A stretch of DNA of 64,000 nucleotides from Bacteroides clarus YIT 12056. GTDB taxonomy: Bacteria; Bacteroidota; Bacteroidia; Bacteroidales; Bacteroidaceae. The stretch spans positions 124,001 through 188,000 of the forward strand of contig NZ_FQWK01000004.1 in the NCBI RefSeq assembly GCF_900129655.1, given 5' to 3'. Of the stretch, positions 1-64,000 are shown piece after piece. Below the pieces are notes generated by a model. It saw nothing but the letters and a program-made list of their open reading frames with translations. It made no database searches and was not told the origin of the DNA. Each line of letters starts with the position of its first letter. Position 1 is the first letter of the stretch. Both the position numbers and the translations under genes were made by a program.

Positions 1-180
1 CATGGTCTTTCCCGGAGTTGCGGACGTCATGGCAAGTCCCTTGCGTCCTGTCAGCATATTGATGAGGCTGGATTTTCCAACGTTGGAACGTCCGATGAAG
101 GCGTATTCGGGGAATGTCCCGCCGGGGCATTTGGTTACGTCTGTGTTACTGATGACGAATTCAGCGTTTGTTATCTCCAT
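1..180 (-). CDS. engB: Ribosome biogenesis GTP-binding protein EngB/YsxC, N-terminal part
   Basis: The first 60 residues of a minus-strand GTPase whose remainder lies beyond the left edge. The G1/P-loop reads [12 protein letters not shown] at about residues 30-41, followed by a T-P-G-K-T stretch in the switch region, which is the typical start of the EngB (YihA/YsxC) family. These essential GTPases assist assembly of the large ribosomal subunit in the cytoplasm. The ATG at 178-180 fits the family start. It is divergent from recR, sharing a short intergenic region. The identification is firm because the P-loop context is characteristic; only the C-terminal G4/G5 motifs cannot be seen. Confidence 0.9.
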
Positions 181-238
181 TTTGTTATCTGTTTTTTAAT
201 TGTTTCTTCCTGCAAAGGTAGCACTTATTTCAAAAATC

Positions 239-271
239 TTTGTTCATAATGAGGAATTCTCTCTATCTTTG
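239..271 (+). promoter_or_regulatory. Predicted Bacteroides sigma-ABfr promoter of recR
   Basis: TTTG at 239-242 and TATCTTTG at 264-271 are separated by 21 bases, matching the Bacteroides -33/-7 consensus. The recR start codon is 25 bases downstream. Confidence 0.55.
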
Positions 272-295
272 CCCGTCAATAGGAGAACTTTAAGT

Positions 296-913
296 ATGAA
301 CGGACAATTTCCCTCGATATTACTGGAGAAAGCGGTGAATGAGTTTGCCAAACTGCCGGGTGTGGGCAGGAAGACTGCCATGAGGCTGGTGCTCCATCTG
401 CTGCGGCAGGATACGGCGGTGGTGGAAGCCTTCGGCAATGCCATCGTTACGTTGAAGCATGAAGTGAAGTACTGCAAGGTCTGTCATAATATTTCTGATA
501 CGGAGACTTGCCGTATCTGCTCCAATCCTCAGCGTGATTCTTCCGTTATTTGCGTGGTGGAGAACATACGCGATGTGATGGCGGTGGAAGCGACACAGCA
601 ATTCCGTGGATTGTATCATGTGCTGGGCGGTGTGATTTCGCCGATGGACGGAATAGGTCCCGGTGACTTGGAAATAGAAAGTCTGGTGCAACGGGTGTCT
701 GCCGGGGGAATTAAGGAAGTAGTGCTTGCCCTCAGTACTACCATGGAAGGTGATACAACCAACTTTTATATTTATCGCAAACTGGAAAAACTGGGAGTGA
801 AACTGTCTGTGATAGCACGTGGTATTTCTGTGGGAGATGAACTGGAATATGCGGACGAGGTAACGCTTGGGCGTAGCATTGTAAATCGTACTCCGTTTAC
901 GGGTACGGTATGA
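296..913 (+). CDS. recR: Recombination mediator protein RecR
   Basis: A 205-residue protein, normal RecR length. RecR acts with RecO/RecF to load RecA on gapped DNA. Visible features are the N-terminal helix-hairpin-helix ([13 protein letters not shown], about residues 18-30), a four-cysteine zinc finger (C-x2-C then C-x2-C, about residues 60-76) and a Toprim region containing [12 protein letters not shown] and [12 protein letters not shown]. The ATG at 296 is chosen because upstream in-frame codons overlap the promoter and encode nothing like RecR. A small membrane protein gene follows after 21 bases and a GNAT gene after that, probably as one transcript. Confidence 0.96.
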
Positions 914-934
914 CGTAACTTTAAAACCGATTGC

Positions 935-1384
935 ATGGAAGAAAAGATAAAGCGGGTTGCATCCCGCACAAAGATGTTGTTTGTATATTTTTGGATGTTG
1001 CCCGTATTTCTTGTGGTATTTGGTGAAACAGGCGGAGAATGGGTTGGTGCCTATGCGGGAGATGTGCGTGCTACATATTTTGCGGAGACTGTTACGATTC
1101 TGCTTACGGCTGTATTAGTGCCTGTTTCCCTGAAACTTTTTTCGTGGGTGCTGACTAAGAAAATAGATGTTGTTGCCATTACGGATGCGCTGCGCTTGTA
1201 TGTGTTGTGGAGTGGAGTGCGTCTGGCTCTGCTTGCCGTGCCGGTATTGGCGGGATTTCTCACCTATTACATGATACTGAGCAATAAGGGAGTGCTTTGT
1301 GCCTTAATTGCTTTGACTGCGTCTCTGTTCTGTCTGCCGGGTGAAAATCGCTTGCGTAAGGAACTGCATATAGATAAAGAATAA
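935..1384 (+). CDS. Small integral membrane protein, unknown function
   Basis: A 149-residue hydrophobic protein. After a basic N-terminus (MEEKIKRVASRTK) there are about four membrane-spanning stretches: residues ~14-32, ~48-70, ~85-108 and ~110-128. It ends in a charged tail. No catalytic motif is visible and I do not recognise a named family. It sits between recR and a GNAT gene, with its stop codon overlapping the next start by one base, so translation of the two is probably coupled. A conserved inner-membrane protein of unknown role is the most that can be said. Confidence 0.8.
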   Translation: MEEKIKRVASRTKMLFVYFWMLPVFLVVFGETGGEWVGAYAGDVRATYFAETVTILLTAVLVPVSLKLFSWVLTKKIDVVAITDALRLYVLWSGVRLALLAVPVLAGFLTYYMILSNKGVLCALIALTASLFCLPGENRLRKELHIDKE

Positions 1385-1938
1385 TGAAACCTTCTTTTTT
1401 TATAAGTGAGCGTGTGCGTCTTCGGGCCATGGAGCCGGAAGATTTGGAGATAATGTATGCCATGGAGAATGACCCGCAAACGTGGGATGTCACGAACTTC
1501 TCGGTGCCGTATTCCAAGTATGTCCTGAAACAATACATGGAAAACTCGCAATGCGATATGTTTGCCGACCGTCAGCTCCGTATGATGATAGTGCGTCGCG
1601 AGGATGATGCCGTAGTGGGCACTATTGACATTACGGACTTTGCACCGATGCATTCCCGCGGTGAGGTGGGGATTGCGGTACGAAAGGAGTATCAGGGGAA
1701 TGGATATGCTTCCGACGCCTTGAAACTTTTGTGTGACTATGCTTTCGGCTTTTTATTTCTGAAACAACTGATTGTGCATGTGGCCGCTGATAATGAGGTG
1801 AGTCTGCGTCTGTTCGGCTCTTGTGGTTTTGTACAGTGCGGACTGCTGAAAGAGTGGTGGTTTACAGGTGGTAGATTTAAGGATGTTGTTTTGATGCAAC
1901 GTATTCGTTCCGGGAGTACGGAGTCGGGTAGAGGATAG
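1384..1938 (+). CDS. GNAT-family N-acetyltransferase (RimJ/RimL-like)
   Basis: A 184-residue GNAT protein. The N-terminus (ISERVRLRAMEPEDLE) is the usual first strand and helix of the RimJ/RimL subgroup, and the acetyl-CoA pyrophosphate-binding loop is present as RKEYQGNGYASDAL at about residues 99-112. The C-terminal V-x-x-D-N-x-x-S-x-R-L-F followed by GF is the conserved motif B. Such enzymes transfer an acetyl group from acetyl-CoA to protein N-termini or small amines; the substrate cannot be predicted. Its start overlaps the previous stop by one base, so it is the last gene of the recR transcript. Confidence 0.88.
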   Translation: MKPSFFISERVRLRAMEPEDLEIMYAMENDPQTWDVTNFSVPYSKYVLKQYMENSQCDMFADRQLRMMIVRREDDAVVGTIDITDFAPMHSRGEVGIAVRKEYQGNGYASDALKLLCDYAFGFLFLKQLIVHVAADNEVSLRLFGSCGFVQCGLLKEWWFTGGRFKDVVLMQRIRSGSTESGRG

Positions 1939-1964
1939 TCGGTAATCGGATTAGTCGGTTACTG

Positions 1965-2558
1965 TCAGTTCAGAGTGGGGATTTGCGGAAAACGTGACCA
2001 CATTTCATATTTTCCGCCGAGCTTGCCAAGCGCGTCTTTCCACAGATTCTTGCTGGCTTTTTCATCCATGAGCGAGGGAATATCCGCTTTGTCCACCAAC
2101 CAGGTATTTTCTTCTATCTCTTGCTTCAGCTGTCCGGATTCCCAACCGGAGTAGCCGAGGAAGAATCGTATTTTTCCTTTTATTGAATTGCCTTCCGCCA
2201 TAAATTGCTTGATGGCGGCGAAGTCACCGTTCAGATAGAATCCGTTGGCTATCGGGAGTGAATCTGCTATGTTCTCCAGCGTGTGCAGATAGAAAAGAGT
2301 GTCGGTGCTGATGGGGCCGCCTTTATAGATAGGAATATCCTCCCGACAGTCGATTTCACTTAATAAATCATTCAAAAATAGAGGCAACGGTTTGTTCATT
2401 ACCAATCCCATTGTTCCGTCTTGTGTATGGTCTACTAATAAAATAACAGATCGCCCGAACATATGGTCACACAAAAAAGGTTCAGATATAAGAACTTTTC
2501 CTCGTGCAGGAACTATATGGTTAGTTTCTATTTTGAATATGTCTGTATTGATATACAT
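1965..2558 (-). CDS. YqgE/AlgH family protein
   Basis: A 197-residue cytoplasmic protein of the UPF0301/AlgH family. The diagnostic start is [25 protein letters not shown] (residues ~20-44), then GLVMNKPL and the GGPI motif at about residues 80-83. The [12 protein letters not shown] block near residue 135 is the family signature. Biochemical function is not established for the family. It lies convergent to the GNAT gene, with 26 bases between the stop codons. Confidence 0.93.
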
Positions 2559-2646
2559 GCCCCCAAATTAAGTATTTTTCTATAAAGGAGCAAATTATAT
2601 TTCTCTTTTTTATGAGAAAAGTATCTTTCTTGGGAAATTTAAGGTT

Positions 2647-2694
2647 TTACAGAGAATGAAGCGTCTTCAGGGAGGAGATGCTCATTCTCTGTAA
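2647..2694. terminator. Stem-loop between aminotransferase end and yqgE start
   Basis: Perfect 13-bp arms at 2647-2659 and 2682-2694 enclose a 22-base loop. There is no clear T-run on either strand, so it may be a weak terminator or a processing hairpin downstream of the minus-strand aminotransferase. Confidence 0.4.
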
Positions 2695-2709
2695 CAAGGT
2701 ATATGCGTC

Positions 2710-4026
2710 TTATTTTATAGGATGATTTTCTGCAAAGACAGCCATACGTTCGTCCAACTGGGCATATTGATGGTCTTGGATGAATGAGGTGCAAGCGCGT
2801 AGTCCTTCTTGATGGCTTCCGGTGGTTACCAATGAAATGGCGCTTACTCCGTAGTACATCAGTTCTTTGGCAAGTTCGCCGCTGCTCATACCCGGATAGC
2901 CGATAGTGAAGTAGAATCCGTCGGCTACGGGATCGCCGAGGTCGTTGTCGTATACCAGATGGAAGCCATGGCGCAGGAAAATCTCTTTCAATCGCCGTGC
3001 ACGTTCACCGTATACCTTTACTTCGTCCAGGAAGTTGTATTTACCTTCGTTGGCAGCTTTCAGCATGGCGGCGAGCGCATATTGCGCCGAGTGGCTGGTT
3101 CCGGAAGAAAGAGCGTAAAGAACGCGATGAATGAATACAGTGCCGAATGTACCGCCACCATAACGCTGTGTCAGTCCCGGATATGCCCGGTGATAAAGTT
3201 TGTCTGAGATGCAGCTTACTCCGATACGTTGCCCTGCATAGCTGAATGCTTTGGAACCGGATACGAGTAGGACATAATGGTCTGTGTAATGAGCCACAGA
3301 AGGTTGATATGGCGCTTGAAACGGTTTGCTTAGGTCTTGGCGGAAATCCATGGCGAAATAGGCAAGATCTTCCAGAACGATTACATCATATTGAGTGGCG
3401 AGTTCGCCGATAATGCGGAGTTCCTCTTCTTTCAGGCATATCCAGCTGGGATTGTTTGGATTGGAGTAAACAATGGCGGAAATATTGCCCTTTTTGAGAT
3501 AACTTTCCAGCTTATCTTTCAGTTTGTCGCCACGGTAATCGTACACATCAAAGGTTTCATATTTCTGTCCCATTACAACTAATTGTTGTTTTTGCACGGG
3601 GAAACCGGGGTCGATGAACAGAATGGTATCTTTCTTCCCGTCGCACTGGCTGCATGTGAGGAATGAGGCAAAAGTCCCCTGCATGGAGCCTGTTACCGGT
3701 ACACATCCTTCCGGTGCCACATCTACGTTGATGAATGCTTTGATGAAACGGGATGCTTCCTCTTTCAATGCCGGCAAGCCGTTGATGTCCGGATATAGGC
3801 TTGCTATCCCTTTTTGCAGAGATTCAATTTCAGCCTTTACACCTACGGCTGAGGGAGGCAGTCCGGGAACTCCCATTTCCATTTTTATAAATTCTACACC
3901 GGAATCCGCTTCTGCTTTAGCTGCGATAGCTTTTACTTCGCGAATAGTGGCTTTTGCAAAGTCTGCAATATGAAAATCTTCGATAGTTTCATCGATTAGT
4001 TTACGTTCGATAGGGGTATTTTTCAT
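2710..4026 (-). CDS. PLP-dependent aminotransferase, class I/II
   Basis: A 438-residue fold-type I aminotransferase. Visible landmarks are the SNPNNPSW substrate/cofactor segment, the VLEDLAYFAMD aspartate block, and the SGSKAFSYAGQRIG segment holding the lysine that forms the internal aldimine. The start MKNTPIERK (ATG at 4026-4024) was preferred because it lies 22 bases downstream of a good -7 box, while the longer reading frame would begin upstream of that promoter. Substrate specificity cannot be read from sequence. The gene is transcribed away from tRNA-Asp. Confidence 0.9.
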   Translation of the reverse strand: MKNTPIERKLIDETIEDFHIADFAKATIREVKAIAAKAEADSGVEFIKMEMGVPGLPPSAVGVKAEIESLQKGIASLYPDINGLPALKEEASRFIKAFINVDVAPEGCVPVTGSMQGTFASFLTCSQCDGKKDTILFIDPGFPVQKQQLVVMGQKYETFDVYDYRGDKLKDKLESYLKKGNISAIVYSNPNNPSWICLKEEELRIIGELATQYDVIVLEDLAYFAMDFRQDLSKPFQAPYQPSVAHYTDHYVLLVSGSKAFSYAGQRIGVSCISDKLYHRAYPGLTQRYGGGTFGTVFIHRVLYALSSGTSHSAQYALAAMLKAANEGKYNFLDEVKVYGERARRLKEIFLRHGFHLVYDNDLGDPVADGFYFTIGYPGMSSGELAKELMYYGVSAISLVTTGSHQEGLRACTSFIQDHQYAQLDERMAVFAENHPIK

Positions 4027-4047
4027 AATTTCTATTTTTTGTCTATG

Positions 4048-4076
4048 CAAAGGTAACATAAATCTCTTATAATCAA
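4048..4076 (-). promoter_or_regulatory. Predicted promoter of the aminotransferase gene
   Basis: On the minus strand TTG (4076-4074) and TACCTTTG (4055-4048) are 18 bases apart, matching the Bacteroides consensus; the start codon at 4026 follows 21 bases on. Confidence 0.5.
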
Positions 4077-4116
4077 CCAATGTTAAAAAAAAGATGATTT
4101 TTTTTCTTTCAAGCTA

Positions 4117-4146
4117 TTGCAGGTTTAAAAAAAACGCCTACCTTTG
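4117..4146 (+). promoter_or_regulatory. Predicted promoter of tRNA-Asp
   Basis: TTG at 4117-4119 and TACCTTTG at 4139-4146, spaced 19 bases, lie 42 bases upstream of the mature tRNA. This is a close match to the Bacteroides housekeeping promoter. Confidence 0.6.
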
Positions 4147-4188
4147 CAACCGCAATCGAGAGAGATAGCAATGATAAAATGAAATTCT

Positions 4189-4262
4189 GGTGCGTTAGTT
4201 CAGTTGGTTAGAATACATGCCTGTCACGCATGGGGTCACGGGTTCGAGTCCCGTACGCACCG
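4189..4262 (+). tRNA. tRNA-Asp (anticodon GTC)
   Basis: A 74-base cloverleaf. The acceptor arms GGTGCGT and ACGCACC pair fully, followed by discriminator G. The anticodon stem CATGC/GCATG encloses the loop CTGTCAC with anticodon GTC, and the T-arm contains GGTTCGAGTCC. CCA is not encoded. The gene is intact although the island is inserted in its 3' end: the last 14 bases of the tRNA plus one base form the left copy of the attachment repeat, so integration restores the sequence. Confidence 0.97.
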
Positions 4263-4263
4263 C
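4249..4263 (+). repeat. attL core direct repeat
   Basis: TCCCGTACGCACCGC, covering the T-arm and acceptor end of tRNA-Asp, is repeated exactly at 36809-36823. It marks the left boundary of the island and the likely strand-exchange region. Confidence 0.9.
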
Positions 4264-4650
4264 TTAAGGAAAACGAATGACAATGTAAACCTCTGAGAAA
4301 CAACACCTCGGAGGTTTTCTTTTTTCTACTACTCCCCCTCTTACTCCCCCGGTCTTTTATACTCATTTAACCCTCCTACGTTAAAGGCTGTGAAGAATAT
4401 ATAAACTCAAAATACTTTGTGATGCTTTCTCAAATCGATTTGTGAGTGTTTTTCAATCATTAACACAAAACAAAATGCGATTTTTCATTTATTTTCTGAC
4501 ATTCTTCAAACATCACTCAAAAAGCTTAAAAAAATCCCCAACCATCCGGAATAATGTAAATATTAGATGGAACGTGCACTTAAAAAAAGAATATTTTTCA
4601 CTTTACTCATTTAGATAAACGAAAGGTAAGACATAATATCTTTGTAAATT
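4264..4650. other. Non-coding left end of the island
   Basis: No gene is seen. It holds the tRNA terminator and two direct copies of TACTCCCCC (4330-4338 and 4342-4350), which recur in both orientations near attR and are candidate integrase arm sites. The remainder is AT-rich. Confidence 0.6.
4288..4324 (+). terminator. Terminator downstream of tRNA-Asp, island-encoded
   Basis: Arms AACCTCTGAG (4288-4297) and CTCGGAGGTT (4307-4316) pair with one G-U, followed by a T-rich tail. It lies inside the island, so the island supplies a replacement terminator for the tRNA whose original one now lies beyond attR. Confidence 0.75.
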
Positions 4651-5637
4651 TTAATAAAAAGGTTCTTTGTCTAAGGTTGAATGAAATACTTCTTTTTCAA
4701 CGCCATACTTTATATTTATATCTATAACTAAATCCCTAAACCATTTTGGAGAGGTTGGAGAAACATAAATATTTTCAATAAGTACATCTAAGTTAATAGG
4801 TTTCATTACAGATTGAACAAGTTCCTTTTTTGGAAAAAGCTTAACTACAGCACGAACCTCTTTTTCGTGTTCGAATGACTTTCTTTTATACCAAAATGAC
4901 CCATTAACTCCGCATAAATGATTTTCAAAATCAATATAATTTATTTTTCCAATATCAATGTCGGGATCTTTATCTAAAGCCATATAAAGACGCTCATAAG
5001 TTGTTTGTATTGCAACACCTTGTGATGAATTATTTGAGTATAATTTCCACATAGCTTCTGATTCAAATTCATTTTCATGCCAACAACATATAAATGTATT
5101 CTGCCTTTCTTTTCTAGATAAATCTTTTAATTGTTTCAATAGCCTATTTGCTTCTGTTAGCGCTTCTTTTTCAGAATAAGTTTTTTTTATATCAGGTAAA
5201 TTCTCCAAAGAAGTTATTGCTCCCCAGCAAAAACCGGCATAACAAGCATTCCATTTATATTCCAAGTTCTTATATCCTTTGGCACACTCAAATGGGTCTT
5301 CAAAAGTATCAGCTCTTGCAAAAAATAAACTCTTAGACTGAATAAGTGATATGTACTTCGCAAGATCCATAAATCTCCATAATTTTGCCTTATTATTTGG
5401 TTTAATATATAATTCCTTTTTATACAAATGTCTAACAATTATTGTTGCCAAATTTTTCGAGCAATTATCACAAACATAAGCAAGTTCATACTGCTTATCA
5501 TAACCTAAATGTATTGTCTCTCCATCAGCAATCTTTTTATTACATTTTGTACATGTTCCTCGATGTTCCTTTTCAAATATTCGAACATTGCGATTATATA
5601 ATTCTGTGTGCATTTGTACTCTCTTTTCATTTTTCAT
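4651..5637 (-). CDS. DUF2971-family protein with N-terminal zinc-binding motif
   Basis: A 328-residue protein. Residues ~30-60 hold two CxxC pairs (CTKCNKK and CDNCSK), a probable zinc-binding module. From about residue 85 the sequence matches DUF2971 as I know it: LWRFMDLAKYISLIQSKSLFFARADTFEDPFE, then CCWHENEFESEAMWKLYSNNSSQGVAIQT. DUF2971 proteins are frequent in accessory regions and are suspected of roles in phage resistance, but the activity is not settled. The coding sequence is clearly AT-rich, as are the other cargo genes. A TATCTTTG-like -7 box lies about 110 bases upstream on the minus strand (5754-5747). It stands alone at the left end of the island. Confidence 0.82.
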   Translation of the reverse strand: MKNEKRVQMHTELYNRNVRIFEKEHRGTCTKCNKKIADGETIHLGYDKQYELAYVCDNCSKNLATIIVRHLYKKELYIKPNNKAKLWRFMDLAKYISLIQSKSLFFARADTFEDPFECAKGYKNLEYKWNACYAGFCWGAITSLENLPDIKKTYSEKEALTEANRLLKQLKDLSRKERQNTFICCWHENEFESEAMWKLYSNNSSQGVAIQTTYERLYMALDKDPDIDIGKINYIDFENHLCGVNGSFWYKRKSFEHEKEVRAVVKLFPKKELVQSVMKPINLDVLIENIYVSPTSPKWFRDLVIDINIKYGVEKEVFHSTLDKEPFY

Positions 5638-6066
5638 AATTATATCTAATATATTATTTACATCATTTCATTTTGATATAGAAGAAACAATATCCATAAC
5701 CTAATTAACTTAGAGATCTCAAATTTACTTATTTTGAGATTACTTCCAAAGATATTAATATCGGGTATGAAAATAATAATAAAAACATCTTTCTACAAAA
5801 GAATGGGATTTTCTTTTCGATAGACGAATTTATCCATTCAAATCTAGTAAATTGATTGGGTCTCCATTGTCTGTTATTAGTTACCAAATTGAATATGTCC
5901 CCAAAATCCTCCGTAATGTTTTTCCGGCATGGACTACAGACCTTTCGTTACTATCCAAATTATCTTCCGTTCGCTTTTCTAACATCACTCAAAGATGTTT
6001 TAAATACCATTTGAATATAACGTCTGTTTCTTCTCCATTGGAATATACACCATGATACGCTTTTTA

Positions 6067-6099
6067 TTCCCAAAGCGTTCCCAAAATGTTCCTAGAATC
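6067..6099 (+). repeat. Three 11-bp-period repeats, candidate operator
   Basis: TTCCCAAA at 6067 and 6078 and TTCCTAGA at 6089 are phased by 11 bases, about one helical turn, 125-157 bases upstream of the first replication-module -7 box. Confidence 0.35.
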
Positions 6100-6223
6100 C
6101 CAATATTTTGCATTGACGTAAAAAAAATAATTGCATATAATTTGTTGATAAACAATGTTTTGAGATAATGAACATATGAGTTTGTGGCTGTTCCCAAGTA
6201 AATCATCCCTTTATTTCCCATCT

Positions 6224-6231
6224 TACCTTTG
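6224..6231 (+). promoter_or_regulatory. Predicted -7 box of the 6278-7736 operon
   Basis: TACCTTTG matches the Bacteroides -7 element; the -33 element is not clear. The first start codon is 47 bases downstream. Confidence 0.45.
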
Positions 6232-6277
6232 CTACGTCATTAAGACAAAAAGTATAACGAACTAAAATTTTAAAAAG

Positions 6278-6628
6278 ATGGCACAGCAAAAAAATGAACT
6301 ACAATCGCTGTTGGAAAAAGCGATGTTCCAAGCAACTGTTGCAGATTTTTGGATGGCCGGCCTGGAGCTGGGAGTAATAAAAACAAATCAAAGGGATGAA
6401 ACGCCTCCGAAAGAGGTTTGTTCCGGTATTCCCCAATTCATAATAGGGGTAAAGGGACTTGCTGGATTCTTTGGTGCTTCCGTTTCAACAGTCAACCGTT
6501 GGAAAGCTTGTGGTCTGCTTGATGATGCAACCCTGCAATGTGGGAAGGTAGTGATCTTTGAACTGCCTAAAGTAATTGAAATCCTACGTGTGAGTGACAA
6601 GAAAAACAAGTTTAACGTTAAAAGTTAA
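6278..6628 (+). CDS. Small DNA-binding protein, DUF3853/HTH_17-like
   Basis: A 116-residue protein. The C-terminal half reads VKGLAGFFGASVSTVNRWKACGLLDDATLQCGKVVIFELPKVIEIL, a MerR/excisionase-type helix-turn-helix followed by a short wing, as in DUF3853 proteins of Bacteroides mobile elements. The N-terminal ~50 residues form a predicted helix. These proteins commonly sit next to replication or excision genes and probably act as a regulator or recombination directionality factor. It leads a two-gene operon; the next gene starts 7 bases after its stop. Confidence 0.75.
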   Translation: MAQQKNELQSLLEKAMFQATVADFWMAGLELGVIKTNQRDETPPKEVCSGIPQFIIGVKGLAGFFGASVSTVNRWKACGLLDDATLQCGKVVIFELPKVIEILRVSDKKNKFNVKS

Positions 6629-6635
6629 AAGTACA

Positions 6636-7736
6636 ATGGAAAAGAATCTAATTGATGAAGCAGTTTCCACACTGGATCTGCAAGGGTCAAATGTGAAAGA
6701 ATCCACTGTAGAGGATAAGGATTTACAGGCAGGTGCATCTGCTGGTGATGCACAACAACCTAATTCAGAAGAAAACAAAGATGAAGTCCCAGAAGCAGTA
6801 CCGATGAAGCTGACATGGGAAATGATCTACTCCTTATCTGTACTGCTTGGAATGGGTTATACTTTCGGGCGTATCAAGATTAACCGTGATATTGATGCGA
6901 AACAGGTCAAGAAAAAAATAGCTTCCATTCTGGCCTGCAAAGGTATCATATCTCCATTCCTTGTCGTACCTGCCATTGTTTGCCTAAAAGCGGGACTGGA
7001 ACTGGAAGACGAAAACGGAAATCCAATCACAGAAGATACCCCGAACCTTGATCTTATCCTTATTGTAATTGACGGGCAGCACCGCATGGAGGCTCTCAGG
7101 CAGTTGAACAAGAAACTAAGGAAAGAAGGTAAGACAGAATATGAGGGTTATGTCTATCTTCCTCTTATAAGCGAGTATGATGTTCCCACGTTGTTGAGAG
7201 AGGCCAATTCAGCAACGAACCCTTGGGATGGTATGGATTGGGTGACACAACTTCTTGCCACTGCCAAAGAAAAAGGTATATCAACTGAAAAATTGGAGTG
7301 GGTAAAGGAGAAAGCCAAAACCGGATCTGATTCCGCTGCATGGTCTTGGGTAAATGGTGGCAAAACCAATTCAAAGACAGTCTGCATCAAGGCTTCAACC
7401 AATGATCAAAAACTGGAGGAGCTGGCTGATACTACATCATTCAAGGAGGACAAGAGACTCTATGAAGCAGCCGCCAAATCTTTTGAAGGAAATTCAGCCA
7501 AGGTTCTCGGTTGGAAAGTATTACCGGAATGGATTTACAAGCAACTGGACTCCCTGATAAAAAGGGATATGAAACGGAGTGAGGCCATGAATCTGTTGGT
7601 TGCATTTCTTGAAGGCATAGGAGCTACCAATGCACAGGAAATAAGCCAGATGAAGAAGAGCGCCAGCCAGAGCAAGGATAATATGATTATTGCCAAGTTG
7701 AACGAATTATTTGCTGATTCCAATTTTAAACACTAA
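6636..7736 (+). CDS. ParB-like protein with DGQHR motif
   Basis: A 366-residue protein. Its core contains ILIVIDGQHRMEALRQLNKK, the DGQHR signature shared by ParB/Srx-fold proteins and DndB relatives. An acidic, low-complexity N-terminus (residues ~1-50) precedes it. The C-terminal part is helical and ends KLNELFADSNFKH. I chose the ATG at 6636 (MEKNLIDEA) because the longer frame begins inside the preceding gene. DGQHR proteins bind nucleotides or DNA in some systems; here a partition, replication-control or modification role is possible. It is co-transcribed with the HTH gene and followed by a hairpin. Confidence 0.72.
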   Translation: MEKNLIDEAVSTLDLQGSNVKESTVEDKDLQAGASAGDAQQPNSEENKDEVPEAVPMKLTWEMIYSLSVLLGMGYTFGRIKINRDIDAKQVKKKIASILACKGIISPFLVVPAIVCLKAGLELEDENGNPITEDTPNLDLILIVIDGQHRMEALRQLNKKLRKEGKTEYEGYVYLPLISEYDVPTLLREANSATNPWDGMDWVTQLLATAKEKGISTEKLEWVKEKAKTGSDSAAWSWVNGGKTNSKTVCIKASTNDQKLEELADTTSFKEDKRLYEAAAKSFEGNSAKVLGWKVLPEWIYKQLDSLIKRDMKRSEAMNLLVAFLEGIGATNAQEISQMKKSASQSKDNMIIAKLNELFADSNFKH

Positions 7737-7744
7737 TGCAGATT

Positions 7745-7775
7745 TCCCCATCATGTGAGAGGTGATGGGGATTTC
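7745..7775 (+). terminator. Hairpin after the DGQHR gene
   Basis: Arms TCCCCATCA (7745-7753) and TGATGGGGA (7763-7771) pair perfectly with a 9-base loop and are followed by TTT. Likely a partial terminator between 7736 and the next start at 7794. Confidence 0.55.
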
Positions 7776-7793
7776 ATAAACGACATTCAGAAA

Positions 7794-8132
7794 ATGAATA
7801 ACTTGAAGAAACTCAAGGAAGACGGGTATAGTTTCTGTCTCCCCCAAAAACCGAAAATAGACACCGGAATCATCAACAAGCTACAATGTCAGTTGATATG
7901 TCCTGTTGAAGCTGTTATTATTCATGTTACTACGGTAAGTGATTATCTAGCACGTGGAATATCTGTAGTAGATGGGAACGGTGATCTTGTAACTTCACTG
8001 GATAACAACTTGGAAAAGAAGCTGGTTATTGTGAGTAGTGATTTGAACCTTTGGTATGCTCTGTTACAATCTGCTGTCAAGGATGAGGAAATAAACATTG
8101 AAACTATTCCCGGCAGATATATGAAATTCTAA
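7794..8132 (+). CDS. Hypothetical protein, 112 residues
   Basis: The frame opens at MNNLKKLKEDGYSFCLPQKPKID. The protein is a mixed alpha/beta sequence without transmembrane segments or recognisable catalytic motif. The short central segment CPVEAVIIHVTTVSDYLARGISVVDGNGDLV suggests strands around a helix. The ATG at 7794 is preferred because the longer reading needs a GTG inside the hairpin. It lies in the replication module, same direction as its neighbours. No function can be assigned. Confidence 0.6.
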   Translation: MNNLKKLKEDGYSFCLPQKPKIDTGIINKLQCQLICPVEAVIIHVTTVSDYLARGISVVDGNGDLVTSLDNNLEKKLVIVSSDLNLWYALLQSAVKDEEINIETIPGRYMKF

Positions 8133-8137
8133 TATAA

Positions 8138-8163
8138 AGTAAGCAGGGGTCCAGCTTGCTTTA
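8138..8163 (+). terminator. Weak hairpin after 8132
   Basis: AAAGTAAGC and GCTTGCTTT form a 9-bp stem with one G-U and an 8-base loop, without a strong T-run. Possible terminator or attenuator. Confidence 0.35.
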
Positions 8164-8196
8164 TCACAATTGAAGTGTAATTAAAAAATTACGATA

Positions 8197-8313
8197 ATGG
8201 GAAAAACCAAAATTCCCATTACAGCCCTTTCTATGCTTAAAAACGTCCTTGGTGTAGAATGTAACAAGCTTATAAATAAGAAGATAATAAATTGTAAACT
8301 AAAAAAGAAATGA
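8197..8313 (+). CDS. Small basic protein, 38 residues
   Basis: ATG at 8197 opens a 38-codon frame (MGKTKIPITALSMLKNV...) ending TGA at 8311-8313, four bases before the helicase start at 8318. It is rich in lysine and asparagine at the C-terminus. Its position tight against the helicase start and its regular codons argue for expression, perhaps as a leader or coupling peptide. No family is recognised and it could be fortuitous. Confidence 0.4.
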   Translation: MGKTKIPITALSMLKNVLGVECNKLINKKIINCKLKKK

Positions 8314-8317
8314 ATGA

Positions 8318-9778
8318 ATGAATAAACAAAAAGAAATTCTTAAAGAGATCCTTGATAATATTCCGAAAACGGATTTCAAGGAGATTTATGCCGGTGGATT
8401 GTACCGGAGGCTGGAAAAGGAAACCGATCCTGATGTGAAGAAACTTTTTCAGGAGAAGATCTATTCCATACAGGTCACTGATGAGAACAAATCCGTCCTT
8501 GTTGTCGAGAAAGTGAAGGAAGTAGCTGGACAATTAGGATATGGCCTGGTGATCAATGAGGGAAAAACGTGCTATCTGTATAACAAAGTGTTCTGGGAAC
8601 CGATAAACGAGCTTGACCTGAAACATTTCCTAGGCAAGGCTTTCCAGAAAATGGGAGCCGACAAATATACAGCCAGAAATGTGAGGATAGCGAACAAGGT
8701 CCATGAACAGGCCTGCTACTCACTTTACAGGCAGACTGAACGGGATAAGGGTGTAGTTAAAATCAATCTGACTAATACGACCCTTGTGATTGGTCATGAT
8801 GGAAGTGTGAAGGAACAGGAGCATTCGGCTGATGACTATTTCTTCTATGTCCTGCCTTATGAGTATGACCCCAAAGCGATGTGTCCCATGTTTCATAAGT
8901 TTCTGGATGAAGTATTGCCAGCCAAAGATGTTCAGGAAGTATTGCAGGAGTTTGTCGGTTGCTGTCTCAATCCCTTCATCAAACTGGAGAAGGCATTGTG
9001 TTGTGTAGGTTCAGGATTCAACGGCAAGAGCGTGTTCTTCGAGATTGTGATGGCTCTGCTTGGTGAGGATAATGTATGCTCCTACAACATAAACTCCTTG
9101 TGTGATGATAAAGGATACAGCAGAGCAATGATCAAAAACAAACTTCTGAACTACAGCAGCGACTTCAACGGCAAGATATTCGCCAACGGTATCTTCAAGC
9201 AACTGACGAGTGGAGAACCCGTTGAAGCCAGAAGATTATATAAGGAACCGGAGATTTTAAAGGACTATGCCAGGATTGCCTGCAATTGCAATTCAATGCC
9301 TTACAGTGCCGATACGTCTTTCGGATTCAGGAGGAGGTTATTGATTGTCCCTTTCGATGTGAAGATAGACAAGGGTAAGGCTGATCCTGATTTGGCTAAA
9401 AAATTGAAAAGTGAATTGTCCGGTATTCTCATCTGGGCCATCGAAGGTCTGGGAAGATTTATCAGGAACGGGAAAAAACTCAGCAAGTCCTCCACTCTTG
9501 AAAATCTGGAGCAGGCATATAAGGAGGATACGGATACTGTGGTTATGTTCCTGAGTGCCAAGAAGTGTGTTCCTGATAATGACAACAAGATAGGTCTGAC
9601 TTCCCTGTTCAACAATTATCGGGAATATTGTAGGGATAATAACCAGAAAGCTGAGACCAGGGAAAACTTCAAGATGAAACTGAAAAGTGAGGGCTATGTG
9701 GTGGAAGAAGACAACAAGAAGGGGGTGAAGATAGGTATAAACAGTTCCATGATTAGACTTTCCTCACTTTGGGATTAG
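8318..9778 (+). CDS. D5/P4-type primase-helicase (copy 1)
   Basis: A 486-residue superfamily-3 helicase of the phage/plasmid primase P4 C-terminal class. The D5_N-type region covers about residues 60-215 (NEGKTCYLYNKVFWEPI, YEYDPKAMCPMFHKFLDEVLP). The Walker A is GSGFNGKS (about 231-238), and the arginine/sensor region reads FGFRRRLLIVPFDV. A C-terminal winged-helix-like segment (KMKLKSEGYVVEEDNKKGVKIG) is present. It would unwind and help prime replication of the excised island. A 172-bp inverted-repeat copy begins seven bases after the stop. A paralogue lies at 10930-12087. Confidence 0.88.
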   Translation: MNKQKEILKEILDNIPKTDFKEIYAGGLYRRLEKETDPDVKKLFQEKIYSIQVTDENKSVLVVEKVKEVAGQLGYGLVINEGKTCYLYNKVFWEPINELDLKHFLGKAFQKMGADKYTARNVRIANKVHEQACYSLYRQTERDKGVVKINLTNTTLVIGHDGSVKEQEHSADDYFFYVLPYEYDPKAMCPMFHKFLDEVLPAKDVQEVLQEFVGCCLNPFIKLEKALCCVGSGFNGKSVFFEIVMALLGEDNVCSYNINSLCDDKGYSRAMIKNKLLNYSSDFNGKIFANGIFKQLTSGEPVEARRLYKEPEILKDYARIACNCNSMPYSADTSFGFRRRLLIVPFDVKIDKGKADPDLAKKLKSELSGILIWAIEGLGRFIRNGKKLSKSSTLENLEQAYKEDTDTVVMFLSAKKCVPDNDNKIGLTSLFNNYREYCRDNNQKAETRENFKMKLKSEGYVVEEDNKKGVKIGINSSMIRLSSLWD

Positions 9779-9784
9779 ATTACT

Positions 9785-9957
9785 TTTCTTTCCCTGCCTC
9801 AAAGGGGGAAAAGGAGGGGAAATGGGGAAAAGAGGGGGGAAAAGCCTATTTTTTATAACTTTCTCAATTTCATCCATTCAAAAATCAGTAAAAAATTAGG
9901 TTTTAGGGGTTCCGCTTTCCCCTTTCCCCCCCTTCTCTCTCTTGAGGACGGGAAGAA
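9785..9957 (+). repeat. Long inverted repeat, left copy (pairs with 22103-22273)
   Basis: This 173-bp non-coding block is matched in reverse complement at 22103-22273, with about 93% identity by eye and a few small gaps. It begins with a G-rich purine tract containing four runs of at least four G (9804-9839) and ends with C-runs and CTTGAGGACGGGAAG. It lies directly after helicase copy 1 and before the primase gene. Confidence 0.9.
9804..9839 (+). other. Potential G-quadruplex
   Basis: G-runs of 5, 4, 4 and 6 are separated by loops of 7, 4 and 6 bases, satisfying the usual four-tetrad pattern. It lies in the left inverted-repeat copy; the right copy has C-runs of 3, 5, 4 and 4 at the mirrored position. 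Confidence 0.6.
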
Positions 9958-9998
9958 GAAAGATAAAATGAAACATTAACAATTAAAATTTAGAAATT

Positions 9999-10925
9999 AT
10001 GATTGAAGTAACACTCTTTAAACAGAAACCTTATAGTCAGGAATATACAAATACTCTGACCGGTATAAAATCATTCAGAGTCATGGAATATCCTCCCAAC
10101 TATGTGGATGTTGATTTGGTATTCGACATGATTGAACAGGAAAAACTGAAACCTGAGATTGATGCCATGAGATCTTTCTATGATACTGACCGTTCAAAGT
10201 ATTCCGAACTTAAGGGAAAATTACCTGTCTGTCTCTTTGCCGGAACATTCGGAAGATTCTGTAATGATGCTCTTATTGCTCCTTCGGGGCTTGTAGTTGT
10301 TGATTTGGACAAGATTCCACCCCAGGATATGTCTGGTGTCTGGAATATGCTGGTCAATGATCCATATACCTATGCTGCATTCCTTTCCCCTTCCGGTAGA
10401 GGATATAAGGTTATTGTCCGTGTAGGGAATAATATGGATAATACCAGTCATAACGAATACCTTGATGCCTTGAAGGAATATTATAACTCTCCGTTCTGGG
10501 ATGACTGTTGTAAAGGAATGTCCAGAGCTTGTTATCTAAGCAGTGACCCTGATCTTTATCGGAACAGGAACAGCAAGGTATGGACTATAAGAAAAAGTAC
10601 TCCTCAACCAACGAATACAGGTAATCACAATCCTATAAGTCCTAAATACATGGTCTGTTCACCCAGTGAAGCAGCTAAAATCATAAATTTTCTGGAAGGT
10701 GGATTCTATAAATATCCGATGACACCAGGTCAAAGACATGATTCAGCCTTCAACAGAGCAAGGGAATTGGCTGAATGGGGATTTTCAGAGAGTGCGGCTT
10801 ATGTCAATCTGAGAAAGTTCATAGAACCGGATTTCCCGGAAGAAGAGTTGAAACGTGAAATAAGAAATGCCTATAAGTGGGTTGATGGTAAAGGTAAAAT
10901 TGGTAGTAAATATAGAAAAATTTAA
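9999..10925 (+). CDS. BT4734/VirE N-terminal-type primase-like protein
   Basis: A 308-residue protein resembling the BT4734-like domain found fused or adjacent to VirE/D5 helicases in Bacteroides elements. Characteristic stretches are LFAGTFGRFCNDALIAPSGLVVVDLDKI (about residues 75-105) and AAFLSPSGRGYKVIVRV, an archaeo-eukaryotic-primase-like metal/nucleotide region. The C-terminal ~90 residues (GQRHDSAFNRARELAEWGFSE...) look like the primase C-terminal helical domain. It would make primers for the D5 helicase downstream, whose start follows after 4 bases, implying co-translation. Confidence 0.8.
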   Translation: MIEVTLFKQKPYSQEYTNTLTGIKSFRVMEYPPNYVDVDLVFDMIEQEKLKPEIDAMRSFYDTDRSKYSELKGKLPVCLFAGTFGRFCNDALIAPSGLVVVDLDKIPPQDMSGVWNMLVNDPYTYAAFLSPSGRGYKVIVRVGNNMDNTSHNEYLDALKEYYNSPFWDDCCKGMSRACYLSSDPDLYRNRNSKVWTIRKSTPQPTNTGNHNPISPKYMVCSPSEAAKIINFLEGGFYKYPMTPGQRHDSAFNRARELAEWGFSESAAYVNLRKFIEPDFPEEELKREIRNAYKWVDGKGKIGSKYRKI

Positions 10926-10929
10926 GATT

Positions 10930-12087
10930 ATGGATTACAAAAAATTATTGGGGGATATAATCAATGCCATTCCCCAACCGACTGCTTCAAACAACAAGAG
11001 GGGAACAAATGCTGAAATATGCTACAAGATACAACAAGTGGCAATCAGGGTCGGTCATCCTTTTCAGACTTTCAGGGACCAGCATGTTTATTCCTACACC
11101 GGAAAGTATTGGGTCAGTATAGATGATTTTGACCTGAAGATATTTCTCAGGGAAGCTTTGGGGAAAATGACAAATGATATGGTAGAGGCATCACAAAGGG
11201 AAGTGGTGGAAGGATTGTTCAAGCAGTTTCCATATACGGTGATGGGATTGGCCGTAGAGCAGGACAAGGAGAAAATCAACTTTCTGAACGGTACGCTTAA
11301 TCTTAAAACCGGAAGACTGGAACAACATCTGTATTCGGATTATTTCAGGTATGTTCTCCCTTACCCCTATAACCCAAATGCGACGTGTCAGATGTTTATG
11401 AAGTACCTGGACAGAGTATTACCGGACAAAGACACTCAGAAAGTGTTAGCTGAATATATAGGCTGGATCTTTACACCATTGAAACTGGAGAAGTGTCTGT
11501 TTCTCTATGGTTCAGGAAAAAATGGGAAATCGGTGTTCGTTGATATTGTCGAGGCTCTTTTAGGCAAGGAGAATATTTCCCATGAGTCTCTATCGGATAT
11601 GTGTGGAGAAAACGGAGACAGAAGCAGGGCAAATTTATCTGGGAAACTGTTGAATACCTGCTCTGATGTAGCCCCAAACGCTTTCTCGGGGGATATTTTC
11701 AAACGTATCGCCAGTGGGGAACCTATCAGCACCAGACAACTATATAAGGATGTGGCAACACTTACCGATTATGCAAAGATGCTTTTTTGTCTGAACGAGC
11801 TTCCGAAAACCAACGACAAATCGAACGGATATTTCAGGAGGTTTCTTATCGTTCCCTTCAAAGTCCAGATACCCAAACCGGAAGTGGATCCGAAACTGGC
11901 TGAGAAGATTGTTTCTACAGAGTTACCCGGAATTATGAACTGGGTACTTGAAGGTAGAGAACGGTTAATCACTCAATCCGGTTTTACTGAATCTTCATTA
12001 TGCCAGAAACAATTGGAGGAATACCGTTATGGCAGTGGAGTACGGAAAAAGGTGAATCTAATCCTGCCTGATGGATTCAAGTTATAA
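10930..12087 (+). CDS. D5/P4-type primase-helicase (copy 2), short C-terminus
   Basis: A 385-residue paralogue of the protein at 8318-9778, clearly diverged. Walker A is GSGKNGKS (about 194-201), and the downstream blocks GKLLNTCSDVAPNAFSGDIFKRIASGEPISTRQLYK and FRRFLIVPF align with copy 1. The start MDYKKLLGD follows the primase stop by 4 bases. After QKQLEEYRY the sequence no longer resembles copy 1 and stops about 75 residues sooner, so the C-terminal winged-helix region is missing. The protein could still be an active ATPase, but may not bind the origin alone. Confidence 0.85.
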   Translation: MDYKKLLGDIINAIPQPTASNNKRGTNAEICYKIQQVAIRVGHPFQTFRDQHVYSYTGKYWVSIDDFDLKIFLREALGKMTNDMVEASQREVVEGLFKQFPYTVMGLAVEQDKEKINFLNGTLNLKTGRLEQHLYSDYFRYVLPYPYNPNATCQMFMKYLDRVLPDKDTQKVLAEYIGWIFTPLKLEKCLFLYGSGKNGKSVFVDIVEALLGKENISHESLSDMCGENGDRSRANLSGKLLNTCSDVAPNAFSGDIFKRIASGEPISTRQLYKDVATLTDYAKMLFCLNELPKTNDKSNGYFRRFLIVPFKVQIPKPEVDPKLAEKIVSTELPGIMNWVLEGRERLITQSGFTESSLCQKQLEEYRYGSGVRKKVNLILPDGFKL

Positions 12088-12096
12088 AAGAAAAGA

Positions 12097-12130
12097 GGAG
12101 ACTGAACTTAATTGCTCGGTCTCCTTTTAA
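12097..12130 (+). terminator. Terminator of the replication operon
   Basis: GGAGACTGA (12097-12105) and TCGGTCTCC (12116-12124) pair with one wobble over a 10-base loop, followed by TTTT. It ends the primase-helicase transcript facing the convergent SMC-ATPase gene. Confidence 0.75.
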
Positions 12131-12215
12131 TTCTTGATTGTTTACTTATCATGTCAAATAGCTAAAAATAATCTAACTATAAAAGTTTATATATCTATAT
12201 TGATAAAGTACCTTC

Positions 12216-13901
12216 CTATTTAAAAAAAGAATTGCTCAATAACTTTTCTATATTTTTCTTAACACCTTGATATTCTTCTTCTTTTAATAAAGGTATATTA
12301 CTCTCTATTTCAATTAGATGACAATTTGTCGCATCAAATTCATCATCTTTGTTAATACCCAATATAAGCTGAGAATCAACTGGCTTGTTCTTTATTATAT
12401 AGTTATTCATCTTCTTCATTGTTTCTGCATCAATAGAACTTTGACGTGGAGAATCTATGACAATTGGTGCAAATAGAGCCCTAGAATTCCCATTTATTAT
12501 TTCTAGCATACTATAATTATAGGCTATAATACATCTAGGTGCAGCAGAACCAACACCCTTTACAACACCTGTAATTTTATTAGGCTTAGGATTAGAATTC
12601 GGTATAGAAAGTGCTATATATGCTTTATTGATAGAATTAGAAAATTTTTCCTCAATATTTTTTTGCTTTTCCTTATTATTTAATCGGCTTAATGATTCAT
12701 TTAGACTATGTTCTAATAGTATTTTTTTATTCTTTTCCTCCATAAGTTTATTGCGTTGCATATCTATCACATCATGAAGTTTTTGATTTACTAAAGACTC
12801 GATTACATCTTCAAACGAGTAATTTTCTCTTTTTATAGCCAGTAAATTTTGTATAGCTACTATTTTTTCTACAACAACTTGTGTTTTATTTTCCACTGCA
12901 TCAATTTTTCTATTCAAATCATCCAGGTTGCTTTGGAGATTTAATCTTAAATCTTTAGATTGGTCTATATCTAGCAGCATTTCATATCTCCCCACTTCAC
13001 TATTTTCAACTTTTGATTGACAGATAGGACATATAAGAATATTTCGTTGTTGCAATGCAAACAAATAATCCTTTTCTATTTCCGATATATTATTATCTAA
13101 TTGCTGTAATTGAAATTCGAGAGATATTTTTTGGTTATATAGCTCTGACAACTCGTTTAAGTGTTTTTTTTGAAGTTTTTTTAACTCTTCTGATTTTTCA
13201 ACTAATTCTTTTTTTTCCGCATTAAATTTGTTTATATCGTAATTTATACTTCCTTTATCAAACTGTTTTTTTAATTGTCTGATAAATGTTTTTATCAGTT
13301 CAATAGAACGAGTACACTCTTTAATTTCTTTCTTTATCAGAATCAATCTATTTTTTGCATTGTTATAAGAGTCAGTATAAATGCCAGCATGATATAGTTG
13401 AGCTGTAGATTTTCCATTAGGTATACCAATTTTATAAAAAGAATTCCAAACAGAGTTCCATCCCCTATCTTGATCAATATAAAAAGGAGCAAATAAAAAT
13501 CCTAATGGAATTACTCTCACATTATTCTCATTATCTAACATCTGGAATTCAATCCCCAATAATTCAGTTAATTTATCAGATACTTCCCATGAGTTTTTAG
13601 AACGAAATCTAAACGAACCATCACAATTATATAATATTATCTCATTACCAATGCGAAGTGATTGATATGTTATTCCATCTATTTTAAATTTTAATAAATA
13701 TATAATATTAGCATCCAACCATCTTTGAGGCCAAACCTCGATTTCTGTACCTAATGAATAATATAATGATTTTATCAAGCTGGATTTACCTGATCCGTTT
13801 GCTCCTTTTATTATAACAACATGATAATCAAGATTTATTGTTAGTCCTCTCTTTTCTCTGTAAGAAAGAAATTGTATCTGAATAAACTTTATTTTTTTCA
13901 T
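12216..13901 (-). CDS. lmuB: SMC/Rad50-like ATPase with zinc-hook motif, Lamassu LmuB-like
   Basis: A 561-residue ABC-type ATPase. Walker A GANGSGKS sits at about residues 33-40 and Walker B reads PIVIDSPRQ at about 475-483. Between them is a long coiled coil interrupted by CPIC near residue 290, the position of a Rad50-type zinc hook. In Lamassu systems this SMC-like subunit recognises DNA ends or invader DNA and releases the nuclease subunit. The gene follows the DUF4297-type nuclease gene by 47 bases on the same strand, which is the core Lamassu arrangement. The coding sequence is much more AT-rich than the flanking replication genes. A generic RecF/SbcC-like ATPase is the alternative, but the partner makes Lamassu more likely. 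Confidence 0.82.
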   Translation of the reverse strand: MKKIKFIQIQFLSYREKRGLTINLDYHVVIIKGANGSGKSSLIKSLYYSLGTEIEVWPQRWLDANIIYLLKFKIDGITYQSLRIGNEIILYNCDGSFRFRSKNSWEVSDKLTELLGIEFQMLDNENNVRVIPLGFLFAPFYIDQDRGWNSVWNSFYKIGIPNGKSTAQLYHAGIYTDSYNNAKNRLILIKKEIKECTRSIELIKTFIRQLKKQFDKGSINYDINKFNAEKKELVEKSEELKKLQKKHLNELSELYNQKISLEFQLQQLDNNISEIEKDYLFALQQRNILICPICQSKVENSEVGRYEMLLDIDQSKDLRLNLQSNLDDLNRKIDAVENKTQVVVEKIVAIQNLLAIKRENYSFEDVIESLVNQKLHDVIDMQRNKLMEEKNKKILLEHSLNESLSRLNNKEKQKNIEEKFSNSINKAYIALSIPNSNPKPNKITGVVKGVGSAAPRCIIAYNYSMLEIINGNSRALFAPIVIDSPRQSSIDAETMKKMNNYIIKNKPVDSQLILGINKDDEFDATNCHLIEIESNIPLLKEEEYQGVKKNIEKLLSNSFFK

Positions 13902-13948
13902 TACACTTTGTTCTTAGATATCGGATTAATAATTTAAGAGATGCACCT

Positions 13949-15016
13949 TTACTCATTATTGACTATATATAAAATTAATGCCTTTAAGTAATACTCACTA
14001 TGTCTCATAAGATTAACATATTCCCTTTCAACCATATCATATATTTTACAACAATATTGATAAAGAGTTATATCATCTTCTATCTCAGTGGTTTTATAAA
14101 CGCTTGATATATATTTAATCAGTTCCCTAATTTCATAATTTCTATAATCCATTAGATCGACCTGTATTTCTTTCCATGATCTTTGCAATTCCTTTATTGT
14201 TTTAAAACTAACCTTGTCGTTGTTAAGGATTCCAACAATATTTTCACAAGACCTTTTGAATGTTTCAAAATTATTTATCTCATTCAAATATATATCAAAT
14301 CGTTTTTTAGTAAAACTTTTTTCACTAATTAAATCATCTGCGCTTGTTATATCCGTAGCATAACGAATTTTTCGTTCTATTTCATTATGTAGTGAATCAT
14401 AAAATATTTTAGGCTTCAGATCTGGACTCAAATTACTTTCTTTTATAAAATCAGTGACTCGTCCAATCATGATTTCATTATGCAAATTATAGTGTAATTG
14501 ATTTATAAAGAAGTACAAATTATCAAGCTTGCTAATATTTACTTTCGGATCTTCTTTTTCTAATCTTTTCTTTATTGAGGCTTGAGTAGTACTTTTTAAA
14601 TCATAAAAATGAATCAAATTTTGAGAAGTACTCCCTATTTTCAGCATACTGCTTGATAAATAATCATTGGTAACAAAATATATATTTCTGGTATAACTTA
14701 TTATAGCGAAATGAGATAACAATTTCCATAAAATAGAATGTCCACCTTTTTCATACTTTGTCAATCGGTTAATAGTCCATTGATTATTGTGGCTGGTTTT
14801 TATTTGATAAAAATCAACATTTTGCAAGTTTACCTCTCCATCTAAAACAACTATATCATCATGATAATCAAAAACAATAATATAGTCATTGCCAGATTTA
14901 TGCAAGGTTAATAATTTGTCCATTCCCCAATCACATTGATAAGAGAAACCACCAGAAGCCCATGCTCCGCCTTTTTCTATAGGCTGATTCATTACTAGAT
15001 TACTTAATGCATTCAT
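13949..15016 (-). CDS. lmuA: DUF4297/Cap4-type nuclease, Lamassu LmuA-like
   Basis: A 355-residue protein with an N-terminal DUF4297-type endonuclease domain. The hallmarks are GGAWASGGFSYQCDWG at about residues 16-31, a DDIVVLDGEVN strand and FYQIKT near residue 70, giving the D...QxK pattern of this PD-(D/E)XK branch. The remaining ~250 residues are helical and likely bind the SMC partner or a sensing subunit. Such proteins degrade DNA when their ATPase partner is triggered. It is the first gene of a two-gene unit with the SMC ATPase; a TATATTTG -7 box lies at 15057-15050. No separate LmuC gene is visible. Confidence 0.8.
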   Translation of the reverse strand: MNALSNLVMNQPIEKGGAWASGGFSYQCDWGMDKLLTLHKSGNDYIIVFDYHDDIVVLDGEVNLQNVDFYQIKTSHNNQWTINRLTKYEKGGHSILWKLLSHFAIISYTRNIYFVTNDYLSSSMLKIGSTSQNLIHFYDLKSTTQASIKKRLEKEDPKVNISKLDNLYFFINQLHYNLHNEIMIGRVTDFIKESNLSPDLKPKIFYDSLHNEIERKIRYATDITSADDLISEKSFTKKRFDIYLNEINNFETFKRSCENIVGILNNDKVSFKTIKELQRSWKEIQVDLMDYRNYEIRELIKYISSVYKTTEIEDDITLYQYCCKIYDMVEREYVNLMRHSEYYLKALILYIVNNE

Positions 15017-15196
15017 TAATTACTTAACCTTACGATAAAACCTATGTTGCAAATATAATAAAAATAAACAATTTACCTATCCTTAAGTAATACTTTCTAT
15101 AATTAGTTTCTTTATATACTAAAAAGTCGTTATACTGAAAAGTATTACGACTTTAATAAAATATGAACTATCCACCATTTCCAATTACTTATTCGT

Positions 15197-15775
15197 TCAG
15201 TTTATCCAATCCACAACAGTCTCTCCCTTATAACCTTTTTCCCACACGAACCAGGCATAGGCGATTGCATTTCCGTTGTTTGGGATGGCTGTAAAATCTC
15301 CATCCTTGGCAACAGAAGCGCAGGAAGAAAAGACATGGATTTTTCGTGGTGGATTGTCCCGGAAGAATGGTTTACGTCTTTTTCCCTCCAGGAATGTCAG
15401 CTTCAGGAACATGGCTATCTTTGTTCCTTCGTCAGATATATCCAAGGCTTTCTCTATAAATTCCAGGGCTATCTTATAAGGAGGGTTGGTAATGACAGCT
15501 CCATAAGGGTTTTCGGTGGCTTTCAGGAAATCAACTCCACCGGTACCATAACCACGATTTATCAAGTCAGTGGAATGAACCTTTTTGCCTAATTCTATCA
15601 TTCTTTTAGAGAGGTGTCCCATTCCACAAGCAGGTTCCCATATCGTATCAGGGAACTTCTCCACCTCGAATAACCTGTCTATGGCTTCGGGGTATGTAGC
15701 ATAAAAATCATGTTCCTTCCTTGCCGTACCGGAGTGGTTGGAAGCTCCGATTGTGGTATATATTGTATTTTTCAT
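15197..15775 (-). CDS. DNA N6-adenine methyltransferase-like protein
   Basis: A 192-residue class I methyltransferase fold of phage type. The WEPACGMGHLSKRM segment is the SAM-binding motif I (about residues 44-58), and VITNPPYKIALEFI contains the NPPY catalytic tetrapeptide of N6-adenine methyltransferases (about 94-100). It starts HDFYATYPEAIDRLFE, common in orphan phage enzymes. No cognate restriction gene is adjacent, so it is likely an orphan methylase that protects or marks the element. It ends a three-gene minus-strand operon, starting 5 bases after the previous stop. Confidence 0.8.
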   Translation of the reverse strand: MKNTIYTTIGASNHSGTARKEHDFYATYPEAIDRLFEVEKFPDTIWEPACGMGHLSKRMIELGKKVHSTDLINRGYGTGGVDFLKATENPYGAVITNPPYKIALEFIEKALDISDEGTKIAMFLKLTFLEGKRRKPFFRDNPPRKIHVFSSCASVAKDGDFTAIPNNGNAIAYAWFVWEKGYKGETVVDWIN

Positions 15776-15779
15776 AGCT

Positions 15780-16214
15780 TTAGAATATTATCTGCATTAA
15801 GATTCGATCCGAATAGCATCTGATTCCGATATGTTCCACTGTCTGTCCCGTCTCTTCAAACAGCTGGAATTTATAGAACCTGATGAAGCTTGTGATATCA
15901 GTATAGAAGTTCTTCCCGGCAAATTTTAGTGGATGTATCATTGGATATCCACCGACAGCCTGTAGCTGGAATGCTCCTATTCCCACCCCGGTTATCAAGG
16001 CCATGTCCGCATCAAAAATGATTGGTGCGTCGGGATCATAGTCGAAGTCCCTGACAAAGAACATTCTGACCTCTTTCTCGCTGATCTCCTTTATTCTAAA
16101 TTGCGCCATTCCAGAGGTGTATTCGTCCAATGATTCCTGCACCCGCGATTCCATTTCTTTAATGCTCATATTTGTATTGAGCACTTCTCCGTTTGCTATA
16201 AAATAGTTCTTCAT
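15780..16214 (-). CDS. Hypothetical protein, 144 residues
   Basis: An acidic soluble protein (MKNYFIANGEVLNTNMSIKEME...) with no transmembrane segment or recognised motif. Its start overlaps the previous gene's stop by 4 bases, and the methyltransferase gene starts 5 bases after its own stop. The three are probably co-expressed and functionally linked to DNA modification or its control, but that is inference from position. Confidence 0.65.
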   Translation of the reverse strand: MKNYFIANGEVLNTNMSIKEMESRVQESLDEYTSGMAQFRIKEISEKEVRMFFVRDFDYDPDAPIIFDADMALITGVGIGAFQLQAVGGYPMIHPLKFAGKNFYTDITSFIRFYKFQLFEETGQTVEHIGIRCYSDRILMQIIF

Positions 16215-16552
16215 AATGATTTAGGTTTAGTTTTTTGTGATGTGATTGTTAGTGTAATTCCCTGTTCTTTTTTTAGATAAGATATTAGTCCTGCATAAGA
16301 ATCTACTCTCTTACGATCTCTCGGCATGACTGATAAAGCCTCCTGAAGTGTAAGATTAATACAGAATCCGGTTTTAAAAGCATCCCCATACTTGCGCTGG
16401 AGCAATGCTACGTCTTTCTTATACTTTTCAGGGATAGGTTTGGTGCTGTCTTTTGTCACGATAACACTTGGCACAGCATCATTTTCCAAGCGATTAGAAA
16501 CTGATGATCTTGGCTCAGCTCCTAATATTCTGTTTATAAAGTCAGTGAACAT
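16211..16552 (-). CDS. Hypothetical protein, 113 residues
   Basis: First gene of the three-gene operon. It has a basic middle (PIPEKYKKDVALLQRKYGDAFK) and a lysine-rich tail. The segment LTLQEALSVMPRDRKRVDSYAGLISYLKKEQGITL suggests a small helical domain that could bind nucleic acid. No family is recognised. Confidence 0.6.
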   Translation of the reverse strand: MFTDFINRILGAEPRSSVSNRLENDAVPSVIVTKDSTKPIPEKYKKDVALLQRKYGDAFKTGFCINLTLQEALSVMPRDRKRVDSYAGLISYLKKEQGITLTITSQKTKPKSL

Positions 16553-16814
16553 AAAAATTCGATTTATATTTCAGATATTAGGCAGTGAGGCTGTGAAAAT
16601 GGCAAAAACGCAGTTTGGAGAAGACAAACTCATGTTGTATTTAATTTTATTCAAGCTTTGATTAACATTCGTTGTTTTGTCCTTTGATTTACCATAACAA
16701 AACGCGGAAGAAAACGGCGGAAATCCTTATATCTGAACAAAGAAAAATTTATCAAGAAAAAGATAGAGATTTTCTTTGTTTTATTTTTTATTGAATCATT
16801 AAACCAATTTAATT

Positions 16815-18356
16815 ATGGCAGACTTATTAATAGCAACAAAGGCTTTCTGTAATACATTAAAGGCAGGCTCTTTCACTGGAGATACTACAATGTGTCCTAC
16901 AAGAAGCCAAATTGAATCAGCTGGTTTGTATATAAAAAAAGGTTATACCTATGCAACCGATCAGCTTGTTCCCCAAGATCATATAGAACGTCTTGATTGG
17001 GAATATACTTTCTCTGTAACTCCAACTACAACAACTATATCCGCGGCGGGAGGATCACAGAAATTCACAGTGACCTCGTATAAGAGACAATATAGTTATA
17101 GTAATGCAGGAAATCGTATCTATGTAGAGGGATCACAAACAAATGTAGGGTATACTAGTTCTAATAGTGGATCTGGTACTTGGACCGCCGCGAGTGATAC
17201 TATTAGTTATAGAGCAAATACTGGATCAACACAGCCGAGCGGTACTATTACATGGACTCAATCTGAATCTTTTGGCTCTGATCCTAAGAAAACAGCTACT
17301 GCAACTCATAAACAAAATGCAGATTCTATCAGTTCTTATGATAATCCAACAGTTTCTTTGGCTTACAATTCAAATATTCCTGCATCTGGAAAAACAGCCG
17401 CTAATCCTACTTATTCTTATAATCAGGTTGTTCGTTGGGTATCAGGAAAAACCACAAATGTTACTTCTGGAGGTTCACTGACTTTTACTAAGGCATCTAA
17501 TTCTGGGACGGGCACAACAAATTCTTCTACAGGATCTACTACAGCACCTTCTAAAGGAACAACTGCTTCAAGTCGGACCGTTGTAGCCACTGTAACTTTA
17601 TCAGTAACTTTAAACGGTAAGACTGGTACTTCTGGTAGCGCCAATGTTTATCAGGCTGCTAACTCTTATTCTGATTCTTGGGAGAATTGGACTGTCAACA
17701 TATCGGCCGACCCTGTAAGAATAGGTGCAAGAGGCGGTACATCCTTATTATCGGGAACAGCAGAAAGGAAAGGTATCAGGGAATGGGACTCAGGCAGTAA
17801 GGAAGACATAGACGATTCCGGAACACCTTTTTTCAGTATACCCGCACATAGTAACGGCTGGTCGTTATCGGAAAACATACTGACAGCGGTAGAGAATACA
17901 GGAGAGGAAAGAAGCGTTGTCGTTACCGCATCCCATGAAGAAGGCAGGAATGAAGTGGTGGTGTATCAGGAAGCAGGTGTAATCACATGGGAATATGTCT
18001 TCTCCATAGATACCGATTCCATGTCTGTTCCGGCCATAGGTGGAACGCAAAGGGTCAACGTATCTTCCCTGAAAAAGAAAATCATCAACGGAAAAGATTC
18101 GGGAGAAACGGAAACAGTAGGATTTTCCGTAGGATGGCATTCGGGAGATAACTTCAACTCCATAGACAGAAGCGGAATACCCGAATATGTGATGTTTGAT
18201 GTCGGTAGGAATACTGGGAATGAGAGAACGGAATACGATATGTTTACCCAGGAAGAATCCGGAAGCACTATCCTTTTCACATGCAGCCAGGAAAGAGGAT
18301 TGACAGGATTTATCGTCTGTGGAAGAAACGGTTATATTGAAAGGATAGAAATCTGA
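16815..18356 (+). CDS. Multi-domain BACON/Ig-like fibre or adhesin-like protein
   Basis: A 513-residue protein without a signal peptide. The N-terminal ~55 residues (MADLLIATKAFCNTLKAGSF...) look like an attachment domain. About four repeated beta-sandwich units follow, each marked by a segment such as ISAAGGSQKFTVTS or VPAIGGTQRVNVSS, the BACON/Ig pattern. BACON-containing fibres occur in Bacteroides phages and surface proteins, where they bind mucin or glycans. The codon style changes near 17690: the first part is T-rich and repetitive, the last two units are A/G-rich, suggesting a mosaic gene. A second, broken version of the C-terminal half lies at 19662-20491. Phage-like fibre versus cell-surface adhesin cannot be decided. 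Confidence 0.72.
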   Translation: MADLLIATKAFCNTLKAGSFTGDTTMCPTRSQIESAGLYIKKGYTYATDQLVPQDHIERLDWEYTFSVTPTTTTISAAGGSQKFTVTSYKRQYSYSNAGNRIYVEGSQTNVGYTSSNSGSGTWTAASDTISYRANTGSTQPSGTITWTQSESFGSDPKKTATATHKQNADSISSYDNPTVSLAYNSNIPASGKTAANPTYSYNQVVRWVSGKTTNVTSGGSLTFTKASNSGTGTTNSSTGSTTAPSKGTTASSRTVVATVTLSVTLNGKTGTSGSANVYQAANSYSDSWENWTVNISADPVRIGARGGTSLLSGTAERKGIREWDSGSKEDIDDSGTPFFSIPAHSNGWSLSENILTAVENTGEERSVVVTASHEEGRNEVVVYQEAGVITWEYVFSIDTDSMSVPAIGGTQRVNVSSLKKKIINGKDSGETETVGFSVGWHSGDNFNSIDRSGIPEYVMFDVGRNTGNERTEYDMFTQEESGSTILFTCSQERGLTGFIVCGRNGYIERIEI

Positions 18357-18443
18357 TTTTACTTATTTTAACTTGTAGCTTATAGTAAATAATATTATGA
18401 TTAGTATTTTTACATCAAAAATGTAGAAATTAAAAGTAAAATC

Positions 18444-19451
18444 ATGAAAATCAGATTATTTTTTATGGCATTGTGTCTTTGTGTGTTTGCATCCTGTGAG
18501 AAGGATGAACCTGTTATTTCGGATGAACCTGTTGTTCCACCTACGGAACAGCCTGAGGAGCCTGAAACTCCTGTTGAACCGGAAGAGCCACAAGAGCCAA
18601 TATCGACAGATGGGATAATTAACTGGAATAATGAATTTATAATTGTAGGAGATAATAATATGGCAAATATAGGAAGTGGGACATGGAATTGTATCACATA
18701 TGGTAATGGAAAATATGTAGCAGTTGGAAGTGATGGAGATACCGCTTACTCAACTGACGGAGTCAATTGGAATAAAGGAAATATTGGTAACTTGAAAATA
18801 TACAGATTAAATAGTGTTGCTTATGGAAATGGAAAATTTGTAGCGGTTGGAGAAACTAGAAATTTTACATCGGATGCGGCGAAGAGGATATATAGTACCG
18901 ATGGAATAAATTGGAATAAGTCAGAAGAGTCTTATCCATATAATGACAGTCATTATAATGTAGCTTATGGGAATGGAAAGTTTGTCACAAGTATATATGC
19001 AGACGGAGACGTTCTGACTTCCTCTGATGGGATTACGTGGAGATATTCTGATAATGGTATTTCAGCAGGGACTCCACCCATAGCTTTTTTAAATGGAGAA
19101 TTTATATCACTGTCTCATAATAGTACATATACATCAACTGATGGCAACTCTTGGAGCAAGAAATCAAATAATCTTGATTTCTTTGCAAAAAGTGTTTGTT
19201 ACGGAAATGGGAAGTATGTTGCAGTTGGTAGTTATGATGATTATAAAGCAATCGCTTATTCCACTGATGCAATAAATTGGACTATAGGATGGAAGTTGCA
19301 GAAGGAACTTTATAGTGTCACCTATGGCAATGGGAAATTTGCAGCAATAGGTGAAGCAGGAACCACTTATATATCTGTAGACGGAGCCAATTGGTCTAAA
19401 GTAGATATTGGAATATCCGGAACGCTTTATGGGATTATTTCTGTTCAATAA
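18444..19451 (+). CDS. Surface lipoprotein with beta-propeller-like repeats
   Basis: A 335-residue lipoprotein. The signal peptide ends at the lipobox VFASC (Cys19), followed by EKDE, acidic and lysine-bearing as in surface-export signals of Bacteroidota lipoproteins. A proline/glutamate-rich linker (about residues 25-52) leads to about seven repeats built around YGNGKxVAVG and STDGxxW. Such repeats form sialidase/BNR-like beta-propellers that bind or recognise ligands; no catalytic residues are evident. It follows the fibre gene by 87 bases and ends at a strong terminator, so the two may work together at the surface. Confidence 0.8.
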   Translation: MKIRLFFMALCLCVFASCEKDEPVISDEPVVPPTEQPEEPETPVEPEEPQEPISTDGIINWNNEFIIVGDNNMANIGSGTWNCITYGNGKYVAVGSDGDTAYSTDGVNWNKGNIGNLKIYRLNSVAYGNGKFVAVGETRNFTSDAAKRIYSTDGINWNKSEESYPYNDSHYNVAYGNGKFVTSIYADGDVLTSSDGITWRYSDNGISAGTPPIAFLNGEFISLSHNSTYTSTDGNSWSKKSNNLDFFAKSVCYGNGKYVAVGSYDDYKAIAYSTDAINWTIGWKLQKELYSVTYGNGKFAAIGEAGTTYISVDGANWSKVDIGISGTLYGIISVQ

Positions 19452-19483
19452 TCTCTCAGCACTCTATTAAACCTCTTTAAATC

Positions 19484-19510
19484 AGCCGGACTAAGTTCCG
19501 GCTTTTTTTA
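19484..19510 (+). terminator. Terminator after the lipoprotein gene
   Basis: AGCCGGA (19484-19490) and TCCGGCT (19497-19503) form a perfect stem with a 6-base loop, followed by seven T. Confidence 0.85.
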
Positions 19511-19661
19511 TTGTTTCTTTATCGAACAGGAAAATGTCTAAGGATGATGAACAATAAATGGATGATGGTATCGGATATACAAAAACTACTATGGATGTAT
19601 CATGAAAGCAGCGTACAGTATATAACAGCCTGCTAACATAATTCACAAATAAAAGAACTAA

Positions 19662-20491
19662 GCAGTTCATTGGGTATCTGGAAAAACAACAACGTTAACA
19701 TCCGGCGGAACTCCATCATTTAACAGAACCTCGGGAACAGCAACAGTAAATTCTTCAAGTGGTTTAGCAGCACAAGGTTCAAAGGGTACTACACCATCTA
19801 ATCAAACTACTGTAGCTGTTGTTTCATTAACTATTACGATGAATGGTAAATCTAGTTCAGCATCTAGCGCTAATGTTAGTCAAGCAGAAAACTCTTATTC
19901 AGATGCATGGAATACTTGGGTTGTAACATGTACTCCTAATCCTACAACAATCAGTGCGGCTGGTGGTACTTCAACACTATCAGGTACAGCACGTAGAACT
20001 GGTACTAGAACTTGGAGCTCGGGGAGTACACAGCCTTTAGATTCAGGGAATCAGAACGTAACAAGTTTCTCTATAGTATCCCCTGTTTCCGGTTTCTCAA
20101 TTTCTGGGGCTGTTGTTACTGCTACATCTAATTCTGGAAGTTCTAGGAGTGTTCAAGTGAGAGGTACATACAGCAGTGTAAATTCTCCTGAAGCCACAAT
20201 TACTCAATCAGCTGCAACAGAAAGTACTTATTATGAATATAGTATCAGTCTTAGTCCTACATCAGCATCTTTCAGCGCTACAGGTGAAAGTAAAAGTTTT
20301 ACAGTTACATCTCAACGTAAACTTGTTACCGGAAATTCAGTATTTGGTATCACTTATGGAAACTGGGGAGATACCAGTTGGGAAATCTCTTCAACCAACT
20401 TGGGAATGATAATTGGTCAACTATTAACTATACATCAAGTACAAACTCAGTCTCTTCTCCGGTCTTGATACCTTCTTATCGATTTCGATGA
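19662..20491 (+). pseudogene. Displaced second version of the fibre protein C-terminal half
   Basis: From codon 19665 the frame reads VHWVSGKTT, matching RWVSGKTT at 17433 in the fibre gene, and continues through homologous Ig/BACON units (ISAAGGTSTLSGTARRTG, FSATGESKSFTVTS). There is an in-frame stop just upstream (19659-19661) and no proper start. At about 20406 one A appears to be missing: restoring it continues the protein as NDNWSTINYTSS to a stop at 20491. Composition matches the first half of the intact gene rather than its second half. It is a remnant or silent cassette, not an expressed gene. Confidence 0.78.
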
Positions 20492-20893
20492 AAGGCGAAC
20501 AGCTGAAGCATGTGGGGGAAGGAACACAGACGAAAACTCACGATTAAAAAGGCAGGGTTTCAAGTGCTGAAAAGCCCTATGGACAGGATGAGATTAGTTC
20601 TTTTAATTGCCCGAAAGCCCATTGCTGAATAGTTCAAGGAAGAATTCGAGAAGTTAAGGCAGAACATACGCCGACCTATACAACCGCAAAGGAAAAGTAG
20701 AGGAATGAAATTGTAATCGACTTATTGCGCTGAAAAACAAAAAGCACCGTTCATGATGTCTTATGAATGACACTTTTTGTGTATATTTGTAAATAATAGT
20801 ACATTGGGAACTATGCCGAGTGCGTGACGAGCAAAAAACTTTCGGAAAAATACACGTGAATACAGAACTATAACAATTTTAATTATTGATGTA
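20492..20893. other. Degraded non-coding stretch
   Basis: No intact gene. A short in-frame piece (FKEEFEKLRQNIRRPIQPQ, about 20628-20700) looks like the C-terminal end of a lost protein. A hairpin with A5/T5 flanks near 20738-20780 could terminate it. Probable debris from earlier insertions. Confidence 0.45.
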
Positions 20894-21253
20894 ATGAAAA
20901 AAGTAAAAATAACCGTATTAAGGAAAACTATTATTGAAGATTTGGCAAAGGAATATGGAATAGAGGGGTTGACAAAATGTCCTATGTTGAAAGAAAGTCA
21001 GGTATTTTATGCCGATTATGCAAAGCCAAAAGGTTTTTGTGATGAAGCATGGAAGGCAATTTATCAGTATGTATTTGCTTTGGCTCATGGTGCTTCAAAG
21101 GAAACTTTCTATTTTGGAGACTGGATAAAGAAACCGGGTGTAGCTATATGCAGCTGTAATGATGGTTTGCGACCCGTAATCTTTAAGTTGGAGGCTACAG
21201 ATGAAGAATCCTCCTTAAATTATACACCTATAAAAGAGAACAATCAAGAATAA
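20894..21253 (+). CDS. TIGR04076-family small protein
   Basis: A 119-residue protein with features of the TIGR04076 family: a KKVKITVLRKTIIEDLAKEYG start, a CPMLKESQVFYA segment, GFCDEAWKAIYQYVFALAHGA in the middle and CNDGLRPVIFKLEAT near the end. The conserved cysteines suggest metal or redox chemistry, but the function is unknown. It is a single gene among degraded sequences in the island, probably cargo. Confidence 0.78.
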   Translation: MKKVKITVLRKTIIEDLAKEYGIEGLTKCPMLKESQVFYADYAKPKGFCDEAWKAIYQYVFALAHGASKETFYFGDWIKKPGVAICSCNDGLRPVIFKLEATDEESSLNYTPIKENNQE

Positions 21254-21318
21254 AGAAAGCCTCCGGCGGGGTTTTCGCTGGGGGATTCTGACCTTTGCAC
21301 ATCATAATCGAATTATCC

Positions 21319-21948
21319 ATGAAAAAAATTATTCTATTGAGCCTCTTATATTTCCCGCTAAGTGGATTTGTGCAAAAAAACTATTTTTCCATAACGGGAA
21401 GAGCATTTGTAGAAGAATATATAGTTCCTAATCAAACAACAAAATCCCAATAGAGTGCTGGTACTTATATTCAAATTAAAGAAATGCCTGAACGTGGTTG
21501 GCTGACAGATACAGAAGGGTACTTCAAAATAGATAGCCTACGAGAGGGGAAATATCATCTAACATTCTCTTGTATTGGCCTTGAACGTGTAGATACCTTA
21601 ATTCTCATTAATGATAACATAGATTTAAAGGTTATATTGTCAGACCTTAGCATTCAGATACCACAATTAAGCCTAATCCTTTCAAAAGAAGAAGAAAGCA
21701 ATGTTCTGAAAGACAATTTTTGGGATAAATACGGACTTAAAGCATCATGGTACACAAAAGAAAGTTTACAAGATAAATCACAGCGAATAACAATCTTAGA
21801 TTATTTCCACAAAGTCAAAAGAAATCAAATAATTTTCGACTATCTTGATAAGAAATACGGATATAGCTGGAGATTTGAAGCACCAAAGGGAATAATAGGA
21901 TTAAACGAGAGGTTAGACACTTGTGAAATTTTTACAAATTGCAACTAA
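21319..21948 (+). pseudogene. Secreted carboxypeptidase-regulatory-like protein interrupted by amber stop
   Basis: ATG at 21319 opens MKKIILLSLLYFPLSG, a signal peptide, then YFSITGRAFVEEY, as expected for a CarboxypepD_reg-like beta domain. TAG at 21451-21453 breaks the frame. Beyond it the same frame continues for ~165 codons: TDTEGYFKIDSLREGKYHLTFSCIGLERVDTL is the rest of that domain. The downstream part (from ATG 21484) lacks a signal peptide. Likely a pseudogene with one nonsense mutation; readthrough is less likely. Confidence 0.7.
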
Positions 21949-22102
21949 CATCACCGGTTAAAAATAAGTTTAATAATCCACTTCTAGCCTTGTTGTTCAC
22001 TTCCAATTTTTAAAAGTGGTAATTATAAAACGGCGAATCAAAGCATTCAGTTATATTTGATTTTCTGTTTCCGGATTAAATTATGATTCAGTAGTTATTT
22101 GT

Positions 22103-22273
22103 TTCTTCCCGTCCTCAAGAGAGAGAAGGGGGGAAAGGGGAAAGCGGAACCTCTAAAACCTATTTTTTTACTGATTTTTGAATGGATAAAATTGAGAAAG
22201 TTATAAAAAACAGCCTTTTTCACCCTCTTTTCCCCCATTTCCCCTCCTTTCCCCTTTGAGGTAGGGAAAGAAA
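22103..22273 (-). repeat. Long inverted repeat, right copy (pairs with 9785-9957)
   Basis: Reverse complement of the block at 9785-9957, about 93% identical over 171 bp including its G/C-run tracts. The two copies enclose about 12.1 kb with the primase, helicase 2, Lamassu, methylase and fibre genes. Confidence 0.9.
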
Positions 22274-22492
22274 TAAAATCCAATCACAGAACCAATCATC
22301 CAAACTATAATCTCTTTGTCTTTTAGGGATAAGAAAAATACTCCCCCATATTTCCTATTATAATCAACCGGAAACAACAATCAGCCGCCAACAAAAAGAA
22401 GATTGGATGATACCTTACTATTCCACCAACAACATCATAAATAGCAGTCAACGGCCGGAATGATAAAAGTTCTCCAGTCATTTTGTCTTATC

Positions 22493-22579
22493 CCACCATT
22501 TGCAGATCGGATGAGATGATTGTCGGCAAAAAAATATAAAACTATGCCGATATTATTCATCCGGTTAAGAATATGGTGG
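22493..22579. repeat. Long imperfect hairpin beside the serine recombinase
   Basis: Arms 22493-22527 and 22546-22579 share CCACCAT, CGGATGA and CGGC blocks in inverted order around an 18-base AT-rich loop. There is no T-tract, so it is not an ordinary terminator. Candidate recombination, origin or transfer structure. Confidence 0.6.
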
Positions 22580-22700
22580 ATGACAGATAGAAAAACACTT
22601 AACCTGATTATATTCTCTTCTGCTACCATCATCTCCGACCAACCCCGAAGAAAGAAAAAAGAGAAACCAAGTATTACCTCAGTTTCCCTTCTTAATTTGA

Positions 22701-22934
22701 TTATAACAGATTGGGTTCTGTCTCTTCTCCGTTCTGATAGCAATAGATGTCTAAATTTTCAGTAGTCATCCACTGGCAATTATTTAGTTTGAATCCATAT
22801 TTTCCCTCGATTGTAGATAAGAAGGATTCAAAGGCCTCGTAATTCTCCGATTCCCTTAATTCTTCATCTGTCAGCCTTATGATATTCAGACAGCCGACAC
22901 AAAAATCCAAAATCAATACATACCTTGGTTCCAT
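22701..22934 (-). CDS. Hypothetical protein, 77 residues, in recombinase operon
   Basis: A small acidic protein (MEPRYVLILDFCVGCLNIIRLTDEELRESE...). The start lies 4 bases after the recombinase stop on the same strand, so it is translated from that transcript. No family is recognised; the central part looks like a short alpha/beta unit (FESFLSTIEGKYGFKLNNCQW). Position suggests an accessory to the recombinase, but this is unproven. Confidence 0.65.
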   Translation of the reverse strand: MEPRYVLILDFCVGCLNIIRLTDEELRESENYEAFESFLSTIEGKYGFKLNNCQWMTTENLDIYCYQNGEETEPNLL

Positions 22935-22938
22935 AAAT

Positions 22939-23622
22939 TCAATCCTCTTTTAAGTTATACCTTTTCAATAATATACTCACCTGCGAAGCTCTGAATTCCT
23001 TCCCCATAGCTGTAACAAATCCTTCACTATTCAGGATTCTAGCCATTTCAGACAAACTTCTATCTTCTCTTACTAAGTTTTTCAACAATGCTATGGCTCT
23101 CTTGTTATTGGGGTTATCAAGAGCTTTCTGATGATTGGTCTTGTTACTGTTCTCTACTGCTTGATTCAATTTATTCAATAGGTTCTCAGATTTCCCCAGC
23201 TTATATCCCCTTGATTTCTTGGCTTTCAGGGATTGTTTCGTTCTTTGGCTGATCAATCCCGCCTCATATTCCGCTATACTGCTGATGATATGTAGTACAA
23301 GTTTATTGGCCTCAGGAAAATCACAAAATACTATCTCGACATCGCTCTCCAACAATTTACTGGTGAAAGCGACATTTCTACTTAATCTATCCAGTTTTGC
23401 TACAATCAGGACAGAATTTGTTTTCCTGCATAATTCCAAAGCTTCAGTAAGTTTAGGTCTGTTGGATTTTCTTCCGCTTTCCGTTTCAATATATTCAGCA
23501 ATCGTTTTTCTATCCTTCAGGTAATTCTGTATAATTTCTCTTTGTGCCTCTACGCCTAATCCTGATACTTCCTGTTTCACTGTGGATTGTCGTAAGTAAG
23601 CTACATAATTTTTCTGTTTCAT
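22939..23622 (-). CDS. Serine recombinase (resolvase/invertase family)
   Basis: A 227-residue small serine recombinase. The catalytic serine is S13 in VAYLRQST, followed by the GLGVEAQ segment and the LIVAKLDRLSRN arginine motif at about residues 76-87. The C-terminal ~50 residues (SLSEMARILNSEGFVTAMGKEFRASQVSILLKR) form a helix-turn-helix. I chose MKQKNYVAY as start. Such enzymes resolve multimers or invert DNA segments. The neighbouring hairpin and the long inverted repeat are possible substrates. Confidence 0.9.
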   Translation of the reverse strand: MKQKNYVAYLRQSTVKQEVSGLGVEAQREIIQNYLKDRKTIAEYIETESGRKSNRPKLTEALELCRKTNSVLIVAKLDRLSRNVAFTSKLLESDVEIVFCDFPEANKLVLHIISSIAEYEAGLISQRTKQSLKAKKSRGYKLGKSENLLNKLNQAVENSNKTNHQKALDNPNNKRAIALLKNLVREDRSLSEMARILNSEGFVTAMGKEFRASQVSILLKRYNLKED

Positions 23623-23690
23623 AATTAACACTTATTTAACGTCCTTCTCGGTTACTGAATGTCCGTTCAATAACCTTTAAGCTGATTTAT

Positions 23691-23749
23691 AAAAAAGGCT
23701 TTCCATGAGATTTCGAGTTCTTATAAATTCTACTCTCCCACAGAAAGCC
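23691..23749 (-). terminator. Long-loop terminator ahead of the recombinase gene
   Basis: Read on the minus strand, GGCTTTC pairs with GAAAGCC across a ~40-base loop containing a small inner hairpin, then a run of six T. It ends the transcript of the 23791 gene. Confidence 0.65.
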
Positions 23750-23790
23750 CGTTATCATATTTCCCGATTTTTCAGAGAATCGCCGATACC

Positions 23791-24135
23791 TTATATATTA
23801 TATGTATCAGAAACCCTCTTCTCATAGTCATTGGTTTTCTCCACAAGTTCATCTACCACAGAAACAAGCATGTCAAAGTAGATGCCCTCTCTCTTATCCC
23901 TGATTTCTCCATCTTCAGCAATCAGACAGACTTCAAACAGGTCAGCACCCTCATTCAAAACTATCTGAACTTTTCCGGTATGTTTGAATCCGTTGACTCT
24001 GAATTCAAGACCATACTTTATCACTTTTACTGTTTCAATCTCAACTCCCCAAGACATTAGAATCGGGAGATTGGATTTCAGGATTGACCAGATATACTTG
24101 GCCAGTTCCAAATCGTAGTTCTTATCTCTTTCCAT
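23791..24135 (-). CDS. Hypothetical protein, 114 residues
   Basis: A soluble alpha/beta protein (MERDKNYDLELAKYIWSILKSNL...) with KVQIVLNEGADLFEVCLI as probable strands. It overlaps the end of the upstream peptidase-like gene by 14 bases, indicating coupled translation. Not recognised. Followed by a hairpin terminator. Confidence 0.65.
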   Translation of the reverse strand: MERDKNYDLELAKYIWSILKSNLPILMSWGVEIETVKVIKYGLEFRVNGFKHTGKVQIVLNEGADLFEVCLIAEDGEIRDKREGIYFDMLVSVVDELVEKTNDYEKRVSDTYNI

Positions 24136-25093
24136 AATCCAAAGTTTTTAAGTTCCTATCTTCTTCATCCTCAACCCAGAACATCCGATAATCTTCATAT
24201 ATCTTTCTGTAATCCTCCAATCCGAAATGTGGGAAATTGGTGGAATACATGTCATAAAGATCTTCGGGAGTTAAAGTCGGGTCATTGTTCAGCATATCGT
24301 AAACCTCATCCTCGAACTCATAGGGACTGAAATATGAATCACTTTGTGTATGGGGATAAGTGTCTGTACAGTCCTCTATGATATGTTCTATAAATCTCAG
24401 ACACTTCATCAGGTCTTTCTTCACTGTAATCTCCTCATCGGTGTGGGCATTGTAATAACCACATGATACGTTGATACAAGACACTTCCAATCCTTTCTCT
24501 TTCAAGGCTAGAACATCAGTCATCAATCCGTTCTCTTCCATGTAACCCCATTTCTCAGGTTCTATCGCTTCAATGAACCTTTCTGAACACAACTCGGAAT
24601 AACCTATGTTTGTAATCAGATCCGAATCACCCTTTCTGTCAGGCTGGATAACGAACCTTACATCATCGAAGAAAGACATCACCGCCTCAGAACTTCCCTT
24701 GCAGCCAGTCTCTTCCTCTCTGAAAAACACGACTTTAACAGCATCATATTTCTTTAGGCATTCAAGGCAGATGAACACTCCATTTTTATCATCGGCTCCC
24801 AAATTCTCAAACCTCCTGTTCTTTGGCGAATAACCGAATATGATTTCCCTTGTCTCCACTGCCTTAAAATCCTTTGAATGCTTGCAGTGTGAAACCTGGT
24901 CGATATGGCTCACCAGGCAAGGATAAATTTCCGAATTTCCTTTTACTATATATAAGTTTCCGAATTTATCCTTTGACACGGATATGTTTCCGGGAAGCTG
25001 TCTTATATAGGAACAGAGGAACTTCACCATCTTCTGTTCCTTTCCACTAGGGCTGTAGATACTATACAGCCTCTTCAATAATTGTATATTCAT
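24122..25093 (-). CDS. M20/M42-type metallopeptidase-like protein
   Basis: A 323-residue protein with the metal ligands of co-catalytic zinc peptidases in order: SHIDQVSH (about residue 59), GADDKNG (about 98), REEETGCKG (about 125), a QPDRKGDSD aspartate and NAHTDEE (about 216). The spacing fits M20/M42 aminopeptidase or deacylase chemistry. The C-terminal ~85 residues (after FIEHII) are extra and acidic. The start overlaps the 537-residue gene upstream by 32 bases. Its presence in a mobile island is unusual; a role in processing peptides or conjugates is open. Confidence 0.75.
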   Translation of the reverse strand: MNIQLLKRLYSIYSPSGKEQKMVKFLCSYIRQLPGNISVSKDKFGNLYIVKGNSEIYPCLVSHIDQVSHCKHSKDFKAVETREIIFGYSPKNRRFENLGADDKNGVFICLECLKKYDAVKVVFFREEETGCKGSSEAVMSFFDDVRFVIQPDRKGDSDLITNIGYSELCSERFIEAIEPEKWGYMEENGLMTDVLALKEKGLEVSCINVSCGYYNAHTDEEITVKKDLMKCLRFIEHIIEDCTDTYPHTQSDSYFSPYEFEDEVYDMLNNDPTLTPEDLYDMYSTNFPHFGLEDYRKIYEDYRMFWVEDEEDRNLKTLDYGKR

Positions 25094-26675
25094 GATTTAT
25101 CTCTTTTTTAAGTTTATAGCCGTATGGAAGGTTGGTACTTGGATTTACTTTGTCAAATATATCCTCGCCAAATTCCCATGCTTCCTCATTTTTTAATAAC
25201 CTGCATAATGTATCCACATTGATGCTTTTATCCTGATAGGAGCATTCTTGTTCATTCCAGACATGGATGTAGGTTATATCGGTGTAATCCTCATACCATT
25301 CATCATCATATTCTGAATAGTGCCAGTTCTTCCGCTTGAACTCATTCTCCGCTTTCTCCATACATTCCTTGCAGCAATAATATTCCTCCGTCACTTTCGA
25401 ACACATGGCATCATCCAACAGGATATGTGTTCCACATTCGTCACAGCAGGCACAATCGTTTTCATGGTGGTATTCCTGTGCTGATTCTATCCATATAAAA
25501 TCATCCAGGTTCTCTGAATCCACCCAAATCTCTATTCCATTCCGGTAGCAACAGATTGTTTCTGAACAATGATACTGGTGGTAATCGTCCCATTCCCCGT
25601 CATCTTCATCATCGTCAGTGTCACCATATAAGTTCAGGTCTGTGGTGTCAAGGTTATATGAATAGTGTGAGTTCTCGTAGTTATAGGCTTTATTCAGGTT
25701 ATAACTATACCATTTGAAGGAATCCTGATAAGAAAGCGTGTCTTCCAGTTCCAGATCACAGTCAATCTCAAACTTCTTGTCGGATAATGAGTTCCCATGA
25801 ATATCTACAAATGCGTTAGCTTCATGACAGGATGCACCCACGATTTTATAACCGTCTATGTAATCACCTTGAATGAGTTTGTCAATCAGTAACCGTTTCA
25901 ATACATCATCACCTCCTGAGGAGTATTGCCTTTCAAGCAATCTCCATTTATTGCCATCCTGATCCGTAACGTCAGTAAAAAGAATGGATCTGGCTACAAT
26001 CAATCCTGTTTTGTCTGTTATGTAAGCCGCCTTGGCTTTTACCGAATCACGATAGAACGAAGTCCTGTTCTCATCCACCATGCATGAACCGAAATTCCCT
26101 TTACAACAGTTGCTGTCATAGATTTTCCAGAACTCCTTATTCACATGCAATTCCATATCAGGTGATTTCCCATGTGTATAAGTCCACCAGTTTTGAGTGA
26201 AAACGTCTCCCGAAATCCAGTTCACTACACTTGGAGAGAGCAGTTTTCCTATCTCTGTCTCAAGGATAAGCCCTCTCATGAATTTTCCGGCTCTTTTCTT
26301 GAAGACCCTGTTACGTTCAACATTTATATAGCGGACTGAACTTTTATCCAGATCCTCACATACACCCTTGCTTTCGTCAGTTTGATATTGGGAGGAGTAA
26401 TATGTCTTTCCTATCAGCTCCACCCTATAAGGTAGCTTTTCATCACCTTTTCCTGATTCAATGACAGCATCCATTACTTTTTTCTGTAGGTCAGCCATAT
26501 CATATATATGTAACAAGGCATAATCATCATGTTCCCTGCAATATCTGAGCAATGCAGGATTTTTCAGATGGCTCAGCAGTATCCTGTTCTTTCTTACCAC
26601 TGTACCATTCTCTCTTTTTTCAAGTCCGAAAAGGGCCTTGAATCCTTCGTAACCGTAAAAATCATAGTATAACAT
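25062..26675 (-). CDS. Large hypothetical protein with cysteine-rich zinc-binding region
   Basis: A 537-residue protein of unknown family. An N-terminal region ~250 residues long is mixed alpha/beta. A very acidic low-complexity stretch (DTDDDEDDGEW) follows near residue 360. Residues ~405-450 contain paired cysteines (CACCDECG, CCKECM), like a zinc-ribbon or LIM-type knot. It starts after a terminator hairpin, and its 3' end overlaps the peptidase-like gene, so both probably act together. Confidence 0.7.
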   Translation of the reverse strand: MLYYDFYGYEGFKALFGLEKRENGTVVRKNRILLSHLKNPALLRYCREHDDYALLHIYDMADLQKKVMDAVIESGKGDEKLPYRVELIGKTYYSSQYQTDESKGVCEDLDKSSVRYINVERNRVFKKRAGKFMRGLILETEIGKLLSPSVVNWISGDVFTQNWWTYTHGKSPDMELHVNKEFWKIYDSNCCKGNFGSCMVDENRTSFYRDSVKAKAAYITDKTGLIVARSILFTDVTDQDGNKWRLLERQYSSGGDDVLKRLLIDKLIQGDYIDGYKIVGASCHEANAFVDIHGNSLSDKKFEIDCDLELEDTLSYQDSFKWYSYNLNKAYNYENSHYSYNLDTTDLNLYGDTDDDEDDGEWDDYHQYHCSETICCYRNGIEIWVDSENLDDFIWIESAQEYHHENDCACCDECGTHILLDDAMCSKVTEEYYCCKECMEKAENEFKRKNWHYSEYDDEWYEDYTDITYIHVWNEQECSYQDKSINVDTLCRLLKNEEAWEFGEDIFDKVNPSTNLPYGYKLKKEINHEYTIIEEAV

Positions 26676-26704
26676 AATCTTCTGAATTTTAAATTGTCGG
26701 TAAA

Positions 26705-26747
26705 TAAAAAAGGAGGGATACTTCCTTTTTATCGGAAATATCCCTCC
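26705..26747 (-). terminator. Terminator after the 26782 gene
   Basis: On the minus strand GGAGGGATATTTCC pairs with GGAAGTATCCCTCC around an 8-base loop, followed by a T-run (A-tract 26705-26711). Confidence 0.8.
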
Positions 26748-26781
26748 TCAGAATATCAAATTTTGGTATGTTTCAACCTTT

Positions 26782-27063
26782 TCAGATGAATGGTATCGTA
26801 TCCTCTTCCAGAACTCCCGATTCCACTATCTTCTTACATATCTTATGGGAAGCCTTGTTCCTCAGGTCATATCCATAATCCTCGCTTCCCATGATTCTTA
26901 TTACTTCAACCATACTTCTGAATAAAGTCTGTTGCAGGGTCTTGTGGAATGTAGTGACTGCAATAGCGAACCTTCTCTCATTCCACCCATAATCGTTCAG
27001 GGCATGTTCAAGTTCTTTTGCAGCCTTGAATTCCCTGCTGTTTTCCAATTCTTGTCTTTCCAT
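26782..27063 (-). CDS. Hypothetical protein, 93 residues
   Basis: A helical protein (MERQELENSREFKAAKELEHALND...) ending in EEDTIPFI. It begins 12 bases after the 27076 gene stop and ends before a strong terminator. No family is recognised. Charged-helix content suggests a small adaptor or dimer. Confidence 0.65.
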   Translation of the reverse strand: MERQELENSREFKAAKELEHALNDYGWNERRFAIAVTTFHKTLQQTLFRSMVEVIRIMGSEDYGYDLRNKASHKICKKIVESGVLEEDTIPFI

Positions 27064-27075
27064 AATGTCTTTCTG

Positions 27076-27582
27076 CTATTTTTTTCCTTGTTTTCCTGTC
27101 TCTTCATTTATTGACGCATTGAGTAAGTTATACACCCGGGCAAACTTCCTTCTCTGCTCTGTATCGGTAATGGAGCTTACAAACTTGTGCATCACCACTT
27201 TCTTCCTGTCATCCCATATGATACGTGCTTTATCCACACCTTCCACAAACATGATATGGGGATATCTGCCCCATTGTTTTAAAGTACCGTCATTGATAAG
27301 CGTTTGAATTTCTTCGGGCATTGAACTTCTGTTGCGGTCAATACATCTTATTCTGCTTTCTTCCCGTTCAATCGCTGTCTGAGTCTTTTCAATCTCTTTC
27401 TGTATTTTGGAAAGGGTGTCATTCTGCCTGTCCCAACGCTTCATCGTTGAATATCCGTTTCTCTTGTCGTTAAGGGGTTGTCCGTTGGCACTCTTCACAT
27501 CGGAAAAGTACTCATTCAGTTTTCTATTAAATTTAGCCTGCTTCTTTTCCAGGGAGGCTTTAAGTATATCCAATCTGCTCAT
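27076..27582 (-). CDS. Hypothetical coiled-coil-containing protein, 168 residues
   Basis: Residues ~1-75 are strongly helical and charged (SLEKKQAKFNRKLNEYF, LSKIQKEIEKTQTAIEREESR), probably a short coiled coil. A compact C-terminal domain contains PHIMFVEGVDKARIIWDDRKKVVM. It shares a transcript with the 93-residue gene. Not recognised. Confidence 0.65.
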   Translation of the reverse strand: MSRLDILKASLEKKQAKFNRKLNEYFSDVKSANGQPLNDKRNGYSTMKRWDRQNDTLSKIQKEIEKTQTAIEREESRIRCIDRNRSSMPEEIQTLINDGTLKQWGRYPHIMFVEGVDKARIIWDDRKKVVMHKFVSSITDTEQRRKFARVYNLLNASINEETGKQGKK

Positions 27583-27607
27583 GTTATTTATTTTTAAAAG
27601 GGTTCAA

Positions 27608-27654
27608 CAAAAAAAGGGAGAAAGACCATGTTTGTTATTTCAGATCTTTCTCCC
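27608..27654 (-). terminator. Terminator after the DUF3871-like gene
   Basis: On the minus strand GGGAGAAAGA pairs with TCTTTCTCCC, loop 19 bases, then a T-run (A-tract 27608-27615). Confidence 0.8.
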
Positions 27655-27678
27655 TTGTGAGTTAATTTATTTTCCGGT

Positions 27679-28722
27679 CTAACTCAAAAACCAGCCATAA
27701 TTCTCCGTATCCTCACCGTTCAAGGCTTTCTGGATACCAACCGCAAAATCTGTGCAGTTCTGATTCCTCTCCAAGAATTTATCAATATAGGATTGTTTAG
27801 CCGCATCATTAAGAAGCTGCATCAAATCCCAGCACGATATGTTTTCTCTTCCACGTAACCCGAAATTAGGATTATCCACGTAGTTTTTGGTTGCCGCATT
27901 GATATTTGAGTCACCTAAAATCACCTTTGGCAGTTCTCTAAGTTGTGATACAGGCAAGACTTGGTACAATCTCAGTCTGCCTATAATCTGACAGAACTGT
28001 TCTTGTGAAATCTTTGTTCTTCCTAAGTTCTCAAGTAGTCTCAAATTGTGTTCCGGGTTGAAGTCCTGGAATAACCGTAGCGCCGAATTGTAAATATCAG
28101 TGTCACTCATCACTTCCAGCCGTCCGGTCAGTCCGTCATTGGTCAGCATTAGATTTGAACATACACGCACACGCCAACCTATGAATATCTTGAATTTCTC
28201 AGGTGATTTTCGGTTGTATAGATTCTCCTCGTTTAAACTACGTACCCCACCTATGCAAAGATGTACTTCCTCTCCGTTCATCATTCTGCTCATTGTTCTG
28301 ATATGAAAGCAGAAAGCCATACGTTGATAATAGATGGTCTCGTCCTCAGGTTTAAGCTCCTCTTTCCTTTTGGTCAATGCACTTGGCACTCTGCCCAGGA
28401 TTTTATGTGAAACTCTGATCTCTGTGTTTCCAAGGTTCTCACCTGTAAAATAGCTCCTTGCAGCATCCTCGATCCGGTGTATGAATGTCTGGTGGCTGAT
28501 TGTTAGCTGGTTGTCACTGAAGCTGGGTACGATACAGTTCCTTTCAAGTTCTTCAAGCGTAATACCCGAAGTGTTACTCTCAATAAAATTGGGATGCTCC
28601 TCCTGTTCCTCTTCCGATACGATTACTGCGTCTTCGATAAATTCAGGTTTAAGCATACCCATTCCGTCCATCATTCCGATTGTTCCTGGAATGACAGTAA
28701 GTTCATTAGTCATTGTTTCCAT
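27679..28722 (-). CDS. DUF3871-like protein
   Basis: A 347-residue protein resembling DUF3871 proteins of Bacteroides mobile elements as I remember them. Landmarks are LTISHQTFIHRIEDAARSYF, RVPSALTKRKEEL, YYQRMAFCFHI, the SNLMLTNDGL segment and NFGLRGRENISCWDLMQLLNDAAKQSYID near the end. This last block resembles the anti-restriction/DUF932 type, but I am not certain. No catalytic residues are evident. It is flanked by terminators at both ends, so it is transcribed alone. Confidence 0.6.
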   Translation of the reverse strand: METMTNELTVIPGTIGMMDGMGMLKPEFIEDAVIVSEEEQEEHPNFIESNTSGITLEELERNCIVPSFSDNQLTISHQTFIHRIEDAARSYFTGENLGNTEIRVSHKILGRVPSALTKRKEELKPEDETIYYQRMAFCFHIRTMSRMMNGEEVHLCIGGVRSLNEENLYNRKSPEKFKIFIGWRVRVCSNLMLTNDGLTGRLEVMSDTDIYNSALRLFQDFNPEHNLRLLENLGRTKISQEQFCQIIGRLRLYQVLPVSQLRELPKVILGDSNINAATKNYVDNPNFGLRGRENISCWDLMQLLNDAAKQSYIDKFLERNQNCTDFAVGIQKALNGEDTENYGWFLS

Positions 28723-28760
28723 ACTCTTGTTATTTTTTAGTCGGTTAATAAAATGCGATG

Positions 28761-28817
28761 AAAAAACAAAAAGCCAAGAGGTGTTATTTCTTTGCTTTTA
28801 TGAATATACCTCTTAGC
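28761..28817 (-). terminator. Terminator overlapping a 36-codon frame
   Basis: On the minus strand GCTAAGAGGT pairs with ACCTCTTGGC across a 25-base loop, followed by TTTTTG and more T. The 5' arm is part of the small frame 28784-28894. Confidence 0.7.
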
Positions 28818-28894
28818 TTCTTTATCCCTTTGAGTATTGAAGTTGCTACCTCCAATACCGTTATTATTACGTCTGCTTTCTTGTCATAATCCAT
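28784..28894 (-). CDS. Possible 36-residue amphipathic/membrane peptide
   Basis: ATG at 28894-28892 opens MDYDKKADVIITVLEVATSI followed by a lysine-rich tail ending KAKK. The hydrophobic centre with a basic tail resembles small membrane-active peptides. Its stop lies inside the terminator hairpin loop, which is compact but possible. It follows a similar 54-residue gene by 15 bases. Expression is uncertain. Confidence 0.4.
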   Translation of the reverse strand: MDYDKKADVIITVLEVATSILKGIKKLRGIFIKAKK

Positions 28895-28909
28895 TCATCA
28901 GACGTACTA

Positions 28910-29074
28910 TCAGTTTTCAGTCGCAGCATCAACGGCCTTGACTTCACCCGTGGCAATCTTCTTTTTCCCGAATTTGCCACTATACTTCTCCGCAAGCTCG
29001 ATTACTACGGAACCTGCCACGATAATCTCGGCCACATAAGCTGCGACCTTCAATCCTTTAATTAAATTTCCCAT
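28910..29074 (-). CDS. Small membrane protein, 54 residues
   Basis: Starting at MGNLIKGLKV it has one hydrophobic helix (AAYVAEIIVAGSVVIELAE) and a basic linker GKFGKKK. The longer frame would begin at 29161 but starts without features. Together with the 36-residue peptide it could form a small holin- or toxin-like pair; this is speculative. Confidence 0.5.
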   Translation of the reverse strand: MGNLIKGLKVAAYVAEIIVAGSVVIELAEKYSGKFGKKKIATGEVKAVDAATEN

Positions 29075-29719
29075 GTCTCTTAGTTGTTTTAAATTGTTAG
29101 TTATTATTTCTATTCTCTTATATACATATTTCTCATATATAAGGCTTTGAGGGGAAATCAAGGAAGGGGAGAAGAAAAAAATAAACCAATCTTTCGACTG
29201 GTTGTGATAGTTGAACCGTTATAAATAGCTCCTCGCATTTACTTGGCCTATCATGCGGCATACATTCTTTCGTGGGGAACTTTATGTCTTGTCCACATAC
29301 TGAAATTGCTACGCATCATCGAATCGCCATCTTATCCATCGTCTGAAAATAAGCGTGACCCAGTAATTGTTTTTATCATTAATGCTTGAAGCTACGCACC
29401 TTATCTTAATGGTGCTGTATTATACTCCAAGCTATTTCATCATATATAAGAGTTTGAGGGGATTTGAAAAGAAAATTTGCTTAATGATTTCATATGCTAT
29501 ATTTTCGTTGGTATAGATAATCTTCTTATAACTATATTTATCGAAGCACATGCATTATTATTCTGTAACGACTAATGGTTACTGTTTTAATAAAAGAAAA
29601 AGCTGCAATAATCAATTAAGAAGAGTTATGGGTTAGTATTGAATAAAATAAATATCAACTATTGAATCTATGCAATAGATATTGCCTATATTTGCATGCA
29701 TACTTTAAAATAACAAGTT
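29075..29719. other. Non-coding region with a 22-bp direct repeat
   Basis: No gene is seen. A 22-bp sequence CATATATAAG-nn-TTTGAGGGGA occurs at 29134-29155 and 29441-29462 with few differences, bracketing about 285 bp of no clear coding content. The right part holds the promoter for the helicase gene. Confidence 0.5.
29687..29694 (+). promoter_or_regulatory. Predicted -7 box of the helicase-DUF2290 operon
   Basis: TATATTTG lies 26 bases before the helicase start at 29720. A TTG at 29662-29664 is 22 bases upstream, slightly long for the consensus spacing. Confidence 0.5.
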
Positions 29720-31786
29720 ATGAATATAATAGCGGATGAAATTAAACTAAAACAAGATGTTGTAACATATCGAGTTTGTGAGAAACTAAAAGAATTTACT
29801 TTAGATAGCTCTGCTGTACTTTATTATAATTTCCCATTATATCGTGGAGAATTGCCGGAAGATTTAATACAAGCGCAATTATTGTTGGCGTCTCCACAAT
29901 ATGGTATCTTGTATTTTAAATGCTTAGAATCAAATAGATATTTAACAAAAGAAGAAGAAATTTATTTGGATGATTTAGATGTTAGTATTATTAATCGTTT
30001 AAACAAACGTAGTGAATTAAGAAAAGGACGTAGAGAACTAAAATTTAATGTTACCCTCCTGATTATCTCAGAAAAAGATGAAATAATTGATGATAGAAAA
30101 TATGTTTCTTTACCTTGTTTGAAAAAAGCTATAGAAGCAAATAAAGATGCAGCATTAACCGATGAGGAATTTAATATTTTATTGAGTTGCATTGATGGAA
30201 CCTCACGTTTAACTACCAAAAAAGAACGTAAAATTTCCCTTGATAATGAATCAAAGTTGAAAGCAGATGTACTTAATAGAATTCAAAATAAGGAGGCTGC
30301 TTTTGATTTAGAGCAAAAAAAAGTCGCTTTAGTAACCATTGATGGGCCTCAAAGAATAAGAGGGTTGGCAGGGTCAGGAAAAACAATAATATTAACGATG
30401 AAAGCTGCCTTATATCATATGGCTCATCCTAATGAGGATATCTTATATACATATTACACAAAATCTCTATTTGGTTTAATAAAGAATTTGATAGAACGTT
30501 TTTATCGTGATTTTGCAGATAATAGAGAACCCAATTGGAAGAAGATTCATATACTTCATGGTTGGGGAGGTGTTGAGCTAGGAGGAGTATATTCAACTGC
30601 ATGTATGGAAAATGGTATTGAGCCTATTACATACAATATCGCTAGGCAGTTCTCTTCAAATCCATTTGATTATGTTTGCAAATCCATTTTGGGAACTGGT
30701 AAGATAGCTCCCAAATATGATTTAACCTTGATTGATGAAGGACAGGATTTTCCTGATCATTTTTATCAATTATGTTATGCTCTTTCAAAGGAAAAAAGAA
30801 TTGTTTGGGCATATGACGATTTTCAAAACATATTTGATATAAATTTGCAAGATGAGAAAAACACCTTTGGAAAAGATCAAAAAGGGGATTATTTAGTTGA
30901 CTTTTCTAAAAACAATAACCCTCTTCAAGATATTGTGTTACATACATGCTATAGAAACCCAAGAACAGCATTGATTGCTGCTTTTTCTTTAGGGCTAGGC
31001 ATCTACAATTCAAAAGTTTTACAACGTTTAGAGGATAATAATCATTGGGAATTATTAGGATTTAAAGTTGAGTCAGGTCACTCGGATGTTGGCGATCAAA
31101 TGGTAATATCTCGTCCTATAGAGCATACACCTAATATAATGAATCAAGAATTAGGAATATATACTATAAAAGTAAGCTCTTTCAGTGATTATGCTTCAGA
31201 GTGTAAATTTGTAACGCAATGTATAACACAAGATATTCAAGATGAAAAATTGAGGCCTGACGATATTTGTGTTATTTGTCTTGATAATCGGAACATTAAT
31301 GCTTATTATAGTCTATTGTCTAGAATGCTAATAAGAAATGGAATATCTACATTCAACCTTGTTGATGCTCCAAATGCTAATAAGCACTTTTTTTATGAAA
31401 ATAACGTCACTTTATCCACTATAAATAAAGCAAAAGGTAATGAGGCTGGAATGGTTTATATTATAGGTGCTGATACTGTTTTTATAAATCGAGATAATGT
31501 TATATTGAGAAATAAACTATTCACTGCTATTACACGAACTAAGGGGTGGGTGACAATAACCGGAGGAGAAAAAATAAAATACTGCCTTGAAGAACTGAAC
31601 AAATTAGAAGAAAATGATTTCAAATTAGTTTTTACTCAACCAAGTAAAGAAACTACCAAGACCATTGAAAGCGGAAGTAAGGTTCAACAAAATTTGCTAT
31701 TAGATGTGCAGTCTAAAATAGATATTCTTGTTAATAGTGGGTTGAGTGTCGAGGATATTATGCAATTTATTCAAAGAAAAAAATGA
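29720..31786 (+). CDS. UvrD/Rep-like superfamily 1 helicase, defence-associated
   Basis: A 688-residue protein. The N-terminal ~200 residues are not helicase-like and may hold a nuclease-related (NERD-like) or sensing domain. The P-loop is GLAGSGKT at about 214-221, and Walker B LTLIDEGQDFPD is at about 335-346. The C-terminal motifs LSTINKAKGNEAGMVYIIGAD and LFTAITRTKGW are motifs V and VI of UvrD-type helicases. The gene is AT-rich, and its stop overlaps the start of a DUF2290-like gene by four bases. Helicase plus DUF2290 pairs have been described as anti-phage modules, as far as I recall, so a defence role is likely. Confidence 0.85.
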   Translation: MNIIADEIKLKQDVVTYRVCEKLKEFTLDSSAVLYYNFPLYRGELPEDLIQAQLLLASPQYGILYFKCLESNRYLTKEEEIYLDDLDVSIINRLNKRSELRKGRRELKFNVTLLIISEKDEIIDDRKYVSLPCLKKAIEANKDAALTDEEFNILLSCIDGTSRLTTKKERKISLDNESKLKADVLNRIQNKEAAFDLEQKKVALVTIDGPQRIRGLAGSGKTIILTMKAALYHMAHPNEDILYTYYTKSLFGLIKNLIERFYRDFADNREPNWKKIHILHGWGGVELGGVYSTACMENGIEPITYNIARQFSSNPFDYVCKSILGTGKIAPKYDLTLIDEGQDFPDHFYQLCYALSKEKRIVWAYDDFQNIFDINLQDEKNTFGKDQKGDYLVDFSKNNNPLQDIVLHTCYRNPRTALIAAFSLGLGIYNSKVLQRLEDNNHWELLGFKVESGHSDVGDQMVISRPIEHTPNIMNQELGIYTIKVSSFSDYASECKFVTQCITQDIQDEKLRPDDICVICLDNRNINAYYSLLSRMLIRNGISTFNLVDAPNANKHFFYENNVTLSTINKAKGNEAGMVYIIGADTVFINRDNVILRNKLFTAITRTKGWVTITGGEKIKYCLEELNKLEENDFKLVFTQPSKETTKTIESGSKVQQNLLLDVQSKIDILVNSGLSVEDIMQFIQRKK

Positions 31787-32481
31787 ACGAGGCTACTTTT
31801 AATATATCAATTAAAGATGCTGCGCTTATTTTGAAAAAAATGAAATTCTTAAAACGTAGGAAGGAAATTGGAATAGGCGCATACTCTTCTACATCATTAG
31901 ATATTGCAAAATTAGGTGATTTAAAGAAAATTCATCAAACAGCAATAGACAATAATGATTATGAGCTATTGTTAGATGATGATTCTATTTTTCAATTTAG
32001 TAAGGAGGGAGATAAGCTCCGTTATGCTTTTATTCAATCGCAATCAACTTATTTTTCCTTTACGGATTTCCTATTAGAATTATTCGATGAGGAAGATATT
32101 CCTACTGACGAACAAGTGTTGGAGGAGATGAAAGTAGATTATGCAGAAGACTATGAACAAAGGAGAGATGAGCAAAAAATAAATGTAGGAGCTATGTATA
32201 TTCGATATGATGTAGACCGTAAAGGTTATAGGCCTAATTTACATTCATACGCGCATATTCACATAGGGTTAAATAATACTTTTCGATTACCTAGTGCTAT
32301 TATATTAACTCCATTGTCTTTTGTTTTGTTTGTTATTAAGCATGTTTATATTGCACGCTGGGAAATTGCTATAAATGAAAGTATTATAGACGAACATATA
32401 TTTCAGTTCAAGAAAATGTGTAAGAATATCCCTGAAGAGTTATGGCAAATGAGTGAACAAAGAGAATTGTACGTTATATAA
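31783..32481 (+). CDS. DUF2290-like protein
   Basis: A 232-residue protein resembling DUF2290. The core MYIRYDVDRKGYRPNLHSYAHIHIGLNNTFRLPSAIILTPLSFVLFVI carries the H-x6-H-x-H-type pattern and RxPxxxxLTPxxF block I associate with that family. Residues ~90-130 are acidic. It starts four bases before the helicase stop, so the two are translationally coupled. The conserved histidines could bind metal. The assignment rests on memory of the family and on the helicase partner. Confidence 0.7.
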   Translation: MNEATFNISIKDAALILKKMKFLKRRKEIGIGAYSSTSLDIAKLGDLKKIHQTAIDNNDYELLLDDDSIFQFSKEGDKLRYAFIQSQSTYFSFTDFLLELFDEEDIPTDEQVLEEMKVDYAEDYEQRRDEQKINVGAMYIRYDVDRKGYRPNLHSYAHIHIGLNNTFRLPSAIILTPLSFVLFVIKHVYIARWEIAINESIIDEHIFQFKKMCKNIPEELWQMSEQRELYVI

Positions 32482-32603
32482 TATCTTACACAGTAAATGT
32501 GTAATTTTAACATGGACTTATAAAATAGGATTATTAATTCAATTGGTACTTATATTCTTAATTGATATTTCTTTAGCTTTACATTCTGAAAATTATCTCA
32601 CTC

Positions 32604-32635
32604 TTTGGTATTTCAAGGTGTTTTTATTACCTTTG
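32604..32635 (+). promoter_or_regulatory. Predicted promoter of the Rpn-type gene
   Basis: TTTG at 32604-32607, 20 bases, then TACCTTTG at 32628-32635: an excellent Bacteroides promoter match, 24 bases before the start at 32660. Confidence 0.65.
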
Positions 32636-32659
32636 TAGTAACCAATATATTAGACAATT

Positions 32660-33526
32660 ATGAATAGCAACAATAAGAATCAGATAATCCGTTTTGACTG
32701 GGCGATGAAACGTCTGCTCAGGAACAAGGCAAACTTCAGTGTCCTTGAAGGTCTGCTCACTACGTTATTGGGTGAGAAGATTATTATCCAGCGACTCCTA
32801 GAAAGTGAAAGCAATCAGGAGGATGAGTATGACAAGTATAACCGTGTCGATATGCTTGCCGAGAACTCCAAGGGTGAGCTGGTACTGATAGAGGTGCAGA
32901 ACAATAATGAGTATGCCTATTTCCAGCGTATGTTGTTCGGTACTTCCAAATTAGTAACTGAGTATATCAATAGGGGAGAAAGCTATGACAAGGTGCGTAA
33001 AGTCTATAGCGTCAATATAGTCTACTTCTCTCTGGGACATGGAACTGATTTTGTTTATCATGGAAAGACGGAATTCAGAGGTATCCACACCAACGATCTC
33101 CTTGAACTCACTCCATTTCAGAAGCAAACATTCAAGGTGGATACGGTAAGTCAGCTATATCCTGAATATTATATCTTGAAAGTAAACGGTTTCAATCAGG
33201 TAGCGAAAAGTCCCTTGGAAGAATGGATTTATTATCTTAACACTGGAGAGATACCTTCCACTGCCACAGCTCCCGGTCTTGAAGAGGCTCGTGAAAGGCT
33301 GAAACTGGATAGTATGACCAAGGATGAGCTTGCTGCCTATTACCGCCACTTGGATAATATTGTAATCCTTCGTGATAATATCAATACCGAGCGTGAAGAA
33401 GGAAGAGCAGAAGGAGAGAAGAGGAAAGCCATAGAAGTAGCCCGTTATTTAAAATCATCTGGAACTTCAATAGAGTTGATTATCGGAGCAACCGGATTGA
33501 CCAAAGAAGAGATCGAAAGACTATAA
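32660..33526 (+). CDS. PD-(D/E)XK nuclease family transposase/Rpn-type protein
   Basis: A 288-residue member of the Rpn/PDDEXK_2 group. The start QIIRFDWAMKRLL is typical, and the nuclease core shows NRVDMLAENSKGELVLIEVQNNNEYAYFQRML, with D and E-x-Q as metal ligands around residues 55-75. The C-terminal tail (REEGRAEGEKRKAIEVARYLKSSG...) is the usual basic helical end. Family members promote recombination or act as DNases; no inverted repeats or target duplication are visible. It has its own promoter and terminator, indicating an independent cargo gene. Confidence 0.85.
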   Translation: MNSNNKNQIIRFDWAMKRLLRNKANFSVLEGLLTTLLGEKIIIQRLLESESNQEDEYDKYNRVDMLAENSKGELVLIEVQNNNEYAYFQRMLFGTSKLVTEYINRGESYDKVRKVYSVNIVYFSLGHGTDFVYHGKTEFRGIHTNDLLELTPFQKQTFKVDTVSQLYPEYYILKVNGFNQVAKSPLEEWIYYLNTGEIPSTATAPGLEEARERLKLDSMTKDELAAYYRHLDNIVILRDNINTEREEGRAEGEKRKAIEVARYLKSSGTSIELIIGATGLTKEEIERL

Positions 33527-33537
33527 TAACTCAGCTC

Positions 33538-33572
33538 AGGAGGAATATGTAAAAATATTCCTCCTTTTATTT
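33538..33572. terminator. Bidirectional terminator between 33526 and 33586
   Basis: AGGAGGAATAT and ATATTCCTCCT form an 11-bp stem with a 6-base loop, followed by T-rich sequence, between convergent genes. Confidence 0.8.
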
Positions 33573-33585
33573 TATTGAAGAGAAA

Positions 33586-35085
33586 TTAGTCCAGTGCTGT
33601 CTTGTCAATCATTCTTTGAAAAACGTCCCATTGATCCCATAATTTATAAGCTTTATCTTTTGTCTTGGGCTTCTTTTCTGTATATTCTTTAATACTAGGA
33701 ATATCACTAAGTTGGAATATTTCAGTCATTTTATCTCGAAATGAAGTGAATTTATCATCAAAGTAGGCGTGGTCAAAGAAGTGGGTTCTCCATAATATGT
33801 AAATAAATCCGGCCACATCCAAACCAGAATGTAATTCAGAAATTATATCCTCAATAATATCCAATAAATACTGACGGTCAAATTTATAATCAATTTTTCC
33901 GTCCTTTTTTCTCCTATAGTATCTTGACAACGATTGGCTAACTTCATTTATGTTAAGCTCTTTGACAAATACTATATCTTTTACGGCACTTGTTATTCTT
34001 TTGTATTCATTATATTTTTTCTGGACATATTTATTTAGACCTTCTTCTTTCATCCGGCTGAGTATATGGTTATATTCGTCCATACTCAATTTGTCACCAT
34101 TCATCATATCAAAAAAAATCTCCCAGTTCCTTTTATGAAAACAATAATATTGCAGGAAGAAAATAGGCTTTCTGTACTCATATTCAAAAATCGGATGGAT
34201 GTCCATATAACCATCCCCCATAATTTGCTGTTCCCATTTTTGATACTCGTTGTGGAATTTTTTAACAACATTTGCCGCGACTTTCCATTCATATTCTTCT
34301 GTCGGTTTTCTATCAAGTGGACATATACCGCTTCTTTCCAATTCATTCCTTATATATTCATTGAATCTTAAACTGCTGCCTTGGAACTCCTTATTGATAT
34401 AATCTTGTAGAATGGCATCATAGTTCTGATCAAACCAAATGGTAAAGTCCTCTTTTTTCTCAAATTCCATGTATTTGTTCTGGATAATTTGTATCTCCTC
34501 CGGCGAGAATAACGATGGGAAACAACAACTTAGTAGTTCGGGTATTGATATGTTCTTGTTCCAAAGAATCCAAAATGACAATGCAATCTTTTTTTGTTCC
34601 TCATCAGTTGCGTAATGGAAACTTCTTTGTATTTTTTGCTGCCTAATATTTTCTTTATTGGTCATTGTAAGTGTGAGTGCTCTTACAATACTTGCAGGCA
34701 TGGATACAAGGAAAAGATGAAACCGATATTCTATATTCTCTTCCTCGTTCAATTGGATTTTATCGTTAAGGACATCCTCAAATATAGGGACAATATCATC
34801 TTCTATAAAATATTTATCTCCACATATGCTATATAGGTTTTCTCCAATCTTCACATTTTCTAATATATATTTCCCTTTTCCTTTTTTCATCCAACTTTTT
34901 AAATACAGTATGTCAATGATTTCTTTGATGGAGCATTCCTGGTCTTTCCATTTATAAATATTTTGAGTCAGCTGGTATTTCTCTATTCTTATCGGCACTT
35001 TACCGGTTTCTATATCATCATATATTTGGGATAGAATTTTAAAATCTTGATTATCTTTTATAGATTCTGCTATAACTTTATCCAT
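33586..35085 (-). CDS. Unrecognised 499-residue protein next to the integrase
   Basis: A largely helical, charged, soluble protein rich in aromatic residues (WKDQECSIKEIIDILYLKSW, FWILWNKNISIPELLSC, RKPIFFLQYYCFHKRNWEIFFDMM). No P-loop, HTH or nuclease motif is obvious and no family is recognised. It lies immediately downstream of the integrase on the same strand, 78 bases apart, next to defence-like cargo. It may be cargo or an integration accessory. The coding sequence is AT-rich. Confidence 0.75.
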   Translation of the reverse strand: MDKVIAESIKDNQDFKILSQIYDDIETGKVPIRIEKYQLTQNIYKWKDQECSIKEIIDILYLKSWMKKGKGKYILENVKIGENLYSICGDKYFIEDDIVPIFEDVLNDKIQLNEEENIEYRFHLFLVSMPASIVRALTLTMTNKENIRQQKIQRSFHYATDEEQKKIALSFWILWNKNISIPELLSCCFPSLFSPEEIQIIQNKYMEFEKKEDFTIWFDQNYDAILQDYINKEFQGSSLRFNEYIRNELERSGICPLDRKPTEEYEWKVAANVVKKFHNEYQKWEQQIMGDGYMDIHPIFEYEYRKPIFFLQYYCFHKRNWEIFFDMMNGDKLSMDEYNHILSRMKEEGLNKYVQKKYNEYKRITSAVKDIVFVKELNINEVSQSLSRYYRRKKDGKIDYKFDRQYLLDIIEDIISELHSGLDVAGFIYILWRTHFFDHAYFDDKFTSFRDKMTEIFQLSDIPSIKEYTEKKPKTKDKAYKLWDQWDVFQRMIDKTALD

Positions 35086-35163
35086 AATGACATTTTTTTG
35101 AGTTAAACATAAAGACAGCGCCCGATTTTTTCAAATGCTGCCTTAAATATATAAAAAAATATA

Positions 35164-36516
35164 TTATGTAATACTCTTTACATACTCAAAAAGTTGTTTT
35201 AGCTGTGCCGAGTTCATTTTTTCCATACTTTCTATGATTCCCGACTTGTATTGGTGTGTGTTCCACTTTTCAATTTGTATTTTCTGTGTCTCGTCAGCAA
35301 CCTCGATGTAAGGTTTCATAGTAGCATAATCCGAATGGCCAGTACAGCTCATTACTACGCTAGCCGGAATACCAAGAGCCAAGGAACAACATACAAAAGT
35401 TCTTCTTGCATCATGACAACTGATTTGTTCCCAAAACTTATAAGTATCCTCATGCCTGGTATTACCCTTGAAATAAACTTGAGATATTTCACGATCCAGT
35501 CCGGCAAGTTTGGCTGCTTCTTTCAAGTAGTCATTTAATTTCTGATTACTTGGAACCGGAAATATGGTATCGCCTTTGTACCAAGAGTATTTATCAATGA
35601 TCCGCTGTGCGTGTTCATTCAAAGCGATATGTAATTTATCATCGGTCTTTTCGGTACAGAAATCCAAGCAGCCATCTACAATATTGACCGGTCTAAGTGC
35701 GGCCAAGTCTGAATATCGTAAAGAAGTGAAAGCCATGAAGCAGAACATATCCCTTGCTTTTGATAGGTATTCTTTCTCTTTGGGAAATTCAAAATGGAAG
35801 AAGTGCATCAATTCCTTATATTTTAGAAAAGTAACGGTTCGGGGAATTACTTTCAGCCTGAGTTTGAATTCTAATACACCGGAATTTATTGTATATCCAT
35901 GCCTTGAAACCCACCGTAGGAATGATTTCAATATCCTGATTTGTTTCTGTATGGTACGGTTACAATAGTCATTCTTTATATACCACACGACAAGCTCCTG
36001 AACTTTTGCCTGATCTAGAGTTTCAAGTGTGATATTGGGGTCACAACTGCTTAACTGAGTCCACATCTGGTCATATTTCTCATGGATCTTATTACCCCAA
36101 TTACCTTCTTGTGGCCGAAGCAGCAAGAATTCGGAAAATATATCTTTCAACGTTTTCACTTTATCTTCATTCACCGTTTCTTGTTTTATCCTACCCAATT
36201 TCTCATTCACCAGCTCTTTCAGGTCAGTTGTCGTTGGTGTTTTGGAATGAAGGTCATATTTGGCAAACACTTCCTCGATACAAACCAGAAAACTACGGAT
36301 TGCATTGTTAATCTCGCGGGCATAGACAATCTTTCCACCAATTTTATGGGTCGTATTACTTTTTACCAACTGTTTGTCACTATCCCATTTTAAAGGATCA
36401 ATAGTATAACCGACGGAAAAACCGACCTCATTCTTCTTGCTGTTCCATCTTACCCGGATCATTACCTGCCCGTTCTTCATTACATAGGCTCTTGTGCTAA
36501 AATTTGTCTTTTTCAT
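35164..36516 (-). CDS. int: Tyrosine recombinase/integrase of the island
   Basis: A 450-residue integrase. The N-terminal ~75 residues match the Arm-DNA-binding region of Bacteroides integrases (MIRVRWNSKKNEVGFSVGYTI), followed by a SAM-like core-binding domain (about 125-215) and a catalytic domain. Catalytic residues appear as R267 in SLRYSD, K294, H368-x-x-R371 in CHDARRTF, H394 in TGHSDYATM and nucleophile Y403 in KPYIEV. It excises or integrates the island at tRNA-Asp. It lies 292 bases inside attR, and arm-type repeats sit between it and attR. Confidence 0.95.
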   Translation of the reverse strand: MKKTNFSTRAYVMKNGQVMIRVRWNSKKNEVGFSVGYTIDPLKWDSDKQLVKSNTTHKIGGKIVYAREINNAIRSFLVCIEEVFAKYDLHSKTPTTTDLKELVNEKLGRIKQETVNEDKVKTLKDIFSEFLLLRPQEGNWGNKIHEKYDQMWTQLSSCDPNITLETLDQAKVQELVVWYIKNDYCNRTIQKQIRILKSFLRWVSRHGYTINSGVLEFKLRLKVIPRTVTFLKYKELMHFFHFEFPKEKEYLSKARDMFCFMAFTSLRYSDLAALRPVNIVDGCLDFCTEKTDDKLHIALNEHAQRIIDKYSWYKGDTIFPVPSNQKLNDYLKEAAKLAGLDREISQVYFKGNTRHEDTYKFWEQISCHDARRTFVCCSLALGIPASVVMSCTGHSDYATMKPYIEVADETQKIQIEKWNTHQYKSGIIESMEKMNSAQLKQLFEYVKSIT

Positions 36517-36662
36517 ACGTTTTACTTAATTTTATCGCGAATCTAAAGAGAAGATTTTAAAGGGAAAATAGGCTGACATTACATGAATATACATGATAGT
36601 ACAAACTACTTTCCCTTATTCTATCCACTTAATTTCAAGAGCGAAGATACGAAGACTAATTT

Positions 36663-36692
36663 GGGGGAGTAACACCCTTTAACTACTCCCCC
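36663..36692. repeat. Candidate integrase arm sites near attR
   Basis: GGGGGAGTA (36663-36671) and TACTCCCCC (36684-36692) are inverted copies of the two TACTCCCCC repeats found near attL (4330 and 4342). Confidence 0.5.
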
Positions 36693-36808
36693 GATTTACG
36701 AGAATATATAATATTGGTTGAAGTTATGAAGTTGATGAGATTTTATTATAATGTTGATTATTAAGATTTTGTGGCTTCTTTAAAAATCAGACAATATCAT
36801 TCAGAGAC

Positions 36809-36823
36809 TCCCGTACGCACCGC
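36809..36823 (+). repeat. attR core direct repeat
   Basis: TCCCGTACGCACCGC, identical to 4249-4263. It is a partial tRNA-Asp 3' end with no tRNA upstream, so it marks the right boundary of the island. Confidence 0.9.
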
Positions 36824-36846
36824 GAAAGCAAATAGCAAATTAAAGC

Positions 36847-36885
36847 AAAGCTCTGAAATTCTTGAATTTCAGAGCTTTTTCTTTT
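36847..36885 (+). terminator. Displaced original tRNA-Asp terminator
   Basis: AAAGCTCTGAAATTC (36847-36861) and GAATTTCAGAGCTTT (36864-36878) form a perfect 15-bp stem with a 2-base loop and a T-rich tail, 24 bases beyond attR. Confidence 0.8.
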
Positions 36886-36980
36886 TCCACGCTTAGGCAA
36901 AAAACAGCGGTTTCAGGCAGTTCTCACGTGGCTTATCCGTGGGACTTTTTGAAAGTCGTTTTACTCCCACGAACTCTACA

Positions 36981-37532
36981 TTATTTATTCTGTTTGAGCA
37001 GTGCTATAAACTCCTCGAATGATATGATGGTTTCATGTTTTGGGGGTAACTTTAAATAGGTCTCTTGCAGCCCTCGTATGTTTCGCTGAATCAGTGGAAA
37101 TTCTTTCTTACGACAGGCTTCAAAGAATGTTTTGTTTAACATGATAACTCTTATGGCTATATTTCCATTCGGTTTGATTTTTGCAATATGAACAATGACG
37201 TGCAACTTGCCTTTACCTGCTTTTTGTTTGTTGAAAGAGTTTTTGACTTTATCCGGTCTGATCCACAGTGTGTCTTCCGGCTTGACGCTTATATTAGGAC
37301 CTGTAACTTCTACATACGTATCGGGGACGATTACATATAAATCGGCGTCTCCTTTCGTTAAACCATAGTCTGATGCACTCCCCGATAGAAAATCTTCGCT
37401 TCCGGCTCCGAGGCCTACTTCCAGCGTTTTAAAGCCTGTTTTGCTTTCTATCAGTTCTTTCACGAATATCTCTTTCTTGCTGGATATTTCCCAGTATTCT
37501 TTATAGGCTTCTTTCCAATAGTTCTTATCCAT
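36981..37532 (-). CDS. Hypothetical protein, 183 residues
   Basis: A soluble protein. The segment DYGLTKGDADLYVIVPDTYVEVTGPN (about residues 53-78) is followed by KGKLHVIVHIAKIKPNGNIAIRVIML. The acidic D-x-D and E-V-T-G strand pattern is reminiscent of nuclease-type folds, but I do not recognise the family. It is the first chromosomal gene right of the island and is transcribed toward it. Function unknown. Confidence 0.7.
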   Translation of the reverse strand: MDKNYWKEAYKEYWEISSKKEIFVKELIESKTGFKTLEVGLGAGSEDFLSGSASDYGLTKGDADLYVIVPDTYVEVTGPNISVKPEDTLWIRPDKVKNSFNKQKAGKGKLHVIVHIAKIKPNGNIAIRVIMLNKTFFEACRKKEFPLIQRNIRGLQETYLKLPPKHETIISFEEFIALLKQNK

Positions 37533-37669
37533 AATATATAAATTAAAAGCGCATATTTGTTGTTGTCGGAAATATTAATGCGGGTACCTCTAATCAATGT
37601 CTTACAAATGTAGGATATTTTTTTGTCGGAAAGTAATTTGAGAGATAAATTTATGGGGATGAATGCTCA

Positions 37670-38089
37670 TTAATCAATACTGAAATTTTCTGATTTGAAG
37701 TTACTGTAATATCTTCCGGAAGTGGCGGTAAATTTGAGGACACAGTAATCCGGGTCGGTAACTCCCTCTTTATAATACATGGTATCACCCTCTTGCCATA
37801 TCATTTCTTTACTGGCGTTATCGGTCAGAATTTCCATTGTGCCGCGTAGCATGACACCTCTGAAGAAGCGATTATCGCAGAAATAAATACAGGCATGATT
37901 ATCCTTTCGGAATTGTGCTACACGCATAGAAGAAGTATTAGTCGTAAGATAAATGCTTCTTATTCCTTCTCTTTTTCTGGGTTGTAACATGGCTTTGATA
38001 TTGGGAAATCCTTCCGCATCAATTGAACCTATAAAAGCTGTTTTCTGCTTGTCAATCATGCCACCTACTGTTTTTTCTACATCTTTCAT
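37670..38089 (-). CDS. Pyridoxamine 5'-phosphate oxidase-family (split-barrel FMN) protein
   Basis: A 139-residue split beta-barrel flavoprotein. The start KQKTAFIGSIDAEGFPNIKAMLQPRKREG and the LTTNTSSMRVAQFRKDNHACIYFCDNRF segment are typical of the general-stress/pyridoxamine oxidase-like group that binds FMN or heme. No specific substrate can be inferred. It sits downstream of, and on the same strand as, the AraC regulator and may be in its regulon. Confidence 0.85.
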   Translation of the reverse strand: MKDVEKTVGGMIDKQKTAFIGSIDAEGFPNIKAMLQPRKREGIRSIYLTTNTSSMRVAQFRKDNHACIYFCDNRFFRGVMLRGTMEILTDNASKEMIWQEGDTMYYKEGVTDPDYCVLKFTATSGRYYSNFKSENFSID

Positions 38090-38181
38090 AATTAATTTTA
38101 TTTTAAGGGGTTATGTTGGGGCAAAGGTAAGTGTGATATGGGAAACAGTTGCAATAAAAATGAAGGAGAAAATGATACTTT

Positions 38182-39051
38182 TCAAGGTTTATGATTTTTC
38201 CGGTATGAGAGTGCCGTTTCGCCTGTATATTGACGAAAAGTACGTGTAAAATAGGAAACTGTTGAGAAGTGTAGCTCAAATGCTATTTCCGATATGGATA
38301 GTTCTGTGTAACTGAGCAGTTTTTTGGCTTCATCCATAATTTTGTTTTGAATATATTGTTTAGCGCTGACATTCAGAGCGGAAGTGACAATCTCATTCAG
38401 ATAATTAGGAGTGATACAAAGTTTATCCGCATAAAACTTGACGGAATGTTCTTCTTTCAGATTCTTACTGACCAGTCGTATGAATTTGTTGATGTGCATG
38501 TTGCTTGCTTCCTTAAGCCTGTTTTTCGGAGATTCCATATTCAGATAAGCTCGATGAAGTAACATGAGCGTTTCATAGAGTAATGCTCTCAGTACATGTA
38601 TATCATTCTGTTTGTATGCGTCAATTTCCTTTTTTATTTCTCGTAAAAGTTGAAGTATCCGGGGACATAGTTCATTGGAAAGATGCAGTTTGGCAGCAGT
38701 CTTTTCGGGATGGAAAAAAGGAAGATGCTGTACGAACAGAGAGTCTTTAAAAAGAGATGACAGGAAGTTATCTTCAAAAATCAAGGCATAGCCATTGGTT
38801 ATATGTGTGGTATCCCAGCTTCGGATTTCTCCGGGCTGGGAAAATAGTACGTCACCCGGTATGGCTTGATAGGTTTGATTATCAATAGAAAAAAATCCTT
38901 CTCCTTCTGTGATGAACGTAATGTCGTAATAGGTCAATTTGTGCGTGATTCCTTTGTTCAAGTATTTTTTGACATATTTCAGATTGACGATATCAATCAG
39001 AAGCTCACTTCCGTATTTTGTTTTATGAAAAGTATAACGGGGAATATCCAT
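38182..39051 (-). CDS. AraC-family transcriptional regulator
   Basis: A 289-residue regulator. The N-terminal ~160 residues form a cupin-type sensing domain (LTYYDITFITEGEGFFSIDNQTYQAIPGDVLF). The C-terminal ~100 residues contain the two helix-turn-helices of the AraC family (YADKLCITPNYLNEIV and ISEIAFELHFSTVSYFTRTFRQYTG). It is divergent from the sugar transporter gene, with a 128-base shared upstream region, and probably controls it and/or the flavoprotein gene. Confidence 0.92.
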   Translation of the reverse strand: MDIPRYTFHKTKYGSELLIDIVNLKYVKKYLNKGITHKLTYYDITFITEGEGFFSIDNQTYQAIPGDVLFSQPGEIRSWDTTHITNGYALIFEDNFLSSLFKDSLFVQHLPFFHPEKTAAKLHLSNELCPRILQLLREIKKEIDAYKQNDIHVLRALLYETLMLLHRAYLNMESPKNRLKEASNMHINKFIRLVSKNLKEEHSVKFYADKLCITPNYLNEIVTSALNVSAKQYIQNKIMDEAKKLLSYTELSISEIAFELHFSTVSYFTRTFRQYTGETALSYRKNHKP

Positions 39052-39179
39052 ATCGGAAGACTTATGTTGTAAGATTTTGAGCGCAAAGATACGGTATTAT
39101 TTATTATGCAGTTCTTTTTATTGCTTATCTTTACAGCCGCATTTATTGATTGATACAGATTGTCTGAGATTATTATATT

Positions 39180-40394
39180 ATGAAACAGAAACGAATACCG
39201 TTGGTAGGAGAACAATATCTTGTTCCTTTTATATTGATAACTTCTCTCTTTTTCCTGTGGGGATTTGCACATGCCATTCTGGACGTGCTGAATAAGCATT
39301 TTCAGGAGTTGCTGGATATTACAAAGGCACATTCGGCTTTTATTCAAGCGATGATGTATATGGGTTATTTCGTAATGGCTATTCCTGCGGGATTGTTTAT
39401 AAGCCGTTTCGGATATCGCAGGGGAGTAGTCTTCGGATTACTGCTATATGGTATCGGGTCGTTGCTGTTTATTCCCGGACAATATTATCTTTCGTTCAAT
39501 ATGTTTCTGTTTGCCCTTTTTGTCATCGGTTGCGGACTGACATTTCTTGAAACGGCCGCCAACCCTTATGCTACGGAATTGGGGGCAAAAGAAACGGCTG
39601 CCAGTCGTTTGAACTTTGCTCAGTCGTTCAATGGATTGGGATGTATTTGCGCCCCTGTACTGGCAGGATTGCTTTTGTTTTCGGAAGACGGGAGCGGCAG
39701 TGCGGGCAATGTGGCGCTACCTTATGTCGGTATGGGGATAGTGGTGTTGCTGGTGGCGCTGGTTTTCTCGAAAATTAAGCTGCCCGAAATAGAGCATGGT
39801 GTAGAGGTGGATGAGGCCGGGCACAAAATAGGGTTATGGTCGCATAAACTCTTTATCTTTGGCTTATTGGCTCTGTTTGCTTATGAGATAGGTGAAATTT
39901 CCATTAATAGCTTTTTTATCAATTATGTAGTGGAACAAGGATGGATGAATGCCCGTGAAGCTTCATTGGTACTCTCATTCGGCGGACTGGGCTTATTTAT
40001 GCTGGGACGTTTTGCGGGCAGTTGGATTATGGGGCGTGTACGTGCGGAGAAAATGTTGCTGGTCTGCGCTACGGGAACGGTGGTGACTACTTTGGTGGTA
40101 TTGCTTGATGTCGGTATGGTGTCATTGATAGCGTTGCTCTGCGGATATGCCTTCGAGGCTATTATGTTCCCCACGATTTTTGCCCTTTCTCTGAGAGGGC
40201 TGGGTAACCATACCAAGCGCGCTTCTTCTTTCCTGATGATGTCTCCGGTAGGCGGGGTAGTGGGGCCTTTGTTAATGGGACTTGTAGCAGATTACACAAC
40301 AATGGTAATGGCATTTACCGTACCTTTGGCGGCTTATTGCGTAGTATGGTGCTATGCGCGCAAGATGTTGTCCGTGGCAGGAAAGGTACGATAA
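39180..40394 (+). CDS. Sugar MFS transporter, FucP/GluP-like
   Basis: A 404-residue, ~12-helix inner-membrane permease of the fucose:H+ symporter family. Family marks are FFLWGFAHAILDVLNKHFQE in helix 1, the AGLFISRFGYRRGV loop and LTFLETAANPYATELG in helix 4. The substrate could be fucose, glucose, galactose or an amino sugar; sequence alone does not tell. A TTATCTTTA -7-like element lies about 45 bases upstream. The divergent AraC gene suggests substrate-induced control. Confidence 0.92.
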   Translation: MKQKRIPLVGEQYLVPFILITSLFFLWGFAHAILDVLNKHFQELLDITKAHSAFIQAMMYMGYFVMAIPAGLFISRFGYRRGVVFGLLLYGIGSLLFIPGQYYLSFNMFLFALFVIGCGLTFLETAANPYATELGAKETAASRLNFAQSFNGLGCICAPVLAGLLLFSEDGSGSAGNVALPYVGMGIVVLLVALVFSKIKLPEIEHGVEVDEAGHKIGLWSHKLFIFGLLALFAYEIGEISINSFFINYVVEQGWMNAREASLVLSFGGLGLFMLGRFAGSWIMGRVRAEKMLLVCATGTVVTTLVVLLDVGMVSLIALLCGYAFEAIMFPTIFALSLRGLGNHTKRASSFLMMSPVGGVVGPLLMGLVADYTTMVMAFTVPLAAYCVVWCYARKMLSVAGKVR

Positions 40395-40402
40395 AGAGCT
40401 TG

Positions 40403-40927
40403 TCAATATAAGATATATCCGGCTACTCCTGCAAGTATTATCAGCAGGATAGGATGCATATTCCACTTCCAGGTTACTCCGAAAGCGGCCGCGAAGATTA
40501 GGATGCTCTTGTAATCTATGAAATTTTCCTTGTTCATCAGTAACAAGGCGGCAGCGGCAATCAGTGAGACAGACATAGGTAACAGTCCCGACATGGCTGC
40601 TTTGATGTATTTGTTATCCCTGCATTTTACGAAGAAATAAGAGATGAGCAGTACCAGTATGAACGAGGGCAGACAGACTGCCACCGTAGCTGCGATAGCT
40701 CCCCATATGCTTTGAGTAACGGTATAGCCTACATAAGTGGCGCTGTTGATGCCGATAGGTCCCGGAGTCATTTGTGAGATGGCCACAACATCGGTAAATT
40801 GCTGGAGCGTGAGCCAGTGATAATGGTCTACTACTTCATATTGAATTAAGGAAAGCATGGCATAGCCGCCACCGAATCCGAACATCCCGATTTTTAGATA
40901 TACTAAAATTAATTGCCAGTAAATCAT
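40403..40927 (-). CDS. Chromate transporter half, C-terminal partner
   Basis: A 174-residue short-chain CHR protein. MFGFGGGYAMLSLIQYEVV followed by AISQMTPGPIGINSATYVGY is the signature of the CHR domain, with six hydrophobic segments. Half-size CHR proteins work as pairs that transport chromate or sulphate-like anions. It overlaps the upstream partner by 4 bases, so the two are translated together. Confidence 0.92.
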   Translation of the reverse strand: MIYWQLILVYLKIGMFGFGGGYAMLSLIQYEVVDHYHWLTLQQFTDVVAISQMTPGPIGINSATYVGYTVTQSIWGAIAATVAVCLPSFILVLLISYFFVKCRDNKYIKAAMSGLLPMSVSLIAAAALLLMNKENFIDYKSILIFAAAFGVTWKWNMHPILLIILAGVAGYILY

Positions 40928-41475
40928 GCTTGTAGTTTTGTCAGTTTATCTTTTAACCATAATGTGTAAATCAGTCCGCCTGCAATTCCTGCCAGTACGA
41001 TATATACAGGTGACAGACCGCATTGCCAAATAAGCAATGTGGCGATGGCGGGAAGTACCAGTTGCCGGTATTTCAGTTTCAAGGCGCGTGCGGCGGAAAT
41101 ACAGGGAAATACGATTAAAGCGACCACCGCCGGGCGGATGCCATTGAAGATGCGTATCATAGTCTGATTATCCTGAAAGTGCGCAAAGAACATGGCTATC
41201 AGCATCATAATGACGAAAGACGGAAGTATGGTAGCCAGGGCGCATACCAGACTGCCTTTTACCTTATGCAGTTTGTAGCCTACAAAGATGGATATGTTTA
41301 CCGCAAATACTCCCGGTAGCGATTGGGTTAGCGCGAACATCTCCATGAAATCATCTTTAGTCATCCATTTTTTATTTACAATTTCCCGTTCAATAAGGGG
41401 TATCATGGCATAGCCGCCACCAATGGTAAACATACCGATTTTGGCAAATGTAAGGAATAGAATCAGGTACTTCAT
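40924..41475 (-). CDS. Chromate transporter half, N-terminal partner
   Basis: A 183-residue short-chain CHR protein. MFTIGGGYAMIPLIEREIV and ALTQSLPGVFAVNISIFVGY are the family motifs; six hydrophobic segments are visible. It is the first of a two-gene minus-strand operon, preceded by the terminator of the outer-membrane operon, and shows the same domain as its partner, consistent with a heterodimeric antiporter. Confidence 0.92.
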   Translation of the reverse strand: MKYLILFLTFAKIGMFTIGGGYAMIPLIEREIVNKKWMTKDDFMEMFALTQSLPGVFAVNISIFVGYKLHKVKGSLVCALATILPSFVIMMLIAMFFAHFQDNQTMIRIFNGIRPAVVALIVFPCISAARALKLKYRQLVLPAIATLLIWQCGLSPVYIVLAGIAGGLIYTLWLKDKLTKLQA

Positions 41476-41500
41476 TTTCTTTCTTGTATCTATACTAAAA

Positions 41501-41543
41501 GAGTTGCAATATAGGGAAAAAATCCCGTTATTGCAACTCTTTC
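41501..41543 (-). terminator. Terminator of the outer-membrane operon
   Basis: GAGTTGCAAT (41501-41510) and ATTGCAACTC (41530-41539) form a 10-bp stem; a T-run follows on the minus strand. Confidence 0.85.
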
Positions 41544-41564
41544 ATGTCTTATGTAAAGATGGAA

Positions 41565-43007
41565 TTACTTCATCTTATTAAGGTTCTCCTGTGCTTTGTC
41601 CGGTTCTATAGTCAAGGCTTTGGTGAACCATTCCTTTGCTATCTCGGTATCTCCCGACAGCCATGCCAATACGCCCAGGTTATTCCATGCACGGGGATCG
41701 TCTTTTACTCTTTCCATGTATTGTTCCGCACGGTCAAAGTCACCATAAACGATGTTGGCGGAAGCTGCGTTGATATTGGCTACAATATCTGCCGGATAGT
41801 TGGTAGCGGCTATTTCGTAGACTTCTTTATATTCTTTTGTTCCCGGTTGGAAATTTTTGGCTACGCCGTACATTTCCTGCAAGTTCAGCATTTTGGGATT
41901 GGTATAAATCAACGTTGCGGCTTCGGAGTTACGTACTTCGCGTATTTCGTAATCGATAGCGATGGACAGACGACGCAGACGAGGATAATATTCATTCATC
42001 ATGGCACGGTAAGAAGCGGCGCCCAGTCCCGATTTCAGTCTGGCCTCACGCACGTCGGGGTTGGTATATTTATTGATGATTTCCAATGCTTTTTCTGCAT
42101 ATACGGGCTTGTCTTCTTCGAGCATCTTAACAAGGCTCTCCCAATCTTCACCGGCAGAGGTCACGTTCAGTATGCTGTCCGGGAAGTGATAGCTTCCTCT
42201 CAGGTAAAGAGCAAAAGAGTCGGCGCGTTTTGTTGCCACACGGTCGTTGGTCTTGGCAGAGCCGTCGGGTGAAGCGTATCCGCATACGTTGATGGCTTTG
42301 AAAGTTACCAAATCGCCTTCGGTCAGCGGATTCAGCGTTTCTTTCAGCTTTTGGAGCTCGGCGGAGTTGTTTTTGAAGTCGGCTTTGAATTCCGTACCAC
42401 CTACTGCATATTCTATATACAGGGTATTTTGTTCCGAACGCACTTTCAGAGGTTCTTCCGTCGGAGTAAGGTAGGATACCATGCTCATGCAAGGCTCGCA
42501 GATGGAACCTTTTTGTGGCAACGGTTCTTCTTCCACTACAACCACCGGCTCTATTACCTGAATCTCGGGTAAATCCAGCAGACAACCGTATTTCTTTCTT
42601 CCTTCCTGCAATATCCACATATCCGCTTGGCTCATCCATTCTTCGTAGGGAATGCGTACGGTATAGTCCACCAGGTTCCGGCGGTCGGCAGACTTACCTT
42701 TGATGACGGTATAAGGCGCGTTGTAATATCCTTTCTTGGCAAGCTTACGGTCTTTGTGACGCATCTTGAACTTGCTCTTTCCGGTCACAACAACGGGCGG
42801 CAAGGTCTTGTAGTTCTTTCCGGCAAACAATACCGGAGTAAAAGCGTAAGATTGGGTACTGTTCACTTTTACAGCTTCCATATTAAACTTAAAGTCCAAT
42901 GTCAGCGTATCGTTTTCCAAGGTCAATGCCGGTTTGGTGACTTTTACTTCACCTGCCATCGCGGCCAATGGCAGCATGGCAAACAGCAGGCAATATATTT
43001 TTTTCAT
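41565..43007 (-). CDS. Periplasmic/outer-membrane OmpA-like and TPR protein (DUF3868-like N-terminus)
   Basis: A 480-residue secreted protein. A signal peptide (MKKIYCLLFAMLPLAAMA) is followed by a beta-rich domain reminiscent of DUF3868. An OmpA-type domain spans about residues 195-300 (FKADFKNNSAELQKLKETL, GYASPDGSAKTNDRVATKRADSFALYL), which binds peptidoglycan. A C-terminal TPR unit (AWNNLGVLAWLSGDTEIAKEWFTKAL) ends the protein. It is the last gene of a three-gene operon with a barrel and a lipoprotein, suggesting an envelope complex. Confidence 0.8.
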   Translation of the reverse strand: MKKIYCLLFAMLPLAAMAGEVKVTKPALTLENDTLTLDFKFNMEAVKVNSTQSYAFTPVLFAGKNYKTLPPVVVTGKSKFKMRHKDRKLAKKGYYNAPYTVIKGKSADRRNLVDYTVRIPYEEWMSQADMWILQEGRKKYGCLLDLPEIQVIEPVVVVEEEPLPQKGSICEPCMSMVSYLTPTEEPLKVRSEQNTLYIEYAVGGTEFKADFKNNSAELQKLKETLNPLTEGDLVTFKAINVCGYASPDGSAKTNDRVATKRADSFALYLRGSYHFPDSILNVTSAGEDWESLVKMLEEDKPVYAEKALEIINKYTNPDVREARLKSGLGAASYRAMMNEYYPRLRRLSIAIDYEIREVRNSEAATLIYTNPKMLNLQEMYGVAKNFQPGTKEYKEVYEIAATNYPADIVANINAASANIVYGDFDRAEQYMERVKDDPRAWNNLGVLAWLSGDTEIAKEWFTKALTIEPDKAQENLNKMK

Positions 43008-43032
43008 ATTCTTCTTGTTTTAGTTGATGAAT

Positions 43033-44562
43033 TTAGAGTGATTGGGTTTCTACCGTTTTGTATTTACGCTTGTACTTCGGTCCGAAAGTGAAGTTGATAC
43101 CCAGATTTACGTTGACGGCAGCACGGCTGATAGGAGCGTAGTAGGCCGGTTCGTATTTACACATGGGAACATCTGCGCCGATGAAGAAGTTGAAACCGCG
43201 CGGGTGGAAATTCAACATGATGCCGGCGTCGGAACCGAAATTAGACAGAGCGTAGTTTACCGATGCTTCAAACCAAGAAAGGGGAGCGACATTGGCAGAA
43301 ACGCGTGCTTCTGTCCACGAGTGCTTACCTTGCATGCGGGTGGTGGAGAGGAAACCGAAGTTCAGACGGTCGTAAGCGGGCAGAGTGTATTGAGCGCCCA
43401 GGTGCAAGGTAGCCGCAAGGGCGGTGGTACGCTTCATTCCTTCGCCCACTTTATCGAACTTTGCCAAGTCCGCCAGGTCGTCTACCAGTTCGTCTACTTG
43501 GGTATCCAGTTTTTTGTTATTGTTGCTTCCATCGTCTTTTACGGAGATTTCGCTAAAGCCGTCGAACGTAAAGTCTTTGCTCATTGTGCCTTTGGTGGTA
43601 TTCTTCCATGATATGAAACCGAGGTCAAGCAAGGAAGCGGAGAATGTCCATTCATCGTTCAACTTGTAAGTCGCTCCCAAATCGATAGCCATACCGAAGC
43701 CTGTGGGACCGAGGTTGTCTGTATCGAAATCCAAATCATCGTAAGAAATCTGTCCGTCGGTACCTTCTTTCAAAGTTTGTGTTCTGTCTCCGTTGGCATC
43801 CAAGATATAGTCGTCTTCCTGATAGTTGCCGGTTTCGCCTTTAGTGGGTACAATAAGACCTTTGGCAGACATATATAGTTCGGCATTCTTCGGAGTGATG
43901 GTCCATTTGTCCTGAGAGGCAAGGATGTTCAGCTCGTCGATGTGCATGGTTGCTTTCGCCAATCCCACGAGTGCCTTTACTTTGGCGCCTACTGTCAGGC
44001 GTTCGTTGATTTCGCGTGCGTGGCCGAAAGCGATTTCCGCATAGTTGGTAGATACGATATTCAGGTTCTTCACATTGTAGCTGCTTCCTGTTTCGCTGGC
44101 TACTCCGTTTTTCATGAACTTAAAGAGTTCATCGGGCATGAAGAAGTTAGTGTTTGACTTAACGGAAATACCGAGCGTATTGAAACCGCCCCAGGCATGA
44201 AAACCTAAGGAAAGGATTGATTCGTCTACATTGACGCCTACTTTCAGTCTTTTGGGCAGCCCTTTCAGGAATTCGGCGCTGCTGACTTCTTCGTTCATAA
44301 ATGTAGTGAGGTCACCGTTGGCTTTCTTGAAGATAAAGTCACCTACACCACCTGTGGATTGCGCTCCGATGGTAAGATTTCCCAAGCCGGGAAGGCTGAC
44401 ATAGCCACGTTCGCCCATGAAGGCGGGATTTAGTTCGTGACGGTAGGTGCTTCCTTCCAGAAAATAGGTTGAACGGCTGTTCTGTGTCTGTGCCATTGCG
44501 TCACTGATTGCAAGTGTCGCTACTGCTCCGGACAGTATAATCGCTAAAACATTTGTTTTCAT
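43033..44562 (-). CDS. DUF5723-type outer-membrane beta-barrel protein
   Basis: A 509-residue outer-membrane protein. The start MKTNVLAIILSGAVATLAISDAMAQ is a signal peptide. RSTYFLEGSTYRHELNPAFMGERGYVSLPGLGNLTIG and the later GFGMAIDLGATYKLNDEWTFSASLLDLG are typical of the DUF5723 barrel group. The mature chain ends in alternating beta-strands and an aromatic residue region (NVNLGINFTFG). The middle gene of the operon. Confidence 0.85.
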   Translation of the reverse strand: MKTNVLAIILSGAVATLAISDAMAQTQNSRSTYFLEGSTYRHELNPAFMGERGYVSLPGLGNLTIGAQSTGGVGDFIFKKANGDLTTFMNEEVSSAEFLKGLPKRLKVGVNVDESILSLGFHAWGGFNTLGISVKSNTNFFMPDELFKFMKNGVASETGSSYNVKNLNIVSTNYAEIAFGHAREINERLTVGAKVKALVGLAKATMHIDELNILASQDKWTITPKNAELYMSAKGLIVPTKGETGNYQEDDYILDANGDRTQTLKEGTDGQISYDDLDFDTDNLGPTGFGMAIDLGATYKLNDEWTFSASLLDLGFISWKNTTKGTMSKDFTFDGFSEISVKDDGSNNNKKLDTQVDELVDDLADLAKFDKVGEGMKRTTALAATLHLGAQYTLPAYDRLNFGFLSTTRMQGKHSWTEARVSANVAPLSWFEASVNYALSNFGSDAGIMLNFHPRGFNFFIGADVPMCKYEPAYYAPISRAAVNVNLGINFTFGPKYKRKYKTVETQSL

Positions 44563-44621
44563 TCGTTTCGTTATATATGATTGTTGAATCTTTTGTTTGT
44601 ATCGCATGAAATATATTTCTA

Positions 44622-46379
44622 TTAGTTCAAATCAACTTTGATACCGTTAGGTATTTTGAGTTTCATGTCTGTAAGCTGTAACCATTGTGTACTTAATAAC
44701 TGAACGTCGGTTGCTTGTCCCGGTACGGCTGTAACTTTCAGCTTCAGACCGTCCAACTTACTGATAGCGCCTTCTGCGGTTTCGTTCAGGTTGATATTGA
44801 GCGTACTTGAAACTTCGGCTTTACCGTCTTTGCTTTCCGTGATGGTTCCTTCTACGGTCACGTCAATGTCTTTTATTACGTTTCCATTGGCATCCAGTGC
44901 GCTTACATTTTCGTTTTTGATTTCCATTGCCAAAGGAATGGTGTTGACAGCGTTGATAGAGAGAATGGCTTTCTTGATGTCTACATCTTCAAGGTCGAGG
45001 TCGAAATTGTCGATGGTTTCATCATATACGATCTTCAGGTTGCTGCCGAAGTTGAGGGGAACATCAATATCATAACTGCTATTTAAAATGTATTTTTGTC
45101 CTAATTCCACATTGTAATAATCGTCAGATTTTACAGTCGGTTCCAAATCCACTGTTATGTAGTCGGGTATGGTTTCGATTATGTCATTCAAATTGGGTAC
45201 AACAACATTGGTAGCTCCCTCAATTGCGGTTGCAACACGTGTTAAAGAAATTGTTTGTTGGTTATCTCCACTGGGTTTTAAAATTATAGAATTGCCGCCA
45301 TTACCACTACCTATCTTTACGACTTTGGTTACTTGGCCGTTTTTGTATCCGGTCATAACTCCATCCATCTCAATATTCGTTTGCAACGGGTTGTTGGCTT
45401 TGAATGAGAAGATAGGATTGGTAATATCTAATTTTACCTCATCATCTTGCAGGAAGTCAGGAAGATTGGTCAGTTCCACATTGGTGGTTTCTACGTTCAT
45501 ATCAGGTTTGATGGTTCCAAAGACTTTATTGACTGTCATTTCGTTTAAAATGGCAGTCGGCTTGATATTCAGTGTTCCTGTACCGCTGATGTTGGTCACT
45601 GTTACGGTAGTTACTACTTTGATAAACTCGTTATTTATGTTGATAAATTTTTCGTTGTTCTCTCCTTCTACGGCTATTCCTTCTCCGTATCGGCTTCCAA
45701 ATTCATATCCGATGATATCCAGTTCGTGGGTATCATTGTTAGAAGATATTGTTTTATCTCTTAAGGTTAACGTGTTGCCAATCAACCCCTCTTGTCCTTC
45801 CTTAAATTTAATGAAATTAGGGAATGCTATTTCCATTTTATCAATGGTGACGCTATTATAGGTGAGAGTATTATCTGCTTCAATAACAAATTTTATGTAT
45901 AATTTTGTTGGATTTTCGGCAGTCAATGCTCCGATTTCTATTACAGCTTTGTCAATTTTTTGGGCTTTAATGTTAATCTCACCTTGAGATTTTACATTAC
46001 TTACAGTATGCTCTGTATTATAAGAACTTGGTTGATTGCTGTCATATACTTTGATGGCATCTATATTATTTGTAGATGGGTCAACTGTAACTGTTGCGAC
46101 TTCTGTTTCCGTTCCCGCCATCTCATCCGCTTTCAACAGATGGTATTCTCCGTCTACCAGTTGTAAATCATCTCCTTCTTCAATCTCAATGATTTTATCC
46201 AGCGTGATCTTCTCCGTATATCCCACAGGAATCGCCAAATGTTCGCCACCGGCACTGATTGTCATGTCGATATCCTTGTTCAAGTCATAACTGTTATCGA
46301 TACACGATGTAGTTATTCCTAACGATGTTAATAATAAGGCCACGGCTATAAGCGGTCTTTTCTTTGCGTTTAGAATCAT
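44622..46379 (-). CDS. Large secreted lipoprotein, unknown function
   Basis: A 585-residue lipoprotein. The signal peptide ends LGITTSC and is followed by IDNSYDLNKDIDMTI. The remaining chain is rich in beta strands and asparagine/threonine, with repeated phrases like VTVTNISGTGTLNIKPTAILNEM, suggesting Ig-like domains. It is the first gene of the operon; a TACATTTG -7 box on the minus strand lies at 46486-46479. It probably works with the barrel protein at the outer membrane. Confidence 0.8.
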   Translation of the reverse strand: MILNAKKRPLIAVALLLTSLGITTSCIDNSYDLNKDIDMTISAGGEHLAIPVGYTEKITLDKIIEIEEGDDLQLVDGEYHLLKADEMAGTETEVATVTVDPSTNNIDAIKVYDSNQPSSYNTEHTVSNVKSQGEINIKAQKIDKAVIEIGALTAENPTKLYIKFVIEADNTLTYNSVTIDKMEIAFPNFIKFKEGQEGLIGNTLTLRDKTISSNNDTHELDIIGYEFGSRYGEGIAVEGENNEKFININNEFIKVVTTVTVTNISGTGTLNIKPTAILNEMTVNKVFGTIKPDMNVETTNVELTNLPDFLQDDEVKLDITNPIFSFKANNPLQTNIEMDGVMTGYKNGQVTKVVKIGSGNGGNSIILKPSGDNQQTISLTRVATAIEGATNVVVPNLNDIIETIPDYITVDLEPTVKSDDYYNVELGQKYILNSSYDIDVPLNFGSNLKIVYDETIDNFDLDLEDVDIKKAILSINAVNTIPLAMEIKNENVSALDANGNVIKDIDVTVEGTITESKDGKAEVSSTLNINLNETAEGAISKLDGLKLKVTAVPGQATDVQLLSTQWLQLTDMKLKIPNGIKVDLN

Positions 46380-46638
46380 AATTTTATTGTTTATAATTGT
46401 TTTGTTGTTTATTTATATTCAATATATGGAAAAATAGAACAGATAAAAGGTATTTTAGGCTATCTTCTAAAATCTGCGCAAATGTATGAATTTTATTTAA
46501 TTAATAGCTGATAAGCCGTTAAAAAATAAGTTGGTAAGTGAAATAAGGTTGCTTATTTGCCTTAGGAACAAAATCGTTACGTTGAAAATCGTTCATGTCT
46601 TTAATAAGAAGAGACATTGCCAATATTTATTCGTTCCA

Positions 46639-46716
46639 CCATGGTGGAACAGAAACTTCCCCATGATGGAACAAAAGTTTCTCCACGGTGGAACGAAAAC
46701 TTTTCCATGGTGGAAC
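46639..46716 (+). repeat. Four tandem copies of CCATGGTGGAAC with 22-bp period
   Basis: CCAYGRTGGAAC begins at 46639, 46661, 46683 and 46705, exactly 22 bases apart. The intervening 10 bases follow an AAAACTTT-like pattern. Copy 1 is preceded by GTTCCACC, making a full palindrome. The period is not a multiple of three, so it is not coding. Confidence 0.85.
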
Positions 46717-46979
46717 GAATAAGCATTAGCAGCCCAACCTCTTAAACAAAGAAACGGATTGTACTGAGATATGCAAGTCAGGAGTGAAAAGGAGTTAGAG
46801 AAGTTATCAGTCCGCAGGTGGCGGGCTTGGGAGTTAAAGCCGATACTGAGATAGTGTAACTTTTATATTTTTTGTTTATCAGTGTACTATGGTTTTATAT
46901 AGGAAACATAAATCATGGCATGTAAAATCTTTATTCTTAAAACTGCTTAAAAAGTGCTTAAGTCGTAAAGTTTAATATT

Positions 46980-46987
46980 TATCTTTG
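46980..46987 (+). promoter_or_regulatory. Predicted -7 box of the GNAT-ibrA-ibrB operon
   Basis: TATCTTTG lies 33 bases before the first start at 47020; a -33 element is unclear. Confidence 0.5.
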
Positions 46988-47019
46988 AACATTCGAAAAT
47001 ATTAAACCGCCAATACAGG

Positions 47020-47415
47020 ATGATACAGATTATACAACTACAAGGAACGGACAAGCGGCTATATGAGCTTGTAGCACCATTGGTGATGAATCCTGATATC
47101 TTAAAGCAGAATTATAACTACCCCTTCCGTACATCGGAAGATTTTGTTTGGTTTGTGGCAGTAGACAAAAAGAAAGTCATAGGTTTTATACCGGTAGAAG
47201 AAAAGAAGAAAGAGTGTATCATTAATAATTATTATATAGAAGGTAATAATGAAAGTACGCTGAAACTATTATTAGAGAAAGTTATATCGGAGACGACTGC
47301 GAGTAAGGAACTGACTTCGGTTACTTTCATGGAGCACTGTTCTCTTTTTAAGGAATTAGGCTTTTCGGAGGAAAAGGTCTGGACTCGCTACGTGAAAATG
47401 AAAAAAGATAAATAA
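47020..47415 (+). CDS. Small GNAT-like protein in the ibrAB operon
   Basis: A 131-residue protein. KKVIGFIPVEEKKKECIINNYYIEG resembles the central strands of a GNAT fold, and LFKELGFSEEKVWTRYVKMKK resembles its C-terminal strand; the acetyl-CoA loop is degenerate. It ends 2 bases before the ibrA start, so it is co-translated. A role in modifying or controlling IbrA/IbrB is possible; I would not claim acetyl transfer. Confidence 0.7.
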   Translation: MIQIIQLQGTDKRLYELVAPLVMNPDILKQNYNYPFRTSEDFVWFVAVDKKKVIGFIPVEEKKKECIINNYYIEGNNESTLKLLLEKVISETTASKELTSVTFMEHCSLFKELGFSEEKVWTRYVKMKKDK

Positions 47416-47417
47416 GT

Positions 47418-48707
47418 ATGGCCGCATCTAAAAATGTATACGAACTTGCGCAGGAACGTTTAGAACTGATTTTTAGAGAGTTCGATACAATATGCGTGTC
47501 GTTTTCCGGCGGGAAAGACAGTGGCGTATTGCTGAACTTATGCATAGATTACATCCGGCGCAATAATTTAAAGCGAAAGTTATGTGTGTTTCATATGGAT
47601 TATGAGATACAATATACCGTAACCATAGATTATGTAGACCGTATATTGGAAGCCAATAAGGATATTTTGGAAGTCTATCGGGTATGTGTCCCTTTCAAGG
47701 TTACTACTTGCACATCCATGTATCAGAGTTATTGGCGTCCCTGGGATGAGAGCATGAAAGAACTTTGGGTGCGTCAGATGCCTCCGGGCTCTTATACGAA
47801 AGAGGCTTTTCCGTTCTATACGGAGAATATGTGGGATTATGAGTATCAGATGCATTTTGCCAAATGGCTGCATCTGCGAAAAGATGCGGTGCGTACCTGT
47901 TTCCTTATAGGTATTCGCACGCAGGAGAGCTTCAACCGCTGGCGCAGTATTCATCTGAACCGCAAATATCAGATGTATCATAATTACAGGTGGACTTCCA
48001 AAATAGGCAACGACATATTCAACGCTTATCCCATCTACGACTGGAAAACGACGGATATCTGGACTGCCAATGGAAAGTTCGGCTTCGATTATAACCATTT
48101 GTACGACTTGTATTATAAGGCAGGTGTCAATATAGAACGCCAGCGTGTGGCCAGCCCGTTTCTGTGCGAGGCGCAGGAGAGCCTTGCGTTGTATAAAGTG
48201 ATAGACCCTAATACTTGGGGAAAAATGATAGGACGTGTCAATGGAGTGAACTTTACAGGTATTTATGGCGGTACTCACGCTATGGGATGGCAGAGCGTAC
48301 GCATCCCGAAAGGCTATACGTGGAAAGGCTTTATGCAGTTTCTGCTTTCTACCTTGCCCGAAGAAACCCGGCGCAACTATTTGAAGAAATTGACCGTCAG
48401 CATCGAGTTCTGGCGAACCAAAGGAGGATGTCTTAGCGAGAATACCATAAAAAAATTACAGGATGCGGGTATCCCCATCGAAGTGGTGAACTATACCAAT
48501 TACAAAACAAACAAGAAACCTGTCCGCATGGATTATCTGGATGATATCGATATTACGGAATTCAGGGAGATACCTACTTATAAACGTATGTGCATTTGTA
48601 TTTTGAAGAATGACCATGCGTGTAAATACATGGGATTTGCCCTGACTAAAGAAGAGATATACAAGCGAGACAAAATAATGGAACAATTCAAAAATATGAT
48701 GCTATGA
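47418..48707 (+). CDS. ibrA: IbrA-like PAPS-reductase-family (DUF3440) protein
   Basis: A 429-residue ATP pyrophosphatase-type protein. The PP-loop SGGKDS is at residues 30-35. The C-terminal ~120 residues match DUF3440. The fold is shared with PAPS reductase and DndC; IbrA with IbrB activates immunoglobulin-binding protein expression in E. coli. The biochemical activity is unsettled: adenylation or thiolation chemistry is possible. It overlaps ibrB by 4 bases. Confidence 0.85.
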   Translation: MAASKNVYELAQERLELIFREFDTICVSFSGGKDSGVLLNLCIDYIRRNNLKRKLCVFHMDYEIQYTVTIDYVDRILEANKDILEVYRVCVPFKVTTCTSMYQSYWRPWDESMKELWVRQMPPGSYTKEAFPFYTENMWDYEYQMHFAKWLHLRKDAVRTCFLIGIRTQESFNRWRSIHLNRKYQMYHNYRWTSKIGNDIFNAYPIYDWKTTDIWTANGKFGFDYNHLYDLYYKAGVNIERQRVASPFLCEAQESLALYKVIDPNTWGKMIGRVNGVNFTGIYGGTHAMGWQSVRIPKGYTWKGFMQFLLSTLPEETRRNYLKKLTVSIEFWRTKGGCLSENTIKKLQDAGIPIEVVNYTNYKTNKKPVRMDYLDDIDITEFREIPTYKRMCICILKNDHACKYMGFALTKEEIYKRDKIMEQFKNMML

Positions 48708-49231
48708 GTGTAGATAAAAGTCCGGTATACAATGTAAAAGCGGTTCCCATAGAAAAGATACAAGCCAATGATTATAATCCGAATGTAGTGGCGCCGCCCG
48801 AAATGAAACTGTTGGAACTGTCCATCTGGGAAGATGGTTTTACAATGCCCTGCGTCTGCTATTACGACCGGGAGAAAGACAACTATATTTTGGTAGACGG
48901 ATACCACCGCTATCAGGTGTTGAAAACTTCCAAACGGATTTATCAGCGCGAGAACGGTTTGTTGCCGGTCGTTGTGATTGATAAGGAATTGTCCAACCGT
49001 ATGGCATCCACAATCCGCCATAACCGTGCGCGTGGAACACATAACATCGAGCTGATGTGTAATATTGTCGCCGAACTGGATCATGCCGGCATGTCCGACC
49101 AGTGGATCATGAAGAATATAGGAATGGACCGTGACGAGCTACTTCGTTTAAAGCAAATTTCGGGTTTGGCAGACTTGTTTGCCAATAAAGATTTCAGTAT
49201 TCCTGATAACAAGCCGGAATATATTCCCTGA
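48704..49231 (+). CDS. ibrB: IbrB-like ParB N-terminal domain protein
   Basis: A 175-residue ParB/Srx-fold protein. The ILVDGYHRYQVLK segment and the start VKAVPIEKIQANDYNPN are the ParB N-terminal signature, and SNRMASTIRHNRARGTHN is the second conserved block. Residues ~125-150 form an HTH-like region (MSDQWIMKNIGMDRDELLRLKQI). ParB-fold proteins bind CTP or ATP and act as switches. It is coupled to ibrA by a 4-base overlap. Confidence 0.88.
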   Translation: MSVDKSPVYNVKAVPIEKIQANDYNPNVVAPPEMKLLELSIWEDGFTMPCVCYYDREKDNYILVDGYHRYQVLKTSKRIYQRENGLLPVVVIDKELSNRMASTIRHNRARGTHNIELMCNIVAELDHAGMSDQWIMKNIGMDRDELLRLKQISGLADLFANKDFSIPDNKPEYIP

Positions 49232-49256
49232 CAATTGAAATAATCCTTTTACAAAC

Positions 49257-49287
49257 TTGCATATTTTAACCAAATCGCCTACATTTG
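49257..49287 (+). promoter_or_regulatory. Predicted promoter of the UDP-glucuronate decarboxylase gene
   Basis: TTG at 49257-49259, 20 bases, then TACATTTG at 49280-49287; the start at 49350 gives a 60-base leader. Confidence 0.6.
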
Positions 49288-49349
49288 TCAGCACATAAGC
49301 AAAACAAACAGATTGTATGGTCTTCGGACATATAGAAATATAGTGCTGC

Positions 49350-50285
49350 ATGAAAAAAATATTGGTTAGCGGTGGTGCCGGCTTTATAGGCTCTCATCTG
49401 TGTACCCGGTTGATTAAAGACGGACACAAAGTAATATGCTTGGATAATCTTTTCACCGGTTCGGAAGAGAATATAGCCCACCTGAAGGGGAATCCTCATT
49501 TTGAATTTGTGCTTCACGATGTGGAATTCCCTTATGAGGCGGAGGTCGATGAAATTTATAATCTGGCTTGTCCCGCATCCCCGATACATTATCAGCACGA
49601 TGCCATAAAAACTATTAAAACTTCGGTATTGGGAGCTATTAATATGTTGGGACTGGCAAAAAAGACAAATGCGAAAATCATGCAGGCGTCTACCAGCGAA
49701 ATCTATGGTGATCCTATCATACATCCCCAAGTGGAAAGTTATTGGGGAAATGTAAACCCGATCGGAATCCGTTCTTGTTATGATGAAGGCAAACGTTGCG
49801 CCGAAACGCTTTTTATGGATTATCATCGTCAGAACGGGATACGCATAAAGATTATACGTATTTTCAATACATATGGTCCGCGTATGTTGCCTGATGACGG
49901 GCGGGTGGTTTCTAATTTTGTGGTTCAGGCATTGCGGAACGAGGATATTACGATTTACGGCTCAGGCGCTCAAACTCGTAGTTTTCAGTATGTGGACGAC
50001 TTGATAGAAGGAATGGTGCGGATGATGAATACGGAAGATGAGTTTATCGGTCCGATAAATTTGGGTAATCCCTGCGAATTCTCCATTCTTGAGCTGGCGG
50101 AGAAAGTCATCGAGCTGACAGGCTCCCAATCAAAGCTGATATTCAAACCGTTGCCGCACGATGATCCGAGACAACGAAAACCCGACATTACGTTGGCTAA
50201 AAGCAAACTGCTCTGGCAACCTGCAATCGGGCTGGAGGAAGGCTTGCGCCGCATGATTGAATATTTCGGAAAGTATCGTTCTTGA
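49350..50285 (+). CDS. uxs: UDP-glucuronic acid decarboxylase (UDP-xylose synthase)
   Basis: A 311-residue short-chain dehydrogenase of the UXS type. NAD binding is by [11 protein letters not shown] at residues 7-17. The catalytic pair is Y-x3-K in [12 protein letters not shown], with the upstream serine/threonine in ASTSEIYGD. The [20 protein letters not shown] and SFQYVDDLI blocks are typical of UXS. It oxidises and decarboxylates UDP-glucuronate to UDP-xylose in the cytosol for glycan synthesis. The next gene starts 42 bases after its stop. Confidence 0.92.
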
Positions 50286-50326
50286 ATAAATATAATATCG
50301 ATAACGGGAAAAAATATAATACAAAG

Positions 50327-51454
50327 ATGAACATGGAAATAAATCCTTCCGAGTACAAGATTCTCATCGTAGATGATGTGATGTCCAACGTATTGTTGTT
50401 GAAAGTACTCTTGACAAATGAGAAGTTTGCGATTGCTACGGCAAACAACGGACAGCAGGCTTTGGAGCAGGTGGAAAAAGAACATCCGGACTTAGTGTTG
50501 CTGGATGTGATGATGCCGGATTTAAGCGGATTTGAAGTTGCGCAGCGTCTCAAGTCAAACCCCGATACGGCAGATATTCCAATCATCTTTTTGACTGCAT
50601 TGAACAGTACGACGGATATTGTGAAAGGCTTCCAGGTAGGGGCCAATGATTTTATATCCAAGCCTTTCAATAAGGAAGAACTGATAATTCGCGTCACTCA
50701 TCAGATTTCATTGGTGGCGGCCAAACGTATTATTTTGAAGAAAACGGAAGAGTTGCAGCGTACCATTGCCGGACGTGACAAGCTGTATTCTGTGATTGCC
50801 CACGATTTGCGTTCTCCGATGGGCTCTATCAAAATGGTGCTGAATATGCTGATTCTTAACCTGCCTGTTGAGAAGATTGGCACCGAGATGCACGAGCTGC
50901 TGACAATGGCAAACCGGACAACAGAAGATGTTTTCTCATTATTGGATAACCTGCTGAAATGGACAAAGAGCCAAATCGGTAATCTGAATGTTGTCTATCA
51001 GGATATTGATGCAGTGGAAGTGATGGACGGCGTGATTGATGTATTCAATATGATAGCCGGCTTGAAGAAGATTACCATTCGTGAAGAAAAGCCGGAGAAG
51101 TTACCTGTCTGTGCTGATATTGATATGCTGAAAACCGTTATTCGCAATCTGTTGAGCAATGCCATTAAATTCAGTAATGAAAACTCCGAAGTGTTGGTGA
51201 AAATGGAAGAACAGGGAGATATGGTGGTGGTCAGCGTAAAAGATAACGGTTGCGGGATTGACGAAGAAGGGCAGAAAAAATTACTGCATACCGATACGCA
51301 TTTCAGCACCTTCGGTACTAACAATGAAGAAGGTTCCGGATTAGGATTGCTATTGTGTCAGGATTTTGTCGTGAAGAATGGCGGTAAGCTGTGGTTTACA
51401 TCCAAGCAAGGAGAAGGATCGACATTCTATTTCTCTATCCCGTTGAAGAAATAA
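50327..51454 (+). CDS. REC domain-histidine kinase hybrid protein
   Basis: A 375-residue soluble signalling protein. A receiver domain (about 1-125: ILIVDDVMSN, LVLLDVMMPDLSG with the phospho-acceptor Asp, and a later lysine in FISKPF) is followed by a HisKA dimerisation helix with H in VIAHDLRSPMGS and an HATPase domain with RNLLSNAIKFS, DNGCGI and GSGLGLLL. There is no transmembrane or PAS sensor segment, so the input is presumably another kinase acting on the REC domain. The start MNMEINPSEYK is 42 bases after uxs. Confidence 0.9.
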   Translation: MNMEINPSEYKILIVDDVMSNVLLLKVLLTNEKFAIATANNGQQALEQVEKEHPDLVLLDVMMPDLSGFEVAQRLKSNPDTADIPIIFLTALNSTTDIVKGFQVGANDFISKPFNKEELIIRVTHQISLVAAKRIILKKTEELQRTIAGRDKLYSVIAHDLRSPMGSIKMVLNMLILNLPVEKIGTEMHELLTMANRTTEDVFSLLDNLLKWTKSQIGNLNVVYQDIDAVEVMDGVIDVFNMIAGLKKITIREEKPEKLPVCADIDMLKTVIRNLLSNAIKFSNENSEVLVKMEEQGDMVVVSVKDNGCGIDEEGQKKLLHTDTHFSTFGTNNEEGSGLGLLLCQDFVVKNGGKLWFTSKQGEGSTFYFSIPLKK

Positions 51455-51457
51455 ATA

Positions 51458-51530
51458 AGGAGGTTGTGTCAATACAAAAAAACAAATAGTAAACGTTTTT
51501 TTGTATTGACACAACCTCCTTATTTGTTAC
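51458..51530. terminator. Long perfect bidirectional terminator
   Basis: AATAAGGAGGTTGTGTCAAT and its exact complement flank a short loop, giving about 30 bp of arm with an A-run on one side and a T-run on the other. It ends both the kinase gene (+) and the nuclease gene (-), whose last codons lie in the right arm. Confidence 0.9.
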
Positions 51531-54411
51531 ATAACCTTTTAAAGTCGCAGTATTCACATTTCTTCGTATCTTTTGTTTGAGTGAAGGGCTCCCCGGAATT
51601 GTATATCTCTTGCAGAAGTGCCGATAGCCGCTCCCGAAAATCATCTTCATAAAATGCAAAATTATAAACCGGTACTTTAGGCTGACGCGGTGCACCCATT
51701 TCGATGACGGGCGAGTAGCTTTCGGACGCGGCACGATGAATGTATAGCAGGGAGGGGGCTACTTTCAAGGTTTGTTTGCGGCACATGATGGCGGCATACA
51801 GGAAAGTCTGGAAGATATAACTCGGACGGTTATCGGCTGGAGTAAACAGTTGTTCTATGTTCTCAGGAGTTTTGGGAGTACCGCCTGTCTTATAGTCCAC
51901 AATACGCAGGGTATCGTTTTTACTATCCATCCGGTCTATCGTTCCACCAATATTTAAAGGCAGAGTTCCCAAGGGAGTATTTACTTCTATGGTTTCCGTT
52001 ACTTTTTGTTCCATGGCTTCCATGTGGAAAGGAGCATATTGCAAGTCATTACGGAGCAGTTGCCGCAAATAGGAAGCAATGACTTTGGAGTGAACGAGCT
52101 GTGTGCCGTTATATTCGGGACGCTCGTCGGCCGGTACATGAAAAAGTTCTTCTTTGAAGGCGGTGTCTACGTAAGTTTGCAGTTTAACGTCATTACGGAG
52201 CAGTTGTTCCAAATCTTCTTTGCGTATCTCTTTTCCATTGGCGGTAAGGTCTTGATATACCAGTTCGGCAGAACGGTGGAAGATGGTTCCGAACAAGGCG
52301 GAGTCAATCTCTGCACTGACCTCATCGGGGGCTTTCAGTCCGGCAACGTAGCGGTAGTAGAACTTTAGCCGGCAATCGAGGTAGGTATTGAGTGCCGAAG
52401 GCGAAAAGAGCGCATTCGGATGTCGCCGGATGTCGTATGTGTTGTACATTCGTGATAGTACCTCATCCGTCTTATGTATTTCTATCTCACGGCTGTGTTG
52501 GGGAGATTGTCCCGCTTCCAGATATTCGCGTGAGATGTCGTGTGGAGACTCTACGAGGAATTGGAGCATGAAACGTGACATTTCACCTCGGTTCAAACCG
52601 TCGGATGCCGTATCGTATAATAAGGTGATATTTTCCGCACGCTGTATAAGGCGGTAGAAGTAATAGGCATATACCGAGTTCTTGTGCTCGATGGTGGTCA
52701 TGCCGAATGCTTTGCGCAGGTTATAAGGAATGAAGGACGAGTCACCGCCTGCTTTTGGGAGCTGGCCTTCATTGAGGGACAGCATAATAAGATTACGGAA
52801 GTCAAGATTACGTGTTTCCAGCACTCCCATTACTTGCATGCCGATAGCCGGTTCGCCATGAAACGGGATGTTGGTTGAGGTGAGCAGACGATTCATCAAA
52901 CGTTTCAGGGTGTCTGTCTGCAGGCTCAGTCCGTCGCTCTCTATCAAGCTGAGCAAACGGTTGACAAGCGTATAACTCTTGAATAGTGATTCCCGGTAAA
53001 GCTGGTTGAAAATATCTTCTTCGTCCTTTTCCTGACGGTAAACAACGGCTACTTCGCGCAGCAGTTCGGTGAGATAACGGCAGATGGAAGAGATTCCGTT
53101 CTGCGGAGTGAATATCCGTTCAAGAAAAGCGTCTTTTTTAAGCTCCGACGGAAGAGGGTAGAAACGGTTGTCTTTGGTGAGTTGCTTCTCCAAATCTTCG
53201 GAGGCGGCAGACAGTTGCCGGGTATAGGGGTGTTTCAATACGGCAAGTACCGTTTCGTACGTATAGCGTCCCGTATCTCTGCGGTATCCCGTAGTCTGCA
53301 ATTCCATAAGGGCGTTGATGTAACTGTATACGGGTGTCTGCGCCAATGGAAATCCCATAGTTATGTTGACGTTCTCCACTTCCGGGGGAATGGAGTGCAG
53401 TACGGGCAGTAACAGCGATTCATTGCATAATACGATGGCGTTTTCTTTCTCCTTGCTTGTTTCGGTATGATTTTTCATAACCGTACGCACCCATTCGGGC
53501 AGGTAGCGGGCTTGCGCATTTTCTGTCGGAGCGGATATGAAACGGACTATCTTGGGATGCCGCAGGACGTCAAAGGCTGTTTCGGGCAGTTGATTGGGAA
53601 ACAGCTTTAAGTTGCGCAGGATAAATTCACCTGCCTCGTGGATGTACGGTGGTTGTTGTTCGTGGGGCAGACGGGTGTAGAACACATCGTAATCCCAGTA
53701 GAACATGGCTTTTCCCGCATCCTGCAGAAGTTGGAAGAAGCGGGTTTCCACCTTATTCAGCACGTTGAAGCCGACGAATACGTAGCGGTCATAGCGCAGG
53801 CGGTCTGTATCGAGCTGTTCTATGACGTGGCGGTACATCATGCCTTCATAAGCGATGCCCAGTTCGGAGAGATTCTTCCGGTAGTTTCTATAAATGTCTC
53901 CCAGCCTGTCCCAAAGGGAGATAAACTTCTCTTTGAGCTGCGTGCGCTTGTCAATGGAGAAGTTTTGAAAAAATTGTTGTATGGCTTCTTCCTGTTCTTT
54001 ATCAAGAAAATCGTAGCTGTCCATGATGTTCTTCAAGTCCTGTAAGTTGCTGAACAGTTTGCCGGCATCTACAAGGTTCTTATCTACGTCATCGAAGTCA
54101 CTGATAAGCAGTTCTCCCCAAAAATAGAAATCATCCAACGGCTCTTCGCTATGGGTTTCTTCCCGGAATACTTTATACAACTCGCACACCAACCGGATAG
54201 GGTCACCCGATTTCAGGGGTGAAAGTTGGCGAAACAGTTCGCTGATGTTGACGTATGCGGGCGACCATAACGGGCGGTCGCTTTGGGCTGCCAGATGTTC
54301 ATTAAAGAACAGGCCGGCGCGTTTATTGGGAAATACGATGGCTGTGCGTGACAGGTCGTTTCCTATTTTGGAATATAGGTCTTGGGCTACTAATTGAAGG
54401 AATGTTTTCAT
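51520..54411 (-). CDS. addB: AddB-like PD-(D/E)XK nuclease/helicase-like protein
   Basis: A 963-residue protein partnering AddA. The middle is a degenerate helicase-like region (AIVFPNKRAGLFFNE, VVLVDGFN-like WDYDVFYTR), and the C-terminal PD-(D/E)XK nuclease domain shows GGTIDRMDSKNDTLRIVDYKTG with D and D-Y-K as metal ligands. Cysteines in CEYCDFKRLC at the end suit the iron-sulphur-bearing AddB family. It starts in the 4-base ATGA overlap with the AddA stop. It should process DNA ends for homologous recombination. Confidence 0.85.
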   Translation of the reverse strand: MKTFLQLVAQDLYSKIGNDLSRTAIVFPNKRAGLFFNEHLAAQSDRPLWSPAYVNISELFRQLSPLKSGDPIRLVCELYKVFREETHSEEPLDDFYFWGELLISDFDDVDKNLVDAGKLFSNLQDLKNIMDSYDFLDKEQEEAIQQFFQNFSIDKRTQLKEKFISLWDRLGDIYRNYRKNLSELGIAYEGMMYRHVIEQLDTDRLRYDRYVFVGFNVLNKVETRFFQLLQDAGKAMFYWDYDVFYTRLPHEQQPPYIHEAGEFILRNLKLFPNQLPETAFDVLRHPKIVRFISAPTENAQARYLPEWVRTVMKNHTETSKEKENAIVLCNESLLLPVLHSIPPEVENVNITMGFPLAQTPVYSYINALMELQTTGYRRDTGRYTYETVLAVLKHPYTRQLSAASEDLEKQLTKDNRFYPLPSELKKDAFLERIFTPQNGISSICRYLTELLREVAVVYRQEKDEEDIFNQLYRESLFKSYTLVNRLLSLIESDGLSLQTDTLKRLMNRLLTSTNIPFHGEPAIGMQVMGVLETRNLDFRNLIMLSLNEGQLPKAGGDSSFIPYNLRKAFGMTTIEHKNSVYAYYFYRLIQRAENITLLYDTASDGLNRGEMSRFMLQFLVESPHDISREYLEAGQSPQHSREIEIHKTDEVLSRMYNTYDIRRHPNALFSPSALNTYLDCRLKFYYRYVAGLKAPDEVSAEIDSALFGTIFHRSAELVYQDLTANGKEIRKEDLEQLLRNDVKLQTYVDTAFKEELFHVPADERPEYNGTQLVHSKVIASYLRQLLRNDLQYAPFHMEAMEQKVTETIEVNTPLGTLPLNIGGTIDRMDSKNDTLRIVDYKTGGTPKTPENIEQLFTPADNRPSYIFQTFLYAAIMCRKQTLKVAPSLLYIHRAASESYSPVIEMGAPRQPKVPVYNFAFYEDDFRERLSALLQEIYNSGEPFTQTKDTKKCEYCDFKRLCNK

Positions 54412-57400
54412 ACTTTCTCTATTATATCTTCTTCTACATACCACAGATACCCGCTGATAGTATTTGCGTCATACCCCATGCGGACAAGTAATTCTATGTA
54501 TCCTTGCACCTGCTTGTTATATTTCTTGTTAGGTTTGCCGAACTTGAAGTCTACAACCACGATTACACCGTCACGCATCATCACGCGGTCGGGACGGCGG
54601 TTGCGGAGTTCGCCGTTCTCCTGCCAAATGATGTCGCATTCGTTGAATAACTGCCATGCGCCCGAATACCAATCCTTGATTTGCGGTTGAGAGAACGCCT
54701 TGCGGGTCAGTTCCCGTATTTCCTCTTCTGTTTCGGTACGTCCTATAATACCCTCGAATACCAGGCGGCTGATGGCATCGTCAATATCCACTTCGGTTTC
54801 GATGGCAGAGAACAATGTGTGCAACAAACGTCCCCGATTGATGAAACGCCGGCTGGATTCGGCTTCGTCCACTCCGGCTATGAAGTCGGCGGAACGGTTG
54901 GACTGGCGGAATTCGATGTCGTGGCGCATGCTCTCCATGTGCACCGGAAGCTTGACGGGCTTCTGGGCAAGCTTGTTCAGGACTTTGCTTTTGTCATTCG
55001 GCTTATCCGTGTCTTTGTTCTTTTCATTCTGAACGCAGTGAAGAATCTCTTCTCCCGACGGATATATCTCTCCGCTTTCATAGACACTTTCCTCTTCATT
55101 CCAACTGCCTTCACCCGTTTGGGCTACTTGAGGCAGGGCGGCGGAAAGAAGTTCCGCCATCGTACCCTTCTGGTCTTTCTTGCTCCATAATATAAGGTTC
55201 TTCCCGGCGCGGGTAAACGCTACATAAAGCAGGTTCAGATTGTCCACCCACAGTTGCAAGCGTTCGTCAAGATAGTCTTGACGGTAAACAGACTCCGCCA
55301 TTGTGGAAGAGTAGTTGACGGGAACAAGGTCTATTGCATTATAAGGTGACTCGGGAGCGGTGCACCATACGAGCTGGTTGTATGTTTCGTTCTCCAGTTT
55401 CCAGTCGCAGAAGGGAATGAGGACGGTATGGAACTCCAGTCCTTTGGATTTATGAATGGAGAAGATACGTATGCCGTCCATTTCTCCGCTGGGGATTGTC
55501 TTGGCGCAAAGTGTTTCGTCCCAGTAACGGATAAAGCCGTCGAGGTCGGAAGAATTACTTTGCAGATACTCTGTCACCGCATCGAAGAAAGAGAACAGGT
55601 AAGCGTCCTGCTTTTCGATGCTGCCCATATTGAACAGTGTAAAAAGTTCTTCCAGTAGTTCGTATAGCGGCATCAAGCGTAGTTCGTTCATACGGGAAAC
55701 GAACTCTGCGGGAAGCGCTGTTCTTGCATCAGCCGTTAAGATATTGTGCCAATCTGCCGGTTCTGCAAAGTTCGCCTCTCGCTTGTCTTCGTTTGCTCCT
55801 GCGATATTTCCGTTTTCTCGGAGCTTATTCTCATTTGCTCCTGCCTTATCGGCTTTCACTTGTTTTTCATCCGTAATCTGTAATTTGTAATTCATGATTA
55901 GCGAAGCTTTCGCTATCTTTTCTTCCGGATTCGACAGATAGCGCAGAGCATCTATCAACATGCAGATGGCAAGAGACGCATCCAAACGGAACGCTTCATC
56001 CGATACGACGGGAAGATGCAGTTCTTTGTCGAAATAATCCGCGATAGGCGGTATGTTCTTATTCTTGCGTACAAGAATGGTGATGTCATTCAATTTCACA
56101 CCTTCCGAGAGCAGTCTTTGTACTTCTTCGCCCAAAGCGGATAAAGTTTTTTCGGTATAGTTCCGTTCTTCGTCAGGCTCTATGAAAGAAACTTTGACAT
56201 AGCCCTTACTGTCTGTTTTAGGAGATTCCTGGGCTACATCGGCATAGGCTCGTTTCAGCGGAAAGCATTCTTCTTTCAGTTCTTCCAAATGCAAGGAATT
56301 CAGATAATCTACCGCAGCGGTAAACAAGCGGTTATTGAAATTGATGACATTCGTTTCACTCCGGCGGTTTACCTTCAATGTTTCCACACGTACCGGGAAA
56401 GGAAAAGAGAGTTGGGAACTGTTGTTGTAGAGTTGAGGTTGGGATTGACTGCTTCCCAGGCTGTTCAATATTCCCCAATCACCGTTGCGCCAACGATAGA
56501 TGGACTGTTTCACGTCACCCACAATCAGACTGTCAGCTCCTTGTGAAAGCCCTTCGAGCAACAGTAACCGAAAATTATCCCATTGCATGCGGCTTGTATC
56601 CTGAAACTCGTCTATCATTACATTGCGGATGTTGGCGCCTATTTTCTCGAATACGAAGGAAGAATCGCCCTCGTGCACTAATTTATGTAACAGGGCGTTG
56701 GTGTCTGATAACAGAAACCGGTTATGCTCTCGGTTCAGTGTGCGTACTTCTTCATCGATATGGTTAAGCAACTGTAATTTGTTGAGATGTTGCAACGAGA
56801 GGCGGCAACTGTTTATCGTACGGCTTTTCTGCGGGCGCAGCCTTTCTGCATCCTGAAGCAAAGGTATCAGACTGGTTTCCGCAAGACGGATAATCTCATC
56901 CTTACGGGAAGATGTTTTTGTAGTCCAGTTTTTGGCATCTGCCAGACTGTTTTGTAAGGTGGCATTCAGTACGTCTTTGTCTGTCAGCCGCCCGTCACGC
57001 AATTTGCGGAAATAGCTGCCTATGCCGCGTGCACCGCCTTTCAAGTCTTCGGGTACGAAGGCATGACCGTCCAGCTCTCCTTCGAACTGGTCGTAGAAAC
57101 CTTTCATCTGTTCCAGCGCATCAGTCTCCATTTCGCGCAGCACGTCACGATAAAGTTTGATTGTTTCGGGCGAACGAAGTTTGAGACGCAGTCCTTCGCC
57201 GCGTTCTATATAACTTTCATCGAAGATGTTCCGTCCGAAACTCTTGACTTCATTGGAGACATTCCAGCGTTTGTCATCGGCAATGCGTTCGTTGATGTAA
57301 TCCAATAGCCAAGCCAATACGGGTGAAGAGGGAGTCAGTTTTTCAATCATACTGTCGACGGCGTCGCTCAGCACATCGGCGTTATTCAGTTCGATGTTCA

Positions 57401-57794
57401 GATTGGGGCTGAGTTCCAGCTCACGGGCAAGGTTGCGCATGACGGACTGGAAAAACGAATCGATTGTCTCCACGCGGAAGCGACTGTAATCGTGCAGCAT
57501 ATATTGCAAGGCCATCCCTGCACGTTGGCGCAGTTCTTTGTCGGAAAGGGAAGAGGAATTCAAATCCTCTTTGATACGTTTCAGGTAAGCGTCTGATGCA
57601 GGGTCTGCCTTCCAAATGCCGTAAAGTTGCGTTAAAATACGCTCTTTCATCTCCGCCGTAGCCTTGTTGGTAAAAGTTACGGCAAGAATCTGCCGATAGG
57701 CGCGGGGATTGAGAATCAGAAGCTTGATGTATTCCACAGCCAGTGTGAAGGTCTTTCCCGAACCGGCCGAGGCTTTATATACTAATAGTTCCAT
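54408..57794 (-). CDS. addA: AddA-like UvrD helicase-nuclease
   Basis: A 1128-residue UvrD-type helicase with a C-terminal nuclease domain. The P-loop is KASAGSGKTFTL at residues ~7-18. DEXX-box FQDTSR follows MIDEF at about 400; motif VI region is VAFTRAGKNL near 860. The C-terminal GRLLHTLFSAIE and IVVVDFKFGK show the PD-(D/E)XK core. Two low-complexity insertions (~635-681 and ~915-928) look derived from dispersed small repeats. The start MELLVYKA was chosen from the P-loop position. It is the first gene of the addAB unit; a TATGTTTG -7 box lies at 57830-57823. Confidence 0.88.
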   Translation of the reverse strand: MELLVYKASAGSGKTFTLAVEYIKLLILNPRAYRQILAVTFTNKATAEMKERILTQLYGIWKADPASDAYLKRIKEDLNSSSLSDKELRQRAGMALQYMLHDYSRFRVETIDSFFQSVMRNLARELELSPNLNIELNNADVLSDAVDSMIEKLTPSSPVLAWLLDYINERIADDKRWNVSNEVKSFGRNIFDESYIERGEGLRLKLRSPETIKLYRDVLREMETDALEQMKGFYDQFEGELDGHAFVPEDLKGGARGIGSYFRKLRDGRLTDKDVLNATLQNSLADAKNWTTKTSSRKDEIIRLAETSLIPLLQDAERLRPQKSRTINSCRLSLQHLNKLQLLNHIDEEVRTLNREHNRFLLSDTNALLHKLVHEGDSSFVFEKIGANIRNVMIDEFQDTSRMQWDNFRLLLLEGLSQGADSLIVGDVKQSIYRWRNGDWGILNSLGSSQSQPQLYNNSSQLSFPFPVRVETLKVNRRSETNVINFNNRLFTAAVDYLNSLHLEELKEECFPLKRAYADVAQESPKTDSKGYVKVSFIEPDEERNYTEKTLSALGEEVQRLLSEGVKLNDITILVRKNKNIPPIADYFDKELHLPVVSDEAFRLDASLAICMLIDALRYLSNPEEKIAKASLIMNYKLQITDEKQVKADKAGANENKLRENGNIAGANEDKREANFAEPADWHNILTADARTALPAEFVSRMNELRLMPLYELLEELFTLFNMGSIEKQDAYLFSFFDAVTEYLQSNSSDLDGFIRYWDETLCAKTIPSGEMDGIRIFSIHKSKGLEFHTVLIPFCDWKLENETYNQLVWCTAPESPYNAIDLVPVNYSSTMAESVYRQDYLDERLQLWVDNLNLLYVAFTRAGKNLILWSKKDQKGTMAELLSAALPQVAQTGEGSWNEEESVYESGEIYPSGEEILHCVQNEKNKDTDKPNDKSKVLNKLAQKPVKLPVHMESMRHDIEFRQSNRSADFIAGVDEAESSRRFINRGRLLHTLFSAIETEVDIDDAISRLVFEGIIGRTETEEEIRELTRKAFSQPQIKDWYSGAWQLFNECDIIWQENGELRNRRPDRVMMRDGVIVVVDFKFGKPNKKYNKQVQGYIELLVRMGYDANTISGYLWYVEEDIIEKV

Positions 57795-57883
57795 GTAGAT
57801 ATGCGGCTTTGAAGTTTGACTACAAACATACATAAAAATCATGAGAAAGGCTTAAGGCTAACGTGAAAAACAGGTATGCAAAA

Positions 57884-57920
57884 AAGGACTGTACCCTTTT
57901 GTTCGTATGGTACAGTCCTT
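57884..57920. terminator. Terminator between addA start and bile salt hydrolase
   Basis: AAGGACTGTACC (57884-57895) and GGTACAGTCCTT (57909-57920) form a perfect 12-bp stem with a 13-base loop and A/T-runs on both sides; it would end the minus-strand hydrolase transcript. Confidence 0.8.
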
Positions 57921-57955
57921 TATATGTATCTTTAATAAAGATTTATACGCTCTTA

Positions 57956-59014
57956 TCAAAGAACGGGTGTCTGGAACAGGAATGTGAAAGAGGAACTGTC
58001 TTTCAAATCTTTTACGGCATCTCCCGCGTAGATTTCTCCGTTGGTCAGCGCGAGTTTCTTTACTGCGGCTTTAGGGCTGAAATCTATTTTCTTCAAATCA
58101 AGCCAGAACAGGTTAGGAGTGAGGGTTGATTCAAAATAATAGACTTTATCCTTTTGGTTGGAGACCGAACGCCAACGGGTGGAAGAGATGTGGGGTTTAT
58201 CCGGTGTAGTGATTCCAAACGGGACGGATACGGTACGCATCACGCTCAATACACTGGGCACTGCAATCTTTGCGTCTGCCGTCTGCGGAATGGCATGGAT
58301 GTAGAATGACGCACGTACAAAACGGTCGCTGGAACGATTGGTTCCGGGCAGCATTTGCAATCCACCGACTTCTTTCCAGTAGTCGTTTATGGCTAATTGG
58401 TCCTCATATTTGGGCGAGTTGGTCATTACCTGATATTCTTTGCCCTCGTGGATACTCAGTTTTCCGTCCAGATATTCCAGGATAGCGGTATTTCCCGTTT
58501 CGTCTGTAATAGCCAAATGAAGAGTGGAAGCCGAGCCGTTCGGCATTTGGGGGGCATCAATGCGGAAGGTCTCTTTTTTCAGCTCGTCTACGGCTTCGCG
58601 TACGGTAGCGAAGTTGTCAAGTACGTATTGCGTCCAAATACTGATGCCCATTACGGGGCGGGTATCTCCGGGGCGGTCATATACGGACTCCGGCAGGAAT
58701 AGCAGGCCGGCCACCAGGCCTTTCTCATTCATACCGTCACATGTACCTATGTCATAACCTGTTGCAATGACACTGCCGTACTTTGATGTCCATTTCACTG
58801 TTTCGCCTTTATTGTATCCGGCTCTTTCCATTCCCCGCGGGAATACGTAGATATTACTCATGATATCCTCTTTCCAGTCCATTGTACGGCCTGTGATAAC
58901 CATATTGTCCGGTCCGATGTAAGTGGCGCGCGTACATGCGTCCGCTTGTTGTATGCCTAATGAAAACAGGGCAGCTAAGGCTGTTAATGCTACCGTTCCT
59001 CTTTTTGTATTCAT
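57956..59014 (-). CDS. bsh: Bile salt hydrolase (choloylglycine hydrolase family)
   Basis: A 352-residue N-terminal-nucleophile hydrolase. The signal peptide ends ADA and the next residue is Cys27, the catalytic nucleophile exposed on cleavage, in CTRATYIGPDNMVITGRTMDWKED. The Asp/Asn/Arg set (DW, MTNSP, NRSSDRF) typical of the family follows, with IGTCDGMNEKGL between. It would deconjugate taurine- and glycine-bile acids in the periplasm or outside. It closely resembles the B. thetaiotaomicron enzyme from memory. The start MNTKRGTV was chosen as the signal-peptide start. Confidence 0.94.
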   Translation of the reverse strand: MNTKRGTVALTALAALFSLGIQQADACTRATYIGPDNMVITGRTMDWKEDIMSNIYVFPRGMERAGYNKGETVKWTSKYGSVIATGYDIGTCDGMNEKGLVAGLLFLPESVYDRPGDTRPVMGISIWTQYVLDNFATVREAVDELKKETFRIDAPQMPNGSASTLHLAITDETGNTAILEYLDGKLSIHEGKEYQVMTNSPKYEDQLAINDYWKEVGGLQMLPGTNRSSDRFVRASFYIHAIPQTADAKIAVPSVLSVMRTVSVPFGITTPDKPHISSTRWRSVSNQKDKVYYFESTLTPNLFWLDLKKIDFSPKAAVKKLALTNGEIYAGDAVKDLKDSSSFTFLFQTPVL

Positions 59015-59096
59015 AATCTTATGAGTTAAGTGATTTATATACAAAGAGTAACAAATGCAGCATCAAACAGTTTGATACAAACAGACTTTTTAGGTT

Positions 59097-61157
59097 CTAT
59101 TCTGTTTTTTCTTTTAGAAGGTCTTCCATTTTCAGTACTTCATCACGGTATTGCGCGGCTTCGATGAAGTCGAGTTTCTTGGCGGCTTCCTGCATCAGTT
59201 TCTTGGTACGCTCGATGCTCTTTTCAAGCTGGGCGCGGTTCATGTACTGAACAATCGGGTCTGCGGCAAGCGTAGCGGTACTGTCTTGTTCCACATAGGG
59301 ACGTGGGGTGGTTGCGGAAGATTTTTCTTTGCCGGCTCCGCTTTCGGCAAATCCTTCCGTACCGGCAAATACGTTGAGGTTCTTTGCTTTCTTGATTTGC
59401 CGGGGAGTAATACCATGTTCTTCGTTATACTTCAATTGCTTTTCGCGACGACGGTTGGTTTCGTCAATGGTAAGCTGCATACTTTCCGTAATTCTATCAG
59501 CATACATGATAACCATACCGTTGACATTACGGGCGGCACGTCCCGCTGTCTGCGTCAATGAACGGTGAGAGCGGAGAAATCCTTCCTTGTCCGCATCCAG
59601 AATAGCCACAAGAGAGACTTCCGGTAAGTCCAGTCCTTCACGCAGAAGGTTGACACCTACAAGCACATCATATTCGCCTTCACGTAAATCGCTCATAATC
59701 TTTACACGTTCCAGCGTGTCTACGTCACTATGGATATAGTTGCATTTTACGCTGTTATTGAGAAGGTACTCCGTCAGCTCTTCCGCCATACGTTTGGTCA
59801 GAGTGGTGACGAGTGTACGCTCATTGCGCTCTATGCGCAATTGAATTTCTTCCATCAGGTCGTCTATCTGGTTATGGCTGGGGCGTACTTCGATGATAGG
59901 GTCCAGCAAACCTGTGGGACGAATCACCTGTTCTACGACAATACCTTCGGACTGCATCAATTCATAGTCGGCGGGGGTGGCGCTGACGTATATTACCTGT
60001 TTGGCCATAGATTCAAATTCCTCAAACTTCAACGGGCGATTATCCATGGCAGCGGGAAGCCGGAAACCGTATTCTACAAGATTGGTTTTCCGGGCACGGT
60101 CACCGCCATACATGGCTCGTATCTGCGGAACACTGACGTGGCTCTCGTCAATGACGATAAGGAAATCATCGGGGAAGAAATCCAGTAAACAGTAAGGGCG
60201 TGTACCCGCCTCACGTCCGTCAAAATAGCGCGAATAGTTCTCGATTCCCGAACAGTGTCCCAATTCGCGCAGCATCTCCATATCGTAGGTGACCCGTTCC
60301 TGCAAGCGTTTGGCTTCAAAAGGACGTCCTTCGTTTTCAAACCATTGTACTTGTTTGCGCAAGTCGTCCTCTATCTCATGGATAGCCCGCAGAGTGGCTT
60401 CCTTGGTCGTCATAAAGAGGTTGGCGGGATATATTTTGTAAGCATCGAACCGGGCAATGGTAACTCCGCTTATAGGGTCTACTTCTTCGATGCTGTCTAC
60501 CTCATCTCCCCAAAAAACTATGCGCAGCAGATTGTCGGCATAAGCAAGGTAAATGTCTACGGTGTCGCCTTTCACGCGAAAATTCCCCCGGTTCAAATCA
60601 ATGTCGTTACGGACGTAAAGACTGTCTACAAGCCGGCGCAGGAACACATTGCGACTGTAATTTTTTCCTTGTTGCACGTCGATGACATTATTATAGAAAT
60701 CGGCCGGATTTCCCATGCCGTAGATGCACGATACGGAAGATACCACTACCACATCCTTGCGTCCGGAAAGCAGGGCGGAAGTGGCGGCAAGCCTGAGCTT
60801 GTCGATTTCGTCGTTGATGGCGAGGTCTTTCTCTATATATGTGTCCGAAGAAGGAAGATAGGCTTCGGGCTGATAGTAATCATAATAGGATACATAGTAT
60901 TCTACCGCGTTGTTCGGGAAGAATCCCTTGAACTCGCTGTATAGCTGTGCAGCCAGTGTCTTGTTATGGCTCAATATGAGCGTAGGCTTGTTGATATTGG
61001 CTATGACATTGGCAATGGTAAATGTTTTTCCGGAACCTGTCACACCCAGCAAAGTTTGTGCGGGAATTCCTTCACGTACACCTTTGGTGAGTTGTGCAAT
61101 TGCTTCCGGTTGGTCTCCGGTGGGACGATAGGCGGATGTTAACTCAAATTTATTCAT
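59097..61157 (-). CDS. uvrB: UvrABC system protein B
   Basis: A 686-residue helicase-like DNA damage verifier of nucleotide excision repair. The Walker A is GVTGSGKT (38-45), the beta-hairpin YYDYYQPEAYLPSSDTYIEKD follows, DEXX is DESHV, and motif VI is QTAGRAARN. The C-terminal UVR motif (LEKSIERTKKLMQEAAKKLDFIEAAQYRDEVLKME) interacts with UvrC. The start MNKFELTSAYRPTGDQPEAI at 61157 matches the family. A TATCTTTG -7 box lies upstream at 61183-61176. Confidence 0.97.
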   Translation of the reverse strand: MNKFELTSAYRPTGDQPEAIAQLTKGVREGIPAQTLLGVTGSGKTFTIANVIANINKPTLILSHNKTLAAQLYSEFKGFFPNNAVEYYVSYYDYYQPEAYLPSSDTYIEKDLAINDEIDKLRLAATSALLSGRKDVVVVSSVSCIYGMGNPADFYNNVIDVQQGKNYSRNVFLRRLVDSLYVRNDIDLNRGNFRVKGDTVDIYLAYADNLLRIVFWGDEVDSIEEVDPISGVTIARFDAYKIYPANLFMTTKEATLRAIHEIEDDLRKQVQWFENEGRPFEAKRLQERVTYDMEMLRELGHCSGIENYSRYFDGREAGTRPYCLLDFFPDDFLIVIDESHVSVPQIRAMYGGDRARKTNLVEYGFRLPAAMDNRPLKFEEFESMAKQVIYVSATPADYELMQSEGIVVEQVIRPTGLLDPIIEVRPSHNQIDDLMEEIQLRIERNERTLVTTLTKRMAEELTEYLLNNSVKCNYIHSDVDTLERVKIMSDLREGEYDVLVGVNLLREGLDLPEVSLVAILDADKEGFLRSHRSLTQTAGRAARNVNGMVIMYADRITESMQLTIDETNRRREKQLKYNEEHGITPRQIKKAKNLNVFAGTEGFAESGAGKEKSSATTPRPYVEQDSTATLAADPIVQYMNRAQLEKSIERTKKLMQEAAKKLDFIEAAQYRDEVLKMEDLLKEKTE

Positions 61158-61201
61158 TTCATCAGAATTGTCGGGCAAAGATAGGAAAGTTACATCGAAA
61201 A

Positions 61202-61232
61202 TTTGTGAATTCGTAAGTAAAACATATCTTTG
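61202..61232 (+). promoter_or_regulatory. Predicted promoter of paaK
   Basis: TTTG at 61202-61205, 19 bases, then TATCTTTG at 61225-61232: an ideal Bacteroides match, 44 bases upstream of the start. Confidence 0.7.
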
Positions 61233-61276
61233 CGATATCAAATTAATAATAACCATTAATGTAATACAACAAAAAC

Positions 61277-62575
61277 ATGATTTGGAACGAAAGTATCGAA
61301 TGCATGGATCGCGAAAGCCTTCGTAAAATTCAGAGCATTCGTCTTAAAAAAACGGTGGAGCGCGTATATCATGACACTCCTTTCTATCGCAAGAAAATGC
61401 AGGAACTGGGAATTACTCCCGATGACATCAACAGCATCGACGACATTGTAAAACTTCCTTTTACTACAAAATATGATTTGCGGGACAATTACCCTTTCGG
61501 ACTTTGTGCTGTTCCTATGAGCCAGATTGTTCGTATCCACGCGTCTTCCGGTACAACCGGAAAACCTACCGTAGTGGGATATACGCGCAAGGACCTTTCG
61601 GCCTGGTCGGAATGCCTGTCACGTGCTTTTACGGCGTATGGCGCAGGCAGTTCGGATATTTTTCAAGTATCTTACGGATACGGATTGTTTACCGGCGGAT
61701 TGGGGGCGCACGCAGGCGCCGAGAATATCGGTGCTTCTGTTATTCCGATGTCCAGCGGTAATACGGAAAAGCAAATTACATTGATGCATGATTTCGGTTC
61801 GACAGTACTCTGTTGTACGCCTTCTTATGCGTTGTATCTGGCGGACGCCATTAAGGATTCGGGTTTTCCGCGTGAGGAGTTCAAACTGAAAGTCGGTGCA
61901 TTCGGTGCAGAGCCGTGGACGGAGAATATGCGTCGCGATATTGAAACGAAATTGGGAATAAAGGCTTATGACATTTATGGATTGAGTGAAATAGCGGGTC
62001 CGGGTGTAGGGTATGAATGTGAATGCCAGAATGGTACGCATCTTAACGAAGATCATTATTTTCCGGAGATAGTAGACCCGAAAACACTTGAACCTGTTGC
62101 GCCGGGTGAAACGGGAGAGCTGGTATTTACTCACCTTACTAAAGAAGGCATGCCGTTGCTGCGTTATCGCACTAAAGACCTTACGGCTTTGCACTATGAC
62201 AAATGTTCTTGCGGACGTACATTGGTGCGTATGGACCGTATTCTCGGACGTAGTGACGATATGCTCATTATACGCGGCGTGAATGTATTCCCCACACAGA
62301 TTGAATCCGTTATTCTCGAAATGCCTGAATTCGAGCCGCATTATCTGCTGCTTGTCGACCGTAAGAATAATACGGATACCATGGAACTGCAAGTAGAAGT
62401 CCGTCCGGAATATTACTCCGATGAGATTAATAAGATGCTGGCTTTGAAGAAGAAGCTTACCGCGCGTTTGCAAAGCGTATTGGGCTTGGGCGTAGATGTC
62501 CGTCTGGTAGAGCCTCGCAGCATTGAGCGCAGTGTAGGCAAAGCGAAACGCGTAATTGATAATCGTAAATTGTAA
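61277..62575 (+). CDS. paaK: Phenylacetate-CoA ligase
   Basis: A 432-residue adenylate-forming enzyme. The P-loop-like SSGTTGKPT is at residues 90-98, the YGLSEIAGPGVG motif at about 235-246, and DRILGRSDDMLIIRGVNVFPTQIE near 330 contains the hinge. This is the PaaK architecture including the short C-terminal domain. It activates phenylacetate or related aromatic acids with ATP and CoA. The ACT-domain gene starts 20 bases on, a pairing usual in Bacteroidota. Confidence 0.94.
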   Translation: MIWNESIECMDRESLRKIQSIRLKKTVERVYHDTPFYRKKMQELGITPDDINSIDDIVKLPFTTKYDLRDNYPFGLCAVPMSQIVRIHASSGTTGKPTVVGYTRKDLSAWSECLSRAFTAYGAGSSDIFQVSYGYGLFTGGLGAHAGAENIGASVIPMSSGNTEKQITLMHDFGSTVLCCTPSYALYLADAIKDSGFPREEFKLKVGAFGAEPWTENMRRDIETKLGIKAYDIYGLSEIAGPGVGYECECQNGTHLNEDHYFPEIVDPKTLEPVAPGETGELVFTHLTKEGMPLLRYRTKDLTALHYDKCSCGRTLVRMDRILGRSDDMLIIRGVNVFPTQIESVILEMPEFEPHYLLLVDRKNNTDTMELQVEVRPEYYSDEINKMLALKKKLTARLQSVLGLGVDVRLVEPRSIERSVGKAKRVIDNRKL

Positions 62576-62595
62576 ATCGTCAAATAGTAAAACTT

Positions 62596-63021
62596 ATGGT
62601 AGCAAAACAACTTTCTATTTTTTTGGAAAATAAGTCCGGTCGTCTTACGGAGGTGACGGAAGTTCTTGCCAAAGAAGGTGTTAATCTTTCTGCTCTCTGC
62701 ATAGCCGAGAATGCCGATTTTGGTATTCTTCGCGGTATTGTCTCCGAACCGGATAAAGCATATAAGGCCTTAAAGGATAATCATTTTGCCGTGAACGTAA
62801 CTGATGTGGTGGGTATCAGTTGTCCCAATATTCCGGGGTCATTGGCAAAAGTGCTCCGTTGCCTGTCTGATGAAGGCGTATTTATTGAATATATGTACTC
62901 CTTTGCCAACGGACAGACCGCCAACGTTATTATCCGTCCCAATGATATGGAAAACTGTATCCGGGTATTGACGGAGAAAAAGGTGGATTTACTCGCTGCA
63001 AGCGACTTATATAAACTGTAA
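62596..63021 (+). CDS. ACT-domain protein partnered with paaK
   Basis: A 141-residue protein of two tandem ACT domains: LSIFLENKSGRLTEVTEVLAKEGVNL at the start of the first and VVGISCPNIPGSLAKVLRCLSDEGVFIEYMYSF at the start of the second. ACT domains bind amino acids; this protein probably senses an aromatic amino acid and modulates the ligase. It is co-transcribed with paaK. Confidence 0.9.
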   Translation: MVAKQLSIFLENKSGRLTEVTEVLAKEGVNLSALCIAENADFGILRGIVSEPDKAYKALKDNHFAVNVTDVVGISCPNIPGSLAKVLRCLSDEGVFIEYMYSFANGQTANVIIRPNDMENCIRVLTEKKVDLLAASDLYKL

Positions 63022-63194
63022 AAAGGATGAAAAATAACAGAGTGATAGGGTATAGTCTCAGTACCTCATCACTCTGTTGCTCTGTCATCTTATTATCTTT
63101 TACCCTTCTGCCACTCTATTATCTTTTTTCTTCCCTATCCATCGATTATCTTGCGCCCTTAGTCTTTGTTTTTGAAAAATTAAGGTGCGTATCG

Positions 63195-63225
63195 TTGTTT
63201 AATTCGATGCGAACCTCTATCTTTG
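63195..63225 (+). promoter_or_regulatory. Predicted promoter of bamD
   Basis: TTG at 63195-63197, 20 bases, then TATCTTTG at 63218-63225; the start at 63247 follows 21 bases later. Confidence 0.65.
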
Positions 63226-63246
63226 CACATTATTTGAATAAGAGTA

Positions 63247-64000
63247 ATGAAGAAGAACATCCTTATAACTTTGCTTGCAGCACTGCTGCTCTCCTCATGC
63301 GGAGAATACAACAAGTTGCTGAAAAGCACAGACTACGAATACAAGTATGAAGCGGCAAAGAATTACTTCGCGAAAGGTCAGTATAATCGTGCTGCGACTT
63401 TGCTGAATGAGTTGATTGCTATTCTTAAAGGTACTGATAAAGCGGAAGAATCACTTTATATGCTGGGTATGAGCTATTATAACCAGAAAGATTATCAGAC
63501 CGCCGCGCAGACATTTACCCAATATTATAATGTGTACCCGCGTGGTACGTTTACTGAACTGGCACGTTTCCATGCGGGAAAGGCGTTATATTTGGATACT
63601 CCGGAACCCCGTTTGGACCAATCCGGTACATATAGCGCGATTCAGCAGTTACAAATGTTTCTTGAATATTTCCCTAACAGCGCGAAGAAAGATGAAGCTC
63701 AAAGTATGATATTTACTTTGCAGGATAAGTTGGTTATGAAAGAATATCTTTCTGCCAAGCTCTATTATAATTTGGGAAATTATTTGGGAAATAACTACGA
63801 GTCTTGCGTTATTACTGCACAGAACGCATTGAAGGATTATCCTTATACCAATATGCGTGAAGATTTGTCTATCCTTATCTTGCGTGCCAAATATGAAATG
63901 GCGGTGTATAGTGTGGAGGATAAGAGAGCCGAACGTTATCGTGAGACGGTAGATGAATATTACGCTTTTAAGAATGAATTTCCGGAAAGCAAATACATGA
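63247..64000 (+). CDS. bamD: Outer membrane assembly lipoprotein BamD, N-terminal part
   Basis: ATG at 63247 opens a frame that runs to the window edge (251 codons, no stop). A signal peptide ends in a lipobox, LLSSC (Cys18), then GEYNKLLKSTDYEYKYEAAKNYF. Tetratricopeptide-like helical repeats follow (AKGQYNRAATLLNELIAIL, QKDYQTAAQTFTQYYNVYPRGTFTELARF), the BamD/YfiO fold. BamD is the essential lipoprotein of the BAM complex that inserts beta-barrel proteins. The last part is beyond the window. Confidence 0.93.
   Translation, partial: MKKNILITLLAALLLSSCGEYNKLLKSTDYEYKYEAAKNYFAKGQYNRAATLLNELIAILKGTDKAEESLYMLGMSYYNQKDYQTAAQTFTQYYNVYPRGTFTELARFHAGKALYLDTPEPRLDQSGTYSAIQQLQMFLEYFPNSAKKDEAQSMIFTLQDKLVMKEYLSAKLYYNLGNYLGNNYESCVITAQNALKDYPYTNMREDLSILILRAKYEMAVYSVEDKRAERYRETVDEYYAFKNEFPESKYM

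Follow-up and report, generated by a model that had tools for sequence, protein, structure and literature searches.

The replication of satellite phage P4 relies on two related cis-acting sites, ori and crr, which lie kilobases apart, one of them near the initiator gene, and which are both needed; why two distant cis sites are required is an old question. The P4 primase is of the TOPRIM type and is fused to the helicase (alpha protein). In RSF1010, the ssiA and ssiB sites are arranged in inverted orientation. These two sites are recognised by a primase, one per strand (PMC4234260). The same source describes replicons combining an AEP primase, an SF3 helicase and a winged helix, with a stem-loop located 3' of the rep gene (PMC4234260). 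As for the PICI/SaPI origins described in PMC6092414, they lie directly 3' of the helicase gene, with an AT-rich stretch framed by two sets of repeats.

We analysed a 64,000-nucleotide stretch of Bacteroides clarus YIT 12056 (hereafter, the window), in which a preliminary description had signalled an inverted repeat with copies about 93% identical. The repeat was confirmed: copies A and B, of 173 and 171 bp, are inverted, 93.1% identical over 174 aligned columns and separated by 12,145 bp (9958-22102). We consider it probable that they represent two copies of a candidate replication-origin element of an integrative island, A being the origin and B a second cognate replication site, in the manner of P4 ori and crr. 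As in P4, the helicases are of the P4 family (TIGR01613) and two related putative cis sites lie kilobases apart, one of them near the candidate initiator gene. On the contrary, the window encodes a separate BT4734-type PrimPol (PF08800) and no fused primase, and the whole element is duplicated and inverted.

The locus also resembles other described systems. Like the PICI/SaPI origins, copy A lies directly 3' of the candidate initiator helicase gene and its repeat sets flank an AT-rich stretch (PMC6092414); however, the helicase and the primase belong to other families, the island measures 32.6 kb, the repeat sets face each other in a near-palindrome, and a second inverted copy lies far off. 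With pRN1 and its stem-loop origin, as presented in PMC4234260, the window shares an AEP primase, an SF3 helicase, a winged helix and a palindromic element 3' of the helicase gene, but its proteins are separate and its element carries G-rich repeats and is present in two copies. The putative origin of SCCmec Cch2 likewise combines an island-encoded initiator helicase with a C-terminal DNA-binding domain (a function that is predicted here), a primase partner, and repeats in an intergenic region close to the gene of a serine recombinase; it differs, in the description given, by its single site, its short direct repeats and its other proteins (PMC7581432). Finally, RSF1010 also has two sites, but these are close together in one origin (PMC4234260), whereas those of the window are 12 kb apart.

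Layout of the element and its host island

The repeat pair sits within an island inserted at a tRNA-Asp gene of the Bacteroides chromosome (Table 1). Copy A fills the gap between the D5a and PrimPol genes, starting 7 bp past the D5a stop codon, and occupies the same place in relatives. The C-terminus of D5a contains a winged-helix-like (Pox_D5) region (Pox_D5, E = 1.3e-4). The structure models of this protein are of poor overall quality, with a mean pLDDT of 37.5 for the sequence alone and of 50.7 when ten rows are supplied; in the C-terminal part of the ten-row model, a helix-helix-helix-strand-strand block reaches a pLDDT of about 50-84. The preliminary description had set the likeness of the copies against the strong divergence of the neighbouring helicases. 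D5a and D5b are indeed about 40% identical, but they are distinct paralogues, found side by side in related islands too, so that their divergence is uninformative on the age of the repeat. The island also carries Lamassu defence genes. Pfam matches were examined for 20 ORFs of the island region and for 10 others, including chromosomal ones, and contain no packaging or capsid family. The 537-aa protein of the resolvase module has no match in PDB, PHROG or NCBIfam.

Table 1. Coordinates of the element copies and of the main island features in the window
Feature	Position	Strand	Basis or remark
tRNA-Asp gene	4189-4263		ARAGORN and Rfam
attL, left island end: tRNA-Asp 3' end	4246-4272	+	27-bp match (85%) to 36806-36832
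D5a: P4-family SF3-type helicase, candidate initiator	8318-9778	+	PF19263, PF08706, PF03288; TIGR01613 above cut-off
Copy A: origin-like quasi-palindromic element, D5a-PrimPol gap	9785-9957	+	
Copy A outer motif, left (TTCCCTGCCTCAA)	9790-9802	+	pattern match
Copy A left arm: G-rich GGGGAA-type repeats aimed at core	9804-9843	+	4 inward repeats
Copy A AT-rich core, possible melting site	9844-9906	.	GC 22% vs 52-56% in arms
Copy A right arm: opposite-strand G-rich repeats aimed at core	9910-9935	-	2 inward repeats
Copy A outer motif, right (TTCCCGTCCTCAA on minus strand)	9942-9954	-	pattern match
PrimPol: BT4734-like_N + PriCT_1 primase	9999-10925	+	PF08800 2.3e-21, PF08708 3.6e-5
D5b: second P4-family helicase	10867-12087	+	PF19263, PF08706; TIGR01613 above cut-off
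Copy B: second, inverted copy of element	22103-22273	-	0.67 kb from resolvase gene 3' end
Copy B outer motif	22106-22118	+	pattern match
Copy B outer motif	22256-22268	-	pattern match
Serine resolvase/invertase-type recombinase flanking copy B	22939-23631	-	PF00239 2e-27; phrog_125 'DNA invertase'
Conserved module adjoining resolvase: M28-like protein, 537-aa protein, 26782, 27076, DUF3871	24122-28722	-	
Tyrosine integrase adjoining attR	35164-36516	-	PF00589
attR: partial copy of tRNA-Asp end	36806-36832	+	match to attL

Only these two copies of the element were found in the genome: the A-B match inside the genome has an E value of 2e-67 and the next match one of 0.33. The outer-motif pattern (TTCCCNNCCTCAA-N125..155-TTGAGGNNGGGAA) matches twice in the window, against no match in 100 shuffles. 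Among random 380-bp stretches drawn from nine related islands, the window included, 3/360 have a distant inverted partner, and these three overlap the resolvase-side repeat sites of P. sartorii, G442 and G412.

The layout was also compared among copies. Outer motifs are present at both ends in 8/9 of them, 38 of the 43 GGGGAA-type repeats are aimed at the core, and the GC content of the core (14-28%) contrasts with that of the arms (36-64%). Global self-complementarity exceeds that of all 500 shuffles in 8/8 copies. Under a stricter test for local stems, in which no more than 15 of 300 shuffles may equal the element, significance is reached in 6/13 helicase-primase gaps and in 3/7 gaps of the D5a type. 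Folding as single-stranded DNA is unusual in 11 of 16 elements (the exceptions being G409aB, G549_1, the two G412 copies and G442A), with z values of -2.3 and -2.4 for copies A and B of the window. That the element acts as a structured RNA within the primase transcript is less favoured: this region has no Rfam match and copy B is intergenic, away from the primase, which favours a DNA element.

Recurrence in related islands

Genome counts refer to genomes drawn evenly or taken as whole groups, a subset of all known genomes. A close PrimPol was found in six genomes, and in each of them the helicase-primase gap holds the element. This includes G508, whose primase and helicase are 45% and 48% identical to those of the window and whose element gives a weak match (E = 2.7e-7). 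Copy A was found with no second copy in B. finegoldii (60 kb, without the resolvase module), P. intestinalis (70 kb) and G508 (15-kb contig). A scan with the element profile gave one copy A each in B. gallinarum C2 and C28, and none in G130 or B. finegoldii C4, these four stretches being left out of our 22-stretch map. For the D5a-type element, the G549 primase gap and the surroundings of the P. intestinalis 537-aa gene give chance-level matches at most.

We then define as nine islands the mapped stretches with both resolvase and primase matches. For the preliminary description, absence of the copies from homologous islands would have counted against its reading. This did not occur for copy A and the picture for B is mixed: an inverted pair is found in 6/9 islands (the window, P. 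sartorii, G519, G442, G412 and G549) and is absent from B. gallinarum C52, G409a and G409b. These absences, together with the genomes carrying A only, indicate that B is not essential everywhere. In the paired islands, the resolvase-side copy lies 0.1-2.8 kb 3' of the resolvase gene. The replication-side copy occupies the helicase-primase gap in four of the six; in G412 it precedes the helicase gene by 0.3 kb, and in G549, where helicase and PrimPol are fused in a single gene, it overlaps the start of that gene. No direct pair with this placement, by the resolvase and a replication gene, was found among the nine islands; the inverted orientation may perhaps reflect the mere loss of direct pairs by deletion.

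The pairs belong to four element families, between which pieces of only 13-51 bp match, whereas copies within an island match at 69-93%. The paired islands are partly dependent, the window and P. sartorii being orthologous and G412 and G549 sharing element family X. Their resolvases are 62-83% identical to that of the window, and the element family does not track the resolvase.

Outside these islands, the plasmid collection contains no match to the DNA and no primase match at E<=1e-20. Two Microviridae records match over 31 bp only, outside the palindrome of the element, and eight phage records carry distant primases (<=33% identity). No relative emerged from IMG/VR when it was scanned with the primase, the 537-aa protein and D5a. 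One pattern match was obtained, which we take as chance because it lies in phage-like genes and because a DNA search of that record with copy A found nothing.

Possible roles of the second copy

Among the options listed by the preliminary description, an origin pair appears, on sequence grounds, the best supported: A lies at the helicase-primase gap in six genomes, its layout is origin-like, and the inverted two-site arrangement recurs with unrelated sequences. After excision of the island, D5a would attach to the outer motifs of A and to both of its facing G-rich repeat sets and would melt its AT-rich core; priming would then fall to the neighbouring PrimPol. Copy B, near the resolvase module, would be recognised by the same initiator and would serve in cis as a second initiation site or as an accessory one, much as crr complements ori in P4.

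The copies also show concerted change, as judged from their sequences, in agreement with the earlier proposal that gene conversion or selection maintains their similarity. Copy B has positional orthologues in P. sartorii, where copy A is paired with a diverged B, and in G409a. In a seven-row tree, on which this claim rests, window B groups with A and not with these orthologues (p<=0.002). A six-row tree supports the grouping of the two window copies at 77/80 only and does not reject that of window A with P. sartorii A (p = 0.22), and an eight-row tree has no starred branch. The need for a single initiator to read both A and B would explain their continued likeness, gene conversion between them probably helping.

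That B belongs to the same sequence type as A and is kept alike would also suit a control site. In iteron plasmids, copy number is limited by titration or handcuffing through initiator-binding repeats, and B could be such a repeat cluster, titrating the initiator or handcuffing with A; the three copies near the G442 resolvase would suit a titration array. We regard this role as unlikely, as B keeps the whole element, including the core and both outer motifs, beyond the repeats alone.

It is also rather improbable that B is a functionless relic beside the resolvase, left by a former replication module or by a sister island that became fused. Such a history would fit the three islands without a pair, the orphan B of G409a (which adjoins the resolvase with no matching A within 60 kb) and B. 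gallinarum C59, in which a half copy is fused to half of another palindrome, X. However, pairs recur at the same place across four sequence families, in the window B has stayed close to A, and between the window and G409a B (85% identical) is at least as conserved as the nearer flank (81%), though a further flank is at 91%. The preliminary description had also listed scars of module insertion, a reading that may apply to copy B, since three of the nine islands lack the pair.

The proposal that the copies recombine, by the serine resolvase or RecA, and flip the 12-kb cargo with its defence genes is not supported, and we judge it very unlikely. The inverted repeats are long enough for RecA and the nearby recombinase has DNA-invertase-like profile matches, but inversion would separate the replication genes from one another, and helicase and primase are adjacent in 13/13 mapped primase-bearing islands (an adjacency that is uninformative on a flip for G412 and G549). 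No mapped island thus shows a flipped state, and the element families differ while the resolvases remain similar. Scarcely credible as well is a non-autonomous palindromic, MITE-like element that landed twice, a reading that the terminal inverted motifs and the palindrome X, single or paired near the resolvase in several islands, could recall: there are only two copies in the genome, not a dispersed multicopy family, and one fixed helicase-primase place in six genomes.

Returning to the origin and its second site, we tentatively propose, as a possibility that we hold with low confidence, that gut Bacteroidaceae islands are two-site replicons, carrying cognate origins as an inverted pair, one of them at the initiator and the other at the resolvase. 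Each strand might have its own start, with strand displacement proceeding from two sites far apart, or the two sites might have to loop together. Since origins belonging to several replicon types (the element families of the window, G519, G442 and X) would gather 3' of the resolvase, an island might even be copied by the initiator of another. If confirmed, the recurring inverted pair, with its several unrelated element sequences, would offer natural replicates for second-site function; it would also provide origins and a replication module for the genetics of gut Bacteroides, and would explain the self-copying of islands that carry defence genes.

The inverted pair and its island

The two copies of the origin-like element, A and B, are 93.1% identical over 174 aligned columns and enclose 12,145 bp in inverted orientation, in agreement with the preliminary description (an inverted repeat of about 93% identity around some 12.1 kb). 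This repeat is a real feature. A whole-genome search found only these two copies (next match, E = 0.33), and among 399 genomes drawn from the family, matches at E<=1e-5 occurred only in this genome and in one congener (G376). The 32.6-kb island is bounded by the end of a tRNA-Asp gene and by its 27-bp partial copy, located beside the tyrosine integrase gene. Copy A takes up most of the gap between the D5a helicase and primase genes, while copy B is flanked by a small cargo gene on one side and, 666 bp away on the other, by the 3' end of a serine recombinase (resolvase) gene. The UvrD-like helicase and DUF2290 genes match a PADLOC candidate defence pair. Compared with B. finegoldii (fine_C19) and P. 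intestinalis (inte_C74), the integrase gene is at the opposite end and in the opposite sense relative to the replication genes.

Features of the island (window coordinates)
Feature	Position	Description
tRNA-Asp end	4246-4272	island boundary
D5a	8318-9778	TIGR01613 (P4 primase-helicase family); weak C-terminal Pox_D5 match, E = 1.3e-4
Copy A	9785-9957 (+)	origin-like element
Primase	9999-10925	BT4734-like_N and PriCT_1 domains
D5b	after primase	TIGR01613 (P4 primase-helicase family)
LmuB	12216-13901	Lamassu-type cargo between copies A and B
LmuA	13949-15016	Lamassu-type cargo between copies A and B
Copy B	22103-22273 (-)	origin-like element
UvrD-like helicase, DUF2290 protein	29720-32481	
Integrase	35164-36516	tyrosine integrase
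tRNA-Asp partial copy	36806-36832	island boundary

Recurrence in related islands

Within the window's genus, 4 of 158 genomes have a close primase, as do 2 of 61 in the genus of G168; the carriers include B. finegoldii, B. gallinarum, P. sartorii and P. intestinalis, and G376 has an additional, distant primase. In all six close-primase genomes, an element profile matched the helicase-primase gap (weakly in G508, E = 2.7e-7). P. sartorii carries a second complete copy, inverted, 11.8 kb off, and B. gallinarum C59 an inverted half copy 18 kb off; the stretches of B. finegoldii (60 kb), P. intestinalis (70 kb), B. gallinarum C52 (27 kb) and G508 (15 kb) showed no second copy. The relatives share, to a varying extent, a backbone of GmrSD-like, D5a, primase, D5b, small, resolvase, M28-like, 537-aa and DUF3871 genes, B. 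finegoldii having no resolvase module within the stretch examined. In B. gallinarum, identical primases lie on four contigs (C2, C28, C52, C59) and 537-aa genes of identical score on four (C52, C57, C78, C81), many of them at contig ends; the assembly was probably interrupted by at least two copies of the island. The P. sartorii 537-aa gene (G399:C120 7788-9389) is split into several fragments and contains stops, which suggests possible decay of this island.

Matches to the 537-aa protein encoded beside the resolvase turned up in 11 of 157 genomes from the window's genus, in 4 of 61 from a second genus and in 2 of 201 from a family draw (the three draws overlap). Thirteen stretches were retrieved, and then two more. 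Nine of the 22 mapped stretches contain both resolvase and primase, and six of these nine present an inverted pair (>70 bp), one copy of which lies downstream of the resolvase gene. In the window (this copy 666 bp from the resolvase), P. sartorii (about 0.8 kb), G519 (519 bp) and G442 (three copies, 2.8 kb), the partner occupies the helicase-primase gap. In G412 (116 bp), the partner is 0.3 kb upstream of the helicase gene, and in G549 (641 bp), it overlaps the start of a gene for a fused helicase-PrimPol. No such pair was found in G409a, G409b or B. gallinarum C52, G409b having an inverted 274-bp pair away from the resolvase. Direct repeats are present in several islands; none in the 22-stretch map pairs a site beside the resolvase with one at a replication gene. 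Taken alone, 4 of 12 primase-upstream stretches had a distant copy, and 13 stretches 3' of the resolvase, or at the corresponding place, yielded 4 distant partners, all inverted in both sets; the second set also gave one local inverted match of 45 bp, in P. intestinalis. Six inverted pairs out of six have a chance of 1/64 under free orientation, a figure to be read knowing that not every island is an independent case and that direct pairs were possibly deleted.

Element families, anatomy and concerted change

The elements fall into four families (window/P. sartorii, G519, G442 and G412/G549). Copies within one island are 69-93% identical, and across families only pieces of 13-51 bp match. The helicase of G519 and G442 belongs to a different P-loop family (no Pfam match, or UvrD-like), while the resolvases of paired islands are 62-83% identical to that of the window; the element thus follows the replication genes and not the recombinase. 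Another palindrome, X, of about 200 bp, lies near the resolvase 3' end in several islands (L056 21416-21635, L052 11890-12083, L120 and others) and forms the pair in G412 and G549. In G549, it covers the start of the fused gene (L155 12438-15344; 968 aa, helicase-like N-terminal and PrimPol-like C-terminal parts). A profile trained on six X copies gave no match in the window's resolvase region. B. gallinarum C59 carries a chimaera (L054 1437-1567), with a window-type left half and an X right half joined at the common TTTTTTATAAC.

Anatomy was described on nine copies, i.e., eight from the six close-primase genomes and copy B of G409a. Eight carry the outer motif TTCC...CCYCRA at both ends, 38 of 43 GGGGAA-type repeats are directed inwards, to the core, and the core has 14-28% GC vs 36-64% in the arms. 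Global self-complementarity exceeded all 500 shuffles in 8/8 copies. Weaker results came from DNA folding, unusual in 11 of 16 elements, from all families (no more than 7 of 150 shuffles gave so low a value), and from a strict local stem test, which 6 of 13 gaps passed. The consensus fold comprises 37 pairs, of which 10 have both sides changed in some sequence; the covariation term was of no help (+0.89).

Copies B of P. sartorii (46-bp flank patch at 89%, plus the resolvase) and G409a (flanks 91% and 81%) are positional orthologues of window B. Window B is nevertheless closer to A (93%) than to either (71% and 85%, respectively). A seven-copy tree joins the window copies (95/96) and rejects a grouping of window B with the two orthologues (p = 0.0001) or with that of G409a alone (p = 0.002). 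The suggestion that the copies are kept similar, by gene conversion or selection, is thus supported; the window's copies became alike after their positions arose, via conversion or replacement.

Copies A and B as candidate origins

Positions, layout, concerted change, recurrence and inverted orientation are the observed part of the mechanism. D5a would bind A and B and melt the core, PrimPol would then prime, and B would assist or initiate in cis. In PICIs, the origin follows the initiator gene on its 3' side and has two sets of repeats that flank an AT-rich segment (PMC6092414); copy A is likewise 3' of a helicase gene, with repeat sets around an AT-rich core. Stem-loop origins also occur together with an AEP primase, an SF3 helicase and a winged helix (PMC4234260), BT4734-like primases are counted among AEP families (PMC5862659), and SCCmec Cch2 is a further system for comparison (PMC7581432). 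No description of paired inverted origins in Bacteroides islands was recognised among titles and abstract openings of the open-licence papers that the literature searches listed. Of the options in the preliminary description, an origin pair is the best supported; since three of the nine resolvase and primase islands are without a pair, copy B may also be a scar of module insertion. From its gap position, its layout and its presence in all six close-primase genomes, copy A is fairly likely an origin, and copy B may be a second origin, a control site or a relic.
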